64,000 bases of DNA from Blautia sp. (GTDB taxonomy: Bacteria; Bacillota; Clostridia; Lachnospirales; Lachnospiraceae). The stretch lies in assembly GCA_029257805.1 (NCBI GenBank), contig JARIAR010000031.1, forward strand, positions 62,001-126,000. The letters run 5' to 3'. Both the position numbers and the translations under genes were made by a program. Shown piece after piece: positions 1 to 64,000 of the stretch (position 1 is its first letter; the number at the start of each line of letters is the position of its first letter). The notes below the pieces were generated by a model that worked only from the letters and a program-made list of their open reading frames with translations, had not been told where the DNA came from and did no database searches.

Positions 1-510
1 ACTTTTGCAACAAGCTTTGCAATTGCAGGTATTCCGTTAACACAGCCGATCATGCCGGAAGCAGTTATCGCACTTGGATGCGTTCCGATCGCTGAGTATG
101 GTACACCTTCTACAGTAGAAATTCCGGACAATCTTGAAAAATACCTTCCATATTATGATGCAGTTCTTCTTGAGAACCACGGTGCACTTACATGGTCCAC
201 TGATTTAATGGCTGCATACATGAAAATGGAATCTGTAGAATTCTATGCAGAACTTCTTTACAAATCCAAAATGCTTGGTGGACCGAAAGAATTCGACAAA
301 GAGCAGATTGAAAAACTGTATGAAATCAGAAGAAAAATGGGTCTTCCGGGAAAACATCCGGCAAACCTTTGCCAGAATAAAGATGGCGTTAACTGCCATA
401 ACTGCGGCGGAAGCTGTTCTTGTTCTTCTGAAGAAACAACATCTACAGCAGATGCTGATTTAGTAGCAAACATCACAAAACAGGTAATGGCACAGCTGGG
501 ATTAAAATAA
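1..510 (+). CDS. Class II aldolase (L-fuculose-phosphate aldolase type), 5'-truncated by window edge, with Cys-rich linker and C-terminal encapsulation peptide
   Basis: Open frame continues upstream of the ATG at 52 (TFATSFAIAGIPLTQPIMPEAV...); aldolase-like 'ENHGALTWS' motif; C-terminal amphipathic tail DADLVANITKQVMAQLGLK; next to BMC genes. Confidence 0.85.
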   Translation, partial: TFATSFAIAGIPLTQPIMPEAVIALGCVPIAEYGTPSTVEIPDNLEKYLPYYDAVLLENHGALTWSTDLMAAYMKMESVEFYAELLYKSKMLGGPKEFDKEQIEKLYEIRRKMGLPGKHPANLCQNKDGVNCHNCGGSCSCSSEETTSTADADLVANITKQVMAQLGLK

Positions 511-546
511 TCTGGCGATATTACATAAATGAAGGAGGACAATTTC

Positions 547-1935
547 ATGCCAATTAGTGAAAATATGGTACAGGAAATTGTACAGGAAGTCATGGCAAAG
601 ATGCAGATTGCCGATGCTCCCTCCGGAAAACATGGGATTTTTAAAGAAATGAACGATGCAATTGAAGCTGCAAAAAAAGCGGAATTGATCGTGAAGAAAA
701 TGTCCATGGACCAGAGAGAAAAGATTATTACATGTATCCGCAGAAAAATCAAAGAAAATGCAGAAATTCTGGCACGCATGGCTGTTGATGAAACTGGAAT
801 GGGAAATGTTGGAGATAAGATCCTGAAACATCATCTTGTAGCAGATAAGACTCCTGGAACAGAAGATATTACAACAACCGCATGGTCTGGCGACAGAGGA
901 CTGACTTTGATTGAAATGGGACCGTTTGGTGTAATTGGAGCGATCACTCCATGTACAAACCCAAGCGAAACCGTACTTTGCAATACAATCGGTATGCTGG
1001 CAGGTGGAAACACAGTTGTGTTTAATCCGCATCCGGCAGCAATTAAAACATCTATTTATGCAATCAATCTGCTGAATGAAGCTTCTCTGGAAGCTGGCGG
1101 ACCGGACAATATTGCAGTAACAGTAGAGAAACCAACACTTGAAACAAGCAATACTATGATGAAACATAAAGACATTCCGTTAATTGCTGCAACAGGTGGT
1201 CCTGGCGTTGTAACTGCTGTTCTGTCTTCTGGAAAACGTGGAATCGGTGCAGGTGCAGGTAATCCTCCGGCACTTGTAGATGAAACAGCAGATATTCGTA
1301 AAGCAGCACAGGATATTGTGAACGGATGTACATTCGATAACAATCTTCCATGTATTGCTGAAAAAGAAATCGTTGCGGTATCTTCTATCGTGGATGAACT
1401 GATGCATTATCTTGTAACAGAGAATGATTGTTATCTGGCATCCAAAGAAGAGCAGGACAAACTGACAGAAGTAGTTCTGGCAGGTGGAAAACTGAACCGT
1501 AAATGTGTAGGACGTGATGCAAGAACCTTGCTTTCCATGATCGGGGTAAATGTTCCGGCCAATATACGTTGTATCGTATTTGAAGGACCGAAGGAACATC
1601 CGCTGATCAGCACAGAGCTTATGATGCCGATCCTTGGTGTTGTAAGAGCAAGAGATTTTGATGATGCAGTAGAACAGTCTGTATGGCTGGAACATGGAAA
1701 TCGTCATTCTGCACATATTCATTCTAAAAACATTGACAATATTACAAAATACGCAAAAGCAATTGACACCGCAATTCTTGTGAAAAATGCACCATCTTAT
1801 GCAGCACTTGGATTTGGTGGAGAAGGCTACTGTACATTTACAATTGCAAGCCGTACAGGAGAGGGTCTCACCAGCGCAAGTACATTCACAAAGAGAAGAC
1901 GTTGCGTAATGTCTGACAGCCTTTGCATTCGTTAA
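547..1935 (+). CDS. pduP: CoA-acylating aldehyde dehydrogenase (PduP/EutE family) with N-terminal encapsulation peptide
   Basis: ATG 547 preceded by GAAGGAGG; MPISENMVQEIVQEVMAKMQ tail; 'GPFGVIGAITPCTNPSETVLCNTIGMLAGGNTVVFNPHP' motif. Confidence 0.92.
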   Translation: MPISENMVQEIVQEVMAKMQIADAPSGKHGIFKEMNDAIEAAKKAELIVKKMSMDQREKIITCIRRKIKENAEILARMAVDETGMGNVGDKILKHHLVADKTPGTEDITTTAWSGDRGLTLIEMGPFGVIGAITPCTNPSETVLCNTIGMLAGGNTVVFNPHPAAIKTSIYAINLLNEASLEAGGPDNIAVTVEKPTLETSNTMMKHKDIPLIAATGGPGVVTAVLSSGKRGIGAGAGNPPALVDETADIRKAAQDIVNGCTFDNNLPCIAEKEIVAVSSIVDELMHYLVTENDCYLASKEEQDKLTEVVLAGGKLNRKCVGRDARTLLSMIGVNVPANIRCIVFEGPKEHPLISTELMMPILGVVRARDFDDAVEQSVWLEHGNRHSAHIHSKNIDNITKYAKAIDTAILVKNAPSYAALGFGGEGYCTFTIASRTGEGLTSASTFTKRRRCVMSDSLCIR

Positions 1936-1953
1936 TCAGGAGGAGAGAAGAAC

Positions 1954-3192
1954 ATGGATATGAATAACGTTAATATTGAAGAAATCGTAAAACAGGTTCT
2001 CTCCGGCATGACAGGAAACGCTCCGGCAGAAGCAGCTCCGGCAACAGCACCAGTAGCAGCTCCGGCAGCAGGCAGCGCAATTCCGAAGACAGCCAGAGTA
2101 GCAATGCTGACATCACTGGAACATTATGAAATTAAAGAATTTCCAATTCCTGCTTTAGGGGATGACGATATTCTTGTAAAAGTAGAAGGATGTGGTATCT
2201 GTGGTACAGATGCACATGAATTCAAAAGAGATCCATTTGGCCTGATGCCGGTAGCACTTGGACATGAAGGTACAGGTGAGATCGTTGCAATGGGTAAAAA
2301 TGTAAAAGTAGATACAGCTGGAAAACCAGTTAAAGTTGGTGATAAAGTTGTTACATGTATGATTTTCAAGGATGATCCGGAAATCACTATGTTTGACTTA
2401 AATAAGAAAAACGTCGGCGGTGCTGATGTATACGGACTTCTTCCGGATGATGATATTCATCTGAACGGATGGTTTTCCGATTACATTTTCATCAGAGGCG
2501 GACAGTTTGGCTCTACATTCTTTAATGTAAGCGATTTGGATCTGGATTCCAGAATTCTGATCGAGCCATGTGCAGTTCTGATCCATGCTGTAGAAAGAGC
2601 AAAAACAACAGGAATTCTTCGTTTCAACAGCAGAGTTGTTGTACAGGGATGCGGACCGATCGGTCTTATCTGTATTGCAGTTCTTCGTACTATGGGTATC
2701 GAGAATATCTGCGCAGTAGACGGCGAAGAAAAACGCCTTGATTTTGCTAAGAAAATGGGCGCAACTGTAACTGTAAACTTTAAAGATCACAAAGGAATCG
2801 AAGCACTTGCAGAAGGTGTGAAAGATGCTTTTGGCGGACATCTTGCAGATTTTGCATTCCAGTGTACTGGTTCTCCGGTTGCACATGCAAATATCTATAA
2901 ATTTATCCGCAATGGCGGTGGCCTTTGTGAACTTGGTTTCTTCATCAATGGTGGAGATGCAACCATCAACCCACACTTTGATATTTGTTCTAAAGAGATC
3001 ACAACAGTAGGCTCCTGGGTATATACTCTGAGAGATTACGTAACAACTTTTGATTTCTTAAAGAGAGCAAAAGGAATTGGTCTGCCAATGTCTGAACTGA
3101 TCACAGACAGATTCCCGTTAGAGCAGATCAACGAAGCACATCAGACAAACCTTGCTATGACTGGTTTGAAGATTGCAATCATTAATAAATAA
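1954..3192 (+). CDS. Zn-dependent medium-chain alcohol dehydrogenase with N-terminal encapsulation peptide and Ala/Pro linker
   Basis: MDMNNVNIEEIVKQVLSGM... then APAEAAPATAPVAAPAAG linker; 'GCGICGTDAHEF', 'GHEGTGEIVAMGKNV'. Confidence 0.9.
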   Translation: MDMNNVNIEEIVKQVLSGMTGNAPAEAAPATAPVAAPAAGSAIPKTARVAMLTSLEHYEIKEFPIPALGDDDILVKVEGCGICGTDAHEFKRDPFGLMPVALGHEGTGEIVAMGKNVKVDTAGKPVKVGDKVVTCMIFKDDPEITMFDLNKKNVGGADVYGLLPDDDIHLNGWFSDYIFIRGGQFGSTFFNVSDLDLDSRILIEPCAVLIHAVERAKTTGILRFNSRVVVQGCGPIGLICIAVLRTMGIENICAVDGEEKRLDFAKKMGATVTVNFKDHKGIEALAEGVKDAFGGHLADFAFQCTGSPVAHANIYKFIRNGGGLCELGFFINGGDATINPHFDICSKEITTVGSWVYTLRDYVTTFDFLKRAKGIGLPMSELITDRFPLEQINEAHQTNLAMTGLKIAIINK

Positions 3193-3216
3193 TCCTCACT
3201 GTAAAGGAGAAAGAAA

Positions 3217-3531
3217 ATGGCAGAAGCTGTGGGAATTTTGGAAGTATTTGGGCTGACAACAGCCTTCGTAGCAGGCGATGCCGGATGTAAGGCAGCAAAT
3301 GTCCGCCTGGAAGTGTTTGACAAGAATAAGCCGGCCAACGCAGACAGCCTGCCAGTACCGCTCCTTGTCTGCATTAAATACCGCGGAAGTGTTGCGGATG
3401 TAACTGCAGCAGTGGAAGCCGGTATGGAAGTTGCAAACAGCATGACCGGCGTGGTACAACATTATGTAATTCCGAATCCCGATGAGGGAACGGAAAAAAT
3501 GCTGAAGATCAGCGCCCTGGATAAGCAATAA
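3217..3531 (+). CDS. BMC-domain (BMC-H) shell protein with extended loop
   Basis: AVGILEVFGLTTAFVAGDAGCKAANV ... GSVADVTAAVEAG ... HYVIPNPDE; RBS AAAGGAGA. Confidence 0.9.
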   Translation: MAEAVGILEVFGLTTAFVAGDAGCKAANVRLEVFDKNKPANADSLPVPLLVCIKYRGSVADVTAAVEAGMEVANSMTGVVQHYVIPNPDEGTEKMLKISALDKQ

Positions 3532-3608
3532 TAGTTGCACATTCAGGATATATCGTTTAAAATGTAAAAAAAATCATTAGTATATATCAAATTCAGGAGG
3601 AATTAATC

Positions 3609-3884
3609 ATGGCACAGGAAGCATTAGGAATGGTAGAAACCAGAGGACTTACAGCTGCAATCGAAGCAGCAGATGCAATGACAAAAGCAGCAGAAGTTGC
3701 ATTAGTAGGAACAGAAAAAATCGGTTCCGGTCTTGTAACAGTTATGGTTCGTGGCGATGTAGGTGCTGTTAAAGCAGCTGTAGAAAGCGGAAGTGCAGCA
3801 GCATCCAGACTTGGAGAACTTGTTGCAACACACGTAATTCCGAGACCACACACAGACGTAGAAAAAATTCTGCCGACTATCTAA
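3609..3884 (+). CDS. BMC-H shell protein (PduA/PduJ-like)
   Basis: [24 protein letters not shown]...[25 protein letters not shown]...HVIPRPH; RBS AGGAGG. Confidence 0.95.
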
Positions 3885-3898
3885 TAGAAAAATAAAGA

Positions 3899-3926
3899 GT
3901 TCCTGAATCCGTATGGATTTGGGAAC
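3899..3926 (+). other. Intercistronic RNA hairpin (no U-run)
   Basis: GTTCCTGAATCC-GTAT-GGATTTGGGAAC, 12 pairs including two G.U. Confidence 0.6.
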
Positions 3927-3958
3927 ATGGCGAATAAGAGAAATAAAGGAGTTCGCTC

Positions 3959-4255
3959 ATGAGTAAATCATATGGTTTTATTGAAATCACAGGTGTAGTT
4001 GCGGCGATGGACGCTCTGGACATTATGTGCAAAACTGCAGACGTTGAGCTGGCGTCATGGGAACGTAAGCTGGGCGGACGACTGGTGACCATTATTATAG
4101 AAGGCGATGTGGCGGCTGTAACAGAGGCAGTGGAAGCGGCAGTAGCAGGTTCCCTGAAAAAGCCTGTTTCTCATGCAGTCATTGCCCGCCCTCACGAAGA
4201 AATCGTCAAGATGGTGGAATTAAGCGCAAGTCGATGGAAGAAGAAAAACAAATAG
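3959..4255 (+). CDS. BMC-H shell protein
   Basis: MSKSYGFIEITGVVAAMDALDIMCKTADVELASWERKLGGRLVTIIIEGDVAAVTEAVEAA; RBS AAAGGAG. Confidence 0.93.
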   Translation: MSKSYGFIEITGVVAAMDALDIMCKTADVELASWERKLGGRLVTIIIEGDVAAVTEAVEAAVAGSLKKPVSHAVIARPHEEIVKMVELSASRWKKKNK

Positions 4256-4266
4256 GGGGATGAAAT

Positions 4267-4680
4267 ATGGCTGAAGAGAAAAAAACAACAGCAGGAAACA
4301 GAGCCCCTAAAAAGGCTGCCGCTCCTAGAAGAACGGCAAAGAAAAATGCAGAGACAAAGGTTCGTGTTGAAAGTTCAACAACTCACAAGGAGGAAAAAAT
4401 CATGACACAGGAAGCATTAGGAATGGTAGAAACCAGAGGACTTACAGCTGCAATCGAAGCAGCAGATCAGATGTGCAAGGCTGCTAACGTAGCATTAGTA
4501 GGAACAGAAAAAATCGGTTCCGGTCTTGTAACAGTTATGGTTCGTGGTGATGTAGGTGCTGTTAAATCTGCTGTAGAAAGCGGAAGCGCAGCAGCATCCA
4601 GACTTGGAGAGCTGGTAGCAACACATGTAATTCCAAGACCACATACAGATGTAGAAAAAATTCTTCCGGTTCTTAAATAA
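4267..4680 (+). CDS. BMC-H shell protein with 45-residue K/R/A-rich N-terminal extension; internal start at 4402 gives a canonical BMC-H
   Basis: Two in-frame starts, each with its own SD (AGGGGGA before 4267; AAGGAGG before 4402); BMC domain nearly identical to the 3609-3884 product. Confidence 0.88.
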
Positions 4681-4696
4681 GAGATTTTCCGGTAGA

Positions 4697-4722
4697 GGAT
4701 TTTCTTGTAAAAAGAAAATTCC
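4697..4722 (+). other. Intercistronic RNA hairpin
   Basis: GGATTTTCTT-GTAAA-AAGAAAATTCC with one bulge. Confidence 0.5.
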
Positions 4723-4740
4723 AAGAAAGCAGGTGTAGTT

Positions 4741-5382
4741 TTGGAAACAAATAATATTGAACGGATTACTAGAATGGTAATTCAGGCAATTAATGAAAGT
4801 GAAGATAAGGGCAGCGGTTTTGTTGTACCGATCGGAGTTTCCGCAAGACATATTCATCTGACACAGGAACATGTAGAAGCATTATTCGGAGAAGGCTATC
4901 AGTTGACAAAGAAAAAAGAACTGATGGGTGGACAGTTTGCATCAAATGAAACGGTTACCATAGTAGGTCTTAAATTACGGGCAATTGAAAATGTGCGTAT
5001 TCTTGGACCAGTGCGTAAGGCATCACAGGTTGAGGTATCTGCTACAGATGCAATTAAACTTGGTATGAAAGTGCCGATTCGTGAATCAGGAGATGTGGCA
5101 GGAAGTGCTCCTATAGCCATTGTAGGACCTAAGGGTGCTATTTATCTTCAAGAGGGATGTATTGTGGCAATGCGTCATATTCATATGTCTCCTAAAGATG
5201 CTCAGGCAGCAGGTGTTAAAGATGGTGATATTGTTTCCGTGAAAGCGGATAACGAGCGCGGAACAATTTTCAATCATGTTAAGATCCGTGTAGATGACAG
5301 CTTTACTCTGGAGATGCATATTGACACAGATGAAGCAAATGCAGCAAAGATTGCCACAGGCAATACCGTAACAATCATTTAA
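4741..5382 (+). CDS. pduL: Phosphate propanoyltransferase PduL, TTG start, N-terminal encapsulation-peptide-like helix
   Basis: IPVGVSARHIHLT-type motif 'VPIGVSARHIHLTQEHVEALFG', 'CIVAMRHIHMSPKDA'. Confidence 0.95.
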   Translation: METNNIERITRMVIQAINESEDKGSGFVVPIGVSARHIHLTQEHVEALFGEGYQLTKKKELMGGQFASNETVTIVGLKLRAIENVRILGPVRKASQVEVSATDAIKLGMKVPIRESGDVAGSAPIAIVGPKGAIYLQEGCIVAMRHIHMSPKDAQAAGVKDGDIVSVKADNERGTIFNHVKIRVDDSFTLEMHIDTDEANAAKIATGNTVTII

Positions 5383-5416
5383 TAAAATATAAGAAATCCT
5401 CCTGAAGTGGATATTT

Positions 5417-5446
5417 CCAGCCGGCGGCGAAAGTCGCCGGCACTGG
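5417..5446 (+). other. Stable intercistronic hairpin with GAAA tetraloop between pduL and the vertex-protein gene
   Basis: CCAGCCGGCGGC-GAAA-GTCGCCGGC(ac)TGG. Confidence 0.7.
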
Positions 5447-5472
5447 AGGGTTTAAGAAACGCGGAGGCTCAT

Positions 5473-5739
5473 ATGATTGTAGGCAAGGTTGTTGGAAGCG
5501 TGGTTTCCACGCGGAAAAGCGAAAAGTTAATAGGAAATAAGTTCATGATTGTTGAGCCAGTACATCATATGAAAGCGGATTTAAGCCAGATTGTTGCAAT
5601 CGACATGATCGGTGCAGGAATCGGAGAATATGTATTGGTGGCACAAGGAAGCGCAGCAAGAATTGGCTGCGGCGTAGAAACAGCGCCGGTAGATGCGGCA
5701 ATAGTCGGCATCGTTGATGATGGCGCAGGATTGGAGTAA
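5473..5739 (+). CDS. pduN: BMC vertex (pentamer) protein, EutN/CcmL/PduN family
   Basis: MIVGKVVGSVVSTRKSEKLIGNKFMIVEPV ... AIDMIGAGIGEYVLVAQGSAAR; SD GCGGAGG before ATG 5473; the longer ORF call from GTG 5407 lacks an SD. Confidence 0.93.
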   Translation: MIVGKVVGSVVSTRKSEKLIGNKFMIVEPVHHMKADLSQIVAIDMIGAGIGEYVLVAQGSAARIGCGVETAPVDAAIVGIVDDGAGLE

Positions 5740-5743
5740 CGCC

Positions 5744-7072
5744 ATGGAAATCAAAGAATTACAGAAAATTATACAGGAGAATGGTGTAGTAGGTGCCGGT
5801 GGTGCCGGTTTCCCTACATATGTAAAGATAAGCGATCAGGCAAATACCATTCTTATGAACTGTGCAGAGTGCGAGCCTTTACTGAAATTACACAGACAGT
5901 TATTAGAAAAGCACGCATATGAAATTATGAAAACATTCAATATGGTAGCAGACACAGTAGGTGCTTCTGAAGCCATTATTGGAATTAAAAAATCTTATGT
6001 ACAGACAATAGCAGCATTACAGCAGCATATTGAGGAATTTCCTAAAATGCGCATTCATCTCCTTGAAGAAGTATACCCAATGGGTGATGAAGTTGTTTTG
6101 ATTTACGAAGCAACCGGTAGAGTGGTAAGACCGGGCGGGCTCCCTATTGAACAGGGTGTTGCTGTATTTAATGTTGAAACAATTTACAATGTTTATAGAG
6201 CAGTAGAAAAACAGAAACCGGTAACAGATAAATATGTATCGGTTGTTGCAGAAGTAAGCAATCCGGTTACTGTTCGTGTTCCTCTGGGATGTACAATGGA
6301 TGATGTTGTAGCTCAGGCTGGAAATGTAACAGTTAAAGATCCGGTTTATTTTATTGGTGGTCCTATGATGGGACGTATCGGAAGTGGTTCTGAGCCAGTT
6401 ACAAAAACAACAAATGCGATTTTGGTACTTCCAAAAGACCATATTATTGTAGCGAAAAAACAGAGAACTTCTTCTATAGATTTAAAAAGAGCAGCATCTA
6501 TTTGCTGCCAGTGTAATACTTGTACAGACCTTTGTCCAAGAAATAATCTGGGACATCCAATTGACCCGGCTCGTTTCATGAGAGCGGCAGCAAATCAGGA
6601 TTTCCGCGATCTGAATCCATACATTGATGCAAGTTTCTGCAGTTCCTGCGGTGTTTGTGAAATGTATTCCTGTCCACAGAGTCTGGCACCAAGAAGCCTT
6701 CTGGCAGATATGAAGGGTGGACTTCGTAAAGCCGGTATAAGACCACCTCAGGGTGTACAGCCGGTTCCTGTAACACAGTCCAGAGAATATCGTAAAGTTC
6801 CGGAAGAACGTCTGATGGCACGTCTGGGGCTGACAAAATATGATAAAGATGCACCTATGGATGAAACATTAGTGGCAGTTCCGAAGGTTACAATCCTTTT
6901 AAGCCAGCATATTGGTGCACCGGCTAAAGCAATTGTGAAAGTTGGGGATGAAGTTACACGCGGTCAGATGATTGCAGAACCTGCTCAGGGTCTGAGTGTG
7001 GGTATTCACGCAACTATCTGTGGTAAGGTAACAGAAGTAACAGATCGCCATATCGTAATTGCAGCAAAGTAG
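5744..7072 (+). CDS. pduS: PduS-type RnfC-like electron-transfer protein
   Basis: MEIKELQKIIQENGVVGAGGAGFPTYVK; two [4Fe-4S] motifs CCQCNTCTDLCP and CSSCGVCEMYSCP. Confidence 0.93.
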   Translation: MEIKELQKIIQENGVVGAGGAGFPTYVKISDQANTILMNCAECEPLLKLHRQLLEKHAYEIMKTFNMVADTVGASEAIIGIKKSYVQTIAALQQHIEEFPKMRIHLLEEVYPMGDEVVLIYEATGRVVRPGGLPIEQGVAVFNVETIYNVYRAVEKQKPVTDKYVSVVAEVSNPVTVRVPLGCTMDDVVAQAGNVTVKDPVYFIGGPMMGRIGSGSEPVTKTTNAILVLPKDHIIVAKKQRTSSIDLKRAASICCQCNTCTDLCPRNNLGHPIDPARFMRAAANQDFRDLNPYIDASFCSSCGVCEMYSCPQSLAPRSLLADMKGGLRKAGIRPPQGVQPVPVTQSREYRKVPEERLMARLGLTKYDKDAPMDETLVAVPKVTILLSQHIGAPAKAIVKVGDEVTRGQMIAEPAQGLSVGIHATICGKVTEVTDRHIVIAAK

Positions 7073-7088
7073 AAAGGACGTGCAGAAC

Positions 7089-7637
7089 ATGAGTAAAGCA
7101 ATCGGAATGATTGAATTTAAAACTACAGCCACCGGTATTACTGCAGCAGATGCCATGGTCAAGACATCCGAGGTAGAAATCGTGGAGGCTCAGACCGTTT
7201 GTCCGGGTAAATATATTGCAATTATTACCGGAGATTTAAGTGCGGTAAAAGCTGCAGTAGATGCGGCTGTAACAACATATGAGGAGCAGTGCATCGACAG
7301 TTTTGTACTTGGAAATCCGCATGAATCTATTTTCCCAGCTATTTATGGAACTACTCAGGTAGAAGAAATCAGTGCGTTGGGAATTCTTGAAACATACGAT
7401 GCAGCTTCTATTATCGAAGCTGCAGATCAGGCTGCTAAGACAGCTATCGTAGATTTAATTGAACTTCGTATTGCCAAAGGTATGTGCGGAAAGTCTTATA
7501 TGCTGCTGACTGGTGAAGTTTCTGCAGTGGAAGCTTCTATCGAGAGAGCAAAGGAGCTTGTTGCGTCTAAGGGTATGTATCTGGATTCTTCTGTTATTGC
7601 CCATCCGGACAGACGTATGATTGACAGCATCCTTTAA
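7089..7637 (+). CDS. pduT: Tandem BMC-domain (BMC-T) shell protein, PduT-like
   Basis: Two BMC domains; Cys at residue 38 (QTVCPGK) as expected for the PduT Fe-S pore; second-domain GMCGKS. Confidence 0.88.
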   Translation: MSKAIGMIEFKTTATGITAADAMVKTSEVEIVEAQTVCPGKYIAIITGDLSAVKAAVDAAVTTYEEQCIDSFVLGNPHESIFPAIYGTTQVEEISALGILETYDAASIIEAADQAAKTAIVDLIELRIAKGMCGKSYMLLTGEVSAVEASIERAKELVASKGMYLDSSVIAHPDRRMIDSIL

Positions 7638-7670
7638 TAAAATAGGAACTTTTGAAGGAGGCAGGATATC

Positions 7671-8435
7671 ATGCTTGCATTAGAAAGACGAAATCTTATC
7701 CTTGAAAAACTTCAGGAAGAAAAAAGAGTTGTAGTCAGTGAGTTGAGCCAGCTTTATGGTGTTTCGGAAGAAACGATCCGCCGGGATCTTGATAAACTGG
7801 AAAAAGAGGGATTTGCCATTAAAAGCTATGGCGGCGCAGTGATTAATGAGGATTTCAGTATTGATCTGCCTTTTAATGTGCGTAAAAATCAAAATGTAGC
7901 CGGGAAACAGAAAATGGCAGAAATTGCAGCGTCCCTTGTAAATGAGGGCGATCATATTTTCCTGGATGCAAGTACTACAGCAGTTTTTGTGGCAAAAGCT
8001 TTGAAAGAAAGAGAACGGCTTACAGTAATCACAAATTCCATGGAAATTTTATTGGAACTTTCTGATGTTTCCGGATGGAATATTATTTCCACCGGCGGGG
8101 TAATGAAAGACGGGTATCTTGCTTTTTTAGGTTCCAGAACAGAGGAAGCAATTCGTTCCTATTATGTGGATAAGGCTATTTTTTCCTGTAAAGCACTGGA
8201 TAGAGAATGGGGTTTAATGGAATCTCAGGAATCGTTTGCCTATGCTAAAAAAGCCATGATGGCTTCAGGAAAAAAGAAAATTCTGGTAATTGACAGTACA
8301 AAATTTGATCAAACCGCATTTTCCGTTGGAGGAAGTTTGCGGGATATAGATGTGGTAGTGACAGACAGAAAGCCTTCAGACAGGTGGCTGAAGTATTTTG
8401 AAGAACTTGGTATGGAGTGTAAGTACACTGTCTGA
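7671..8435 (+). CDS. DeoR-family transcriptional regulator
   Basis: MLALERRNLILEKLQEEKRVVVSELSQLYGVSEETIRRDLDKLEKEG ... SYGGAV; SD GGAGG. Confidence 0.92.
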   Translation: MLALERRNLILEKLQEEKRVVVSELSQLYGVSEETIRRDLDKLEKEGFAIKSYGGAVINEDFSIDLPFNVRKNQNVAGKQKMAEIAASLVNEGDHIFLDASTTAVFVAKALKERERLTVITNSMEILLELSDVSGWNIISTGGVMKDGYLAFLGSRTEEAIRSYYVDKAIFSCKALDREWGLMESQESFAYAKKAMMASGKKKILVIDSTKFDQTAFSVGGSLRDIDVVVTDRKPSDRWLKYFEELGMECKYTV

Positions 8436-8459
8436 TACGAAAGAAAGGGAGCAGCTGAT

Positions 8460-9611
8460 ATGAATACCTTTGAAATGAAAACTGCCATTCATTTTGGCAG
8501 TAATGCTCTGGACAGATTGAAAGAAATTCCGTACAAAAGGGTTCTTGTAATTACAGACCCGTTTGTTGTGCAGAGCAAAATGGTCGATTTAATTACTGCA
8601 CCGCTTGAAAGCGCAGGAATTCAGTATGATATTTTCTGTGATGTGGTTCCGGATGCTCCGGTGGAAAAAATTGCTACAGGTGTAAAAAAATTCCTGCAGT
8701 ATCAGCCGGAAGCAATTGTTGCAGTAGGTGGTGGATCTGCGATTGACTCTTCAAAAGCAATTCGTGAATTTGCATTGAAGATCAATAATTATGGAAAAGT
8801 AGGACTGATTGCAGTACCTACTACAAGTGGAACCGGTTCAGAAGTAACATCGTTTGCAGTTGTAAATGATACAGAAGCTCATGTGAAATATCCATTGGTT
8901 TCTGACAGCCTGACACCGGATGAAGCGATTCTCGATGCAGAACTTGTAAAGAGTGTACCTCCTGCAATTACAGCAGATACTGGTATGGATGTATTTACAC
9001 ATGCCCTGGAATCTTATGTAAGCACAGCTCATAACGAATTCTCTTCCGCACTTGCAGAAAAAGCCATGGAAATTTGTGGTGTATTTTTGTTACGTGCATA
9101 CTTAGATGGAAGTGATATGCATGCGCGTCAGAAAATGCATGTAGCATCCTGCCTGGCTGGATTATCTTTTAATACAGCAGGACTTGGTATTACTCACAGT
9201 ATGGCGCATCAGTTAGGTGCAATGTTCCATATTCCTCATGGACGTGCCAATGCAATGCTTCTTCCGCACATTGTGGAATTTAATGCAGATATTAACAAGC
9301 ATAGCAGAAGTCAGAAAGAATATCTTCCGGCAGTGAAGAGATATGCAGATGTTGCACATATTCTTGGACTTAGCAATTACAATAAAGTAATGACGGTTCG
9401 TTCTCTTGTAAACTGGATTCAGTTTATGCAGAAGGAAATGAACATTCCGTTGACAATACAGGAACTTGGTACGATTACTCCGGATGCATATTTTGCTGCA
9501 ATTGATAAAATGGCAGATGCAGCCCTTGTGGATGCTTGCACAGCAAATAATCCGAGAGTTCCAACAAAGGAAGATATCATAAAAATATATACTAAATTGT
9601 GGTCCTTCTAA
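8460..9611 (+). CDS. pduQ: Iron-containing alcohol dehydrogenase, PduQ-like 1-propanol dehydrogenase
   Basis: AVGGGSAIDSSKAI, VPTTSGTGSEVTSFAVV, GITHSMAHQLGAMFHIPHG. Confidence 0.9.
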   Translation: MNTFEMKTAIHFGSNALDRLKEIPYKRVLVITDPFVVQSKMVDLITAPLESAGIQYDIFCDVVPDAPVEKIATGVKKFLQYQPEAIVAVGGGSAIDSSKAIREFALKINNYGKVGLIAVPTTSGTGSEVTSFAVVNDTEAHVKYPLVSDSLTPDEAILDAELVKSVPPAITADTGMDVFTHALESYVSTAHNEFSSALAEKAMEICGVFLLRAYLDGSDMHARQKMHVASCLAGLSFNTAGLGITHSMAHQLGAMFHIPHGRANAMLLPHIVEFNADINKHSRSQKEYLPAVKRYADVAHILGLSNYNKVMTVRSLVNWIQFMQKEMNIPLTIQELGTITPDAYFAAIDKMADAALVDACTANNPRVPTKEDIIKIYTKLWSF

Positions 9612-9620
9612 GATGTCAGG

Positions 9621-9649
9621 CAGCCCGGCAAATTCTGCCGGGCTGTTTT
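9621..9649 (+). terminator. Intrinsic terminator between pduQ and pduC
   Basis: CAGCCCGGCA-AATTC-TGCCGGGCTG-TTTTAT. Confidence 0.85.
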
Positions 9650-9662
9650 ATAAAAAGCGGAG

Positions 9663-9713
9663 CACTGGGAAAAGAATCTTACAAAAGCGGAATGCAGGTT
9701 TTTTTTTCCAGTG
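9663..9713 (+). other. Second stem-loop in the pduC 5' region
   Basis: CACTGGGAAAAGAA ... TTTTTTTTCCAGTG, 14 pairs including two G.U, about 23-nt loop. Confidence 0.5.
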
Positions 9714-9729
9714 ATAAAAGGTAGAAAAT

Positions 9730-11394
9730 ATGAAAAGATCAAAAAGAATAGAAGCTCTGGATCAGAGAGCGGTAAATAAAGATGGGTTTATAGATGAATG
9801 GCCGGAAATGGGATTTGTGGCGATGAAAAGCCCTTATGATCCCAGTCCGTCTGTTAAAGTAGAAAATGGCATTATCACAGAACTGGATGGAAAACAAAGA
9901 TCAGAATTTGATTTTATAGACCAGTTTATTGCAGATTATGCAATTCGTATTGACAGAACAGAAAAATTCATGCAGCTTCCATCTTTGGAGATTGCAAGAA
10001 AAATAGTAGATATTCATACATCCAGAAAAGAAATTTTGGAAATTGTTTCCGGTATTACACCTGCTAAAATGGTAGAAGTAATCAACTACCTCAATGTAGT
10101 GGAAATGATGATGGGTATGCAGAAAATGCGTGCCAGAAAAGTACCGGGCAATCAGGCGCATATTACGAACCTAAAAGATGATCCGGTACAGATAGCAGCA
10201 GATGCAGCAGAAGGGGCTCTTCGTGGATTTAGTGAAGAAGAAACCACAACCGGTGTTGCCAGATATGCGCCATTTAATGCAATTGCCCTGTTGATCGGCT
10301 CCCAGGTAGGACGAAAAGGGGTTCTTACCCAGTGTGCGGTAGAAGAGGCAACAGAACTGGAATTGGGAATACGTGGCCTTACCACATATGCGGAAACACT
10401 TTCTGTATATGGTACAGAAAAAGTTTTTGTAGACGGTGATGACACTCCGTATTCAAAGGCATTTTTAAATTCAGCTTATGCTTCCCGTGGATTAAAAGTA
10501 CGATTTACTTCCGGTTCCGGCTCTGAAGTACTGATGGGAAGCAGTGAAAAGAAGTCTATGCTTTATCTGGAGTGCAGATGTCTGTATGTAACAAAAGGTG
10601 CAGGCTCCCAGGGAATTCAGAATGGTTCTGTAAGTTGTATTGGTGTTACAGCCAGCGTTCCTTCCGGGATTCGTGAAGTAATTGGAGAGAACCTTGTAGC
10701 AGCACTTCTGGGATTAGAATGTGCATCTTCTAATGATCAGAGTTTTTCTAATTCAGATATGCGTCGTACAGCGAGAACCATGCTTCAGTTTATGCCTGGA
10801 ACAGATTTTATTTTTTCAGGATATGCAGCAGAGGCGAACTATGATAATATGTTTGCAGGATCTAATTTTGATGCAGAAGACTTTGATGACTATAATGTAT
10901 TGCAAAGAGATATGCAGGTAGATGGCGGTCTTCGTCCTGTGACAGAAGAAGAAGTGATCCGTGTGCGTCGGGAAGCCGGAAAAGCGGTACAGGCAGTATT
11001 TAAGTACCTGGGACTTACGGAAGTAACAGATGAGCAGGTAGAAGCTGTAACATATGCTCATGGAAGTAAGGATACATTAAAAAGAGATGTTGCTTCAGAT
11101 CTGATGGCAGCAGATGATCTGATGAAGCGTGGAATTACCGGAATTGATGTGGTAAAAGCTCTTGCAGAAAGCGGATTTACAGAGCTTGCAGAAAGTATTT
11201 TGAATATGCTGAAGCAAAGAGTGATTGGAGATTATATGCATACGGCTGCAATTCTGGATGAAAATTTCCAGGTGATGTCTGGTGTAAACACTCCAAATGA
11301 TTATATGGGACCTGGAACAGGATACCGTGTAACTGGAAAACGCTGGGAAGAAATTAAGGCAATTCCACATAGAATAAATGTAAATGAATTTTAG
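9730..11394 (+). CDS. pduC: B12-dependent diol dehydratase large subunit
   Basis: MKRSKRIEALDQRAVNKDGFIDEWPEMGFVAMKSPYDPSPS; ARKVPGNQAHITN; operon context. Confidence 0.96.
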   Translation: MKRSKRIEALDQRAVNKDGFIDEWPEMGFVAMKSPYDPSPSVKVENGIITELDGKQRSEFDFIDQFIADYAIRIDRTEKFMQLPSLEIARKIVDIHTSRKEILEIVSGITPAKMVEVINYLNVVEMMMGMQKMRARKVPGNQAHITNLKDDPVQIAADAAEGALRGFSEEETTTGVARYAPFNAIALLIGSQVGRKGVLTQCAVEEATELELGIRGLTTYAETLSVYGTEKVFVDGDDTPYSKAFLNSAYASRGLKVRFTSGSGSEVLMGSSEKKSMLYLECRCLYVTKGAGSQGIQNGSVSCIGVTASVPSGIREVIGENLVAALLGLECASSNDQSFSNSDMRRTARTMLQFMPGTDFIFSGYAAEANYDNMFAGSNFDAEDFDDYNVLQRDMQVDGGLRPVTEEEVIRVRREAGKAVQAVFKYLGLTEVTDEQVEAVTYAHGSKDTLKRDVASDLMAADDLMKRGITGIDVVKALAESGFTELAESILNMLKQRVIGDYMHTAAILDENFQVMSGVNTPNDYMGPGTGYRVTGKRWEEIKAIPHRINVNEF

Positions 11395-11405
11395 GAGGCT
11401 GTACA

Positions 11406-12077
11406 ATGGATAAGAATGAACTGATACAAGCCATTACCAAAGCGGTTTTGGAGCAGTTGCAGGGAAATCATGCACAGCCCCAAAACCAGGAAACATCTGG
11501 TGAGATTCTGACTGGCAGAACAAGAATGCGCCCTAAGCATTCCTATGCAGGAGCGCAGAAAGCTGCTCAGGGAACAGATCCAAAGGAAATTGTAATTGGA
11601 GTAGGTGCTGCTTTTCAGACGGAGATCCGTGCTACGATCTGCGGAATTCCGCTGGAAGATGTCCTTCAAAATGTACAGGCAGGTATTGAAGAAGAAGGAA
11701 TGACTTCAAGAGTTGTAAAAATCCTGGATACTTCAGACGTATGCTTTATGGCATTACAGGCAGCGAAACTTTCAGGTTCGGGAATTGGAATTGGCATTCA
11801 GTCAAAAGGAACAACGGTTATTCATCAGAAAGATCTGTATCCGTTGTCTAATCTGGAACTTTTCCCTCAGGCCCCACTGATGGATCTGGATACATATCGT
11901 AAAATCGGCAGAAATGCGGCGAAATATGTAAAAGGGGAAAAAGTAACACCAATAGAGTGTACCAATGACCCTATGGTACGTGCAAAATTCCAGGTAAAAG
12001 CAGCTTTGATGCACATTATTGAAACAGAGCAGCTGGATCCGGAAAAAGGCATGATTGTATGGGAGGGAGCAAGATGA
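11406..12077 (+). CDS. pduD: Diol dehydratase medium subunit with N-terminal encapsulation peptide
   Basis: MDKNELIQAITKAVLEQLQ; EIVIGVGAAFQTEIRATICGIPLEDVLQNV. Confidence 0.95.
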   Translation: MDKNELIQAITKAVLEQLQGNHAQPQNQETSGEILTGRTRMRPKHSYAGAQKAAQGTDPKEIVIGVGAAFQTEIRATICGIPLEDVLQNVQAGIEEEGMTSRVVKILDTSDVCFMALQAAKLSGSGIGIGIQSKGTTVIHQKDLYPLSNLELFPQAPLMDLDTYRKIGRNAAKYVKGEKVTPIECTNDPMVRAKFQVKAALMHIIETEQLDPEKGMIVWEGAR

Positions 12078-12469
12078 GTAATTATCCCTTAGGACAAAAT
12101 GAGGCAAGTAGCATCACATCCAAAACAGGAAAAAAGCTTTCTCAGATTACATTGGATGAGGTAAAGAAGGGAAGCGTAACAGCGGAAGATATTAAAATTT
12201 CTTCTGAAATGCTGAAGAAGCAGGGACAGGTTGCAAAAGAGGCAGACAATCCCCAGATGCAGGCAAATTTTGAACGTGCATCGGAGCTTGTAAATGTCCC
12301 GGATGATGTTATACTGAATATGTACAATAAACTGCGGCCAAATCGTTCTACAAAGAGAGAACTGCTTCTCATGGCCCAGGAGTTACTGGAAAAATACCAT
12401 GCCCCTAATTGTGCAAAACTCGTTTTAGAGGCAGCGGAAATTTATGAAAAAAGGGGAATTCTTCTTTGA
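12074..12469 (+). CDS. pduE: Diol dehydratase small subunit
   Basis: ATGA overlap with pduD stop; PDDVILNMYNKLRPNRSTKRELLLMAQELLEKYHAPNCAKLVLEAAEIYEKRGIL. Confidence 0.94.
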   Translation: MSNYPLGQNEASSITSKTGKKLSQITLDEVKKGSVTAEDIKISSEMLKKQGQVAKEADNPQMQANFERASELVNVPDDVILNMYNKLRPNRSTKRELLLMAQELLEKYHAPNCAKLVLEAAEIYEKRGILL

Positions 12470-14298
12470 AACTAATTGCTGGTGTTGATATAGGAAATTC
12501 CACAACTGAAGTATGTATAGGCGGCATTGAAGAAAACGGAAGATTCTGTTTTCTGTCAAGTGCATCCCGCATGACTACCGGGACAAAGGGAACCCTTCCC
12601 AATGTCCTGGGGATTAAAGCTGCACTGGAAGAGGCTTTGGATCAGATTCATAAGCCTCTTAGTGCACTTGATCTGGTGCGTTTAAATGAAGCAGCCCCTG
12701 TAATTGGTGACACTGCAATGGAGACGATTACAGAGACGATCATTACGGAGTCTTCCATGATTGGGCACAATCCATCTACTCCTGCAGGTGCAGGGGAAGC
12801 AGTGGGGGAACTTATTTTTCTGGAAAATATCTGGAAAGGGGTTTCGGGAACACCGTATATCGTAGTTGCTTCAAATAAATTTTCTTATGAAGAGATCGCT
12901 GCAAGATTAAATCAATATATTCCGGAGTTGGATGTAAAGGGAATAATCTTGCAGGCAGATGAGGCGGTTTTAGTAGAAAATCGTTTGAATAAGCAGGTTC
13001 CTATTGTGGATGAAGTACGTCATATTCATAAAATACCTCAGGGAAAAATGGCTGCTATTGAAGTTGCGCTTCCTGGGACAAGTATCCGAATGTTATCTAA
13101 TCCGTATGGAATCGCTACTTTATTAGGGCTTGATGCAGAAGAAACGAAATCTGTTACCCCTATTGCAAAAAGTCTTGTTGGAAAGAGAAGTGCAGTAGTC
13201 ATTCGGACCCCTCATGGAAATATGAGAGAAAATATTCTTCCTGCAGGAGAAATTACTTTTCATGGTACAAGAGAGCTTTGTGTAAGTATTGATGCCGGAG
13301 CAGACGGGATTATGGAAAAGCTTGAAGAGGCAGGGGAAATTTACGATATTGACGGCCAGCTCAATACAAATGTAGGGAATATGCTTTCCAGAATCAAGAC
13401 AAGTATGGAAGACGTAACTCAAAGACAGAATGGAGATATTCGCATTACAGATATCCTTGCAGTGGATACACTGGCACCTGTAGAAATTTCCGGTTCTCTT
13501 GCAGGGGAAACATGTATGGAAAAAGCAGTAGGGATTGCCGCTATGGTAAAAACCCAGCATCTTCCCATGCAGCAGATTGCGGAAAAACTGGAGCAGGAAC
13601 TTTCTGTAAAAGCAGTAGTTGCAGGAGTGGAAGCTGTAATGGCTTCTATCGGTTCTATGACAACTCCGGGAACAAAACTTCCTCTTGCTGTTTTAGATAT
13701 GGGAGGTGGTTCTACAGATGCTGCAATTCTGGAGCCGGATGGAACGGTGCGTACGACACATCAGGCAGGAGCGGGAGAACTTGTGTCTATGCTGATTCAG
13801 ACCGAATTAGGTTTGAAAAGCCGTGTAACAGCTGAGCAGATTAAGAAATATCCTATGGGAAAAGTAGAAAGCCTTTTCCATATGCGTCTGGAAAATGGTG
13901 CCATGCAATTTTTTGAAGAGTCCATTGATCCAAGATATTACGGACATGTGGTACTTCTTGCACCAGGAGAAATGTTAAAAATAGAAGAAGACATACCAAT
14001 GGAGCGGATTCTTGAGGTGCGTCGGGAAGCTAAGAAAAAAGTGTTTGTGCGTAACGCGATCCGTGCTCTGCGTACAGTTGCACCGGATCATAATTTGCGA
14101 AAGATACCGAATGTAGTGCTGGTAGGTGGTTCTGCTGAAGATTTCGAAATACCGGAAATGTTGATGGAAGCTCTTTCTGAGTATAGGATTGTTTGCGGAA
14201 GAGGAAATATCAGAGGCTGCGAAGGACCAAGAAATGCAGTGGCTACAGGACTTTTACTCTCATATCTGGGAAACCGGAAATCGGAGAATACGGTTTAA
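12466..14298 (+). CDS. pduG: Diol dehydratase reactivase large subunit, TTG start
   Basis: MKLIAGVDIGNSTTEVCIG; PLAVLDMGGGSTDAAIL. Confidence 0.94.
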   Translation: MKLIAGVDIGNSTTEVCIGGIEENGRFCFLSSASRMTTGTKGTLPNVLGIKAALEEALDQIHKPLSALDLVRLNEAAPVIGDTAMETITETIITESSMIGHNPSTPAGAGEAVGELIFLENIWKGVSGTPYIVVASNKFSYEEIAARLNQYIPELDVKGIILQADEAVLVENRLNKQVPIVDEVRHIHKIPQGKMAAIEVALPGTSIRMLSNPYGIATLLGLDAEETKSVTPIAKSLVGKRSAVVIRTPHGNMRENILPAGEITFHGTRELCVSIDAGADGIMEKLEEAGEIYDIDGQLNTNVGNMLSRIKTSMEDVTQRQNGDIRITDILAVDTLAPVEISGSLAGETCMEKAVGIAAMVKTQHLPMQQIAEKLEQELSVKAVVAGVEAVMASIGSMTTPGTKLPLAVLDMGGGSTDAAILEPDGTVRTTHQAGAGELVSMLIQTELGLKSRVTAEQIKKYPMGKVESLFHMRLENGAMQFFEESIDPRYYGHVVLLAPGEMLKIEEDIPMERILEVRREAKKKVFVRNAIRALRTVAPDHNLRKIPNVVLVGGSAEDFEIPEMLMEALSEYRIVCGRGNIRGCEGPRNAVATGLLLSYLGNRKSENTV

Positions 14299-14325
14299 AA
14301 TAGAGATAAAGGAGCAGGGGCAGCT

Positions 14326-14676
14326 ATGGTGGTAAATAAGCCAACGATCATGATATACAGTCATCAGCCAGATGAAGATTTTCTTCGGGAAATTTGTGCA
14401 GGGATAGAAGAAGAAGGTGTATTGTATCAAATTTCTTCAAGAGAAGGAGATTTGGATACTTTGGCCTTTGAGGCTGCAAAAGCGTCCATGCTGGGCTGCG
14501 GTATTGGGATTTCGGGGATTCGGATTGCCATGCAGATGCAGCGCCTGCCAAAAGGAAAAAATGTATTTGAAATTTGTAATCCAAGATTCTGGCAATGTCG
14601 GAATCTTGGGGCCAATAGTGCCAGAGCTATTAAAAAGATGCCTTTTAAACCAGTCACAGGAGATGAGAAACTATGA
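14326..14676 (+). CDS. pduH: Diol dehydratase reactivase small subunit
   Basis: Position between pduG and pduO; SMLGCGIGISGIRIAMQMQRLPKGKNVFE. Confidence 0.88.
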   Translation: MVVNKPTIMIYSHQPDEDFLREICAGIEEEGVLYQISSREGDLDTLAFEAAKASMLGCGIGISGIRIAMQMQRLPKGKNVFEICNPRFWQCRNLGANSARAIKKMPFKPVTGDEKL

Positions 14677-15686
14677 ATATTTACACAAAAAACGGAGATA
14701 AAGGAACCACAGATCTTATCCGTACAAAAAATGTCTCCAAGTCAGATGACAGGATTGGGCTTGTAGGAACCATTGACGAGCTTACCAGCCATCTTGGCGT
14801 GGTAAAAACCATGATTCACGATGGAGATGTACTCCAAAATCTGGAGAATATCCAGGAAACATTAATTAAGGTCATGGCAGGTGTGGCAGATCCTTTTAAT
14901 CGGGAATACCATATCAGTGATGACAAAACAGAATTTTTGGAAAAAGAAATTGATCGTATGGAAAGTCTTTTTGAGCGGCCTAAAAAATTTATTCTTCCCG
15001 GGGGAACTCGTCTTTCAGCAGAAATGGATGTAGCGCGCACGGTAGCAAGAAGAGCGGAGCGTGCACTTGCAGCTGTTAGTGTAAAATTTGGAGCTGATGC
15101 AGGAACAAAGAAATACATGAACCGTCTTGCAGACTATCTTTATGTACTGGCCAGATATACAGATGCAACTTCTGATGTTAATGCATCCGAGAAAGGAAAT
15201 ACCATGGAACAAAATCAAAGTGCTGCCGTAAGTGAGGCAGTTGTTCAGGAAGTTATGAAACGCATGGGAATTCAGGGAAAGATTACGCTTGATGCAGCAA
15301 AGCGTCTTATTGAGAAAATTGAAAAAGAAGCAGTCCGTCAGGGAAAGAAGGCTGTAATTGCAGTATGTGGACCAGACGGGAATCCGATTGCAGTTCATGT
15401 AATGGACGGTGCTTTCCTTGTAAGCTTTGATGTAGCCTTAAAAAAAGCATATACATCTGTTGCAGTTAAAATGTCTACCATGGAATTATCTGCATTAGCA
15501 CAGCCTGGACAGACATTCTATGGTGTGGATAAGATGGATGGTGGAAAAATTGTGATTTTTGGTGGTGGTGTTCCTTTGAAAGCAGGAGAAACCATTATTG
15601 GAGGACTGGGAATCAGTGGAGGAACCGGAGAAGAAGATCATGCGCTTGCAGAATATGGTCTTTCCGTGTTGAATGAAGTACTGTAA
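14673..15686 (+). CDS. pduO: PduO: ATP:cob(I)alamin adenosyltransferase fused to a PduO C-terminal/GlcC-HbpS-like domain
   Basis: MNIYTKNGDKGTTDLIRTKNVSKSDDRIGLVGTIDELTSHLG; ILPGGTRLSAEMDVARTVARRAER; C-terminal IAVHVMDGAFLVSFDVALKKAYTS. Confidence 0.93.
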   Translation: MNIYTKNGDKGTTDLIRTKNVSKSDDRIGLVGTIDELTSHLGVVKTMIHDGDVLQNLENIQETLIKVMAGVADPFNREYHISDDKTEFLEKEIDRMESLFERPKKFILPGGTRLSAEMDVARTVARRAERALAAVSVKFGADAGTKKYMNRLADYLYVLARYTDATSDVNASEKGNTMEQNQSAAVSEAVVQEVMKRMGIQGKITLDAAKRLIEKIEKEAVRQGKKAVIAVCGPDGNPIAVHVMDGAFLVSFDVALKKAYTSVAVKMSTMELSALAQPGQTFYGVDKMDGGKIVIFGGGVPLKAGETIIGGLGISGGTGEEDHALAEYGLSVLNEVL

Positions 15687-15773
15687 TTTGCCTGAAAAAG
15701 GAGAATTTTACGATACTGGAGAAATGGTGTTCCTTTCGGTCGAAAGATGATATAATTTTTGGTATAGTTTTTA

Positions 15774-15802
15774 TTGTCTAAAGAATATAGATTTGATAAA
15801 AT
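15774..15802 (+). promoter_or_regulatory. Candidate sigma-A promoter for a small RNA
   Basis: TTGTCT-17-TAAAAT. Confidence 0.35.
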
Positions 15803-15805
15803 AAA

Positions 15806-15960
15806 AGCATATTAAATACATATATCTTAAATTTCTTGTACAAAAGAATATGCTCCAAAGGCATGAACATAGCCAGTATGCGGATACTGGAAAAAGAAAA
15901 ACAAAAGTGCTGTCGTTTTGATGATTAAAAAAATCATAAAACGGCAGCGCTTTTGTTTTG
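15806..15960 (+). ncRNA. Candidate structured small RNA (three hairpins, the last an intrinsic terminator)
   Basis: AGCATATT/AATATGCT; CCAGTAT-GCGG-ATACTGG; terminator stem 15897-15960; no ORF. Confidence 0.35.
15897..15960. terminator. Bidirectional intrinsic terminator
   Basis: AAAACAAAAGTGCTGTCGTTTTGATGATT ... AATCATAAAACGGCAGCGCTTTTGTTTT between convergent genes. Confidence 0.8.
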
Positions 15961-15979
15961 AGGAATTTTAATTTATATT

Positions 15980-17236
15980 TTAAGATTTTATAATGTGAAT
16001 CATTTTTACAATAAGAAGAATGAAAAAGAGGATTCCGATACCTCCAATTAAATAATAAGGGAAGTTTGTATGTGCATCAGAAAATGCCTGTGCATCTTTC
16101 AAATGTTTTTCGGATTCAGCTAAGATAGAATCATTATGATCTGTATTTCTGATTTCCGCAACTGCAGATCCCACCCTTGTCCCTTCAAAGAAGTACTGGC
16201 GTTTAATTTTTCCATCATCTGTTTTTTCATCTTTTGTTTCTACATTTTCTGCTGATGCGGTGGCAGGTACTACAACAGTTCCACCGGATATTACACTGAA
16301 ATCATTGTTTCCAAGAGGCAGTTTTTGGAAATTTCCAAATCCATAGTCAAGAAGAGAAATGGCTTCGTTGTCTGTCTGATTCGGGGCGCCCTGAAGGACA
16401 ACGCAAATAAGAGTCATGCCATTTCGTTCAGCTGCGCAGGTAAGTACACTTCCGGAAGCTTCTGTAAATCCTTCTTTTCCTCCGAGACATCCCTGATAAT
16501 AAGCTGCATTGGCAGGATTTGTCAGAGGAAAACTGCTGGTAAGCACACGATCTCCGCCGGATAAGTTAGTTGCCGGGATTGTGTAAGAATTTGTAGAAGC
16601 GATGGTACGGAAAGTTTCGTTATCCATAGCGGCTTTTGTGATTCTGGCAAGATCATAGGCGGTTGTGTGCTGATTTTCATCAGGGAGTCCTGTAGGGTTT
16701 GTAAATACAGTATCTTTGCATCCAAGTTCTTTTGCACGAGCGTTCATTTTTTCTACAAAAGCATCTACAGAGCCCCCAACGTGTTCTGCAACCTGAAGTG
16801 CGATATCATTTGCAGAACCAACCATAATGGCATAAAGACATTGTTCCATAGTAAACACTTCGTCAATCTGAGATGCAATATTAGCACCGCCATCTGTTAC
16901 ACCGGCTACCCCTGTTGCTGTCATGGTTACCTGATCTTCCAGACTGCTGTTTTCCAGAGCCAGAAGACATGTCATAAGCTTTACGGCACTGGAGGGATAA
17001 AGAGGTTGCTCCATGTTTTTGGCATAGAGAATCGTGTTGGTAGATTTTTCTACTACAACTGCAGCAGTAGAAGAAATATCGTTTCCCTGTGGCCAATTAG
17101 GAATTTCGTTGGTAGAAATAGCTGTAGGGGCAGGATTTTCTGCTTCTGTGGCATTTACCGGACGTTGAAAAAGAAGAGATGCAGAAATTCCAAGTGCAAG
17201 AAATGCGGCAGTGAATCTTTTTTTTCTGTTTATCAT
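15980..17236 (-). CDS. D-alanyl-D-alanine carboxypeptidase (S11 family), signal peptide and C-terminal TM anchor
   Basis: SxxK in YPSSAVKLM, SxN in VGSANDIA; AGGAG 7 nt before ATG 17236. Confidence 0.9.
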   Translation of the reverse strand: MINRKKRFTAAFLALGISASLLFQRPVNATEAENPAPTAISTNEIPNWPQGNDISSTAAVVVEKSTNTILYAKNMEQPLYPSSAVKLMTCLLALENSSLEDQVTMTATGVAGVTDGGANIASQIDEVFTMEQCLYAIMVGSANDIALQVAEHVGGSVDAFVEKMNARAKELGCKDTVFTNPTGLPDENQHTTAYDLARITKAAMDNETFRTIASTNSYTIPATNLSGGDRVLTSSFPLTNPANAAYYQGCLGGKEGFTEASGSVLTCAAERNGMTLICVVLQGAPNQTDNEAISLLDYGFGNFQKLPLGNNDFSVISGGTVVVPATASAENVETKDEKTDDGKIKRQYFFEGTRVGSAVAEIRNTDHNDSILAESEKHLKDAQAFSDAHTNFPYYLIGGIGILFFILLIVKMIHIIKS

Positions 17237-17399
17237 AAACATACTCCTGTGTATTTTATTGAATGTATAATGAGCTGTTACAGAAGTAAGTATAACACAT
17301 TTATTCCCTTTCTTGCAAAAAATATAGTACAATGTTAAAATAAGTTCATAATTTTTTTTTAAAAACAATGAGTAAATAAGAATCAGAGGTTAAAAATAA

Positions 17400-19259
17400 A
17401 TGAAAAAAGGTAATCATACAGGTGGAAAGCTGGAGTGGAACAGAATATTAAAGAAGCTTTCCCCTTATACGGTTCAGAAAGGATTACGCTATCTGAAACA
17501 TTATGGAATTAAGGAATTTTGGATCAGGCTTCATGAGCGGTTTGAGCCGGAAGAGATTCCCTACGGACCGTGGTATGAGGCGTATGTTCCGGATGAAGCA
17601 GTTTTGCAGAAGCAGAGAAAAGTAAAATTCTCTCAAAGACCACTTATCAGTATTGTAGTTCCGGCATATCGTACGCCGGTTGTATTTTTGCGCCAGATGA
17701 TCGACTCTCTTCTTTTGCAGACATATTCGAACTGGGAATTATGTATTGCGAACGGAAGTCCTGAAGATGAGGAGATGCAGAAAGTATTAATAGAGTATGC
17801 AGAAAAAGACAGCAGGATTCGTTTTCAAAATCTGGAGGAGAATCTTGGGATTGCAGAAAATACTAATGCAGCATTCGGAATGGCAGAGGGAGAATTTGTA
17901 GGCTTGTTGGATCATGATGATCTTCTGGCACCAAATGCCCTTTATGAAGTTGTATGTGCATTAGAAAAGGCGCCTGAAGCAGATGTGGTATATACAGATG
18001 AAGATAAAGTCACTACCGATTTAAAAGAGCATTTTCAGCCTCATTTAAAGCCGGATTTCAATTTGGATCTTTTGCGGTCCAATAATTATATTTGTCATTT
18101 TTTTCTTGTTCGGCGCAGTATTGTAGAAACAGCAGGAGGCTTTCGCAGGGAATTTGATGGAGCCCAGGATTATGATTTTATTTTTCGGTGTGTAGAAAGC
18201 GCACGAAAAGTAGTACATGTTCCGGAAATATTGTATCACTGGCGAACGCACAAGGCATCTACTGCTGACAATCCGGCAAGTAAAATGTATGCGTTTGAAG
18301 CTGGAAAGCGTGCCATTGAAGCTCATCTGCAGCGAACCAAAACAGAAGGAGAGGTTAGCCATACACCGGATTTAGGATTTTATAGGGTGAAATATCCGGT
18401 TAAAGGAAATCCCATGGTGTCAATCCTTATTCCAAACAAAGATGAAAAAGGTACCTTAGAGGCATGTATCCGCTCTATTCGGGAAAAGACTTCATATAAA
18501 AATTATGAAATTATTGTAATAGAAAATAACAGTACCGAAGAAGAAACTTTTTCCTATTATAATGAATTGGAAAAAGATGGTGTTCAGATTCTCCGCTGGG
18601 AAAAAGAATTTAATTATGCAGCGATTAACAATTTTGGTGCAGCTCATGCAGCAGGAGAATTTCTTTTGTTTCTAAATAATGATGTAACTGTTATAACACC
18701 GGAATGGTTGGAAGAACTGGTAGGAGTCTGCCAGAGACGTGAGGTAGGAGCGGCAGGTGTAAAACTTCTTTATCCGGATAATACGATCCAGCATGCAGGA
18801 TGTGTGATTGGCCTGGGGGGAATTGCAGGGCATTTATTTGTAGATATGCCGGCAAATCGAACCGGATATTTGCATAAGGCTTCGCTTTTACAGGATATGA
18901 GTGCTGTAACAGCTGCATGTATGATGATGAAAAAGCAGGTTTTTGAAAAAGTTGGAGGATTTACAGAAAAACTGGCTGTTGCTTTTAATGATGTAGATCT
19001 TTGCTTGAAAGTAAATCAGGCAGGGTATTTGGTTGTCTATGATCCGTATGTGCAGCTGTATCATATGGAATCCAAGACAAGAGGCGCAGAGGATTCGAAA
19101 GAAAAAGTAAGGCGTTTTCAGACAGAAATAGAATATATGCGCAGTCATTGGATCAATCTCCTTAAAAATGGAGATCCGTATTACAATAAAAATCTTTCTC
19201 TGACGAAGTGGAATTATTCATTAAGACCGCTTCCGGAAATGGATAAGAAGAAGGGATAA
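17400..19259 (+). CDS. Glycosyltransferase family 2, tandem GT domains
   Basis: PLISIVVPAYRTP..., GLLDHDDLLAPNALYEV, PMVSILIPNKDEKGTLEACI, LFLNNDVTVI. Confidence 0.9.
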   Translation: MKKGNHTGGKLEWNRILKKLSPYTVQKGLRYLKHYGIKEFWIRLHERFEPEEIPYGPWYEAYVPDEAVLQKQRKVKFSQRPLISIVVPAYRTPVVFLRQMIDSLLLQTYSNWELCIANGSPEDEEMQKVLIEYAEKDSRIRFQNLEENLGIAENTNAAFGMAEGEFVGLLDHDDLLAPNALYEVVCALEKAPEADVVYTDEDKVTTDLKEHFQPHLKPDFNLDLLRSNNYICHFFLVRRSIVETAGGFRREFDGAQDYDFIFRCVESARKVVHVPEILYHWRTHKASTADNPASKMYAFEAGKRAIEAHLQRTKTEGEVSHTPDLGFYRVKYPVKGNPMVSILIPNKDEKGTLEACIRSIREKTSYKNYEIIVIENNSTEEETFSYYNELEKDGVQILRWEKEFNYAAINNFGAAHAAGEFLLFLNNDVTVITPEWLEELVGVCQRREVGAAGVKLLYPDNTIQHAGCVIGLGGIAGHLFVDMPANRTGYLHKASLLQDMSAVTAACMMMKKQVFEKVGGFTEKLAVAFNDVDLCLKVNQAGYLVVYDPYVQLYHMESKTRGAEDSKEKVRRFQTEIEYMRSHWINLLKNGDPYYNKNLSLTKWNYSLRPLPEMDKKKG

Positions 19260-19262
19260 AAA

Positions 19263-20213
19263 ATGCAGGAAGTATCAGTTATTATTCCAAATTTTAATGG
19301 GATGGCATATCTGGAAGGAGTTCTTTCCAGTCTGGAGCGTCAGAGTCTTTCTAACTTTGAGGTTATTGTAGTAGATAATGGGTCTACAGATGGGAGCTGC
19401 GCATTTATAGCGTCCAACTATCCATGGGCACATATTATAGAACTTGGAGAAAATTTTGGGTTTTCCAAAGCAGTTAATGTGGGAATACGCGCAGCACGGG
19501 CTCCATATGTGCTGCTTTTAAACAATGACACTGAGGTGGAAAAAGATTTTTTGAAAACAATGACCGAGGCTCTGAGCAGTCATAAAAATGCTTTTTCCTG
19601 TCAGGCAAAAATGATCCAGTTCCATGACAGAAATAAAATGGATGATGGAGGGAATTATTATTGCGCATTAGGTTGGGCCTTTGCCAGAGGAAAGGGAAAA
19701 CCGGAAATAAAATTCAATAAAGAAAAAAAGATTTTTTCTACATGTGCAGGAGCAGCTATTTATCGAAAAAAATTGTTTGATAAGATTGGATATTTTGATG
19801 ATGAGCATTTTGCATATCTGGAAGATCTTGATGTAGGGTATCGCGCCCGGATCTACGGGTATGAGAACTGGTATACACCGGAAGCAGTTGTATATCATGT
19901 GGGAAGCGGAACAAGCGGATCACGGTATAATCAGTTTAAAATACGTTATTCTTCCAGAAATAATGTATATATGATTTATAAAAATATGCCGTTTTTGCAG
20001 ATTGTATTAAATCTTCCTTTTTTAATTCTGGGTTTTGGAGCTAAAATTCTGTTTTTTTATATGAAAGGGTTTGGAAGGGAATATCTGGCAGGTATAAAAA
20101 ATGGATTTCAGTTAAGTGTAAAAGGAAAGAAAGTTCCGTTTTCCTTGAAACATCTTCCGGCGTATTTGAAAATACAATTGGAGCTTTGGATAAACATCTT
20201 CCGGCGTTTTTAA
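19263..20213 (+). CDS. Glycosyltransferase family 2
   Basis: EVSVIIPNFNGMAYLEGVLSSLERQ; VLLLNNDTEVEKDF. Confidence 0.92.
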   Translation: MQEVSVIIPNFNGMAYLEGVLSSLERQSLSNFEVIVVDNGSTDGSCAFIASNYPWAHIIELGENFGFSKAVNVGIRAARAPYVLLLNNDTEVEKDFLKTMTEALSSHKNAFSCQAKMIQFHDRNKMDDGGNYYCALGWAFARGKGKPEIKFNKEKKIFSTCAGAAIYRKKLFDKIGYFDDEHFAYLEDLDVGYRARIYGYENWYTPEAVVYHVGSGTSGSRYNQFKIRYSSRNNVYMIYKNMPFLQIVLNLPFLILGFGAKILFFYMKGFGREYLAGIKNGFQLSVKGKKVPFSLKHLPAYLKIQLELWINIFRRF

Positions 20214-20327
20214 AAATAAATCCGGAAAATTCACAGAATTTTTAGAAAATCCGTAAGAAGATTTTATTGCATTTATGTTACGGTTATTATAATATAAAGG
20301 CAATGATTAAAACTGAGGTGGCAGAAA

Positions 20328-21731
20328 TTGATTAAGGATAATCAGAAAAATTTCAGTCGCCTCCATGTGGCGATAGATATACTTGTAATTTCATTTTCTT
20401 ACATTTGTGCATGGGCGATCCGATTTGTGGGTCCGCTGTCAAATACAGCGACGATCTCTAAAACATTTGAAGAATATATGATGCTTCTGCTTATGATCGT
20501 GCCGGGGTATCTGCTTTTGTATCATGCATTTACTTTGTATGAACCTCTTCGGATGCAGGGACGTCGCCTTGTACTCGCCAATATCATAAAAGCGAATACT
20601 CTGGGCATTTTAATTATTATGTTCGGTCTTTATTATGTGGATGAAGGTGATTATTCCCGTGTAACCTTTATCATTTTTTATTTTATCAATATTTGTCTGG
20701 AATGGGGAGTACGAATGTTTATTTTCTGTATTCTTCGTGACATGCGCAAAAGAGGTCTTAACCAGAAGCAGGTTCTCCTGGTTGGGTACAGCCGTGCAGC
20801 AGAGGAATATATTGACCGGATCTTGCAGAATCCGCAATGGGGATATACAGTACGAGGAATTCTGGATGATAATGTTCCGGCAGGAACCATGTACAAAAAT
20901 GTAAAGGTAATTGGAAGAATTGCAAATCTTATGGTTATTCTTCCGGTAAGCAGTCTGGATGAAATTGCAATTACGCTTGGATTAAGCGAGTATTATCGTC
21001 TGGAGGAGATTGTAGCATTGTGTGAAAAGTCAGGAGTACACACGAAATTTATTCCGGACTATAATAATATTATTCCGACTAAGCCGTATACGGAGGATAT
21101 ACAGGGTCTTCCTGTGATTAATATCCGATATGTGCCGCTTAGTAATACTTTTTATGCCTTAGTAAAAAGGTCAATGGATATCGTGGGTTCTATAATAGGG
21201 ATTATTGTTTCGTCTCCTGTTATGTTGTTGATGTGTATTTTAATTAAGCTCACATCTCCAGGTCCGCTTATTTACAGGCAGGAAAGAGTAGGACTTCATA
21301 ACAAAACATTTTGGATGTATAAATTCCGCTCCATGGAAATACAGCCGGAATCAGAAGAAAAGAAAGCCTGGACAGTGAAAAATGATCCGCGCGTGACAGG
21401 AATTGGTAAATTTATGCGTCGGACAAGCATTGACGAATTGCCACAGCTTTTCAACATTCTGAAAGGGGATATGAGTCTTGTGGGACCACGACCGGAACGT
21501 CCATTTTTTGTGGAAAAATTCAGAGAAGAAATTCCACGTTATATGGTAAAACATCAGGTTCGGCCAGGTTTAACAGGATGGGCACAAGTAAATGGATATC
21601 GTGGGGATACTTCCATTCGAAAAAGGATAGAATATGATTTATATTATATTGAAAACTGGAATATCGGGTTTGATATAAAAATCATGCTTCTCACGATATT
21701 TAAAGGCTTTATTAATAAGAACGCATATTAA
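20328..21731 (+). CDS. Polyprenyl-phosphate sugar phosphotransferase (WcaJ/WbaP-like)
   Basis: N-terminal TM region; KRSMDIVGSIIGIIVSSPVM, YKFRSM, LPQLFNILKGDMSLVGPRPERP. Confidence 0.93.
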   Translation: MIKDNQKNFSRLHVAIDILVISFSYICAWAIRFVGPLSNTATISKTFEEYMMLLLMIVPGYLLLYHAFTLYEPLRMQGRRLVLANIIKANTLGILIIMFGLYYVDEGDYSRVTFIIFYFINICLEWGVRMFIFCILRDMRKRGLNQKQVLLVGYSRAAEEYIDRILQNPQWGYTVRGILDDNVPAGTMYKNVKVIGRIANLMVILPVSSLDEIAITLGLSEYYRLEEIVALCEKSGVHTKFIPDYNNIIPTKPYTEDIQGLPVINIRYVPLSNTFYALVKRSMDIVGSIIGIIVSSPVMLLMCILIKLTSPGPLIYRQERVGLHNKTFWMYKFRSMEIQPESEEKKAWTVKNDPRVTGIGKFMRRTSIDELPQLFNILKGDMSLVGPRPERPFFVEKFREEIPRYMVKHQVRPGLTGWAQVNGYRGDTSIRKRIEYDLYYIENWNIGFDIKIMLLTIFKGFINKNAY

Positions 21732-21743
21732 AAGGGGAAAAAC

Positions 21744-23186
21744 ATGTCAAGACCAGGAAAAAAGAAAAAAGTTTTATTTATTCTTGAAATTATTGTGTTG
21801 CTGTTGTTTATTGGCGGTTTATATGTATATGGACAGCTGTCATCAAAGCTGGATAAAATTGAACAGCCAGTACTGAATGAGGAGAAAATTCTGGTAAATC
21901 AGGAAGTTCCCAAGATGACAGGATATACCACATATGCTTTATTTGGTATTGATCACAGAGACAAAAATGCTGCTCTCGGAGGAGAGAACAGCGATACTAT
22001 GATGATCGCGAGTGTTAATAATGATACAAAAGAGGTAAGGCTGGTATCTATTTACAGAGATACACTTTTGAATGTAGGAACGGATACGTATGCAAAAATT
22101 AATTCTGCATATGCTTACGGAGGCCCGGAACAGGCGATTTCTGCATTGAATACAAACCTGGACTTGGATATTAAAGATTATGTGACAATTGATTTTAATG
22201 CCCTTGCAACTGCTGTTGATTGTCTGGGCGGACTTGATATTCCAATGTCTTATGCAGAAATTGTTCATATGAATAATTATTGTGTAGAGACAGCAGAAGA
22301 AACAGGGAAAAGTTATACACCGGTTCCCCTTCCTGAGCCAACACCTCCTCTGGAAGAGCAGGAAAACATTATTGGAACCTACCATTTGAACGGTGTGCAG
22401 GTTACCTCCTATTGCCGTATCCGTTATACGGCAAGCCTTGATATGGGACGTACAGAGAGACAGAGAAGAGTTATTCAGATGCTGGTAACAAAAGCAAAAA
22501 CAGCAGGTCTCAGCACGATTTTTGAAATTATGGATGAAGTATTCCCTATGGTAAAAACGTCAGTTTCCAAAAACGGTATTCTTGCACTGATCCCGTCTGT
22601 AATTGGTTACAGTATTGGAAACACAACAGGATTTCCAATGAATTATAAGTTTGCAGATGTAAAAGGAAGCGTGATCGTTCCTACTACTCTGGAGTCTAAT
22701 GTAATAGAACTTCATAAATATTTATATGGAGATAATGTGGCATATACGCCAAGTGCTACTGTCACAGAGCGAAGTGCGAAGATTCTGGAGATTGTAGGCG
22801 GTGAAGCCAATATTGTAGATACAGCGCCGGTTGTGGAAGATACAGATGCTGATAATGATTTTGTATGGCAGGATACTGCCACAGATACTTCTGATAATTC
22901 CGGATACGATCCTGGATATGACCCAGGATATGATCCAGGGTACGATCCCGGATATGATCCGAATAGCGGATCGGGAAGTGAGAATGGGGATTCCGGATAT
23001 GATCCCGGGTATGATCCAAACTATGACCCAAATGGCGGAAGCGGAGACGGTTCTGAGGATGGACTAGGAGATGGTTCTGATGGAAGCGGAGATGGTTCAG
23101 ACAGCGGTTCAGGAGAGGAATCCGGAGACGGATCTGTAGATGGTGGTTATGATGACGGAAGCGGTATGTCAGGTGACCAGGAATAA
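21744..23186 (+). CDS. LytR-CpsA-Psr (LCP) family protein with low-complexity GYDP/G-S-D-rich C-terminal tail
   Basis: TYALFGIDHRD...NSDTMMIASVNNDTKEVRLVSIYRDTLLNV; GRTERQRRVI; tail GYDPGYDPGYDPGYDPGYDPN. Confidence 0.92.
   Translation: MSRPGKKKKVLFILEIIVLLLFIGGLYVYGQLSSKLDKIEQPVLNEEKILVNQEVPKMTGYTTYALFGIDHRDKNAALGGENSDTMMIASVNNDTKEVRLVSIYRDTLLNVGTDTYAKINSAYAYGGPEQAISALNTNLDLDIKDYVTIDFNALATAVDCLGGLDIPMSYAEIVHMNNYCVETAEETGKSYTPVPLPEPTPPLEEQENIIGTYHLNGVQVTSYCRIRYTASLDMGRTERQRRVIQMLVTKAKTAGLSTIFEIMDEVFPMVKTSVSKNGILALIPSVIGYSIGNTTGFPMNYKFADVKGSVIVPTTLESNVIELHKYLYGDNVAYTPSATVTERSAKILEIVGGEANIVDTAPVVEDTDADNDFVWQDTATDTSDNSGYDPGYDPGYDPGYDPGYDPNSGSGSENGDSGYDPGYDPNYDPNGGSGDGSEDGLGDGSDGSGDGSDSGSGEESGDGSVDGGYDDGSGMSGDQE
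22904..23025 (+). repeat. 12-nt coding tandem repeat (GYDP units) in the LCP gene
   Basis: Degenerate copies of GGATATGATCCa encoding GYDP. Confidence 0.85.
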
Positions 23187-23201
23187 TAATCGATTGTAAT
23201 A

Positions 23202-23236
23202 AGAAAGGATCATCCGGCTATAGGATGGTCCTTTCT
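23202..23236 (+). terminator. Probable terminator/processing hairpin after the LCP gene (weak U-run)
   Basis: AGAAAGGATCATCC-ggctata-GGATGGTCCTTTCT. Confidence 0.45.
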
Positions 23237-23261
23237 GTGAATAGGAGCAGCAGGAGAAAAA

Positions 23262-24188
23262 ATGGAAAAGAAAAAGATAAATGTGATCATTCCCACATAT
23301 CGGCCGGGAAAAGAATTTCCCCAATTGTTGAAATCTTTAAGAGATCAGAAATGTCAACCGGATCGAGTGATCATTATGAATACAGAGAAAGAATATTGGA
23401 AAAAAGAATGGGAAGATCTTTTTCCGGGAATGGAGATCTTTCATTTAAAAAAAGAAGAGTTTGATCATGGCGGAACAAGGAGAAAAGGGGCTGAATTATC
23501 TGATGGGGATATTTTGATTTTTATGACACAGGATGCCATTCCTTTTGATCATCTTTTAATTGGAAATTTAGTTCGCCCTCTGTTAGAAGAGGAAAAAACA
23601 GGAGCTGCTTATGGAAGGCAGCTTCCTCAAAAAGGCTGCAGCTTTTTGGAACGTTATACAAGAAGTTTTAATTATCCGGAAAATTCTTATATAAAAAAAG
23701 AAGAAGATATTCCGCGATATGGAATCAAAACTTTTTTCTGTTCAAATGTCTGTGCAGCGTATAAGAGAACTGCATATGAAGAAATAGGAGGATTTGTTCA
23801 GAGGGCAATCTTTAATGAAGATATGATCTGCGCAGGGAATATGATAAAACATGGATATTCCATTGCTTATGCAGCAGATGCAAGAGTACTGCATTCCCAT
23901 AATTATTCATGTGCACAGCAGTTTCATCGTAATTTTGATCTTGGGGTATCTCAGGCGGAACATCCGGAAATTTTTGCAAATATTCCATCAGAAGGAGAAG
24001 GTTTTCGCCTTGTGAAAAAAACATTTTGTTATCTTTTGAAAACAGGACATATCTGGCTGATTCCCCAGTTGATCTTTCAAAGTGGATTTAAATATATAGG
24101 ATATTTTCTTGGAAAACGCTATGAAAAGCTGCCGGAAAAGTTCATAATATGGGCGACGATGAATAAGAGTTATTGGAAGAAAAAATAA
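23262..24188 (+). CDS. Glycosyltransferase family 2 (rhamnosyltransferase-like)
   Basis: KINVIIPTYRPGKEFPQLLKSLRDQ; FMTQDAIPFD. Confidence 0.88.
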   Translation: MEKKKINVIIPTYRPGKEFPQLLKSLRDQKCQPDRVIIMNTEKEYWKKEWEDLFPGMEIFHLKKEEFDHGGTRRKGAELSDGDILIFMTQDAIPFDHLLIGNLVRPLLEEEKTGAAYGRQLPQKGCSFLERYTRSFNYPENSYIKKEEDIPRYGIKTFFCSNVCAAYKRTAYEEIGGFVQRAIFNEDMICAGNMIKHGYSIAYAADARVLHSHNYSCAQQFHRNFDLGVSQAEHPEIFANIPSEGEGFRLVKKTFCYLLKTGHIWLIPQLIFQSGFKYIGYFLGKRYEKLPEKFIIWATMNKSYWKKK

Positions 24189-24310
24189 GATTTTATTATG
24201 GACATATTTATTTTTAAAAGTTATCACAATTTGAACACAATTCATTGATAAACTTATTCTATCATCAAAATATAAAAAGAATAACATTCAGATAGAAGGG
24301 AGTAAAAAAC

Positions 24311-25840
24311 ATGAGTGATGAAAGAAAATGGGAGCCGGGACAGACAGAAGACCCTGCGGTACCTGGCACAACAAAATCTGCACCACCACAACCCCAGAAT
24401 GGAGCGCATTCTGATAAACATGCGGGGGATGAACATCATTCACAAAACGGGGAGCAGCAGAATAAAACAATTCCTCCCAGATATGGATATTACCAGGTGC
24501 ATGAAAAGCAGAATTATACAGGGGGAGGAAGCAGACCTCCGCAGCCGCCGCATAAACAAAAACGCAGAGGCGGATCAGGACGAAAAGTTGCAGGTACAAT
24601 AGGGCTTGCTGTGATTTTCGGGCTTGTGGCAGGAATTGTATTTCAAGGCGTAAATAATGTTGCAGATCAAATGAACGATCAGGGGCAGGAAACGATTGAA
24701 AGTACAAAAATTCTTACAGAAGAAAAAAAAGCTCCGTCTGAGAGTACAGATGTAGCATCAGCAGGAAGTTCTGTTGCCGATGTAGCGCAGGCATCCATGC
24801 CTTCTGTTGTTGCCATAACTTCTGTAAGCGTTCAGGAAATCCCGGAATATTTTGGGATTCTTGGATATGGAACACAGCAATACCAAAGCGCAGGAAGCGG
24901 ATCTGGTATTATTGTAGGTGAAAATGATGATGAGCTTTTAATCGCAACAAACAATCATGTTGTAGAAGGTGCGACTACATTAAGTGTGTGTTTTATTGGA
25001 AATGATGTTGTGAATGCGGAAGAAGAAACACAGAACCTTGCAAGTGGCGACGGAGATATTAATGTAAAAGATGCTGTAACTGCAAAAATAAAAGGAACAG
25101 ATGCAGAGAATGATCTGGCAGTTGTAGCTGTGGAAAAAAAGGACATTCCAGAAGAAACAATGAAAGAAATTAAAATTGCACAGCTTGGAAACTCAGATGC
25201 ACTTGTTGTGGGAGAGCAGGTTGTGGCAATTGGGAATGCACTTGGTTATGGTCAGTCTGTTACTTCAGGATGGGTAAGTGCTTTGAACAGAGGGATAGCC
25301 ATGGAAGATGGAAGCAATACAGATCTTATTCAGACAGATGCGGCTATTAACCCTGGAAATAGCGGTGGAGCTCTGTTGAATATGAGCGGTGAGCTGATTG
25401 GAATTAATTCAGCAAAATATGCAGATAATGCAGTGGAAGGTATGGGATATGCTATTCCTATATCAAAGGCACAGCCGATTCTGGAAAATTTAATGAATCG
25501 CAAGACGAGAGATAAAGTAGAAGAAGATAAAGTTGCATATCTTGGTGTATCTGTTACAGATCTATCAGCAGAAGCCATTCAGATGTATAATATGCCTGTG
25601 GGCGCTTTTGTAGTAGAGGCTGTTGCAGGAGAAGCAGCAGAAGAAGCGGGTATTAAAAAAAGCGATATCATTGAAAAGTTGGATGGACAGAAAGTCAGTG
25701 GACGAGATGATTTATTGGACAAACTGCAGTATTATGAGGCAGGAGAAAAAGTAGAGATAGTCATTGCAAGAGCGGATGACGGAGAGTATAAAGAAATTAC
25801 ACTGGAAGTAACTTTAGGGGTACGTCCAAAAGAAAAATAA
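24311..25840 (+). CDS. HtrA/DegP-like membrane-anchored trypsin-like serine protease with PDZ domain
   Basis: SGSGIIVGENDDELLIATNNHVVEGA; QTDAAINPGNSGGALLN; C-terminal PDZ. Confidence 0.93.
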   Translation: MSDERKWEPGQTEDPAVPGTTKSAPPQPQNGAHSDKHAGDEHHSQNGEQQNKTIPPRYGYYQVHEKQNYTGGGSRPPQPPHKQKRRGGSGRKVAGTIGLAVIFGLVAGIVFQGVNNVADQMNDQGQETIESTKILTEEKKAPSESTDVASAGSSVADVAQASMPSVVAITSVSVQEIPEYFGILGYGTQQYQSAGSGSGIIVGENDDELLIATNNHVVEGATTLSVCFIGNDVVNAEEETQNLASGDGDINVKDAVTAKIKGTDAENDLAVVAVEKKDIPEETMKEIKIAQLGNSDALVVGEQVVAIGNALGYGQSVTSGWVSALNRGIAMEDGSNTDLIQTDAAINPGNSGGALLNMSGELIGINSAKYADNAVEGMGYAIPISKAQPILENLMNRKTRDKVEEDKVAYLGVSVTDLSAEAIQMYNMPVGAFVVEAVAGEAAEEAGIKKSDIIEKLDGQKVSGRDDLLDKLQYYEAGEKVEIVIARADDGEYKEITLEVTLGVRPKEK

Positions 25841-25859
25841 GAGAAAAGGAAACAGCTAT

Positions 25860-25886
25860 GGGATGCCTAAGGGCATCCCGTTTTTA
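25860..25886 (+). terminator. Intrinsic terminator
   Basis: GGGATGCC-TAA-GGGCATCCC-GTTTTT. Confidence 0.85.
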
Positions 25887-25990
25887 TAAAAACTTTATTT
25901 TAATAGTGCCTTATATTGTGGTATAATAGGAACACTGAATAAAAGGATTTTAAAGATTCAAATATAGGGAGAAAGCAGAAAGGAGCCGCA

Positions 25991-27433
25991 ATGACAGATC
26001 GGTTTGATGATAAAGAAGAAAAACTGGAAGAGACAGTAGCAGAAAACAAAAAAGAACAGGATGATACAAGTGAATATGAGAATTTCTGTTTTCTCTGCAG
26101 ACGTCCGGAAAGCCAGTGCAAGGGAATGATAGAACTCCCCAATAATATACATATCTGCACAGATTGTATGCAGAAAAGCTTTGACACAATGAATAATCAG
26201 ATGAACAATGGGAATTTTAATTATTCAGATCTGCTGAACATGCCAAATGTCAGTATGATCGATCTGAGTAATTTTCAAAATCCAACACCAAAATCACAGA
26301 AAATTAAAAAGAAAAAAGAAGAAGAGAAAAAGCCGGTACTGGATTTAAAAAATATTCCGGCGCCGCATAAGATAAAGGCAACATTGGATGAATATGTAAT
26401 CGGGCAGGAATATGCAAAAAAAGTAATGTCCGTAGCTGTTTATAATCATTATAAAAGAGTAGCTACAAATACTATGGATGAAATTGAGATTGAGAAATCA
26501 AATATGCTTATGATAGGGCCTACTGGAAGCGGAAAAACCTATCTTGTAAAAACCCTGGCAAAACTTTTAGATGTCCCGCTGGCGATTGCAGATGCAACCT
26601 CCCTTACAGAGGCAGGCTATATCGGAGATGACATTGAAAGTGTTGTTTCCAAGCTTCTGGCTGCAGCAGATAATGATGTAGAAAAAGCAGAGCACGGAAT
26701 TATTTTTATAGATGAAATTGATAAGATTGCAAAAAAGAAAAATACAAATCAGAGAGATGTAAGTGGAGAAGCCGTACAGCAGGGAATGTTAAAACTGCTG
26801 GAAGGAAGCAAAGTGGAAGTTCCATTAGGTGCCAATAGTAAAAATGCCATGGTTCCGATGATAACAGTAGATACAAGAAATATTCTTTTTATCTGCGGCG
26901 GAGCTTTTCCGGATCTTGAGGGCATTATTAAAGAAAGACTGAATAAACAGGCTTCTATTGGATTTTATGCGGATCTGAAAGACAAATACGATCACGATCC
27001 TCATCTTCTGGAAAAGGTAACGGTAGATGATATCCGGACATTTGGTATGATACCGGAGTTTATAGGGCGTCTTCCGATCATCTTTACATTAAATGGGCTT
27101 ACAGAAGACATGCTTGTGAAAATTCTTAAAGAACCGAAAAATGCAATTTTGAAGCAGTATAAAAAGCTGTTGGCACTGGATGAAGTGAAACTGGAATTTG
27201 AAGATGGAGCACTTCATGCTATTGCTGCAAAAGCGATGGAAAAGAAAACAGGTGCCAGAGCGTTGCGGGCAATTCTGGAAGAATATATGCTTGATATCAT
27301 GTATGAAATTCCAAAAGATGACAGCATAGGAGAAGTGATTATAACAAGGGAGTATATTGAGGGGACGGGAGGTCCGAAAATTCTTCTTCGAGGACAGGAA
27401 GTACCTCTTATAGAGGAAAATATGCAAGTGTAA
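25991..27433 (+). CDS. ClpX-like AAA+ unfoldase paralog
   Basis: Zinc-finger CFLC...[35 protein letters not shown]-terminal KKTGARALRAILEEYMLDIMYEIP. Confidence 0.93.
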   Translation: MTDRFDDKEEKLEETVAENKKEQDDTSEYENFCFLCRRPESQCKGMIELPNNIHICTDCMQKSFDTMNNQMNNGNFNYSDLLNMPNVSMIDLSNFQNPTPKSQKIKKKKEEEKKPVLDLKNIPAPHKIKATLDEYVIGQEYAKKVMSVAVYNHYKRVATNTMDEIEIEKSNMLMIGPTGSGKTYLVKTLAKLLDVPLAIADATSLTEAGYIGDDIESVVSKLLAAADNDVEKAEHGIIFIDEIDKIAKKKNTNQRDVSGEAVQQGMLKLLEGSKVEVPLGANSKNAMVPMITVDTRNILFICGGAFPDLEGIIKERLNKQASIGFYADLKDKYDHDPHLLEKVTVDDIRTFGMIPEFIGRLPIIFTLNGLTEDMLVKILKEPKNAILKQYKKLLALDEVKLEFEDGALHAIAAKAMEKKTGARALRAILEEYMLDIMYEIPKDDSIGEVIITREYIEGTGGPKILLRGQEVPLIEENMQV

Positions 27434-27467
27434 TATATAAGGGGCAGGAAAGGTAAGGTGACGATAA

Positions 27468-27932
27468 ATGGGAAATGATTTTTTTGAAAATTTAAGTGAG
27501 ACATTGTCAAGAACTGCAAAGGATATTAGCGAAAAAGCTGAAAATTTTTATGAATCTCAAAAATTACGCAACCAGATTTCAGGAGAAGAACGTATTATAA
27601 ACAAAACAATGAGAAATCTTGGAAATCTCATATATAAGAGATATGAAAAAGGAGAGGCAGTAGACGAAGAAGTGGCGGCTCTCTGTGGAGAGATATGTCA
27701 GCATAAGAATAAGATGGAGGGACTGAAAAAATCAGCAGCGAACAGACAGGGACAGAAAATTTGTAAATCCTGTCATAACGCAATTTCTGGAGATGCTGCT
27801 TTTTGTCCATATTGTGGGGAACCTTATACGGATGAGAAAGAAGCACCTGAAAAAGAATCATCTGAAAAAGAAGCACAAGAGGCAGAGGAAGAGAAGGAAG
27901 TAAATACGGAAGAGGAATCTGGCGAAGAGTAA
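27468..27932 (+). CDS. Uncharacterised zinc-ribbon protein with acidic C-terminal tail
   Basis: CKSCHNAISGDAAFCPYCGEPY; E/K-rich tail. Confidence 0.75.
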   Translation: MGNDFFENLSETLSRTAKDISEKAENFYESQKLRNQISGEERIINKTMRNLGNLIYKRYEKGEAVDEEVAALCGEICQHKNKMEGLKKSAANRQGQKICKSCHNAISGDAAFCPYCGEPYTDEKEAPEKESSEKEAQEAEEEKEVNTEEESGEE

Positions 27933-28102
27933 AAGCAACTGGCAAACACATAAGCCTGCTGTGTGTCCGTGATAGAAAAACAAAAGTTTGTGAGAGAAAG
28001 AAAAAGCGTTGACATTTTGTTATAAATTTAATATAATATTTTTGCAGCGCTCGCATTACCGTGATAATACACGAAAACAAACAGAATGAGGAGAATCGGA
28101 AC

Positions 28103-29461
28103 ATGGAAGCAGTGATGAATTTTTTGGATTCCGTTGTGGGTACAGTAAATACTTTATTGTGGGATAATCTTTTGATGTATCTCCTGGTGCTTACAGGGAT
28201 TTATTTTACTTTTCGTTTGCGTTTTATCCAGGTGAGGAAATTTGGTGCAGGAATGAAAGCACTATTTGGAAATTTTTCTTTAAACGGCGGGTCACAAGGA
28301 GAAGGATTAAGTTCTTTTCAGGCTCTTACAACTGCAATTGCAGCCCAGGTAGGAACGGGTAATATTGCAGGTGCAGCTACTGCTTTGGCTTCCGGTGGAC
28401 CTGGTGCTATTTTCTGGATGTGGGTTTCTGCCTTTTTTGGAATGGCAACTATTTATTCTGAGGCAGTTTTGGCACAGCATACAAAACAAGTGGTAGATGG
28501 AAATATAACAGGTGGACCTGTATATTACATAAAAGCTGTTTTTAAAGGAAAGTTTGGAAAGTTTCTTGCGGGATTTTTCTCGATTGCAATTATTCTTGCT
28601 CTTGGATTTATGGGAAATATGGTGCAGTCCAATTCTATTGGAGATTCTTTTCATAATGCGTTTGGGATTGAACCCATGATTGTGGGGATTTGTGTAGCGG
28701 CGATTGCTGCTGTGATCTTTATAGGTGGTGTAAAAAGAATTGCCTGGGTAACAGAAAAAGTGGTTCCTGTAATGGCACTGTTTTATATCGTCGGCTGTGT
28801 GATTATTTTATGCAGATGTGGAAGCGGTGTTGGAATGGCATTTAAACAGATTTTTGTAATGGCTTTCTGTCCACAGGCAATGGCAGGAGGCGTTTTGGGT
28901 ATTACTGTTCAGAAAGCAATGCGTTTTGGAGTTGCAAGAGGTTTGTTTTCAAATGAAGCAGGTATGGGATCCACTCCGCATGCACATGCTACTGCTCAGG
29001 TTGCACATCCTGGAGATCAGGGAATTATTGCTATGATGGGAGTATTTATTGATACATTTGTAATTCTTACTCTTACAGCGCTTGTAATCATCTCTACCGG
29101 TGCGTTAGATACAGGATTAACAGGTTCTGGTCTTGCACAGGCGGCATTTGATGCAAAATTTGGTTCCTATGGAAAGATATTTATTGCAATCTGTATGCTG
29201 TTTTTTGCTTTTACCACTATTATTGGCTGGTATTATTTCGGAGAAGTAAACGTACGATATCTATTTGGAAAAAAAGCAGTGAAGGTTTATTCTGTTCTTG
29301 TATTGTTTTTTGTTATTGCAGGATCTGTTTTGAAAGTGCAGCTTGTATGGGACATGTCTGATATGTTTAACGGACTTATGGTATTGCCAAACTTGATTGC
29401 TCTTTTGGCTTCCGGAAGCATAGTAGTTGCAATTACAAAAAAATATGAAAAAAGGTATTGA
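28103..29461 (+). CDS. Sodium:alanine symporter (AGCS family)
   Basis: FQALTTAIAAQVGTGNIAGAATALASGGPGAIFWMW; FSNEAGMGSTPHAHATA. Confidence 0.93.
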   Translation: MEAVMNFLDSVVGTVNTLLWDNLLMYLLVLTGIYFTFRLRFIQVRKFGAGMKALFGNFSLNGGSQGEGLSSFQALTTAIAAQVGTGNIAGAATALASGGPGAIFWMWVSAFFGMATIYSEAVLAQHTKQVVDGNITGGPVYYIKAVFKGKFGKFLAGFFSIAIILALGFMGNMVQSNSIGDSFHNAFGIEPMIVGICVAAIAAVIFIGGVKRIAWVTEKVVPVMALFYIVGCVIILCRCGSGVGMAFKQIFVMAFCPQAMAGGVLGITVQKAMRFGVARGLFSNEAGMGSTPHAHATAQVAHPGDQGIIAMMGVFIDTFVILTLTALVIISTGALDTGLTGSGLAQAAFDAKFGSYGKIFIAICMLFFAFTTIIGWYYFGEVNVRYLFGKKAVKVYSVLVLFFVIAGSVLKVQLVWDMSDMFNGLMVLPNLIALLASGSIVVAITKKYEKRY

Positions 29462-29524
29462 CTTTTAGAAGAGAATGAGGTATTATAATCAAGCAGTCGC
29501 GAAGAGCGGCTAACATAAAGAAAT

Positions 29525-29608
29525 GCAGGAGTGGCGGAATTGGCAGACGCGCAGGCTTCAGGTGCCTGTGGTAGCAATATCGTGTGGGTTCAAGTCCCAT
29601 CTCCTGCA
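29525..29608 (+). tRNA. tRNA-Leu(CAG)
   Basis: Acceptor GCAGGAG/CTCCTGC; anticodon stem CAGGC-TTCAGGT-GCCTG; T-arm GGGTTCAAGTCCC; long variable arm. Confidence 0.95.
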
Positions 29609-29623
29609 TTATTTTTTTGCAGA

Positions 29624-29664
29624 AAACGGTAAGTTAAGATGTATTCTTAACTTACCGTTTTTTT
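29624..29664 (+). terminator. Intrinsic terminator after tRNA-Leu
   Basis: AAACGGTAAGTTAAGA-TGTAT-TCTTAACTTACCGTTTTTTT. Confidence 0.9.
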
Positions 29665-29745
29665 GTTTTGTGCAATAGCACGTATTTTTTTGCAAAAAAC
29701 TGAAAAAAATTTATATGAATATCATTATTTTTCGTATTTATTTTC

Positions 29746-29774
29746 TTGAAAAACAAATCCTCTTGTGATACAAT
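29746..29774 (+). promoter_or_regulatory. Candidate sigma-A promoter for carAB
   Basis: TTGAAA-17-TACAAT. Confidence 0.55.
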
Positions 29775-29841
29775 TTTGAAGATTTAGGATAAAATATCCT
29801 TCAAAAAAGACAGTGAAAACAACAGTAGAAAGGGAGATTGT

Positions 29842-30918
29842 ATGAAAGCATTTCTAATATTAGAAGATGGCCATGTATTTACCGGAACAAGTATCGGCTC
29901 AACAAGAGAAGTCATCAGCGAAATCGTTTTTAATACTTCCATGACCGGTTATCTGGAAGTGATGACGGACCCCTCCTATGCGGGACAGGCAGTTTGTATG
30001 ACCTATCCTTTAATAGGAAATTATGGAATCTGTTATGATGACCAGGAGTCCAGAAAACCATGGATTGACGCTTTTATTGTCCGTGAGTTATCCAGAGTGC
30101 CAAGTAACTTTAGAAGCGTAGATACGATTCAGCATTTTCTCGCAAAACACGATATTCCTGGTATAGCAGGAATTGATACAAGAGCATTGACCAGAATTCT
30201 TCGGGAGAAGGGAACTATGAACGGTATGATCACGGTCAATGAAGAATATGATTTAGATACAATTCTCCCCAGATTAAAACAATATACAACAGGTAAAGTA
30301 GTAGAAAAAGTAACCTGCCGGGAAAAAGAAATTTTAAAGGGGAATGGTCCTAAAGTTGCGCTTATGGATTTTGGTGCAAAACGAAATATTGCGCGCTCTT
30401 TAAATGAGAGAGGATGTCAGGTGACGATTTATCCGGCGCTGACTTCGGCAGAAGAAATCTTAAAAGAAAATCCTGACGGGATTATGTTGAGTAATGGACC
30501 TGGAGATCCGAAGGAATGTACTTCCATTATAAAAGAAATAAAGAAATTATACGATTCTGATGTGCCGATTTTTGCAATCTGTCTTGGACATCAGCTTATG
30601 GCTCTTGCTACAGGAGGAGATACGTATAAAATGAAATATGGCCACCGTGGTGGAAATCATCCGGTTAAAGATCTGGAAACAGGAAGAGTATACATCTCTT
30701 CTCAGAACCATGGCTATGTAGTAGATGCAAAAGGCCTTGAAGAGAAAAATATTGCGCGTCCTGCATTTGTAAATGTAAATGATGGAACGAATGAAGGCAT
30801 GGTTTATGAAGGAAAGAATATTTTTACGGTACAGTTCCATCCGGAGGCGTGTCCGGGACCGCTTGATTCCGGATATTTATTTGATCGATTTATGGATATG
30901 ATGGGAGGGAAACGCTAA
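29842..30918 (+). CDS. carA: Carbamoyl-phosphate synthase small subunit
   Basis: PIFAICLGHQLMALATGG, QFHPEACPGPLDS. Confidence 0.97.
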   Translation: MKAFLILEDGHVFTGTSIGSTREVISEIVFNTSMTGYLEVMTDPSYAGQAVCMTYPLIGNYGICYDDQESRKPWIDAFIVRELSRVPSNFRSVDTIQHFLAKHDIPGIAGIDTRALTRILREKGTMNGMITVNEEYDLDTILPRLKQYTTGKVVEKVTCREKEILKGNGPKVALMDFGAKRNIARSLNERGCQVTIYPALTSAEEILKENPDGIMLSNGPGDPKECTSIIKEIKKLYDSDVPIFAICLGHQLMALATGGDTYKMKYGHRGGNHPVKDLETGRVYISSQNHGYVVDAKGLEEKNIARPAFVNVNDGTNEGMVYEGKNIFTVQFHPEACPGPLDSGYLFDRFMDMMGGKR

Positions 30919-33900
30919 TGCCAAGAAATAAAGACATTAAGAAAGTACTTGTAATTGGTTCTGGTCCGATTATTATTGGGCAGGCAGCAGAATTTGACTA
31001 TGCAGGAACTCAGGCATGCCGTTCCCTGAAAGAAGAAGGCCTGGAAGTTGTTCTTTTAAATTCCAACCCGGCAACAATTATGACAGATAAGGATATTGCA
31101 GATCGTGTTTATATTGAGCCTCTTACAGTAGAAGTAGTAGAGCAGCTGATCCTGAAAGAAAAACCAGACAGTGTGCTTCCTACTCTCGGGGGACAGGCAG
31201 GTTTAAACCTTGCCATGGAATTAGAAGAAAAAGGATTTTTGAAAGAACATAATGTGCGTCTTATTGGCACAACTGCAGAAACAATTAAAAAAGCAGAAGA
31301 TCGTCAGGAATTTAAAGATACCATGGAAAAAATCGGAGAGCCTGTGGCAGCTTCTCTTGTTGTTACCACAGTAGAAGCCGGTGTTGCGTTTACAAAGACA
31401 ATTGGCTATCCGGTGGTTCTTCGCCCTGCTTATACTTTAGGAGGAAGTGGAGGCGGAATTGCCAACAACGAAGAAGAACTTCGAGAAATTCTGGAAAATG
31501 GTCTGAGACTTTCCCGTGTGGGAGAAGTTCTGGTAGAACGTTGTATCGCAGGATGGAAAGAAATTGAATACGAAGTAATGAGAGACAGCGCTGGAAACTG
31601 CATTACAGTATGTAATATGGAAAACCTTGATCCGGTAGGTGTTCATACAGGGGATTCCATTGTTGTAGCCCCTTCTCAGACACTGGGTGATAAAGAATAC
31701 CAGATGCTCCGTACTTCGGCTTTAAATATTATTACAGAACTTGGAATTACCGGTGGATGTAATGTACAGTATGCGCTGCATCCGGAAAGTTTTGAGTATT
31801 GCGTAATCGAGGTAAATCCTCGTGTAAGCCGTTCCTCCGCTCTTGCAAGTAAGGCAACGGGATATCCTATTGCAAAAGTTGCGGCAAAAATTGCGTTAGG
31901 CTATACACTGGATGAAATTCCAAATGCCATTACAGGAAAAACATTTGCAAGTTTCGAACCAATGTTGGATTACTGTGTTGTAAAAATTCCGCGTCTGCCT
32001 TTTGATAAATTTATTACAGCAAAAAGAACTCTTACAACGCAGATGAAGGCAACTGGAGAGGTTATGAGTATCTGCCATAATTTTGAAGGAGCGCTTATGA
32101 AGGCGATCCGTTCTCTGGAACAACATGTGGATAGCCTGATGTCTTATGATTTTACGGAACTTTCAGATGAGGCACTTCTGGAGGAACTGAAGATTGTGGA
32201 TGACAGAAGAATCTGGAAGATTGCAGAAGCAATCAGACGAGGTATGCCTCAGGAAATGCTGCATCAAATCACAAGGATTGATTTGTGGTTTATTGATAAA
32301 ATTGCCATTCTTGTAGAAATGGAACAGGCGCTTAAAGACAAAGAACTTACCGAAGATCTTCTTCTGGAAGCAAAACGTATGGAATTTCCGGATTCTGTGA
32401 TTGCAGGTCTTTCAGGAAAAACAGAAGCAGAAATAAAAGCGCTTAGAGATAAATACGGAATTAAAGCAGCTTATAAAATGGTAGATACATGTGCTGCGGA
32501 ATTTGAAGCGGCAACTCCATATTACTATTCTGTATATGGAAATTCCGAAACAGAAAATGAAGCGGTATCAGATTCCGGAAAGAAAAAAATTCTTGTATTA
32601 GGTTCTGGTCCAATTCGTATTGGGCAGGGAATTGAGTTTGATTTCTGTTCTGTACATTGTACATGGGCTTTTGCAAAAGAAGGTTATGAGACTATTATTA
32701 TCAATAACAACCCGGAAACAGTAAGTACAGACTTTGACATTGCAGATAAACTGTATTTTGAGCCGCTTACACCGGAAGATGTAGAAAATGTGGTAAATAT
32801 GGAACAACCGGATGGTGCAGTTGTACAGTTTGGAGGGCAGACTGCGATTAAGCTTACAGAAGCGCTTATGAAAATGGGTGTTAAAATCCTGGGAACATCT
32901 GCAGAAGACGTAGATGCTGCAGAGGACCGGGAGCTGTTTGATAAGATATTAGAGCAGTGTCAGATTCCGAGACCAAAGGGTCATACTGTTTTCACTGCGG
33001 AAGAAGCTAAAAAAGCTGCTTCTGAATTGGGATATCCGGTGCTGGTAAGACCTTCTTATGTGTTAGGCGGACAGGGAATGCGCATCGCAGTAAGTGATGA
33101 AGATGTAGAAGAATATATCGGAATCATTAATCAGATTGCCCAGGAGCATCCGATTCTGGTGGATAAATATCTGATTGGAAAAGAGATTGAAGTAGATGCT
33201 GTATGTGATGGGGATGATATTTTAATTCCGGGAATCATGGAACATATTGAACGTGCAGGAATTCATTCAGGAGACAGTATTTCTGTATATCCTGCTCAGA
33301 CATTAAGTGAAACTGCAAAAGCAACGATTGCAGAATATACACGCCGTCTTGCAAAAGCGCTTCATGTGGTGGGTATGATCAATATCCAGTTTATTGTATG
33401 TGGAGAAGATGTATATGTAATCGAGGTAAATCCACGTTCCAGCCGTACAGTTCCATATATCAGTAAAGTAACAGGAATTCCGATTGTGCCATTGGCAACA
33501 AAAGTAATTCTGGGATATAAATTAAAAGAAATGGGATATGAACCGGGACTTCAGCCGGAAGCAGAGCATATTGCAATTAAAATGCCGGTATTTTCTTTTG
33601 AAAAGATCAGAGGTGCAGATATTAGTCTCGGACCGGAAATGAAATCAACAGGAGAATGTCTTGGAATTGCGTCTACCTTTAATGAAGCACTTTATAAAGC
33701 ATTCATTGGAGCTGGAATCCGTCTTCCAAAACATAAAAACATGATCATCACTGTGAAAGATGAGGATAAAGAAGATATTATTCCGATCGCAAAACGTTTT
33801 GAAACTCAGGGATATCGAATTTATGCTACAAGAGGAACGGCAAAAGTTTTAAAAGAAAATGGCATTCGTGTAATACGAACAAACAAACTGGAACAGCCGG

Positions 33901-34133
33901 CACCAAATCTTATGGATCTCATTCTGGGACATAAGATTGATGTGGTTATTGACACGCCGCCTCAAGGTGTGGAACATCAGAAGGATGGCTTCCTTATTAG
34001 AAGAAATGCCATTGAAACAGGAGTGAATGTTCTTACCAGTCTTGACACAGCGGAAGCTCTTGTAACAAGTCTGGAAAATACCGATCTGCATAATCTTACT
34101 TTGATTGATATTGCAACCATAGCAAATCGATAA
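30918..34133 (+). CDS. carB: Carbamoyl-phosphate synthase large subunit
   Basis: MPRNKDIKKVLVIGSGPIIIGQAAEFDYAGTQACRSLKEEG, duplicated ATP-grasp halves. Confidence 0.98.
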   Translation: MPRNKDIKKVLVIGSGPIIIGQAAEFDYAGTQACRSLKEEGLEVVLLNSNPATIMTDKDIADRVYIEPLTVEVVEQLILKEKPDSVLPTLGGQAGLNLAMELEEKGFLKEHNVRLIGTTAETIKKAEDRQEFKDTMEKIGEPVAASLVVTTVEAGVAFTKTIGYPVVLRPAYTLGGSGGGIANNEEELREILENGLRLSRVGEVLVERCIAGWKEIEYEVMRDSAGNCITVCNMENLDPVGVHTGDSIVVAPSQTLGDKEYQMLRTSALNIITELGITGGCNVQYALHPESFEYCVIEVNPRVSRSSALASKATGYPIAKVAAKIALGYTLDEIPNAITGKTFASFEPMLDYCVVKIPRLPFDKFITAKRTLTTQMKATGEVMSICHNFEGALMKAIRSLEQHVDSLMSYDFTELSDEALLEELKIVDDRRIWKIAEAIRRGMPQEMLHQITRIDLWFIDKIAILVEMEQALKDKELTEDLLLEAKRMEFPDSVIAGLSGKTEAEIKALRDKYGIKAAYKMVDTCAAEFEAATPYYYSVYGNSETENEAVSDSGKKKILVLGSGPIRIGQGIEFDFCSVHCTWAFAKEGYETIIINNNPETVSTDFDIADKLYFEPLTPEDVENVVNMEQPDGAVVQFGGQTAIKLTEALMKMGVKILGTSAEDVDAAEDRELFDKILEQCQIPRPKGHTVFTAEEAKKAASELGYPVLVRPSYVLGGQGMRIAVSDEDVEEYIGIINQIAQEHPILVDKYLIGKEIEVDAVCDGDDILIPGIMEHIERAGIHSGDSISVYPAQTLSETAKATIAEYTRRLAKALHVVGMINIQFIVCGEDVYVIEVNPRSSRTVPYISKVTGIPIVPLATKVILGYKLKEMGYEPGLQPEAEHIAIKMPVFSFEKIRGADISLGPEMKSTGECLGIASTFNEALYKAFIGAGIRLPKHKNMIITVKDEDKEDIIPIAKRFETQGYRIYATRGTAKVLKENGIRVIRTNKLEQPAPNLMDLILGHKIDVVIDTPPQGVEHQKDGFLIRRNAIETGVNVLTSLDTAEALVTSLENTDLHNLTLIDIATIANR

Positions 34134-34180
34134 TTTGTAAATTGTACATTTACGAATTTCATAATATATACTATAATTTA

Positions 34181-34213
34181 GAGGACGGGGATTCACAGGA
34201 AATCTCCGTCCTC
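34181..34213 (+). terminator. Probable intrinsic terminator after carB
   Basis: GAGGACGGGGATT...AATCTCCGTCCTC; weak U-run. Confidence 0.65.
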
Positions 34214-34240
34214 ATTATATAAAAGAAGAAAGGGGAAAAA

Positions 34241-35140
34241 ATGGAAATTTTAGAATTTTTGAAAGTTGTCCTGTTGGGGATTGTAGAGGGGATTACAGAA
34301 TGGCTTCCCATCAGCAGCACAGGACATATGATTCTTGTAGATGAGTTTATTAAATTAAATGTAACGCAGGAATTTAAAGAATTTTTTCTGGTAGTGATTC
34401 AGCTTGGCGCCATTCTTGCAGTTGTGCTTTTATATTGGGGGAAATTATGGCCTTTTTATAACAGACCTGTTTCCGGTAAAGTAAAAGCACAGTTAAAAGG
34501 GGAACCGGCAGTGAAAAGAGGGGTACTTACTTTTGTAGAGCGTTTTTGCGACAAAGAAAAGTGGGTATTATGGTTTAAAATTTTTGTTGCGTGTATCCCT
34601 ACTATTGTAATTGCGTTACCATTTAATGATATAATAGAAGAGAAATTTAACAATTACGTAGTAGTTGCAATTGCTTTGATCGTGTATGGTGTTTTATTTA
34701 TTGTTATTGAAAATTATAACAAAAAGAGACGCCCAAGCTGCAGAAGTCTGCAGAATCTGACATTTAAAACAGCGTTTATTATAGGCTTGTTTCAGGTATT
34801 TTCTGTCATTCCGGGTACCTCACGTTCCGGCTCAACAATCATTGGAGGAATTTTGGCAGGAACTTCCCGAACGGTAGCTGCGGAATTTACATTTTTCCTT
34901 GCAATTCCCGTTATGTTTGGAGCCAGCCTTTTGAAATTGATTAAATTTGGACTTGTTTTTACAGGAACAGAAATTTTCATTCTTGTAACAGGATGTCTTG
35001 TATCTTTTGTTGTTTCTATTTTTGCGATTAAATTTTTGATGGGATATATTAAGAAGCATGATTTTAAAGTATTTGGCTGGTATCGAATTGTGCTTGGTAT
35101 CATGGTGCTTGGTTATTTTATAGGAAAAAATTTTATCTGA
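34241..35140 (+). CDS. uppP: Undecaprenyl-diphosphatase
   Basis: [45 protein letters not shown]. Confidence 0.96.
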
Positions 35141-35182
35141 TAAAAAGATATAAGGGATGACAGCAGAAAGGAAGACAACAAC

Positions 35183-36679
35183 ATGGGAAAGTATATAATG
35201 GCTCTGGATCAGGGGACGACAAGTTCCCGCTGTATTTTATTTGATAAGTCTGGGAAAATGTGCAGTGTGGCAAGAAAAGAATTTACTCAGCATTATCCGA
35301 AGCCGGGCTGGGTGGAACATGATCCAAAAGAAATCTGGTCATCTCAAATGGGAGTGGCAATAGAAGCCATGAGTCTGATCGGAGCTGATGCGGAGGATAT
35401 AGACGGAATTGGGATTACAAACCAGAGAGAAACAACAATTGTATGGGATAAGCATACAGGAAATCCTGTTTATCCGGCAATCGTGTGGCAATGTCGGAGA
35501 ACTGCTTATATGGTAGAACAGCTTGAAAAAGATGGATTTGGAAAAATTATCCGGCAAAAGACAGGACTTATTCCGGATGCTTATTTTTCCGGGACAAAGA
35601 TTAAGTGGATCCTGGAAAATGTGGATGGGGCAAAAGAAGCTGCTGAGAGAGGAGATCTGCTGTTTGGAACGGTAGATACATGGCTCATCTGGAAACTTAC
35701 AAAAGGGAGAGTCCATGTAACAGATTATACAAATGCATCTAGAACAATGTTATTTGACATTCATAAAAAGCAATGGGATAAAGAAATTTTAGATTATTTT
35801 GAAATTCCAGAGAATATGCTGCCTGAGGTGAAAGCGAGCAGTTGTATTTACGGGTATACCAGCGAAAGTCTTATAGGTGGAAGAATTCCTATTGCAGGAG
35901 CAGCAGGAGATCAGCAGGCAGCTCTTTTTGGGCAATGTTGTTTTCAGCCGGGAGACGTAAAGAATACATATGGCACAGGAGGATTTCTTCTGATGCATAC
36001 GGGAAACCGTGCGGTGGAATCCAGTCAGGGTCTTCTTACGACGATCGCAGTGAATCCGGATGGAACACCGGGTTATGCACTGGAAGGAAGTGTGTTTGTA
36101 TGTGGAGCGGCAATTCAGTGGCTTCGGGATGAAATGGAATTGTTGGAACATGCTTCGGAATCAGAAAAATATTGTCGTTCTGTTCCGGATACAAATGGTG
36201 TTTATGTAGTTCCGGCATTTGCAGGGCTGGGTGCGCCTTACTGGGACCAGTATGCAAGGGGAGCTGTGCTGGGGCTTACAAGAGGAGCCGGAAAAGCACA
36301 TTTTATTCGTGCTACTGTGGAATCCCTGGCGTATCAGGTAAATGATGTTATAAAAGCGATGGAAAAGGATGCAGGGGTACATTTAAACTCTCTGCGAGTA
36401 GACGGCGGAGCAAGTGCAAATGATTTTCTTATGCAGTTTCAGGCAGATGTTTTAAATGCTGAAGTGGTACGTCCGTGTTGTATTGAAACAACAGCCTTAG
36501 GGGCTGCATATCTGGCGGGAATGGCAACAGGATTTTGGGAAAATGCAGATGAAGTACAGACAAATTGGAATATGGAGCGCACTTTCTCTCCGGCAATTAA
36601 TGATGAAAAAAGAGAACATCTTCTTAGAGGATGGAAAAAAGCAGTACAATGCACAAGAGGATGGGAAAAAGAAAATTGA
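35183..36679 (+). CDS. glpK: Glycerol kinase
   Basis: [52 protein letters not shown]. Confidence 0.97.
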
Positions 36680-36684
36680 GAAAC

Positions 36685-36714
36685 AAAAAAACTGTACGTT
36701 TGTACAGTTTTTTT
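36685..36714. terminator. Bidirectional intrinsic terminator
   Basis: AAAAAAACTGTAC-GTTT-GTACAGTTTTTTT between convergent genes. Confidence 0.9.
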
Positions 36715-36724
36715 GTTGAGATTT

Positions 36725-37654
36725 TTAGAAAGATAAAATATCTCCTGTATGCTCGGTGTCGTATCCTGTTTGATTTTTCAGGATTGTACGATAGTCCTGA
36801 GAGCTGATGATTTCTAAAAGAGTGGAAAATCCCGGCTTTTCTAAATTAGAAGTTTCAATTACAAGGTACATGGGAAGCTTTTCCAGTGGAAGAAATTCCA
36901 AAGATTTTGTTTGCCTGGTAATGAGTTCTTCTCCAATAGCTGCATCTGCAGTTTCGTTTAAAATAGCAGCTGCAGTGGAAAGATCGGAAACCATTTCGTT
37001 TTTGTATCCTGAAATTTTATCAGTGCAAAGGTGTTCCCTCATAAGTACACGGTCAAGAAAAATTCGCCGAGTACTGCCTTTTTCCCGATTGGCAAAGGAA
37101 ACATCCGGGCGAAGGAGATCTTTTAAAGTTTTGATGTTCTTAGGATTTCCTGATTTCACATAAAGACCGATTTTATACTCGTACAAACAGATAACGGTAA
37201 GAGGGGTTCCAGGAACAAGACATTGTATTTCTTCTGCAGTAAGACTGGCAGATGCAATATGAGCCTTTCCAAAATATAGACTGTAAAGACCGTTATAACT
37301 GTTCATATGAGACTGCAATATGGGAATTCCATTAGGATGAATAGACATCTTTGTCAATAAAAGCTCTAAAGCGGGAGAAGTTTGCCCGCATAGAATCAAT
37401 CCATTGGAATGAAGAAGATAGTCTCTTTTTAAAAGAGAACTTTCCGGCTGAAAATCAGGGGTATCCGGGAGCTGTTCCTGACAGGTGCCGGAACAGCGAT
37501 TTAAATACTCAGAAAGTTGTGTTTCGCTTACACGAAGTTGTTTGCCAATCTTGGAGGAGGGAAGTTCTCCTCGTTTGATCAGTTCATAAACCGTTGTTTT
37601 TTTGATCTTTAATTTATCGGCAATTTCCTGAGCGGTATAAAATTTAGTCATCAA
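36725..37654 (-). CDS. Excisionase-type HTH plus PBP-like domain regulator, probably molybdate related
   Basis: FYTAQEIADKLKIKKTTVYELIKRGELPSSKIGKQLRVSETQLSEYL; periplasmic-binding-like C-terminus; neighbours Mop/modABC. Confidence 0.8.
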   Translation of the reverse strand: MMTKFYTAQEIADKLKIKKTTVYELIKRGELPSSKIGKQLRVSETQLSEYLNRCSGTCQEQLPDTPDFQPESSLLKRDYLLHSNGLILCGQTSPALELLLTKMSIHPNGIPILQSHMNSYNGLYSLYFGKAHIASASLTAEEIQCLVPGTPLTVICLYEYKIGLYVKSGNPKNIKTLKDLLRPDVSFANREKGSTRRIFLDRVLMREHLCTDKISGYKNEMVSDLSTAAAILNETADAAIGEELITRQTKSLEFLPLEKLPMYLVIETSNLEKPGFSTLLEIISSQDYRTILKNQTGYDTEHTGDILSF

Positions 37655-37856
37655 TTCCTACCATAACATTTGTGGCTTTAATAATTGCATATGCATCAGA
37701 GCCAACTTTAAGATCCAGTTCTTCTACTGCAGCGCAGGAAATAGTAGAGGTAAGAATATTTCCTCCACCGATATCTATGGATACGATGGAATTTACAGCT
37801 CCTTTTTGAATGCTGACAACTTTTCCTTTTAATTGATTACGTGCGCTTAATTTCAT
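37644..37856 (-). CDS. TOBE-domain molybdopterin-binding (Mop-like) protein
   Basis: MKLSARNQLKGKVVSIQKGAVNSIVSIDIGGG...VGSDAYAIIKATNVMVG. Confidence 0.9.
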   Translation of the reverse strand: MKLSARNQLKGKVVSIQKGAVNSIVSIDIGGGNILTSTISCAAVEELDLKVGSDAYAIIKATNVMVGIDD

Positions 37857-37998
37857 GATAAAATCCTCATTTCTTCTATTGTTATTTACACATTTATGAT
37901 ACCACGGCAAAATCAAATTGACAAGATGATATATTTTCAGTAAAATGAATAAAACAGAACAAAACAAAACAAAAATGAATTAAAGGAGAGGGAATGAA

Positions 37999-38811
37999 AT
38001 GAAAAAAAGAGTATTAACCGTATTAATGGCAGGCGCAATTATATGTTCTTCTGCAGCTATGCCTGTAGCAGCAGCAGAAAAGGATGGAGAGTTACAGGGA
38101 GAGATTTATGTGTTTATTGCAGCAAGCCTTAGCAATGCAATGGAAGAAATCCAAAAGGATTTTAATGAAATCCATCCGGATGTGAAAATTTTATATAATG
38201 CAGACAGCTCTGGAACTTTGCAGACACAGATTGAAGAAGGCGGAAGATGCGATGTGTTTTTCTCTGCCGCTGAAAAACAGATGAATGCTCTTGTAGAAGA
38301 GAAACTTGTAAAAGAGGATTCTGTTGTAGATCTTCTGGAAAATAAAGTGGTTTTGATCAAACCCACAGGAGAAGAGACAAAAGTAACAGGATTTGAAAAT
38401 ATTACAGAGGCAAAGAATCTTGCTTTAGCAGGAGAGAGTGTGCCGGTAGGTCAGTATGCACGTGAAATTTTTAAAAACCTGGATATTCTTGACCAGGTAG
38501 AGAAAATGGAAATCAACGAAGGAAAAAATGTAACGGAAGTTCTTGCAAGCGTGAGTGAAGGCAGCAATGAAATCGGGGTTGTTTATGCAACAGATGCAGC
38601 ATCTGTTGCAGATAAAGTAGAGGTACTGGCAGAGGCACCGGAGGGAAGCCTTGAAACCCCTGTTCTTTATCCGGCTGGTCTTGTAGAGGATAAAGAAGCT
38701 TCAGAAGAAGAGACAAAAACAGCAGAAGCATTCCTGGAATATCTTCAAAGTGAAGAGGCGTTAAAGGTATTTGAAGAATATGGATTTGCTGCATATACAG
38801 AGGTAAAATGA
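37999..38811 (+). CDS. modA: Molybdate ABC transporter substrate-binding protein
   Basis: IYVFIAASLSNAMEEIQKDFNEIHPDVKILYNADSSGTLQTQIEEGGRCDVFFSA. Confidence 0.92.
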   Translation: MKKRVLTVLMAGAIICSSAAMPVAAAEKDGELQGEIYVFIAASLSNAMEEIQKDFNEIHPDVKILYNADSSGTLQTQIEEGGRCDVFFSAAEKQMNALVEEKLVKEDSVVDLLENKVVLIKPTGEETKVTGFENITEAKNLALAGESVPVGQYAREIFKNLDILDQVEKMEINEGKNVTEVLASVSEGSNEIGVVYATDAASVADKVEVLAEAPEGSLETPVLYPAGLVEDKEASEEETKTAEAFLEYLQSEEALKVFEEYGFAAYTEVK

Positions 38812-39503
38812 TAGGATTTTTAGAAAATATAGATTGGAGTCCTCTTTGGATTTCCATAAAAACAGGAGCCGTAGCAACTGTCATAGCTTTTTTTCTTGGA
38901 GTTTATTGTGCCAGGAAGGTTATGAAACTTTCCACTGGAGCCAGGAGTATTTTAGATGGGATCCTTACAATGCCTCTTGTACTTCCGCCTACAGTGGCAG
39001 GATTTTGCCTTTTGCTGGTTTTTAGTTTAAAGCGTCCATTTGGAAGTTTTTTGTTTCAGGAATTTGATATTAAGATTGTACAGACCTGGAAAGGATGTGT
39101 AATTGCGGCAGCGGTCATTGCCTTTCCCCTTATGTATCGGAATGCCAGAGCAGCTTTTGAGCAGGTGGATATTAATCTCTTATATGCTGGTCAGACACTT
39201 GGAATGAGTGAACGTGAAATTTTCTGGAAAGTAATGATGCCTTCTGCATCACCGGGAATTGCATCCGGAACGGTTTTGGCATTTGCAAGAGCAATGGGAG
39301 AATATGGAGCTACTTCTATGCTGGCGGGAAATATTCTTGGAAAAACAAGAACGGTTTCTGTGGCTATTGCTGCAGAAACAGCAGCAGGAAACTTTGGGAC
39401 AGCAGGTTTTTGGACAATCGTAATCGTACTGTTATCCTTTGTGATCGTAGCTTTGATCAATTTTGTTTCTGGAAAAGGGATAAAGACAAAAAGGTGGATA
39501 TAA
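38808..39503 (+). CDS. modB: Molybdate ABC transporter permease
   Basis: LTMPLVLPPTVAGFCLL; ARAMGEYGATSMLAGNI. Confidence 0.94.
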   Translation: MIGFLENIDWSPLWISIKTGAVATVIAFFLGVYCARKVMKLSTGARSILDGILTMPLVLPPTVAGFCLLLVFSLKRPFGSFLFQEFDIKIVQTWKGCVIAAAVIAFPLMYRNARAAFEQVDINLLYAGQTLGMSEREIFWKVMMPSASPGIASGTVLAFARAMGEYGATSMLAGNILGKTRTVSVAIAAETAAGNFGTAGFWTIVIVLLSFVIVALINFVSGKGIKTKRWI

Positions 39504-40558
39504 TGGCAATCTTTGTAGATATTGAAAAAAAATTTAAAGATTTCCGGCTGAAAGTAAAGATTGATACCAGTGTTTCTTCCATGGGGATACTGGGGGCTTC
39601 GGGAAGCGGAAAAAGCATGACGCTTCGTTGCATTGCGGGGATTGAGACACCGGATTCGGGAAAGATTGTAATAAATGGAAAAACAGTGTTTGATTCGGAG
39701 AAGGGAATAAATGAAAAACCACAGAAACGCCGGGTCGGATATTTGTTTCAGGATTATGCGTTATTTCCATCTATGACAGTGGAAAAAAATATTAGATGTG
39801 GATTTCGGGGAGATAAAAAAGACGCAAAGGAGAAGGTTCAGGAATATATACGCCGGTATCATCTGGATGGTTTGGAAAAGCGATATCCATCGCAGCTTTC
39901 AGGAGGGCAGAAGCAAAGAGTTGCATTGGCACGTATGATGATAGGAGAACCGGAAGTGATTCTTCTTGACGAACCATTTTCAGCTCTTGATAGTTATTTG
40001 AAAGATGTACTTCAGAGGGATATGAAGGAATTTCTCAGAGAATATAAAGGGGATATGATCCTTGTGACTCATAGCCGTGAAGAGGTATTTCGTTTTTGCC
40101 ATAGCCTTACTCTTTTAAAAAATGGACAAATTCTTGTTACAGGAAACACGAGAGAATTATTTGAACAGCCGGAAACCGTGGAGGCAGCACGCCTTACAGG
40201 GTGTAAAAATATAACAGCCATAGAACGTCTGGATGATCATCATATATATGCATGCGACTGGAATATGAAATTGTATACAGAACAAGAAGTTCTTGCAGAA
40301 CATACACATGCAGCAATACGGGGGCATTGGCTGGTATCAGAAAAGTCAAATACACTGGAAGAAAACGTGGCAGAGGTTCAGATTACGGAGCGTATCGAAA
40401 GCCCGTTTGAATATCAGTATCTTGTAAAATGTGGAAATATGTTGGAATCAGAGGCTATATGGTGGATAAAACAAAAAAGTGGCGAGCCTCCAAAGGAAGA
40501 GAACTCGCCGGCTTTTTTGTATTTTCCCCCTGAAAAAATAATGCTTTTGAAAGAATAA
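39503..40558 (+). CDS. modC: Molybdate ABC transporter ATPase
   Basis: [40 protein letters not shown]; start overlaps modB stop. Confidence 0.9.
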   Translation: MAIFVDIEKKFKDFRLKVKIDTSVSSMGILGASGSGKSMTLRCIAGIETPDSGKIVINGKTVFDSEKGINEKPQKRRVGYLFQDYALFPSMTVEKNIRCGFRGDKKDAKEKVQEYIRRYHLDGLEKRYPSQLSGGQKQRVALARMMIGEPEVILLDEPFSALDSYLKDVLQRDMKEFLREYKGDMILVTHSREEVFRFCHSLTLLKNGQILVTGNTRELFEQPETVEAARLTGCKNITAIERLDDHHIYACDWNMKLYTEQEVLAEHTHAAIRGHWLVSEKSNTLEENVAEVQITERIESPFEYQYLVKCGNMLESEAIWWIKQKSGEPPKEENSPAFLYFPPEKIMLLKE

Positions 40559-40562
40559 AAAA

Positions 40563-41645
40563 TCAGTGTTTGCGGGAGTAGTGGATGTAATCAACAACCA
40601 TCATGGAAATTTTGAAAGTAAGTGCATCTTCAAAGGTTCGCAGATCCAGACCGAATTTTTTTTGCAGTTTTTCAAAGCGATATACGAGAGTATTACGATG
40701 CACATAAAGCTGTCGGGAAGTTTCGGAAAGATTTAAGTTATTTTCAAAGAACGTACGGATGATGTTTAGAGTTTCTTCATCAATGGAATCCAGTGTTTCA
40801 TTTTTGAATATTTCCTGGATGAACATTTCGCAAATATCGACAGGGAGCTGATAGATCAGACGGCCGATTCCAAGACGGCTGTATCCAAAAACATTTTTGT
40901 CTGCATAGAAGATTTTGCCAACTTCAAGGGCGGTACGGGCTTCTTTGTATGCATTGGAAAGCTGTTTGATATCTCCGGCAATATTGCTGTAAGAAACCCA
41001 GGCAGATGTCATAGCTTCTGTATTAAGCATGTCCACAAGCATAAAAGCAGTATCTTCCAGATCCGATATATTTTCTGTAGACTGAAGTTCCCGGATGATG
41101 ATAATTCCGGAATCATCTATAGCAGTGATGAAATCTTTTGTACGGGCGGAAAAAATATTTCGTATAGTAGCCAGTGCATTTTCATCTTTATGCTGGCGTG
41201 TTTCAACAAGAAAAACCGCTCTTGGTGCAGAGGTGCTTATGTGAAGTTTTTTGGCTCTGTTAAACATTTCCATTTCCGGATAGCGTCCAAGAAGGATATT
41301 CTGCATAAATGTATTTTTGTCATTTTTTTCTGCATATGCCGTTATGAGACTTTCAATCTGGCAGACTGCAAGTTCTCCAATGGTAGGAGCGGCATCAGAG
41401 CTGCCCCATACAAGTAGAATATAGAGGATCTGTTCATTTTCTTTGATTTTATAAAAAGAACAGCTGGTATTGGACAGACAGAGAGCCGAAGATAAACGGA
41501 AATCGGAAAGACGTTCCGCAGCGGGGAGTTTTTTCTCACAGGTGGAAACATAAACATTGTTTTCTTCATCTAAAAGGCAAAAATCCAGCTTGCTTATATT
41601 TTTCCAGTCTTCCAGACATTTCTGGAGTATGTGCTGTAATTTCAT
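40563..41645 (-). CDS. PucR/CdaR-family HTH transcriptional regulator
   Basis: C-terminal IIRTFFENNLNLSETSRQLYVHRNTLVYRFEKLQKKFGLDLRTFEDALTFKI. Confidence 0.87.
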   Translation of the reverse strand: MKLQHILQKCLEDWKNISKLDFCLLDEENNVYVSTCEKKLPAAERLSDFRLSSALCLSNTSCSFYKIKENEQILYILLVWGSSDAAPTIGELAVCQIESLITAYAEKNDKNTFMQNILLGRYPEMEMFNRAKKLHISTSAPRAVFLVETRQHKDENALATIRNIFSARTKDFITAIDDSGIIIIRELQSTENISDLEDTAFMLVDMLNTEAMTSAWVSYSNIAGDIKQLSNAYKEARTALEVGKIFYADKNVFGYSRLGIGRLIYQLPVDICEMFIQEIFKNETLDSIDEETLNIIRTFFENNLNLSETSRQLYVHRNTLVYRFEKLQKKFGLDLRTFEDALTFKISMMVVDYIHYSRKH

Positions 41646-41702
41646 GAAACATATCCTTTCTTATGATAATCACTATTATTCGTGAGCGTTATACAGAATA
41701 GA

Positions 41703-41738
41703 AAAAGTCCGGGGAATTTTCCCCGGACAAATTTTTTG
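41703..41738. terminator. Intrinsic terminator
   Basis: AAAAAGTCCGGGGAA-TTTT-CCCCGGACAAATTTTTT. Confidence 0.85.
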
Positions 41739-41744
41739 TAAATT

Positions 41745-42857
41745 TTAGTTTGTGATAACAAGTTCTGTTTCTTTATCAAAGAAATGAGCTTTTTCCATAT
41801 CAAAAGCGAAGTTGATTGGATCACCTGTTTTTGCTGTTGTACGTGGATCTACTCTTGCAGTGATCTGAGTTCCGTTAACATCAAAGTACAGGAATACTTC
41901 TGCACCAAGAAGTTCGTAAACTTTAACAACAGAAGACATAGCAGCGCTTGGAGATGCTTCAATGAACATCTGGGAATCATGAATATCTTCCGGACGGATA
42001 CCCATAACAACTGTTTTTCCTACATAGCTGTTGTCTTTAAGAGCTTTAGCTTTTGCAGCCGGAATGATTAATTCATATTCGCCGATTTTGGCGATTACGT
42101 TGCCGCCTTTTTCCAGAATTTCTGCATCAAGGAAGTTCATCTGAGGAGATCCCATAAATCCGGCTACGAATAAGTTGCCTGGTTTCTGGTATAAGTTCTG
42201 AGGAGTGTCTACCTGCTGAACAACGCCATCTTTCATAACAACGATTCTGGTACCAAGAGTCATAGCCTCTGTCTGGTCATGTGTTACGTAGATGATAGTT
42301 GCGCCCAGTCTCTGGTGGATTTTGGAAATCTCAATACGCATCTGTACACGAAGTTTAGCATCCAGGTTTGACAGCGGCTCATCCATAAGGAATACCTTAG
42401 GATCACGAACGATAGCACGACCCATTGCAACACGCTGTCTCTGACCACCGGAAAGAGCTTTCGGTTTACGATCAAGAAGTTTGTCAAGGTCAAGGATTCT
42501 TGCTGCTTCACGTACTTTTTTATCAATTTCATCTTTCGGTACTTTACGAAGTTTAAGACCGAAAGCCATGTTATCATATACTGTCATATGTGGATAAAGA
42601 GCGTAGTTCTGGAATACCATTGCGATATCACGATCTTTTGGCTCTACATCGTTCATAACTTTGTCGCCAATCTTTAAAGTACCGCTTGTGATTTCTTCCA
42701 GTCCTGCTACCATACGCAGAGTTGTGGATTTACCACATCCGGAAGGACCTACAAAGATGATAAATTCTTTATCTTCGATTTCCAGATTGAAGTCTTTTAC
42801 TGCCTGAAAACCGTTTGGATAAGTTTTGTTAATGTGCTGTAAAGATAAACTTGCCAT
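41745..42857 (-). CDS. msmK: Sugar ABC transporter ATP-binding protein (MsmK/UgpC type)
   Basis: MASLSLQHINKTYPNGFQAVKDFNLEIEDKEFIIFVGPSGCGKSTTLRMVAGLE; LSGGQRQRVAMGRAIVRDPKVFLMDEPLSNLDAKLR. Confidence 0.93.
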   Translation of the reverse strand: MASLSLQHINKTYPNGFQAVKDFNLEIEDKEFIIFVGPSGCGKSTTLRMVAGLEEITSGTLKIGDKVMNDVEPKDRDIAMVFQNYALYPHMTVYDNMAFGLKLRKVPKDEIDKKVREAARILDLDKLLDRKPKALSGGQRQRVAMGRAIVRDPKVFLMDEPLSNLDAKLRVQMRIEISKIHQRLGATIIYVTHDQTEAMTLGTRIVVMKDGVVQQVDTPQNLYQKPGNLFVAGFMGSPQMNFLDAEILEKGGNVIAKIGEYELIIPAAKAKALKDNSYVGKTVVMGIRPEDIHDSQMFIEASPSAAMSSVVKVYELLGAEVFLYFDVNGTQITARVDPRTTAKTGDPINFAFDMEKAHFFDKETELVITN

Positions 42858-43037
42858 GATTTTTCCTCCAAATATAATGATTGTCTTTTATGACCCATTT
42901 TTTGTTGACTTTTACTGTTATCAGTATAACGAAAACAGGATAAAAGGAATAGAGAAGAATTGTACAAACTTTCTGCAAGGTTCTTGTCATTATGACGAAA
43001 AATGTAAGACAGCATTAAAAAAATGTGTCACATTGCT

Positions 43038-43922
43038 TTATTCTTCTGTGGGGATACGATTTTCGTTTACAAACATGCCCTGGAATTTTTCGGCGTGGAA
43101 CATGCGCATGAACCAGAGGCATTTACATAAAAAGAGATAATAAATATTAAGATGGCATCCATGGAGCGTTTCAAAATTCCCCTGTCCTTTTGCAAGGATC
43201 ACATCTGCATTTTCAATAATAGAGCGGCTTTCGCTGCTGATATGAGGGAGCCATGTTCCGCCAACATCACTTCCATTTCCAATGACAGGTACAAGATTTG
43301 TAAGACCACACATTTGGGCATCTTCCATAGTTGCATCATTGGCAAAGGGAAGCCCTCGAACAATGACAGTGATATTAAGATGTGGGAATTTTTCCATGAG
43401 AAATTCTACCACCAGTTTGTCCAAGACGATTTCTCCGCAATTATCCGTTAAATACACGAGAGAATGGGCTGATTTTAATTCTTTGCAGAATTGATCATAT
43501 TCAGCTGCATCAAGGGTATCGCTGCTTGCCTCATCCATAAGAGATAACATTTCTTCTTTTTTTACATGGGACAGTGCAGCAAAATCAATATAATTCCCGG
43601 TTCTTGCATAAACCAGAGCTTTTTGAAGAGGATCTTTTTGAGAGCGAATAGAAATACGCAATTTTTCTTCAAGATCCATCATGAGCAGATTGAATTCTTT
43701 TTTGATATCTGTATAGTCTTTAGACCGGACGTTCCAAAAGGAAGAAAAATATTTCTCAAATTCTGCAGCAAGGCTTGGAGAACAGTCATCTTCTTCCGGT
43801 TGGGACAGACGGCGAAAAATATGTCTCATATAGGTGAGTTTTTTTTCTTCATCTGAAAAATCACGTATTTGTTCTTCCTGTTTGTTGATGTGGCAGCAAA
43901 GGCAATATGAATTTAGACGCAT
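43038..43922 (-). CDS. DUF89/ARMT1-like phosphatase family protein
   Basis: YLTDNCGEIVLDKLVVEFL; VRGLPFANDATMEDA; IENADVILAKGQGNFETL. Confidence 0.83.
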   Translation of the reverse strand: MRLNSYCLCCHINKQEEQIRDFSDEEKKLTYMRHIFRRLSQPEEDDCSPSLAAEFEKYFSSFWNVRSKDYTDIKKEFNLLMMDLEEKLRISIRSQKDPLQKALVYARTGNYIDFAALSHVKKEEMLSLMDEASSDTLDAAEYDQFCKELKSAHSLVYLTDNCGEIVLDKLVVEFLMEKFPHLNITVIVRGLPFANDATMEDAQMCGLTNLVPVIGNGSDVGGTWLPHISSESRSIIENADVILAKGQGNFETLHGCHLNIYYLFLCKCLWFMRMFHAEKFQGMFVNENRIPTEE

Positions 43923-43951
43923 AGAAATCTCCTTTTTGGGAAGGACAACTG

Positions 43952-45475
43952 TTAAACAGTGTCCTTTGGTTTTACATGTAAACGACCGTATCTTTCTGCC
44001 AGATCATGCATTTCTGTGCAGAGAGCTTTTGAAAACTGTTTGTCTGTCATACGCCATTTCCAGTTGCATCCAAGAGTGGAAGGCTGGTTGATGCGGGCAG
44101 AATTTCCCAGGCCCAGATAATCCTGCATAGGGATAATACAAAGGTTTGCTACACTGCGCATAACGAGACAGATGATATCTTTGTAGATCATTTCGTCTTT
44201 GTCATGGAAATTGTTCAGATACTCCCGAACCAGTTTTCTTTCTTCCGGGGAAATATTGTGGAACCATCCGGTTAATGTTTCGTTGTCATGGGTTCCTGTA
44301 TAGACAACACAGTTTCTTGAATAATTATGTGGCATATAATCACTTGTATTACCGGTATCCCGTTCGTCAAAAGCAAATTCAATCACTTTCATATTTGGAT
44401 ATCCGGAATCTTTTACAAGCTGTTTTACAGAGTCAGTCATAAATCCCAGATCTTCTGCGATGATATTACGTTCTCCAAGGCGGTTGGAGACTGCGCGGAA
44501 CAGATCCATTCCAGGTCCTTTTTCCCACCAGCCGTTTTCAGCTGTTTTATCCCCGAAAGGAATGGCATAATATTCATCAAATCCACGGAAATGATCGATT
44601 CTGACAATATCGTACATGGAAAAACAATGTTCAATCCGTTTGATCCACCATTCAAATCCGGATTGTTTGTGAACCTCCCAGTTATAAAGTGGATTGCCCC
44701 AAAGCTGTCCTGTTGCGGAAAAACCGTCAGGCGGGCATCCGGCCACCTGTGTAGGCTGATTTTTGTCATCCAGTTTAAACAGCCACGGGCTTGCCCATGT
44801 ATCGGCACTGTCCATAGCAACATAGATAGGAATATCACCGATAATCCGGATTCCTTTTTTATTTGCGTAGTCTTTTAGAGCGTTCCACTGTTCATAGAAT
44901 TTAAACTGCATATATTCTTGAAATTCAATATCAAAATATAATTCTTTGCGGTAGTAATCAAGGGCATTTTGCCACCTGAAACGGATGTCTTCAGCCCATT
45001 CACTCCATGGCGCACCGTGAAAACGGTCTTTTACTGCCATGAATAAAGCATAATCTTTCAGCCACCATCCCTGTTCCTGCTGAAATTTGCAAAAATCCGG
45101 ATTTTCACTGATCTTGCTTCGCTGATAAGCTTTGCGCAAAAGAACAGTGCGGGATTTGTAAATTTTGGCATAGTCAATGCTGGATGGGTTATTTCCAAAA
45201 TCCATTTTGTCACATTCTTTTTTGGTAAGAACCCCTTCTTCGATCAAATCTTCCAAACTGATAAAATAGGGGTTTCCTGCAAAAGTAGAGAAAGACTGAT
45301 AAGGAGAGTCCCCATAACTGGTTGGACCAAGGGGGAGAATCTGCCAGCAGCTTTGGCCGGCTTTCTCCAGAGAGTCTACAAATGCGTAAGCACTTTTTGA
45401 AAAACATCCGATTCCGTATTTTGACGGCAGACTGCTGATGGGAAGCAGTACACCGCATTCTCGATTCTGTTCCAT
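43952..45475 (-). CDS. malQ: 4-alpha-glucanotransferase
   Basis: GVLLPISSLPSKYGIGCFSKSAYAFVD; RIDHFRGFDEYYAIP; IIAEDLGFMTDSV; TGTHDNETLTGWF. Confidence 0.96.
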   Translation of the reverse strand: MEQNRECGVLLPISSLPSKYGIGCFSKSAYAFVDSLEKAGQSCWQILPLGPTSYGDSPYQSFSTFAGNPYFISLEDLIEEGVLTKKECDKMDFGNNPSSIDYAKIYKSRTVLLRKAYQRSKISENPDFCKFQQEQGWWLKDYALFMAVKDRFHGAPWSEWAEDIRFRWQNALDYYRKELYFDIEFQEYMQFKFYEQWNALKDYANKKGIRIIGDIPIYVAMDSADTWASPWLFKLDDKNQPTQVAGCPPDGFSATGQLWGNPLYNWEVHKQSGFEWWIKRIEHCFSMYDIVRIDHFRGFDEYYAIPFGDKTAENGWWEKGPGMDLFRAVSNRLGERNIIAEDLGFMTDSVKQLVKDSGYPNMKVIEFAFDERDTGNTSDYMPHNYSRNCVVYTGTHDNETLTGWFHNISPEERKLVREYLNNFHDKDEMIYKDIICLVMRSVANLCIIPMQDYLGLGNSARINQPSTLGCNWKWRMTDKQFSKALCTEMHDLAERYGRLHVKPKDTV

Positions 45476-45631
45476 TTATTTTCCTCCTAATTGAGATAGG
45501 ATCGTTGGGATCCTCTGGTGGATTTATTATAGCATGGAAAAACAGATTTGGCATCATAGAAATCTATTCATGCACAGGTCTTATCTTCTTTCATAGGATA
45601 GAAAGAGAGCAAAATAGTGCAGGAGATTTTT

Positions 45632-46630
45632 ATGAAAAAATGGATTGCAGTTTGTACAGCGGTTGTACTGGCAGTAATGTCTTTGTCGTTTACAGTATCT
45701 GCAGAAACAAAACAAAAACAAAAAGTTACATTGAATGAGGTTGCACATTCTATTTTTTATGCACCTCAGTATGTTGCCATTGAAAAAGGGTATTTTCAGG
45801 ATGAGGGACTTGATCTTACATTGCAGACTGGATTTGGAGCGGATAAGGTAATGGCGGCTGTTTTATCAGGAGAAGCAGAAATTGGATTTATGGGTGCAGA
45901 AGCATCCATCTATGCTTTTCAGGAAGGTGCCAATGATCCTGTGATTAATTTTGCACAATTAACACAGCGGGCAGGAAACTTTCTCGTTGCAAGAGAAGAA
46001 ATGCCGGATTTTAAGTGGTCAGATTTAAGAGGAAAAAAAGTACTCGGAGGTAGAAAAGGTGGAATGCCGGAAATGGTATTTGAATATATTTTGAAACAAC
46101 AGGGGTTGGATCCGGAAACAGATCTGGAAATTGATCAGAGTATTGATTTTGGATCTACGGCTGCGGCCTTTTCTGGAGGAAAAGGGGATTTTAGCGTGGA
46201 ATTTGAGCCGTCTGCAACTGCGTTGGAAAAAGAAGGTGCAGGATATGTAGTGGCTTCTCTTGGAACGGATTCGGGATATGTTCCTTATACTTCTTACTGT
46301 GCAAAGTCCAGCTATATGAAAAAGAATCCGGAAATCTTACAGAAATTTACAAATGGATTGCAAAAAGGAATGGAATACGTTCAGAAACATACACCGGAAG
46401 AAATTGCAGAGGTAATTGCCCCTCAGTTTCCGGAAACGGATTTGGAAACCATTACAACAATTGTAAAGAGGTATCATGATCAGGGAACATGGAAAGAGAA
46501 TTTGATTTTTGAAAAAGAAAGTTTTCAGCTGCTGGAGGATATTCTGAAGGAAGCAGGAGAACTTCATACCCAGGTGGATTATGAAGATCTTGTTACTACG
46601 GCTTATGCAAAGAAAGCAGTGGAATCTTAA
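45632..46630 (+). CDS. ABC-type substrate-binding protein, NMT1/SsuA/ThiY-like, without adjacent permease/ATPase
   Basis: Signal peptide; VTLNEVAHSIFYAPQYVAIEKGYFQDEGLDLTLQTGFGADKVMAAVLSGEAEIGFMG. Confidence 0.88.
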   Translation: MKKWIAVCTAVVLAVMSLSFTVSAETKQKQKVTLNEVAHSIFYAPQYVAIEKGYFQDEGLDLTLQTGFGADKVMAAVLSGEAEIGFMGAEASIYAFQEGANDPVINFAQLTQRAGNFLVAREEMPDFKWSDLRGKKVLGGRKGGMPEMVFEYILKQQGLDPETDLEIDQSIDFGSTAAAFSGGKGDFSVEFEPSATALEKEGAGYVVASLGTDSGYVPYTSYCAKSSYMKKNPEILQKFTNGLQKGMEYVQKHTPEEIAEVIAPQFPETDLETITTIVKRYHDQGTWKENLIFEKESFQLLEDILKEAGELHTQVDYEDLVTTAYAKKAVES

Positions 46631-46644
46631 GAAAAATATAATAG

Positions 46645-46682
46645 AAAAAGCCGGGAATACAAAATTTGTAATCCCGGCCTTT
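46645..46682 (+). terminator. Intrinsic terminator
   Basis: AAAAAGCCGGGAATACAAA-ATTTGTAATCCCGGCCTTT. Confidence 0.8.
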
Positions 46683-46683
46683 A

Positions 46684-46754
<71 letters not shown>

Positions 46755-46905
46755 GAACAAATTAAATTATAGCACTATAAAAAATAAAATGCAAGAAAAA
46801 GGCTTATCTTTACTTATGAAGAAAAGTGTAATATACTGAAAAAAAGAGCAGGGGAAGGGAGATTTCTATAGGGAAATTCTAGTTCTCCAAGGAGGAAATA
46901 ATAAA

Positions 46906-47700
46906 ATGAAAATAGGTTTTATTGGTTGTGGAAATATGGCATCTGCTATGATCGGAGGGATTCTTCGGAAAGGGATTTTTTCCAGGGAAGAGATCCTGGT
47001 ATCGAATCTTACTGAAGAAGGAAGCAGAAGAAGCAAAGAAAAACTTGGGGTTGTTACCACTATGGACAATCGCGAAGTGGCAAAATCCACAAAACTTGTA
47101 GTGCTTGCAGTGAAGCCTCAGTTTTATGAGGAGGTACTGGAACAGATAAAAGATCTTCTCACACCGGAACATACAATAGTGGGAATTGCACCTGGAAAAA
47201 CGCTTGCATGGTTGGAAGAAAAAAGCGGACAGCCTTTAAAGGTAGTAAGAATGATGCCAAATACACCGGCACAGGTGGGAGAAGGTATGACAGGTATCTG
47301 CTTTAACAGCAGAGTATCAGAAGAAGAGAAAAAAACAATTTGTGAAATTACAGACAGTTTCGGGGAAACAGAAAGGATTCCGGAACGCTTAATGGAAGCT
47401 TTAAGTGCAGTGACAGGATGTTCTCCCGCATATGTATTTATGTTTCTGGAGGCTATGGCAGATGCAGCTGTGGCGCAGGGAATGCCAAGAAAGCAGGCAT
47501 ATCATCTGGCTGGACAGGCTGTTCTTGGAAGTGCAAAAATGCTTTTGGAAACAGGAATGCATCCCGGCGAATTAAAAGATATGGTTTGCTCTCCGGCAGG
47601 ATCTACGATTGAAGGCGTACGCACATTAGAGAAGGCAGGATTTAGAAGCGCTGTTTTTGAAGCACTTTGTGCTGCAGCAGACAAAGGAAAGAAATTATAA
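46906..47700 (+). CDS. proC: Pyrroline-5-carboxylate reductase
   Basis: MKIGFIGCGNMASAMIGGIL; MPNTPAQVGEGMTGI; LVCSPAGSTIEGV-like 'MVCSPAGSTIEGVRTLEKAGFRSAV'. Confidence 0.96.
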   Translation: MKIGFIGCGNMASAMIGGILRKGIFSREEILVSNLTEEGSRRSKEKLGVVTTMDNREVAKSTKLVVLAVKPQFYEEVLEQIKDLLTPEHTIVGIAPGKTLAWLEEKSGQPLKVVRMMPNTPAQVGEGMTGICFNSRVSEEEKKTICEITDSFGETERIPERLMEALSAVTGCSPAYVFMFLEAMADAAVAQGMPRKQAYHLAGQAVLGSAKMLLETGMHPGELKDMVCSPAGSTIEGVRTLEKAGFRSAVFEALCAAADKGKKL

Positions 47701-47729
47701 AGATAAAAGATCAACAGTTTCATATTTGT

Positions 47730-47759
47730 AGGCACTATTCGAAAGGATAGTGCCTTTTT
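47730..47759 (+). terminator. Intrinsic terminator with GAAA loop after proC
   Basis: AGGCACTATTC-GAAA-GGATAGTGCCTTTTT. Confidence 0.85.
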
Positions 47760-47797
47760 AGGTGGAATTATTGTAATCACCGAATGGTGAGGAGACT

Positions 47798-48337
47798 TTA
47801 GGAAGTGACAGAAGCTTTTTTTAATATTTGAGTAATAAAATCGCATTTTCCGTTGCAATACTCCTCTCTGCCACCATGAACAGGTACTTTTGACGCAAGG
47901 ATTATTTTTAAATTCTCATACTCTTTTGCAGCTAACGGTGTATTATTAAGATAATCTCTGAAATTAATATAATTTAGCCAATCCACACTATTAGTATGAA
48001 CGACATGAATAAAATGCGTTTGTAAATTTCCACTGCCATCATAATAACTGCCACAGGCAAACAGCAACTGATTTTTAAGAACTGGCTTTGATTGGGGACG
48101 ATAATAGAAACCTGCAAGTTCTAATTCCTTTTTCAAAGCAAGAACGTCTTCAAAATTATCAACTGCAACTGCAATATCAATGATGGGTTTCGCTTTTATG
48201 GATGTTATAGAAGTGCTCCCCACATGCTGAATGTCTTTAATAACACTGCTGTGCTCCTTTCGAAAATTCACCTGCTCAATAAATTTTAATTTATCTAAAT
48301 AATATGTCTTATAAAATATTGAAACGTATTCTACCAT
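47798..48337 (-). CDS. GrpB/UPF0157-family nucleotidyltransferase-fold protein (start uncertain)
   Basis: IQHVGSTSITSIKAKPIIDIAVAVDNFED; HFIHVVHTNSVDWLNYINFRDYL; ORF-track start overlaps the upstream CYTH gene so a downstream ATG is preferred. Confidence 0.75.
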   Translation of the reverse strand: MVEYVSIFYKTYYLDKLKFIEQVNFRKEHSSVIKDIQHVGSTSITSIKAKPIIDIAVAVDNFEDVLALKKELELAGFYYRPQSKPVLKNQLLFACGSYYDGSGNLQTHFIHVVHTNSVDWLNYINFRDYLNNTPLAAKEYENLKIILASKVPVHGGREEYCNGKCDFITQILKKASVTS

Positions 48338-48392
48338 ATACGTATAACCTGGATGGTCAATAGTAAACAAAAATTGCGGCTTTTTGCCCAAC

Positions 48393-48854
48393 TCAAAGTA
48401 CCCAGTCCCCTTTGCTAAGCGTACTATTATGGTATTTAGACGAATAAGTAACATCCTCTCCGAACCAGAGAGGGGGAATATAATTTTCAGCATCTTCCTG
48501 AGAGGGGAATTCTACTTCTGCAAGAAGAAGTCCTTCGTATGCTTCATGGAAGATATCCAGTTCAATAGAAAGTCCGTTTTTTTCCGGCAGGATGTATCGA
48601 TCCTTGGAAATTACAATTCCGTCTGCTTTTTCTTTTAGGTGTGCATAGGACTGTTTTGTAAGTGGGAGATTATATTCTTCCCTTGCCAGAAAACCTTTCG
48701 ATTTATAGGTGAGATAGTAATCGTCGTTTTGCCGGCGTATGCGCACTACCGGTTCTGTACAAAGGTATCCCTGTTCAATATGAAGACAGGGGTATTGGGA
48801 GAGATCTGAGGGAAGATTTTCCGCTTGAATAAGAAATTTACGTTCGATTTCCAT
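48393..48854 (-). CDS. CYTH domain protein (triphosphatase/adenylate cyclase-like)
   Basis: MEIERKFLIQAENLP; RIRRQNDDYYLTYKSKG; SD GGAGG. Confidence 0.9.
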   Translation of the reverse strand: MEIERKFLIQAENLPSDLSQYPCLHIEQGYLCTEPVVRIRRQNDDYYLTYKSKGFLAREEYNLPLTKQSYAHLKEKADGIVISKDRYILPEKNGLSIELDIFHEAYEGLLLAEVEFPSQEDAENYIPPLWFGEDVTYSSKYHNSTLSKGDWVL

Positions 48855-49013
48855 AATGCCTCCTTTGGTTAAATACATAAATATCAGTCTGAAAATAGTA
48901 TACCCTTTTTATTGTAAAAATGAAAGGAAAATGATATAATAACCTCCTGTAAAATGTAGTGTATAAAGGCTGTGAGACTGATCAGAGCCCGGAATATGGC
49001 AGGAGGATGGATA

Positions 49014-49562
49014 ATGAGTAAAGTATATATTTTTCTGGCGGATGGTTTTGAAGAAGTTGAAGGATTGACAGTTGTGGATCTGATGCGGAGAGCTGGTATC
49101 GACATGCAGATGATTTCTATTAAAGATACAAAGGAAATAATATCTTCTCATGGAGTCACGATCCAGGCAGATAGTACATTTGAAAAAACAGATTTTTCTG
49201 ATGCAGAAATGATGGTGCTTCCAGGAGGAATGCCGGGTACAAAGCATTTGGCAGAATATGCACCTCTTATGGAACTTTTGAAAAATTTCTATAACAAAGG
49301 TGGAAAAGTGGCAGCCATTTGTGCGGCACCAAGTGTTCTGGCAGATCTGGGAATACTGGAAGGAAGAAAAGCAACATCTTATCCTTCCTTTATGGATAAG
49401 CTGAAAGGAGCTGTTCTGATAGAGGAACCCGTAGCAGTTGACGGCAATGTTACTACAAGTCGGGGGCTTGGAACGGCCATTGATTTTGGATTGTCTCTTA
49501 TCGGACAGTTAAGAGGAATGGAAAAAGCGCAGGAAATCGCCCAATCCATCGTATATTTTTGA
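49014..49562 (+). CDS. DJ-1/PfpI family protein
   Basis: KVYIFLADGFEEVEGLTVVDLMRRAGI; VAAICAAPSVLADLGIL. Confidence 0.93.
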   Translation: MSKVYIFLADGFEEVEGLTVVDLMRRAGIDMQMISIKDTKEIISSHGVTIQADSTFEKTDFSDAEMMVLPGGMPGTKHLAEYAPLMELLKNFYNKGGKVAAICAAPSVLADLGILEGRKATSYPSFMDKLKGAVLIEEPVAVDGNVTTSRGLGTAIDFGLSLIGQLRGMEKAQEIAQSIVYF

Positions 49563-49696
49563 AAAAACACTAGCGTTTTGATTTGGCTTGTGCTATACTA
49601 TTACAATGACTGTACCCTCGTATAGTAGGGACAATAGGCAGAAATATAAAAATATTTATATAGCAACCTGATATAATTTAAGGAGGAACACACGAA

Positions 49697-50983
49697 ATGA
49701 GTTTACAGGTGGAGAAAATGGAAAAAAACATGGCGAAACTTACAATTGAAGTTTCCGCTGAAGATTTAGAGAAAGCAATGCAGAGTGCATACCAGAAAGC
49801 AAAAGGCAGAATCAGCATTCCTGGATTCCGTAAAGGCAAAGCGCCGAGAAAAATGATCGAGCAGATGTACGGAAAAGGAATTTTCCTTGAAGATGCAGTA
49901 AATGCCCTGATTCCGGAGCATTACAGCAAAGCTCTTTCCGAATGTGATCTGGAAATCGTTTCCCAGCCACAGATCGATGTAACACAGATGGAGCCAGGCA
50001 AAGCTTTAATCTTTACAGCTGAAGTTGCAGTAAAACCAGAAGTGACTTTAGGTGACTACAAAGGAGTAGAAGTACCGAAAGCAGAAATCGAAGTAACAGA
50101 AGAAGAAGTAGAAGCTGCAGTAAAACGTGAACAGGAGAAAAACTCCAGAACAATCACAGTAGAAGATCGTGCAGCTGCAAAAGACGATATCGTTACAATC
50201 GATTTTGAAGGATTTGTAGACGGTGTTGCATTTGATGGTGGAAAAGGCGAAGACTATCCGCTGACACTTGGTTCCAACACATTTATTCCGGGATTTGAAG
50301 ATCAGCTGATCGGCGCAACTACAGGTGCACATGTAGAAGTAAATGTGACTTTCCCAGAAGAATATCAGGAAAAAACACTTGCTGGAAAAGCAGCTGTATT
50401 CCAGTGTGATGTTAAGAAGATCGAAGCAAAAGAACTTCCGGAATTAAACGATGATTTTGCAAAAGATGTTTCTGAATTTGATACACTTGCAGAGTACAAA
50501 GAAGATGTAAAGAAAAATCTTACAGAAAGCAAAGAAAAAGAAGCACTTCGTGCAAAAGAAGATGCTGCAATCGAAAAAGTAATTGAAAATGCACAGATGG
50601 ATATTCCGGATGCAATGATCGATACACAGTGCCGTCAGATGATGGATGATTTTGCAAGAAGAATGCAGTCTCAGGGACTTTCCATGGAACAGTACTTCCA
50701 GTTCACAGGCCAGAGCGCAGAAAAAATGATGGAAGACATGAAGCCACAGGCTCTTAAGAGAATCCAGACAAGACTTGTTCTTGAGAAAATTGCAGAAGTT
50801 GAAAATATTCAGCCAACAGATGAAGAAGTAAATGAAGAAATCTCCAAAATGGCTGAAATGTATAAAATGGAAGCAGACAAATTAAAAGAACTGATTGGTG
50901 AGCGTGAAATGGAACAGATGAAAAATGATATGGCTGTACAGAAAGCCGTTACATTTGTTGCAGAAGCTGCAAAAGAAGCTTAA
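49697..50983 (+). CDS. tig: Trigger factor
   Basis: GFRKGKAPRKMIEQMYGKGIFLEDAVN; VTIDFEGFVDGVAFDGGKGEDYPLTLGSNTFIPGFEDQLIG. Confidence 0.97.
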   Translation: MSLQVEKMEKNMAKLTIEVSAEDLEKAMQSAYQKAKGRISIPGFRKGKAPRKMIEQMYGKGIFLEDAVNALIPEHYSKALSECDLEIVSQPQIDVTQMEPGKALIFTAEVAVKPEVTLGDYKGVEVPKAEIEVTEEEVEAAVKREQEKNSRTITVEDRAAAKDDIVTIDFEGFVDGVAFDGGKGEDYPLTLGSNTFIPGFEDQLIGATTGAHVEVNVTFPEEYQEKTLAGKAAVFQCDVKKIEAKELPELNDDFAKDVSEFDTLAEYKEDVKKNLTESKEKEALRAKEDAAIEKVIENAQMDIPDAMIDTQCRQMMDDFARRMQSQGLSMEQYFQFTGQSAEKMMEDMKPQALKRIQTRLVLEKIAEVENIQPTDEEVNEEISKMAEMYKMEADKLKELIGEREMEQMKNDMAVQKAVTFVAEAAKEA

Positions 50984-51046
50984 TTTTCATCTTCCATTTG
51001 TTAACACAGCGCAATAGAAAAGCAGCATATACTGCGGGAGGTAAAT

Positions 51047-51628
51047 ATGAGTTTTGTACCTTATGTCATTGAGCAGACAAGCAGGGGGGAAAGAAGCTAC
51101 GATATTTATTCCAGGCTTCTGAATGACAGAATTATTTTCCTTGGTGAAGAAGTTACCGACGTGAGCGCCAGCCTGATTGTGGCACAGCTCCTTTTCCTGG
51201 AAGCAGAAGATCCGGGTAAGGACATCCAGTTGTACATCAACAGTCCGGGAGGCTCTGTGACAGCCGGTATGGCAATTTACGATACCATGAAATATATTAA
51301 ATGCGATGTTTCCACAATCTGTCTTGGAATGGCAGCCAGCATGGGCGCATTTCTTCTGGCAGGTGGAACAAAAGGAAAGAGATTTGCTCTGCCGAATTCT
51401 ACTATTATGATTCATCAGCCGTCCGGCGGTGCGCAGGGACAGGCTACAGAGATTCAGATTGTAGCGGACCATATCGCAAAAACAAAGAGAACCTTAAATG
51501 AGATTCTCGCAGCAAACACCGGTCAGCCTTACGAGGTTGTAGAACGCGATACAGACCGCGACAATTATATGTCTGCGGAAGAAGCGAAAGCTTACGGTTT
51601 AATAGATGGTGTTGTTGTGCATAAATAA
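51047..51628 (+). CDS. clpP: ATP-dependent Clp protease proteolytic subunit
   Basis: [47 protein letters not shown]-like '[15 protein letters not shown]'; MIHQPSGG. Confidence 0.98.
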
Positions 51629-51645
51629 TGCAGTACGCAAAAGAA

Positions 51646-51672
51646 AAGACTCCTGTAAACCGCAGGAGTCTT
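51646..51672 (+). terminator. Intrinsic terminator or attenuator between clpP and clpX
   Basis: AAAGACTCCTG-TAAACCG-CAGGAGTCTT; imperfect U-run. Confidence 0.6.
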
Positions 51673-51740
51673 ATCTTGCTATATAGGAAATTATATAGAA
51701 AAATTACCATATGGGATATAGAAAGGAAAGTAAAAAGTCC

Positions 51741-53054
51741 ATGGCAGATAAAATAAGAGATGGAAAAGTCAGATGTTCCTTTTGTCATAAAACAGAGGAT
51801 CAGGTAAGAAAACTGATTGCAGGGCCGGACGGAGTATTTATTTGTGATGAATGTATTGGAATCTGTTCGGAGATCATGGAAGAAGAATTCGGTATGTATA
51901 ACCAGGATTCGGATTATGGTTCTGACATTAATCTGATGAAGCCGGAAGAAATTCATAAAATTCTGGATGATTATGTAATTGGTCAGGACGCTGCAAAGAA
52001 AGCGCTGGCTGTAGCAGTATATAATCACTACAAACGTGTGACTGCTTCAGGAAGTACAGATGTAGAACTTCAAAAAAGTAACATTCTTATGTTGGGACCT
52101 ACCGGTTCAGGAAAAACACTTCTGGCACAGACTCTGGCAAGACTTTTAAATGTACCGTTTGCCATTGCGGATGCTACCACCCTTACAGAAGCAGGATACG
52201 TGGGGGAGGATGTGGAAAATATTCTTCTGAAAATTATTCAGGCAGCAGATTATGATGTAGAAAGAGCACAGTACGGAATTATTTATATTGATGAAATTGA
52301 CAAGATTACGAGAAAGTCTGAAAACGCATCTATTACCCGTGATGTATCGGGAGAAGGTGTGCAGCAGGCTCTTTTGAAAATTTTAGAAGGAACCGTTGCC
52401 AGTGTTCCGCCGCAGGGTGGAAGAAAGCATCCTCATCAGGAGTTTATCCAGATCGATACAACGAATATCCTCTTTATTTGCGGAGGCGCATTTGACGGAC
52501 TGGAGAAGATCATTGAGGCCAGACAGAATACAAAATCAATCGGTTTCGGAGCAGAGGTTTCTGCTCAGGAAGAGCGAAATGTAGGGGAAGTCTTAAAAGA
52601 TGTAATGCCGGAAGATTTTATCCGATTTGGTTTGATTCCGGAATTTATCGGACGTGTGCCGGTAGTAGTATCTTTGGAGGCACTGGATGAAAAAGCATTG
52701 ATCCGTATCTTGCGCGAGCCAAAGAATGCCCTTACAAAACAGTATCATAAATTATTTGAGATGGATGGGGTAGAGTTGGATTTCCATGAAGAGGCATTGG
52801 AACTTGTTGCCAGAAAATCACTGGAAAGAAAGACAGGAGCCAGAGGTCTTCGTGCGATCATGGAAAATTCTCTGATGGATCTTATGTATACAATACCGTC
52901 AGACAGTACCATTCGCAAATGTACCATCACAAAAGAAGTTGTGGAGGGAACCGGAGAACCGGAGCTGGAGCGTGGTGAAGCACCGGCAGTGGAGATGAAA
53001 CAGCCAAAAAGAAGCACACATCCACGTAAAAAAGGAAAACCGGAAACCGCTTAG
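51741..53054 (+). CDS. clpX: ATP-dependent Clp protease ATP-binding subunit ClpX (canonical)
   Basis: [61 protein letters not shown]. Confidence 0.98.
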
Positions 53055-53069
53055 GAAGGAATGACATAG

Positions 53070-55388
53070 ATGATGAATCCAATTCATGTGCTGCCTGCAA
53101 TTGCGCTTAGGGGAACGACAATCTTACCTGGAATGATCGTACATTTTGATGTAAGCAGAGAACGTTCCATTAAGGCTATTGAGGCGGCTATGCTTCATGA
53201 CCAGAAGTTGTTTTTGATTACGCAGAAAGATCCGGAGGTAGAAACTCCGGGACTTCTGGATTTGTATCAGGTAGGAACAATTGCGTATATTAAACAGGTA
53301 GTAAAGCTGCCTCAGAACCTTTTGCGTGTTCTTGTAGAAGGAACACAAAGAGCCGAACTTTTGAATTTTGTACAGGAATCCCCGTTTCTGGAAGGAGAAG
53401 TGTCTGAGCTTGTCCCGGAGGATGAAGAAACATATCCGCCGGCTGTAAAAGAGGCGATGTACCGCAGTATTCGTGAATTGTTTCAGCGTTTTTGTATGGA
53501 AAGCGGAAAAGTGAGCAAAGAGCTTGTGAACCAGATTATGAATATAGAAGATCTGGAAGAGTTAGTAGAACAGATTTCAGTGAATCTTTCCCTGTCCTAT
53601 CAGAATAAACAGAAGCTTTTGGAAGCTGTTTCCCTGAAAGAACGATATGAGCTTTTAGGGGCGATTTTAAGCAATGAAATTGAAGTGATCCAGATTGGAA
53701 AAGATCTGCAGAAAAAAATAAAAGCGCGTATTGATCAGAATCAGCGTGAATATATTTTGCGTGAACAGTTAAAACTGATCCGAGAAGAGCTTGGTGAGGA
53801 AAATACAGTAGACGATGCAGAAGAATATAAAAAGAAATTGAAAAAACTGCAGGCATCCTCAGAAGTAAAAGAAAAGATTAGTAAAGAGATAGACCGCTTT
53901 AAAAGTATGAACAACAATGCAGCAGAAAGCACAGTTCTTCGGGGATATATCGAAACTCTTCTTGCTCTTCCGTGGGATAAGAAGTCAGAAGATTCAGAAG
54001 ATCTGAAAGAAGCATGGAAAATCCTTCAGAATGGACATTACGGATTAAAAGAAGTAAAAGAACGTATTATGGAATTTCTTTCTGTAAGGAAACTTACGCA
54101 AAAAGGAAAAAGCCCGATTCTTTGTCTTGTGGGACCTCCTGGAACGGGAAAAACTTCCATCGCCCGTTCTATTGCAGAAGCTATGAATAAAAAGTATGTT
54201 CGTATTTGCCTTGGGGGAGTCCGTGATGAAGCGGAAATCCGGGGACATAGAAAAACTTATGTAGGAGCCATGCCGGGCAGAATTACAGAAGCTTTGAAAC
54301 AGGCCGGAGTGAATAATCCTCTTATGCTCCTTGATGAGATTGATAAGACAAGCAGTGATTATAAAGGGGATACGTCTTCTGCACTTTTGGAAGTTCTGGA
54401 TCCGGAACAGAACAGCCGCTTTACGGATCATTATGTGGAAATGGCACAGGATTTATCAGAAGTGTTATTTGTTGCAACAGCAAATGATGTACAGGGGATT
54501 CCAAGACCACTTCTCGACCGTATGGAAATGATTGAAATTTCAGGATACTCTGAAAATGAAAAAGAACATATTGCAAAGGAACATCTCATTCCAAGGCAGA
54601 TGGAAATAAATGGAATACAAAAAGGTTCTTTAACGATCCAGAGTGCAGCACTTGGAAAGATCATTAATAATTATACAAAAGAAGCCGGTGTCCGGGATCT
54701 GGAACGGAATATTGGAAAAATTTGCAGAAAAACAGCTCGTGCAATCATGGAAGACGGAAAGAAAAAAGTGACAGTTACAGTGAAAAATCTTCCGGATTTC
54801 CTTGGCCGGGAACGTTTCAATTATCTTATGGCAAATAAAAAAGACGAAGTGGGAATTGCCAGAGGCCTTGCCTGGACACAGGTAGGAGGCGATACTCTTG
54901 AAATAGAAGTGAATGTGATGCCGGGAAAAGGAGAGTTTCTTCTTACAGGACAGCTTGGAGATGTAATGAAGGAATCTGCACAGACAGGAATCACATATAT
55001 CCGTTCTATTGCCGAAAAGCATCAGATCGATTCCCTTTTCTTTCAGGAGCATGATATCCATATACATATTCCGGAAGGCGCCGTTCCAAAAGATGGACCG
55101 TCCGCAGGAATTACTATGGCAACAGCTATGTTTTCCGCTATTACAGGCAAAGCCGTGCGGGCGGATCTTGCCATGACAGGTGAGATCACTCTTCGTGGTC
55201 ATGTACTGGCAATTGGCGGGTTAAAAGAAAAACTTCTTGCTGCAAAATATGCAAAATTAAAAGAAGTCCTTGTTCCGGAACAAAATCGTTCGGATGTTGA
55301 GGAAATGGATAAGGAAATTACAGATGGTCTGACGATTTCCTTTGTGGATACAATGGATAAAGTGCTGAAAAAGGCACTTGTGAAATAG
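53070..55388 (+). CDS. lon: ATP-dependent endopeptidase Lon
   Basis: [73 protein letters not shown]. Confidence 0.98.
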
Positions 55389-55399
55389 AGAGGTAGCCA

Positions 55400-56011
55400 A
55401 TGATTATTAAAAATGTATCACTGGATATTGTATGTGGAATTACAAGTAAATTGCCGGATACAAAGCGTCCGGAAGTGGCTTTTGCAGGGAAATCCAATGT
55501 GGGGAAATCATCTCTGATCAATGGTCTTATGAACAGGAAGGCTCTGGCACGTACAAGTTCCCAGCCGGGAAAGACACAGACTATAAACTTTTATAATATT
55601 AATGAAGCGATGTATCTGGTAGATTTACCGGGATACGGATACGCAAAAGTTTCTCCAGCAGAAAAAGAAAAATGGGGAAAAATGATAGAGCGCTATCTTC
55701 ATACTTCCCAGAATTTGCGGGCTGTATTTCTCCTTGTAGATATACGTCATGCGCCTTCTGCAAATGATAAGCAGATGTATGACTGGATTCTTCATAATGG
55801 ATATGAGCCGATCATCATAGCCACAAAACTGGATAAATTAAAGAGAAGTCAGGTGCAAAAAAATATCAAAGCAATAAAAGAAGGCCTGAAACTGCGAAAA
55901 GACGGTATCCTGATTCCTTTTTCAGCAGAAACAAAACAGGGAAAAGAAGAGATCTGGACTTTGATCGATCAGCTGACAGGTCTTGGGGAGGATCAGGCGG
56001 CAAAAGTCTGA
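55400..56011 (+). CDS. ysxC: Ribosome biogenesis GTP-binding protein YsxC/EngB
   Basis: EVAFAGKSNVGKSSLINGLMNRKALARTSSQPGKTQTINFYNI; DLPGYGYAKVS. Confidence 0.97.
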   Translation: MIIKNVSLDIVCGITSKLPDTKRPEVAFAGKSNVGKSSLINGLMNRKALARTSSQPGKTQTINFYNINEAMYLVDLPGYGYAKVSPAEKEKWGKMIERYLHTSQNLRAVFLLVDIRHAPSANDKQMYDWILHNGYEPIIIATKLDKLKRSQVQKNIKAIKEGLKLRKDGILIPFSAETKQGKEEIWTLIDQLTGLGEDQAAKV

Positions 56012-56055
56012 AGCATATACCGTATGGAACGGGATGAAGGAGACAAAGGAAGATT

Positions 56056-56901
56056 ATGGGAATTATCAAGGCATGTAAGCTGGGATTTGATTATCTTAAA
56101 TATGATGATAATGGAAATGTTGAAGATACGCAGCGGGCAGTCAATGATGTGGATCTTGATATAGAAGAAGGAGAATTTGTAGCCATTCTGGGTCATAATG
56201 GTTCTGGAAAATCCACTTTGGCAAAACATCTAAATGCCCTTCTTCTTCCAACAGAAGGAACTCTTTGGGTAGACGATATGGATACCACAAAGGAACCGGA
56301 ACTTTGGAAAATTCGTCAGAAAGCAGGCATGGTATTTCAGAATCCGGATAATCAGATTATTGGAACTGTCGTGGAAGAAGATGTAGGATTTGGACCGGAA
56401 AATATGGGAATTCCTACGGAAGATATATGGAAGCGCGTAGAGGACAGTCTGAAAAAAGTAGGAATGACGGCATATCGTCATCATTCTCCCAATAAACTTT
56501 CCGGCGGGCAAAAGCAGCGTGTTGCCATTGCAGGTGTGGTTGCCATGCATCCAAGATGTATTGTGTTAGATGAGCCTACAGCGATGCTGGATCCAAATGG
56601 GAGAAAAGAAGTACTGGAAGCTGTGCGGGAATTAAATCAGAAAGAAAAAGTAACCGTGATTTTGATCACACATTATATGGAAGAAGTAATCCATGCAGAT
56701 AAAGTGTACGTAATGGATGGCGGTGATGTAGTGCTTCAGGGAACTCCCAGAGAAATTTTTTCCCAGGTGGAAACGCTGAAAAAATACCGTCTGGACGTTC
56801 CGCAGGTTACATTGCTAGCTTATGAATTAAGAAAATCCGGTGTTGATCTTCCGGAAGGAATACTGACGAAAGAGGAATTGGTGAGTGCCTTATGTCAATA
56901 G
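56056..56901 (+). CDS. ecfA1: Energy-coupling factor transporter ATPase 1
   Basis: [57 protein letters not shown]. Confidence 0.95.
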
Positions 56902-57779
56902 AATTAAAAGATGTGATGTATACTTACAGTGCGGGAACAGCATATGAAATTCATGCATTAAAGGATATAAATCTGAAGATACCGGATGGGCAGTTTATAG
57001 GGGTGATCGGGCATACAGGAAGTGGAAAATCTACATTGATCCAGCACTTGAACGCATTGATCCAGCCTACATCCGGAAAAATTCTTTATAATGGAGAAGA
57101 TATCTGGGAAGAAAATTATAACAGAAGAGCACTTCGAAGCCAGGTCGGACTTGTATTTCAGTATCCGGAACATCAGCTTTTTGAAAGCGATGTACTTTCT
57201 GATGTGTGTTTTGGCCCTATGAATCAGGGACTTACAAGAGAAGAAGCGGAGAAAGAAGCGAAAAAAGCGCTGCAGCAGGTTGGATTTAAAGAAAAAAATT
57301 ACGGAAAATCTCCTTTTGAACTTTCCGGCGGACAGAAAAAACGTGTTGCCATTGCAGGAGTTCTTGCAATGAATCCTAAGATTCTGATTTTAGATGAGCC
57401 AACAGCAGGACTTGATCCAAAAGGACGTGATGATATTTTGGATCAGATTGCACTTCTTCACAAAGAAAGAGGAATTACAATTATTTTGGTTTCTCATAGT
57501 ATGGAGGATATTGCAAAATACGTGGAGCGTTTAATTGTCATGAATAAAGGGCAGGTTGCTTTTGACGATGCACCGAAAAGCGTTTTTTCCCATTATAAAG
57601 AATTAGAAGCTATGGGGCTGGCTGCCCCTCAGATTACGTATATTATGAATGATCTGAAGAGAAAAGGCCTTGTAGATCATGCAGATGCTACTACTGTGGA
57701 GGAAGCAAAAGAATGTATTCTTTCTGCACTTCGGCGTATTGGATCCCCTCTTCTCAAGGAGGTCAGAGAAAATGATTAG
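56892..57779 (+). CDS. ecfA2: Energy-coupling factor transporter ATPase 2
   Basis: [48 protein letters not shown]. Confidence 0.95.
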
Positions 57780-58575
57780 AGATATTACACTTGGCCAGTT
57801 TTATCCGGCAGATTCTGTTCTTCACAGACTGGATCCCCGTACAAAATTTCTTGGAACAATGGCATTTATTATTTCTGTGTTTGTGTTCCACACCTTTCCG
57901 GGATATGCAGTAGCGACCCTTTTTCTGGCAGGGATGATCATACTTTCCAAAGTTCCTGTGAAGTTTATGTTTAAAGGTTTGAAAGCAATTTTTGTAATTC
58001 TTATGGTTACGGTATTGTTTAATGTGCTTCTTACTCCTGGGGAAATCTTATGGAAATGGGGCTTTTTGAAAGTAACAAAAGAAGGGCTTATATTGGCGGG
58101 AAGAATGGCAATCCGCCTGACGTATCTTGTGATCGGTTCTTCCATTATGACACTTACTACCACTCCGAATCAGCTTACAGACGGGCTGGAACGTTTGCTT
58201 CGTCCTCTTAATAAAATACATGTGCCAGTGCATGAAATTGCCATGATGATGTCTATTGCTCTCCGGTTTATTCCCATTCTTCTGGAGGAAACAGATAAGA
58301 TCATGAAAGCACAGATTGCAAGGGGTGCTGATTTTGAAAACGGAAATATTATCCAGAAAGCGAAAAATATGGTTCCTCTTCTTGTGCCGTTGTTTATTTC
58401 CGCATTTCGCCGTGCAAATGATCTGGCAATGGCCATGGAGGCACGCTGCTATCATGGCGGGGACAATCGTACACAGATGAAACCGTTACATTATGAAAAG
58501 CGGGATTATCTTGCATATGGAACGATTGTTTTTTATCTTCTGATAGCAGTTGTTTTCCGGGTAATCGGAATATAA
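57772..58575 (+). CDS. ecfT: Energy-coupling factor transporter transmembrane protein EcfT
   Basis: [39 protein letters not shown]-type 'AQIARGADFENGN', AMEARCY. Confidence 0.94.
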   Translation: MIRDITLGQFYPADSVLHRLDPRTKFLGTMAFIISVFVFHTFPGYAVATLFLAGMIILSKVPVKFMFKGLKAIFVILMVTVLFNVLLTPGEILWKWGFLKVTKEGLILAGRMAIRLTYLVIGSSIMTLTTTPNQLTDGLERLLRPLNKIHVPVHEIAMMMSIALRFIPILLEETDKIMKAQIARGADFENGNIIQKAKNMVPLLVPLFISAFRRANDLAMAMEARCYHGGDNRTQMKPLHYEKRDYLAYGTIVFYLLIAVVFRVIGI

Positions 58576-58583
58576 AAGGAAAG

Positions 58584-58611
58584 ACTCCTGTCCCTGGTGG
58601 CAGGAGTTTTG
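58584..58611 (+). terminator. Terminator-like hairpin after ecfT
   Basis: ACTCCTG-tccctggtgg-CAGGAGTTTTGT. Confidence 0.6.
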
Positions 58612-58651
58612 TCTAATAAAAAATATAGTTAACTCAGGAATGGAGGTTGTT

Positions 58652-59392
58652 ATGAAACGAGTAGGTCTTGTTGTTGCTTATGACGGAACAAATTATTGTG
58701 GATGGCAGACACAGCCAAATGGAATTACAGTACAGGGAGTATTAAATGAAACTTTGTCTGATCTTTTGGGAGAGGAGATTGAGACGATTGGTGCCAGCCG
58801 TACAGATGCAGGTGTTCATGCCCTTGGTAATGTTGCTGTTTTTGATACAGAAACCAGAATTCCGGGAGAGAAAATTTCCTATGCCTTAAACCAGCGGCTT
58901 CCAGAGGATATACGCATTCAGCTTTCGGAGGAAGTGGAACCGGATTTCCATCCACGCTACTGCGACAGTGAAAAAACATACGAATATAGAATTTTAAATA
59001 GAAAATTTCCGGTACCTACAGAGCGGCTTTATACATATTTTTACCATTACAAATTAGATGTAGATAAAATGCGAGAAGCAACGTCGTATTTAATTGGGAA
59101 GCATGATTTTGCCAGTTTCTGTGGTGCAAAAGCCCAGGTGAAAACAACCGTACGTACCATTACCTCCATGGATGTTTGGCGTGATGGGGATCTTGTAACC
59201 ATTCGTGTTACGGGAACGGGATTTCTTTATAATATGGTTCGTATCCTTGCAGGAACTCTTATTGAAGTGGGAAATGGACAGTATAAGCCTGAACATGTAA
59301 AGACCATTCTGGAGGCATGCGACAGAGAAAAAGCCGGTCCAACGGCACCAGCTCAGGGGCTTACCCTTATGGGAATTGAGTTTTTTGATTAA
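58652..59392 (+). CDS. truA: tRNA pseudouridine(38-40) synthase
   Basis: LVVAYDGTNYCGWQTQPNGITVQGVL; GASRTDAGVHALGNVAVF. Confidence 0.97.
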   Translation: MKRVGLVVAYDGTNYCGWQTQPNGITVQGVLNETLSDLLGEEIETIGASRTDAGVHALGNVAVFDTETRIPGEKISYALNQRLPEDIRIQLSEEVEPDFHPRYCDSEKTYEYRILNRKFPVPTERLYTYFYHYKLDVDKMREATSYLIGKHDFASFCGAKAQVKTTVRTITSMDVWRDGDLVTIRVTGTGFLYNMVRILAGTLIEVGNGQYKPEHVKTILEACDREKAGPTAPAQGLTLMGIEFFD

Positions 59393-59414
59393 AATGAATA
59401 TTAAGAATAAAGGA

Positions 59415-59451
59415 GCTGCCGCATTAGTTATTTGAATGCGGCAGCTTTTGT
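59415..59451 (+). terminator. Intrinsic terminator after truA
   Basis: GCTGCCGCATT-agttatttg-AATGCGGCAGC-TTTTGT. Confidence 0.85.
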
Positions 59452-59493
59452 GTATATTTCTGGTATAGTATTTGAAAAGAAAGAAAAAAAACT

Positions 59494-59523
59494 GGGACAT
59501 TTTTGAGAGTTTCCTTGTCTAAT
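59494..59523 (+). promoter_or_regulatory. Candidate ECF-type autoregulated promoter
   Basis: GGGACA-17-GTCTAAT upstream of the ECF sigma gene. Confidence 0.4.
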
Positions 59524-59554
59524 AATTAGAAGAATAAAAGGAAAGGAGTCATTT

Positions 59555-60070
59555 ATGGAAGAGTTGATAAAAAAGGCTCGGAAGCATGATGCAGATGCTT
59601 TTACAGAACTTATGATGGAACAAATGCAGACAATGTATAAGACTGCAAGCGCAATCTTGGATAATGAAGAGGATGCGGCAGATGCTATTTCAGATACGAT
59701 CCTGGCTTGCTGGGAAAAGCTGGGGCAGCTTAGGGAAAACAAATATTTTCGTACATGGATGATAAGAATTCTTGTGAATAAATGCAGGGATATAATCAGA
59801 AAAAAAAGAAATCTTTTTTTTACAGATGAAATGCCGGATATTCCCTTTCGAGATTGTGGATATGAAAATCTGGAATGGAAACAAACGTTAAAAGATTTGG
59901 ATGAGAGGTATCGGATAATTTTGCTTCTTTATTATGTTGAAGGATTTAAAGTGTCGGAAATATCAGATATTATGGAACTTCCAGAATCTACAGTGAGAAC
60001 CAGAATTTCAAGAGGAAAGGAAAAAATGATCAGAGAATATAAATATGTAGAAAGAAAGGGGGAAGAATAA
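59555..60070 (+). CDS. ECF-like RNA polymerase sigma-70 factor
   Basis: EELIKKARKHDADAFTELMMEQMQTMYKTASAIL; LLLYYVEGFKVSEISDIMELPESTVRTRISRGKEKM. Confidence 0.93.
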   Translation: MEELIKKARKHDADAFTELMMEQMQTMYKTASAILDNEEDAADAISDTILACWEKLGQLRENKYFRTWMIRILVNKCRDIIRKKRNLFFTDEMPDIPFRDCGYENLEWKQTLKDLDERYRIILLLYYVEGFKVSEISDIMELPESTVRTRISRGKEKMIREYKYVERKGEE

Positions 60071-61236
60071 TGAAAAGAGCAGAGGATGTGTTTGAAATTT
60101 TAAAAAAGGATGTGGAAATTCCTGAAGTAGTAATGAAAAAAGCAGAAAAGGCTTTTGAAAAGATACAGAATGAGAAAAGAATGGATTCTGTGTCTTTAAA
60201 GAAAAAAAGACCAATAAAAAAAGTATTTCTTGTGGCAGCAGCTGTAATGCTTGGTGCAGGAGGGATAACTGCCGGGGCAGCTGTTTATATGCAATGGAGT
60301 AAAACAGCATCAGAAGGGATGCTGGTATCAGAAGAAAAACAGAAAAAATTGGAAGAAACAAAACTGACAGTTCCAGTAAATAAATCGGATACTCAAAATG
60401 GAGTTACTGTAACAGCAGTTCAAACAATTGTGGACAGTTATTATGCGCATATTATCTTTAAAGTGGAAGGATATGATGCAGGAGCAGGACTGCAGCCGTT
60501 TTTTGACTCTGATACAATCATTTTAGACGGATACAATCAGAAGGAAGATCCGTATGATGAAAAGAAAGCTTTTGATGCAGCGGGGGATTGGTATAATGGA
60601 GTGACTACTGGAGAAGATGGAAGAAGCATAAGGATTTCGGATGGTAAATTCCTAGATGAAATTGAAGATTATCAACCGGATTTCAAATTAGAGGACGGAA
60701 GTTATGAATACCGTCTGACTCTTGAACATATGGGAAATAAAGATTATTTTATAGGAAAACCCATTCATATAGAACTTCATAATCTTGGTACGATGTCAAA
60801 TAAGCAGAACTTAACGAATGTAGTTGATGAAACATGGAGTTTTGACTGGATTATGGAAGGAAATCCGGAAAAGAAAGAGTTTGAGTTAAATACCCCAATT
60901 GGAGATACAGGAGTAACTGTAAAACATGCAGAAGTTTCCCCCATATCTCTTAATGTAACATATGATTTTCCTAAAAAAATTTACAATAAAATGATGGATG
61001 AAACGGATGGCATTCCTCTTAATCTGGCAGGTGTGCGATTAAAAGATGGCACCATGCTGCCATATATTTATCTGGGACCAGGGACAGCGGGATATATAAC
61101 AGAAAAAGAATACTTTATTGCGTTTCCTGTTGACAGGGTGTTGGATGTAGAACAGGTAGATGCACTTATTATTCGAAAACAGCAGGGAATGCTTACAGAA
61201 GAAGAGAATATGTATGTGATCCCTCTGGAAAATTAA
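60070..61236 (+). CDS. DUF4179-type membrane protein, putative anti-sigma factor
   Basis: Single TM after cytoplasmic N-terminus; start overlaps sigma gene stop. Confidence 0.85.
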   Translation: MKRAEDVFEILKKDVEIPEVVMKKAEKAFEKIQNEKRMDSVSLKKKRPIKKVFLVAAAVMLGAGGITAGAAVYMQWSKTASEGMLVSEEKQKKLEETKLTVPVNKSDTQNGVTVTAVQTIVDSYYAHIIFKVEGYDAGAGLQPFFDSDTIILDGYNQKEDPYDEKKAFDAAGDWYNGVTTGEDGRSIRISDGKFLDEIEDYQPDFKLEDGSYEYRLTLEHMGNKDYFIGKPIHIELHNLGTMSNKQNLTNVVDETWSFDWIMEGNPEKKEFELNTPIGDTGVTVKHAEVSPISLNVTYDFPKKIYNKMMDETDGIPLNLAGVRLKDGTMLPYIYLGPGTAGYITEKEYFIAFPVDRVLDVEQVDALIIRKQQGMLTEEENMYVIPLEN

Positions 61237-61265
61237 TAAAACAATAGAATTTTAAAGAAAAACAG

Positions 61266-61294
61266 TTGACATAGAGATATTACTGTAATATAAT
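61266..61294 (+). promoter_or_regulatory. Sigma-A promoter of rplM-rpsI
   Basis: Consensus TTGACA-17-TATAAT. Confidence 0.85.
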
Positions 61295-61346
61295 TAATCA
61301 ATGTGACGTAGTGCGAATATACTTAAGCCAATAGCCCCGGCAAGAG

Positions 61347-61450
61347 TATTTATCAGCGGTTTCGGACATTTCCGCGATTTCCTGCACAGCGTTTTCACAA
61401 CACTTATTTTGGCGGAAATACCGCGTGAAAGAAACTATCGTTGATAAATA
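61347..61450 (+). promoter_or_regulatory. Structured 5' leader of rplM-rpsI, candidate ribosomal-protein leader
   Basis: TATTTATCAGCG/CGTTGATAAATA, GTTTC/GAAAC and ATTTCCGC/GCGGAAAT nested pairs just upstream of the SD. Confidence 0.7.
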
Positions 61451-61465
61451 ACAGGAGGTAAAACC

Positions 61466-61894
61466 ATGCAGACTTATATGGCTAATCCAGATAAAATCGA
61501 AAGAAAATGGTATGTAGTTGACGCTGATGGATGCACTCTGGGCCGTCTGGCTTCTGGCATTGCAAGCGTTTTAAGAGGTAAAAATAAACCGCAGTTTACA
61601 CCACATGTAGATACAGGCGATTATGTAATCGTAATCAATGCTGATAAAATCAAAGTTACAGGTAAAAAACTGGATCAGAAAATCTACTACAATCACTCCG
61701 ATTATGTAGGCGGAATGAAAGAGACTACATTAAAAGAAATGTTAGCAAAGAAACCAGAAAAGGTTATTGAGCTTGCTGTGAAAGGTATGCTTCCAAAAGG
61801 ACCTTTAGGAAGATCCATGCACAAGAAACTTTTTGTTTATGCAGGAGCTGAACACAAACATGAAGCTCAGAAACCTGAAGTTTTAACATTTTAA
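61466..61894 (+). CDS. rplM: 50S ribosomal protein L13
   Basis: [51 protein letters not shown]. Confidence 0.98.
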
Positions 61895-61911
61895 TGAGGA
61901 GGTAGAAAACA

Positions 61912-62304
61912 TTGGCTAGCGCAAAATTCTACGGAACAGGAAGAAGAAAAAAATCAATCGCAAGAGTTTATCTGGTACCTGGAACCGGTAAAATTACAAT
62001 CAATAAAAGAGACATTGATGAATATTTTGGATTAGATACACTGAAAGTTATCGTTCGTCAGCCGCTTGTTGCAACAGAAACAGAAGGCAAATTTGACGTT
62101 CTTGTAAATGTACATGGTGGTGGTTACACTGGACAGGCTGGTGCAATCAGACACGGTGTTGCAAGAGCACTTCTTCAGGCAGACAACGATTACAGACCAG
62201 CTCTGAAAGCTGCTGGATTCTTAACTCGTGACCCACGTATGAAAGAACGTAAGAAATACGGTCTCAAAGCTGCTCGTAGAGCACCACAGTTCTCAAAGAG
62301 ATAA
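61912..62304 (+). CDS. rpsI: 30S ribosomal protein S9, TTG start
   Basis: [35 protein letters not shown]-terminal [17 protein letters not shown]. Confidence 0.98.
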
Positions 62305-62333
62305 TTTCTCTTATTTTTCAGAGAAAATTGTTA

Positions 62334-62374
62334 CAAAGCCCCGCAAACTCAAGGTTTTTGGGGCTTTGTTTTTT
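62334..62374 (+). terminator. Intrinsic terminator after rpsI
   Basis: CAAAGCCCC...GGGGCTTTG-TTTTTT. Confidence 0.9.
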
Positions 62375-62438
62375 GGCTCTATGTCAAGTTTTGGGGTGGG
62401 ATTCTTAAGAATCCCGCCCCGTTACTGTGTTTGGAGCC
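62375..62438. repeat. Short nested palindromic element between rpsI and the IS
   Basis: GGCTC...GGGGTGGGATTC-TTAA-GAATCCCGCCCC...GGAGCC followed by TTTTTT. Confidence 0.5.
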
Positions 62439-62542
62439 TTTTTTACATTTTTAAGTTCTACATTTATATTAGGGCATGAAAATAAAACCTTCGTGCCAGT
62501 CTTTGATATGCTCCCTTCTAGGTCAATGTCATTAAGTTAATT

Positions 62543-62590
62543 AAAAAGAGAATTAAAATATCAATCATACGATATTTTAATTCTCTTTTT
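62543..62590. terminator. Perfect 20-bp inverted repeat upstream of the transposase, terminator-like on both strands
   Basis: AAAAAGAGAATTAAAATATC-AATCATAC-GATATTTTAATTCTCTTTTT. Confidence 0.8.
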
Positions 62591-62678
62591 TGTACCATAC
62601 ACATATAAAAAACTTGACAAATCTGTCAAAAAATGCGGGCTACGCCCCTAGAAATATAAATTTTGAGGAGGTTGCTCG

Positions 62679-63965
62679 ATGAAAGCTACAGATGTTAAAC
62701 AGATTTTAGAGAATATATTGTGTGAAGCAGTGTCTGCTCCAGCGACATATGTGTATGAACCACAAAAAAACTTTTCACGCACACGTAAATTGCCTTTACA
62801 TACAGTTATTAAAATGTTAATCGGCATGGGTGGAAATAGTTTGGGAAAGGAACTGTTAGAGTGGTTCGGATATTCAGAAAAAACGGTATCGGTATCAGCT
62901 TTTGTTCAACAAAGAAATAAAATTAAACCAGAGACTTTAAAACATATTTTTCAAACAATGGTATCTCAATGCGATAAACATACATTATACAATGGTTATC
63001 GCTTATTGGCTATTGATGGTTCCGATTTAAGACTTCCCTCCGATAAAAGAGAAAGTTTTTCCTATATCCAAAATGATGAAACTACAAAAGGTTATAATCT
63101 ATTACATCTGGACGCCTTATATGATGTTTTGCAGCACGTTTATGTAGATGCGTCTATACAATCAAAAATTGGTATGAATGAGCATAAAGCATTGGTTTCT
63201 ATGATTGATGATTCCGCCATATCAGAAAAAGTAATTCTTATTGCTGATAGAGGATATGAATCCTTTAATAACATTGCTCATTGTCAAGAAAAAAACTGGA
63301 ATTATATCATTCGTTCAAAAGAATCCTATGGCATAAAATTCGAAGCTCCACCAAATGCGACTTTTGATATTGATCATCTTATCACGCTTACTCGCAGACA
63401 AACAAAGCAAACTAAAATTCTTATAAATAAAGATCCCAACAGATATCGTTGGATTCAGCCACACACGAAATTTGATTATATAAAACCTAAAGAGGACAAA
63501 TTATATGATATACCTATAAGAATTGTCAGATTTGAAATTGCTGATTCTGTCTATGAAACACTATATACGAATTTATCTCGTGAAGATTTCCCAGTAGATA
63601 TATTGAAAGAATTGTATCGATTACGTTGGGGAATAGAAACGGCCTTTCGAGAACTTAAATATAATGTTGGATTAGCAAGTATACATAGTAAAAAAACAGC
63701 TTTTGTTTTTCAAGAAATCTATGCAAAGCTCATAATGTATAACTTTTCAGTATTAATTGCTTATTCACAAGATGTACCCACTGGCAAACGCATAAATTTT
63801 GCCAAATCCATGCATGTTTGCTATCAATTCTTTAGAGAAAAGCTAAGCGACATTGTTTTAGCAAAAATGCTTAGTAAATATTTATCGCCAATACGACCTG
63901 GAAGATCTTTTGAACGAAATAAAATCAACAAAAATGCTGTGAGTTTTACATACCGAATCTCATAG
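62679..63965 (+). CDS. IS4-family transposase
   Basis: LLAIDGSDLRLP; VILIADRGYESFNNI; LYRLRWGIETAFRELKYNVGL (Y-(2)-R-(3)-E-(6)-K type signature); SD GAGGAGG. Confidence 0.92.
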   Translation: MKATDVKQILENILCEAVSAPATYVYEPQKNFSRTRKLPLHTVIKMLIGMGGNSLGKELLEWFGYSEKTVSVSAFVQQRNKIKPETLKHIFQTMVSQCDKHTLYNGYRLLAIDGSDLRLPSDKRESFSYIQNDETTKGYNLLHLDALYDVLQHVYVDASIQSKIGMNEHKALVSMIDDSAISEKVILIADRGYESFNNIAHCQEKNWNYIIRSKESYGIKFEAPPNATFDIDHLITLTRRQTKQTKILINKDPNRYRWIQPHTKFDYIKPKEDKLYDIPIRIVRFEIADSVYETLYTNLSREDFPVDILKELYRLRWGIETAFRELKYNVGLASIHSKKTAFVFQEIYAKLIMYNFSVLIAYSQDVPTGKRINFAKSMHVCYQFFREKLSDIVLAKMLSKYLSPIRPGRSFERNKINKNAVSFTYRIS

Positions 63966-64000
63966 ACAGTTGTATTCATATGGTATTGAACAGATGGCAT

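Follow-up and report, generated by a model that had tools for sequence, protein, structure and literature searches.

The window, the 64,000 nucleotides of a Blautia sp. contig (JARIAR010000031.1, bases 62001-126000) that were analysed, covers part of a microcompartment operon of ~20 kb. The features in and around the gap between pduQ and pduC, in window coordinates, were:

529..8435, + strand: upstream GRM5-type genes (PduP, lactaldehyde reductase-like, BMC shell proteins, PduL, PduS, PduT, DeoR regulator)
8460..9611, + strand: pduQ, iron-containing alcohol dehydrogenase (Pfam Fe-ADH), the last gene 5' of the gap
9621..9645, + strand: hairpin 1, core stem of a predicted intrinsic terminator, CAGCCCGGCA-AATTC-TGCCGGGCTG (fold z -4.6; score +23.8)
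9646..9651, + strand: U tract TTTTAT, from its sequence short and typical of leaky internal terminators (PMC9045158)
9652..9662, + strand: AAAAAGCGGAG block (local alignments, 0/200 shuffles equally good)
9663..9713, + strand: hairpin 2, a 14-bp stem with an A-rich 5' arm, a U-rich 3' arm and a 23-nt apical part (z -3.5)
9716..9722, + strand: AAAAGGT, region of the pduC ribosome-binding site, unpaired in the predicted fold
9730-11394: pduC, the first gene 3' of the gap
9730..14676, + strand: pduCDEGH, B12-dependent diol dehydratase subunits and reactivase (Pfam, NCBIfam; PDB relatives 1iwp and 1dio)
14673..15686, + strand: pduO, cobalamin adenosyltransferase with an HbpS-like domain, adjoining pduQ in cassette-free loci
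15907..15950, + strand: end-of-operon terminator, our comparison standard (score +11.3)

The gap measured 118 bp, with the end of pduQ at 9611 and the start of pduC at 9730, in agreement with the earlier note on this DNA. Among the upstream genes, the BMC shell protein at 4267-4680 carried an N-terminal extension of ~45 residues, with a high content of Lys, Ala and Arg, ahead of a BMC domain whose start is nearly identical to that of the protein at 3609-3884.

Left of the window we found an 841-aa glycyl-radical enzyme and its activase (L144:7386-10712, contig 57385-60711), followed by a BMC-domain protein and an EutP-like protein. In sequence, the solved structure nearest to the glycyl-radical enzyme was 5i2a, the diol dehydratase of Roseburia inulinivorans. 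Since a glycyl-radical diol dehydratase heads the operon, PduCDEGH, encoded between pduQ and pduO, is a second, B12-dependent dehydratase cassette.

As defined in PMC4207490 and PMC6325248, the GRM5 loci of Roseburia inulinivorans, Clostridium phytofermentans and Ruminococcus have in common with this one the glycyl-radical diol dehydratase with its activase, an aldolase (here class II, an Aldolase_II fragment at the window start), a lactaldehyde reductase (here a zinc-type dehydrogenase, 1954-3192), PduS and PduT homologues, a DeoR regulator and a DUF336/PduO-type protein. Unlike them, the Blautia locus has a complete B12-dependent PduCDEGH (9730-14676) between pduQ and pduO, whereas PMC4207490 states for GRM loci that there is no cobalamin-dependent dehydratase. 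Judged by its gene content, the locus is thus not a typical GRM5 locus; we describe it as GRM5-type, a fucose/rhamnose microcompartment operon to which a cassette has been added.

PduC was found in 33 of the 64 Blautia genomes and a match to the glycyl-radical enzyme (E <= 1e-100) in 42, ~30 of these with at least 78% identity. In 14 genomes, including this one, both were on one contig, ~13 kb apart. Neither internal terminators nor GRM5 loci are new, and the two dehydratases are known to occur together in the genomes of 28 Clostridiales (PMC9403272). In PMC6620236, a B12 dehydratase gene in the fucose/rhamnose locus of Clostridium methylpentosum is a single case, termed surprising. It is alike in that a PduCDE-type enzyme is encoded inside the locus. 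The passage on it does not place the two dehydratases there together, whereas many Blautia have both in one operon. A literature search, with most subscription papers outside its reach, returned no paper on both dehydratases in one Blautia operon.

A cobalamin riboswitch (96 bits, L144:5567-5754, + strand) lies 1.6 kb ahead of the glycyl-radical operon, 5' of a small cysteine-rich PF04071 gene (L144:6035-6322), and similar riboswitches were found near the glycyl-radical operon in several relatives. We rejected it as a controller of the operon: its own small gene and, by eye, two terminator-like hairpins intervene.

Hairpin 1 has a GC-rich core stem of 10 bp (9621-9630/9636-9645) with a 5-nt loop, lengthened by A-U and G-U pairs to 9618/9648. 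The predicted fold of 9612-9660 had a dG of -24.6 kcal/mol (z -4.6), and no shuffle was equally stable. Both parts of an intrinsic terminator were therefore present, a GC-rich stem stabler than chance and, directly 3' of it, a U-rich tract, which is short. With our own implementation of a d'Aubenton-Carafa-type function (threshold, score >0), hairpin 1 plus TTTTAT scored +23.8, bearing out the strong terminator claimed between pduQ and pduC. From the dinucleotide shuffles of the gap, 2/500 scored >0 and 0/500 reached 23.8; the terminator 3' of pduO in the same window stayed below hairpin 1. The score has moderate sensitivity, because only 27 of the 42 pduO 3' ends in relatives exceeded the threshold. 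A consensus terminator scan did not pick up hairpin 1; the likely reason is that the G-U extension of the stem takes in the U tract.

In the relatives, the gap 3' of pduQ spanned 11 to 178 bp, and its sequence was mostly unalignable. Scores >0 were obtained for this window, G313, G335, L057, L058 and G312, that is, 6/40 distinct pduQ 3' gaps (>=15 bp). Elsewhere in these operons 3/322 gaps scored >0, all from one lineage. The enrichment had a Fisher p of 8e-5, and of 1e-3 for gaps >=45 nt, kinship being ignored in both and the terminator being present on four tree tips only. Four further relatives (L055, L115, L060, G341) scored just under the threshold. An internal terminator-like hairpin (score 8-10) was also seen between a shell gene and pduL (BMC-PduL gap) in G314, G307 and G263 (L185-L187), which form one lineage.

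We considered whether the pduQ-pduC gap stands alone in its structure and dropped this, since the mean z was equal or lower (-2.3 to -2.6) for the BMC-PduL, PduT-DeoR and GRE-activase gaps, hardly any of which gave a terminator score. Their structures are possibly processing hairpins. With other operon gaps equally folded, it is the terminator score alone, not structure, that singles out the pduQ-pduC gap.

Hairpin 1 together with AAAAAGCGGAG aligned locally with L052 (the B. schinkii record), L054, L062, L057 and L058 (0 to 3/200 shuffles equally good). In six aligned terminator sequences, 97% of the cells were paired (4/500 shuffles equally good) and changes on both sides preserved pairing at 4/12 pairs, in a set of arms that is small, trimmed and registered by hand, and leans towards structure. 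Given the local alignments and this pairing, the terminator would seem to be of some age, preserved as a hairpin by certain lineages while others lost it.

The terminator is most likely evolutionarily labile. G336, the sister of G335, had a 48-bp gap without a terminator; G359, the sister of G312, had no terminator; G326 and G353 had 11-bp gaps. In G312 the terminator precedes pduO, in a species without pduC. A device dedicated to the dehydratase thus appears unlikely, because sister species lack the hairpin, some gaps are only 11 bp long, and pduO is preceded by a similar hairpin in a species lacking pduC.

The cassette itself comes and goes. In glycyl-radical operons without PduC, pduO lies directly 3' of pduQ. 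Among ~40 Blautia-type loci compared, eight of those on the tree lacked the cassette. On this tree (built from seven shared proteins of 38 loci and rooted at the midpoint; several nodes are weak, e.g., support of 0.19 for the G000-G339 pairing), the cassette-free loci nested inside the cassette-bearing ones, which takes at least three changes, or four if only losses are allowed. In Mobilisporobacter and Diplocloster, a PduCDEGHO block is found 5' of the glycyl-radical gene, an alternative order, so dual loci are broader than Blautia. A PduC-to-PduO block ahead of the glycyl-radical gene was seen in four loci (L094, L113, L114, L072), from these two genera and a Eubacteriales genome.

The pduO of the cassette-free loci (L146-L155) was more diverged, with a mean of 65% identity to cassette-bearing loci, the PduQ identity being 90-94%. 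Among cassette-bearing loci, pduO identity was 80%. By eye, the pduO DEL motif reads EEL in some cassette-free loci. The sequences look as if constraint fell after loss of the B12 enzyme.

Hairpin 2, also described in the earlier note, has arms at 9663-9676/9700-9713, giving the expected 14-bp stem, and its 3' end is 16 nt before the ATG; the fold of 9650-9729 had a z of -3.5. With its U run placed within the 3' arm, it does not qualify as a canonical terminator. The AAAAAGCGGAG block ahead of it is common to L052 and L054, immediately 3' of their terminators. In L052, where hairpin 2's position holds no hairpin, a matching GGCGGAG lies directly ahead of the start codon, 9 nt 5' of the pduC ATG, and the block could be an old ribosome-binding site that has been displaced. 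Of the pduC ribosome-binding site itself, the form common to most Blautia relatives is AAAGGTAGA. L054 (G334) likewise has a hairpin in hairpin 2's position, flanked by AAAAAAGCGGAG and the real ribosome-binding site, but its sequence (CGGGAG...CTCCCG) is unrelated. Besides this window, only L054 showed a second hairpin there. The 12-mer GCGGAATGCAGG of the apical part also occurs in L046, by local alignment.

Three origins or roles for this part of the gap were discarded. We found no other copies of hairpin 2 in the genome, and so set aside a repeat element or mobile insertion as its origin. The direct repeat AAAAGCGGA (9653-9661, 9683-9691) was considered as an operator; a 9-mer repeat arose in 117/3000 shuffles, and the pair is absent from relatives. 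A leader peptide over hairpin 2 (ATG CAG GTT ... TAG, ending at 9722) had, by eye, no good ribosome-binding spacing. Hairpin 2 would be just a leader or stability hairpin, which explains it weakly.

Upstream, the glycyl-radical enzyme is preceded by a perfect TTGACA-17-TATAAT (12/12), and a promoter of 11-12/12 was found at this place in 22/23 loci examined. Within the gap the best sigma-A-like match was 7/12, so the lack of a convincing promoter noticed earlier stands, and the gaps of relatives (>=30 bp) had no match above 9/12, in a search for sigma-A consensus sites within the gaps. These scores, and the 11-bp gaps of relatives, which leave no room, argue against a non-consensus independent promoter in the gap or at the end of pduQ, with the terminator simply closing the upstream unit. 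We regard this as unlikely, although adjacent units are commonly arranged in this way, a strong terminator first and then ~80 bp of leader containing a stable hairpin, and in other genera (L090, L094, L100) the PduC block lies, by eye, 3' of its own -10/-35-like sequences. The hairpins could instead act on mRNA processing or stability with little termination, hairpin 1 guarding the upstream 3' end and hairpin 2 the 5' end of a processed pduC mRNA. Two stable hairpins back-to-back with a free ribosome-binding site would suit this, and internal terminators of R. cellulolyticum also stabilise the upstream transcript (PMC9045158); but the U tract and the score fit termination, a second hairpin at that place is seen only here and in L054, and we hold processing as the main role to be very improbable.

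Regulated antitermination, proposed in the earlier note, would have a protein or small RNA allow polymerase past hairpin 1 in the presence of B12 or propanediol, so that the B12-dependent enzyme is made only when workable. This makes physiological sense where one operon encodes both a B12-independent and a B12-dependent dehydratase. Hairpin 2, and the L054 hairpin in the equal position, could be the binding site, and cobalamin riboswitches are in use elsewhere in the genome. Like eut loci under ANTAR antitermination, the locus has a terminator inside a microcompartment gene cluster. In the eut-type ANTAR motif, a pair of stem-loops carries hexaloops (A1, G4), and the second stem-loop overlaps with the terminator. 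Here, unlike in those loci, there were no paired hexaloops, as had been noticed before; one weak hexaloop only was seen, 3' of the terminator. In an Rfam scan of the gap no family reached the gathering score, and a relaxed E-value brought up nothing credible. No ANTAR protein was detected in this 94.7%-complete draft, where absence is not proof, and 59/64 Blautia genomes have one. The upstream fold showed no competing antiterminator, i.e., no alternative structure holding the 5' arm of hairpin 1. With no Rfam element, paired hexaloops, detected ANTAR protein or competing upstream structure, antitermination is unsupported; the hairpin's sequence and presence are also not conserved between sister species, and we consider this reading quite unlikely.

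Partial read-through, the other possibility raised in the earlier note, is the best-supported reading, given a predicted terminator and a gap without a promoter-like site. The feature is probably a leaky intrinsic terminator between the upstream GRM5 part and a dispensable B12 cassette plus PduO. Polymerase would start at the consensus promoter 5' of the glycyl-radical enzyme; some would halt after pduQ at 9646-9651, and the remainder would read through. PduCDEGH-PduO mRNA would then be less abundant than the upstream mRNA with the shell and glycyl-radical genes, and the hairpin end may stabilise the upstream transcript. The sequences themselves show the terminator, a gap lacking promoter-like sites, the upstream promoter, the gene order, the recurrent absence of cassette and terminator among relatives, and base pairing conserved where the terminator is kept; from these we infer termination itself, its efficiency, the unregulated nature of the read-through and the mere leader or stability role of hairpin 2. 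The earlier suggestion that the core-enzyme to shell ratio is set here did not hold, as the dehydratase at the operon head is the glycyl-radical enzyme, outside the window; what the terminator would set is the level of the B12 cassette and PduO relative to everything upstream. Since relatives are often without the terminator or the whole cassette, it probably just lowers a dispensable second enzyme rather than acting as a dedicated switch. Against a leaky terminator, one this strong could leave too little read-through for useful enzyme without another promoter or antitermination.

In Clostridia, internal terminators with long GC stems and low U content determine the ratios of transcripts, and their efficiencies range from 21 to 96% (PMC9045158). 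Those of the Ruminiclostridium cellulolyticum ABC-importer operons (PMC9045158) resemble the Blautia feature: a stem-loop between genes of one operon, with a long GC stem and a U-poor tract, and upstream genes in excess. There, termination was measured and the terminators lie 3' of substrate-binding-protein genes, whereas in Blautia the terminator is predicted, belongs to a microcompartment operon and varies between sister species.

Tentatively, we suggest a wider picture, possible rather than probable: in GRM5-type loci of Blautia, a B12-independent and a B12-dependent dehydratase would share one promoter and probably one shell, their ratio would be set by a removable, possibly conditional terminator, and cassette loss would leave pduO as a fast-changing remnant. 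If the terminator works as predicted, it would be a simple tuning of a B12-dependent versus a B12-independent enzyme for the same reaction, in one organelle of a fucose-degrading gut bacterium. Microcompartment loci without B12 enzymes retain B12-related genes, a puzzle raised in PMC4207490. That the B12 cassette was lost repeatedly while pduO stayed makes this puzzle testable and, if true, the pduO remnant would explain the presence of PduO in microcompartment loci without B12 enzymes.
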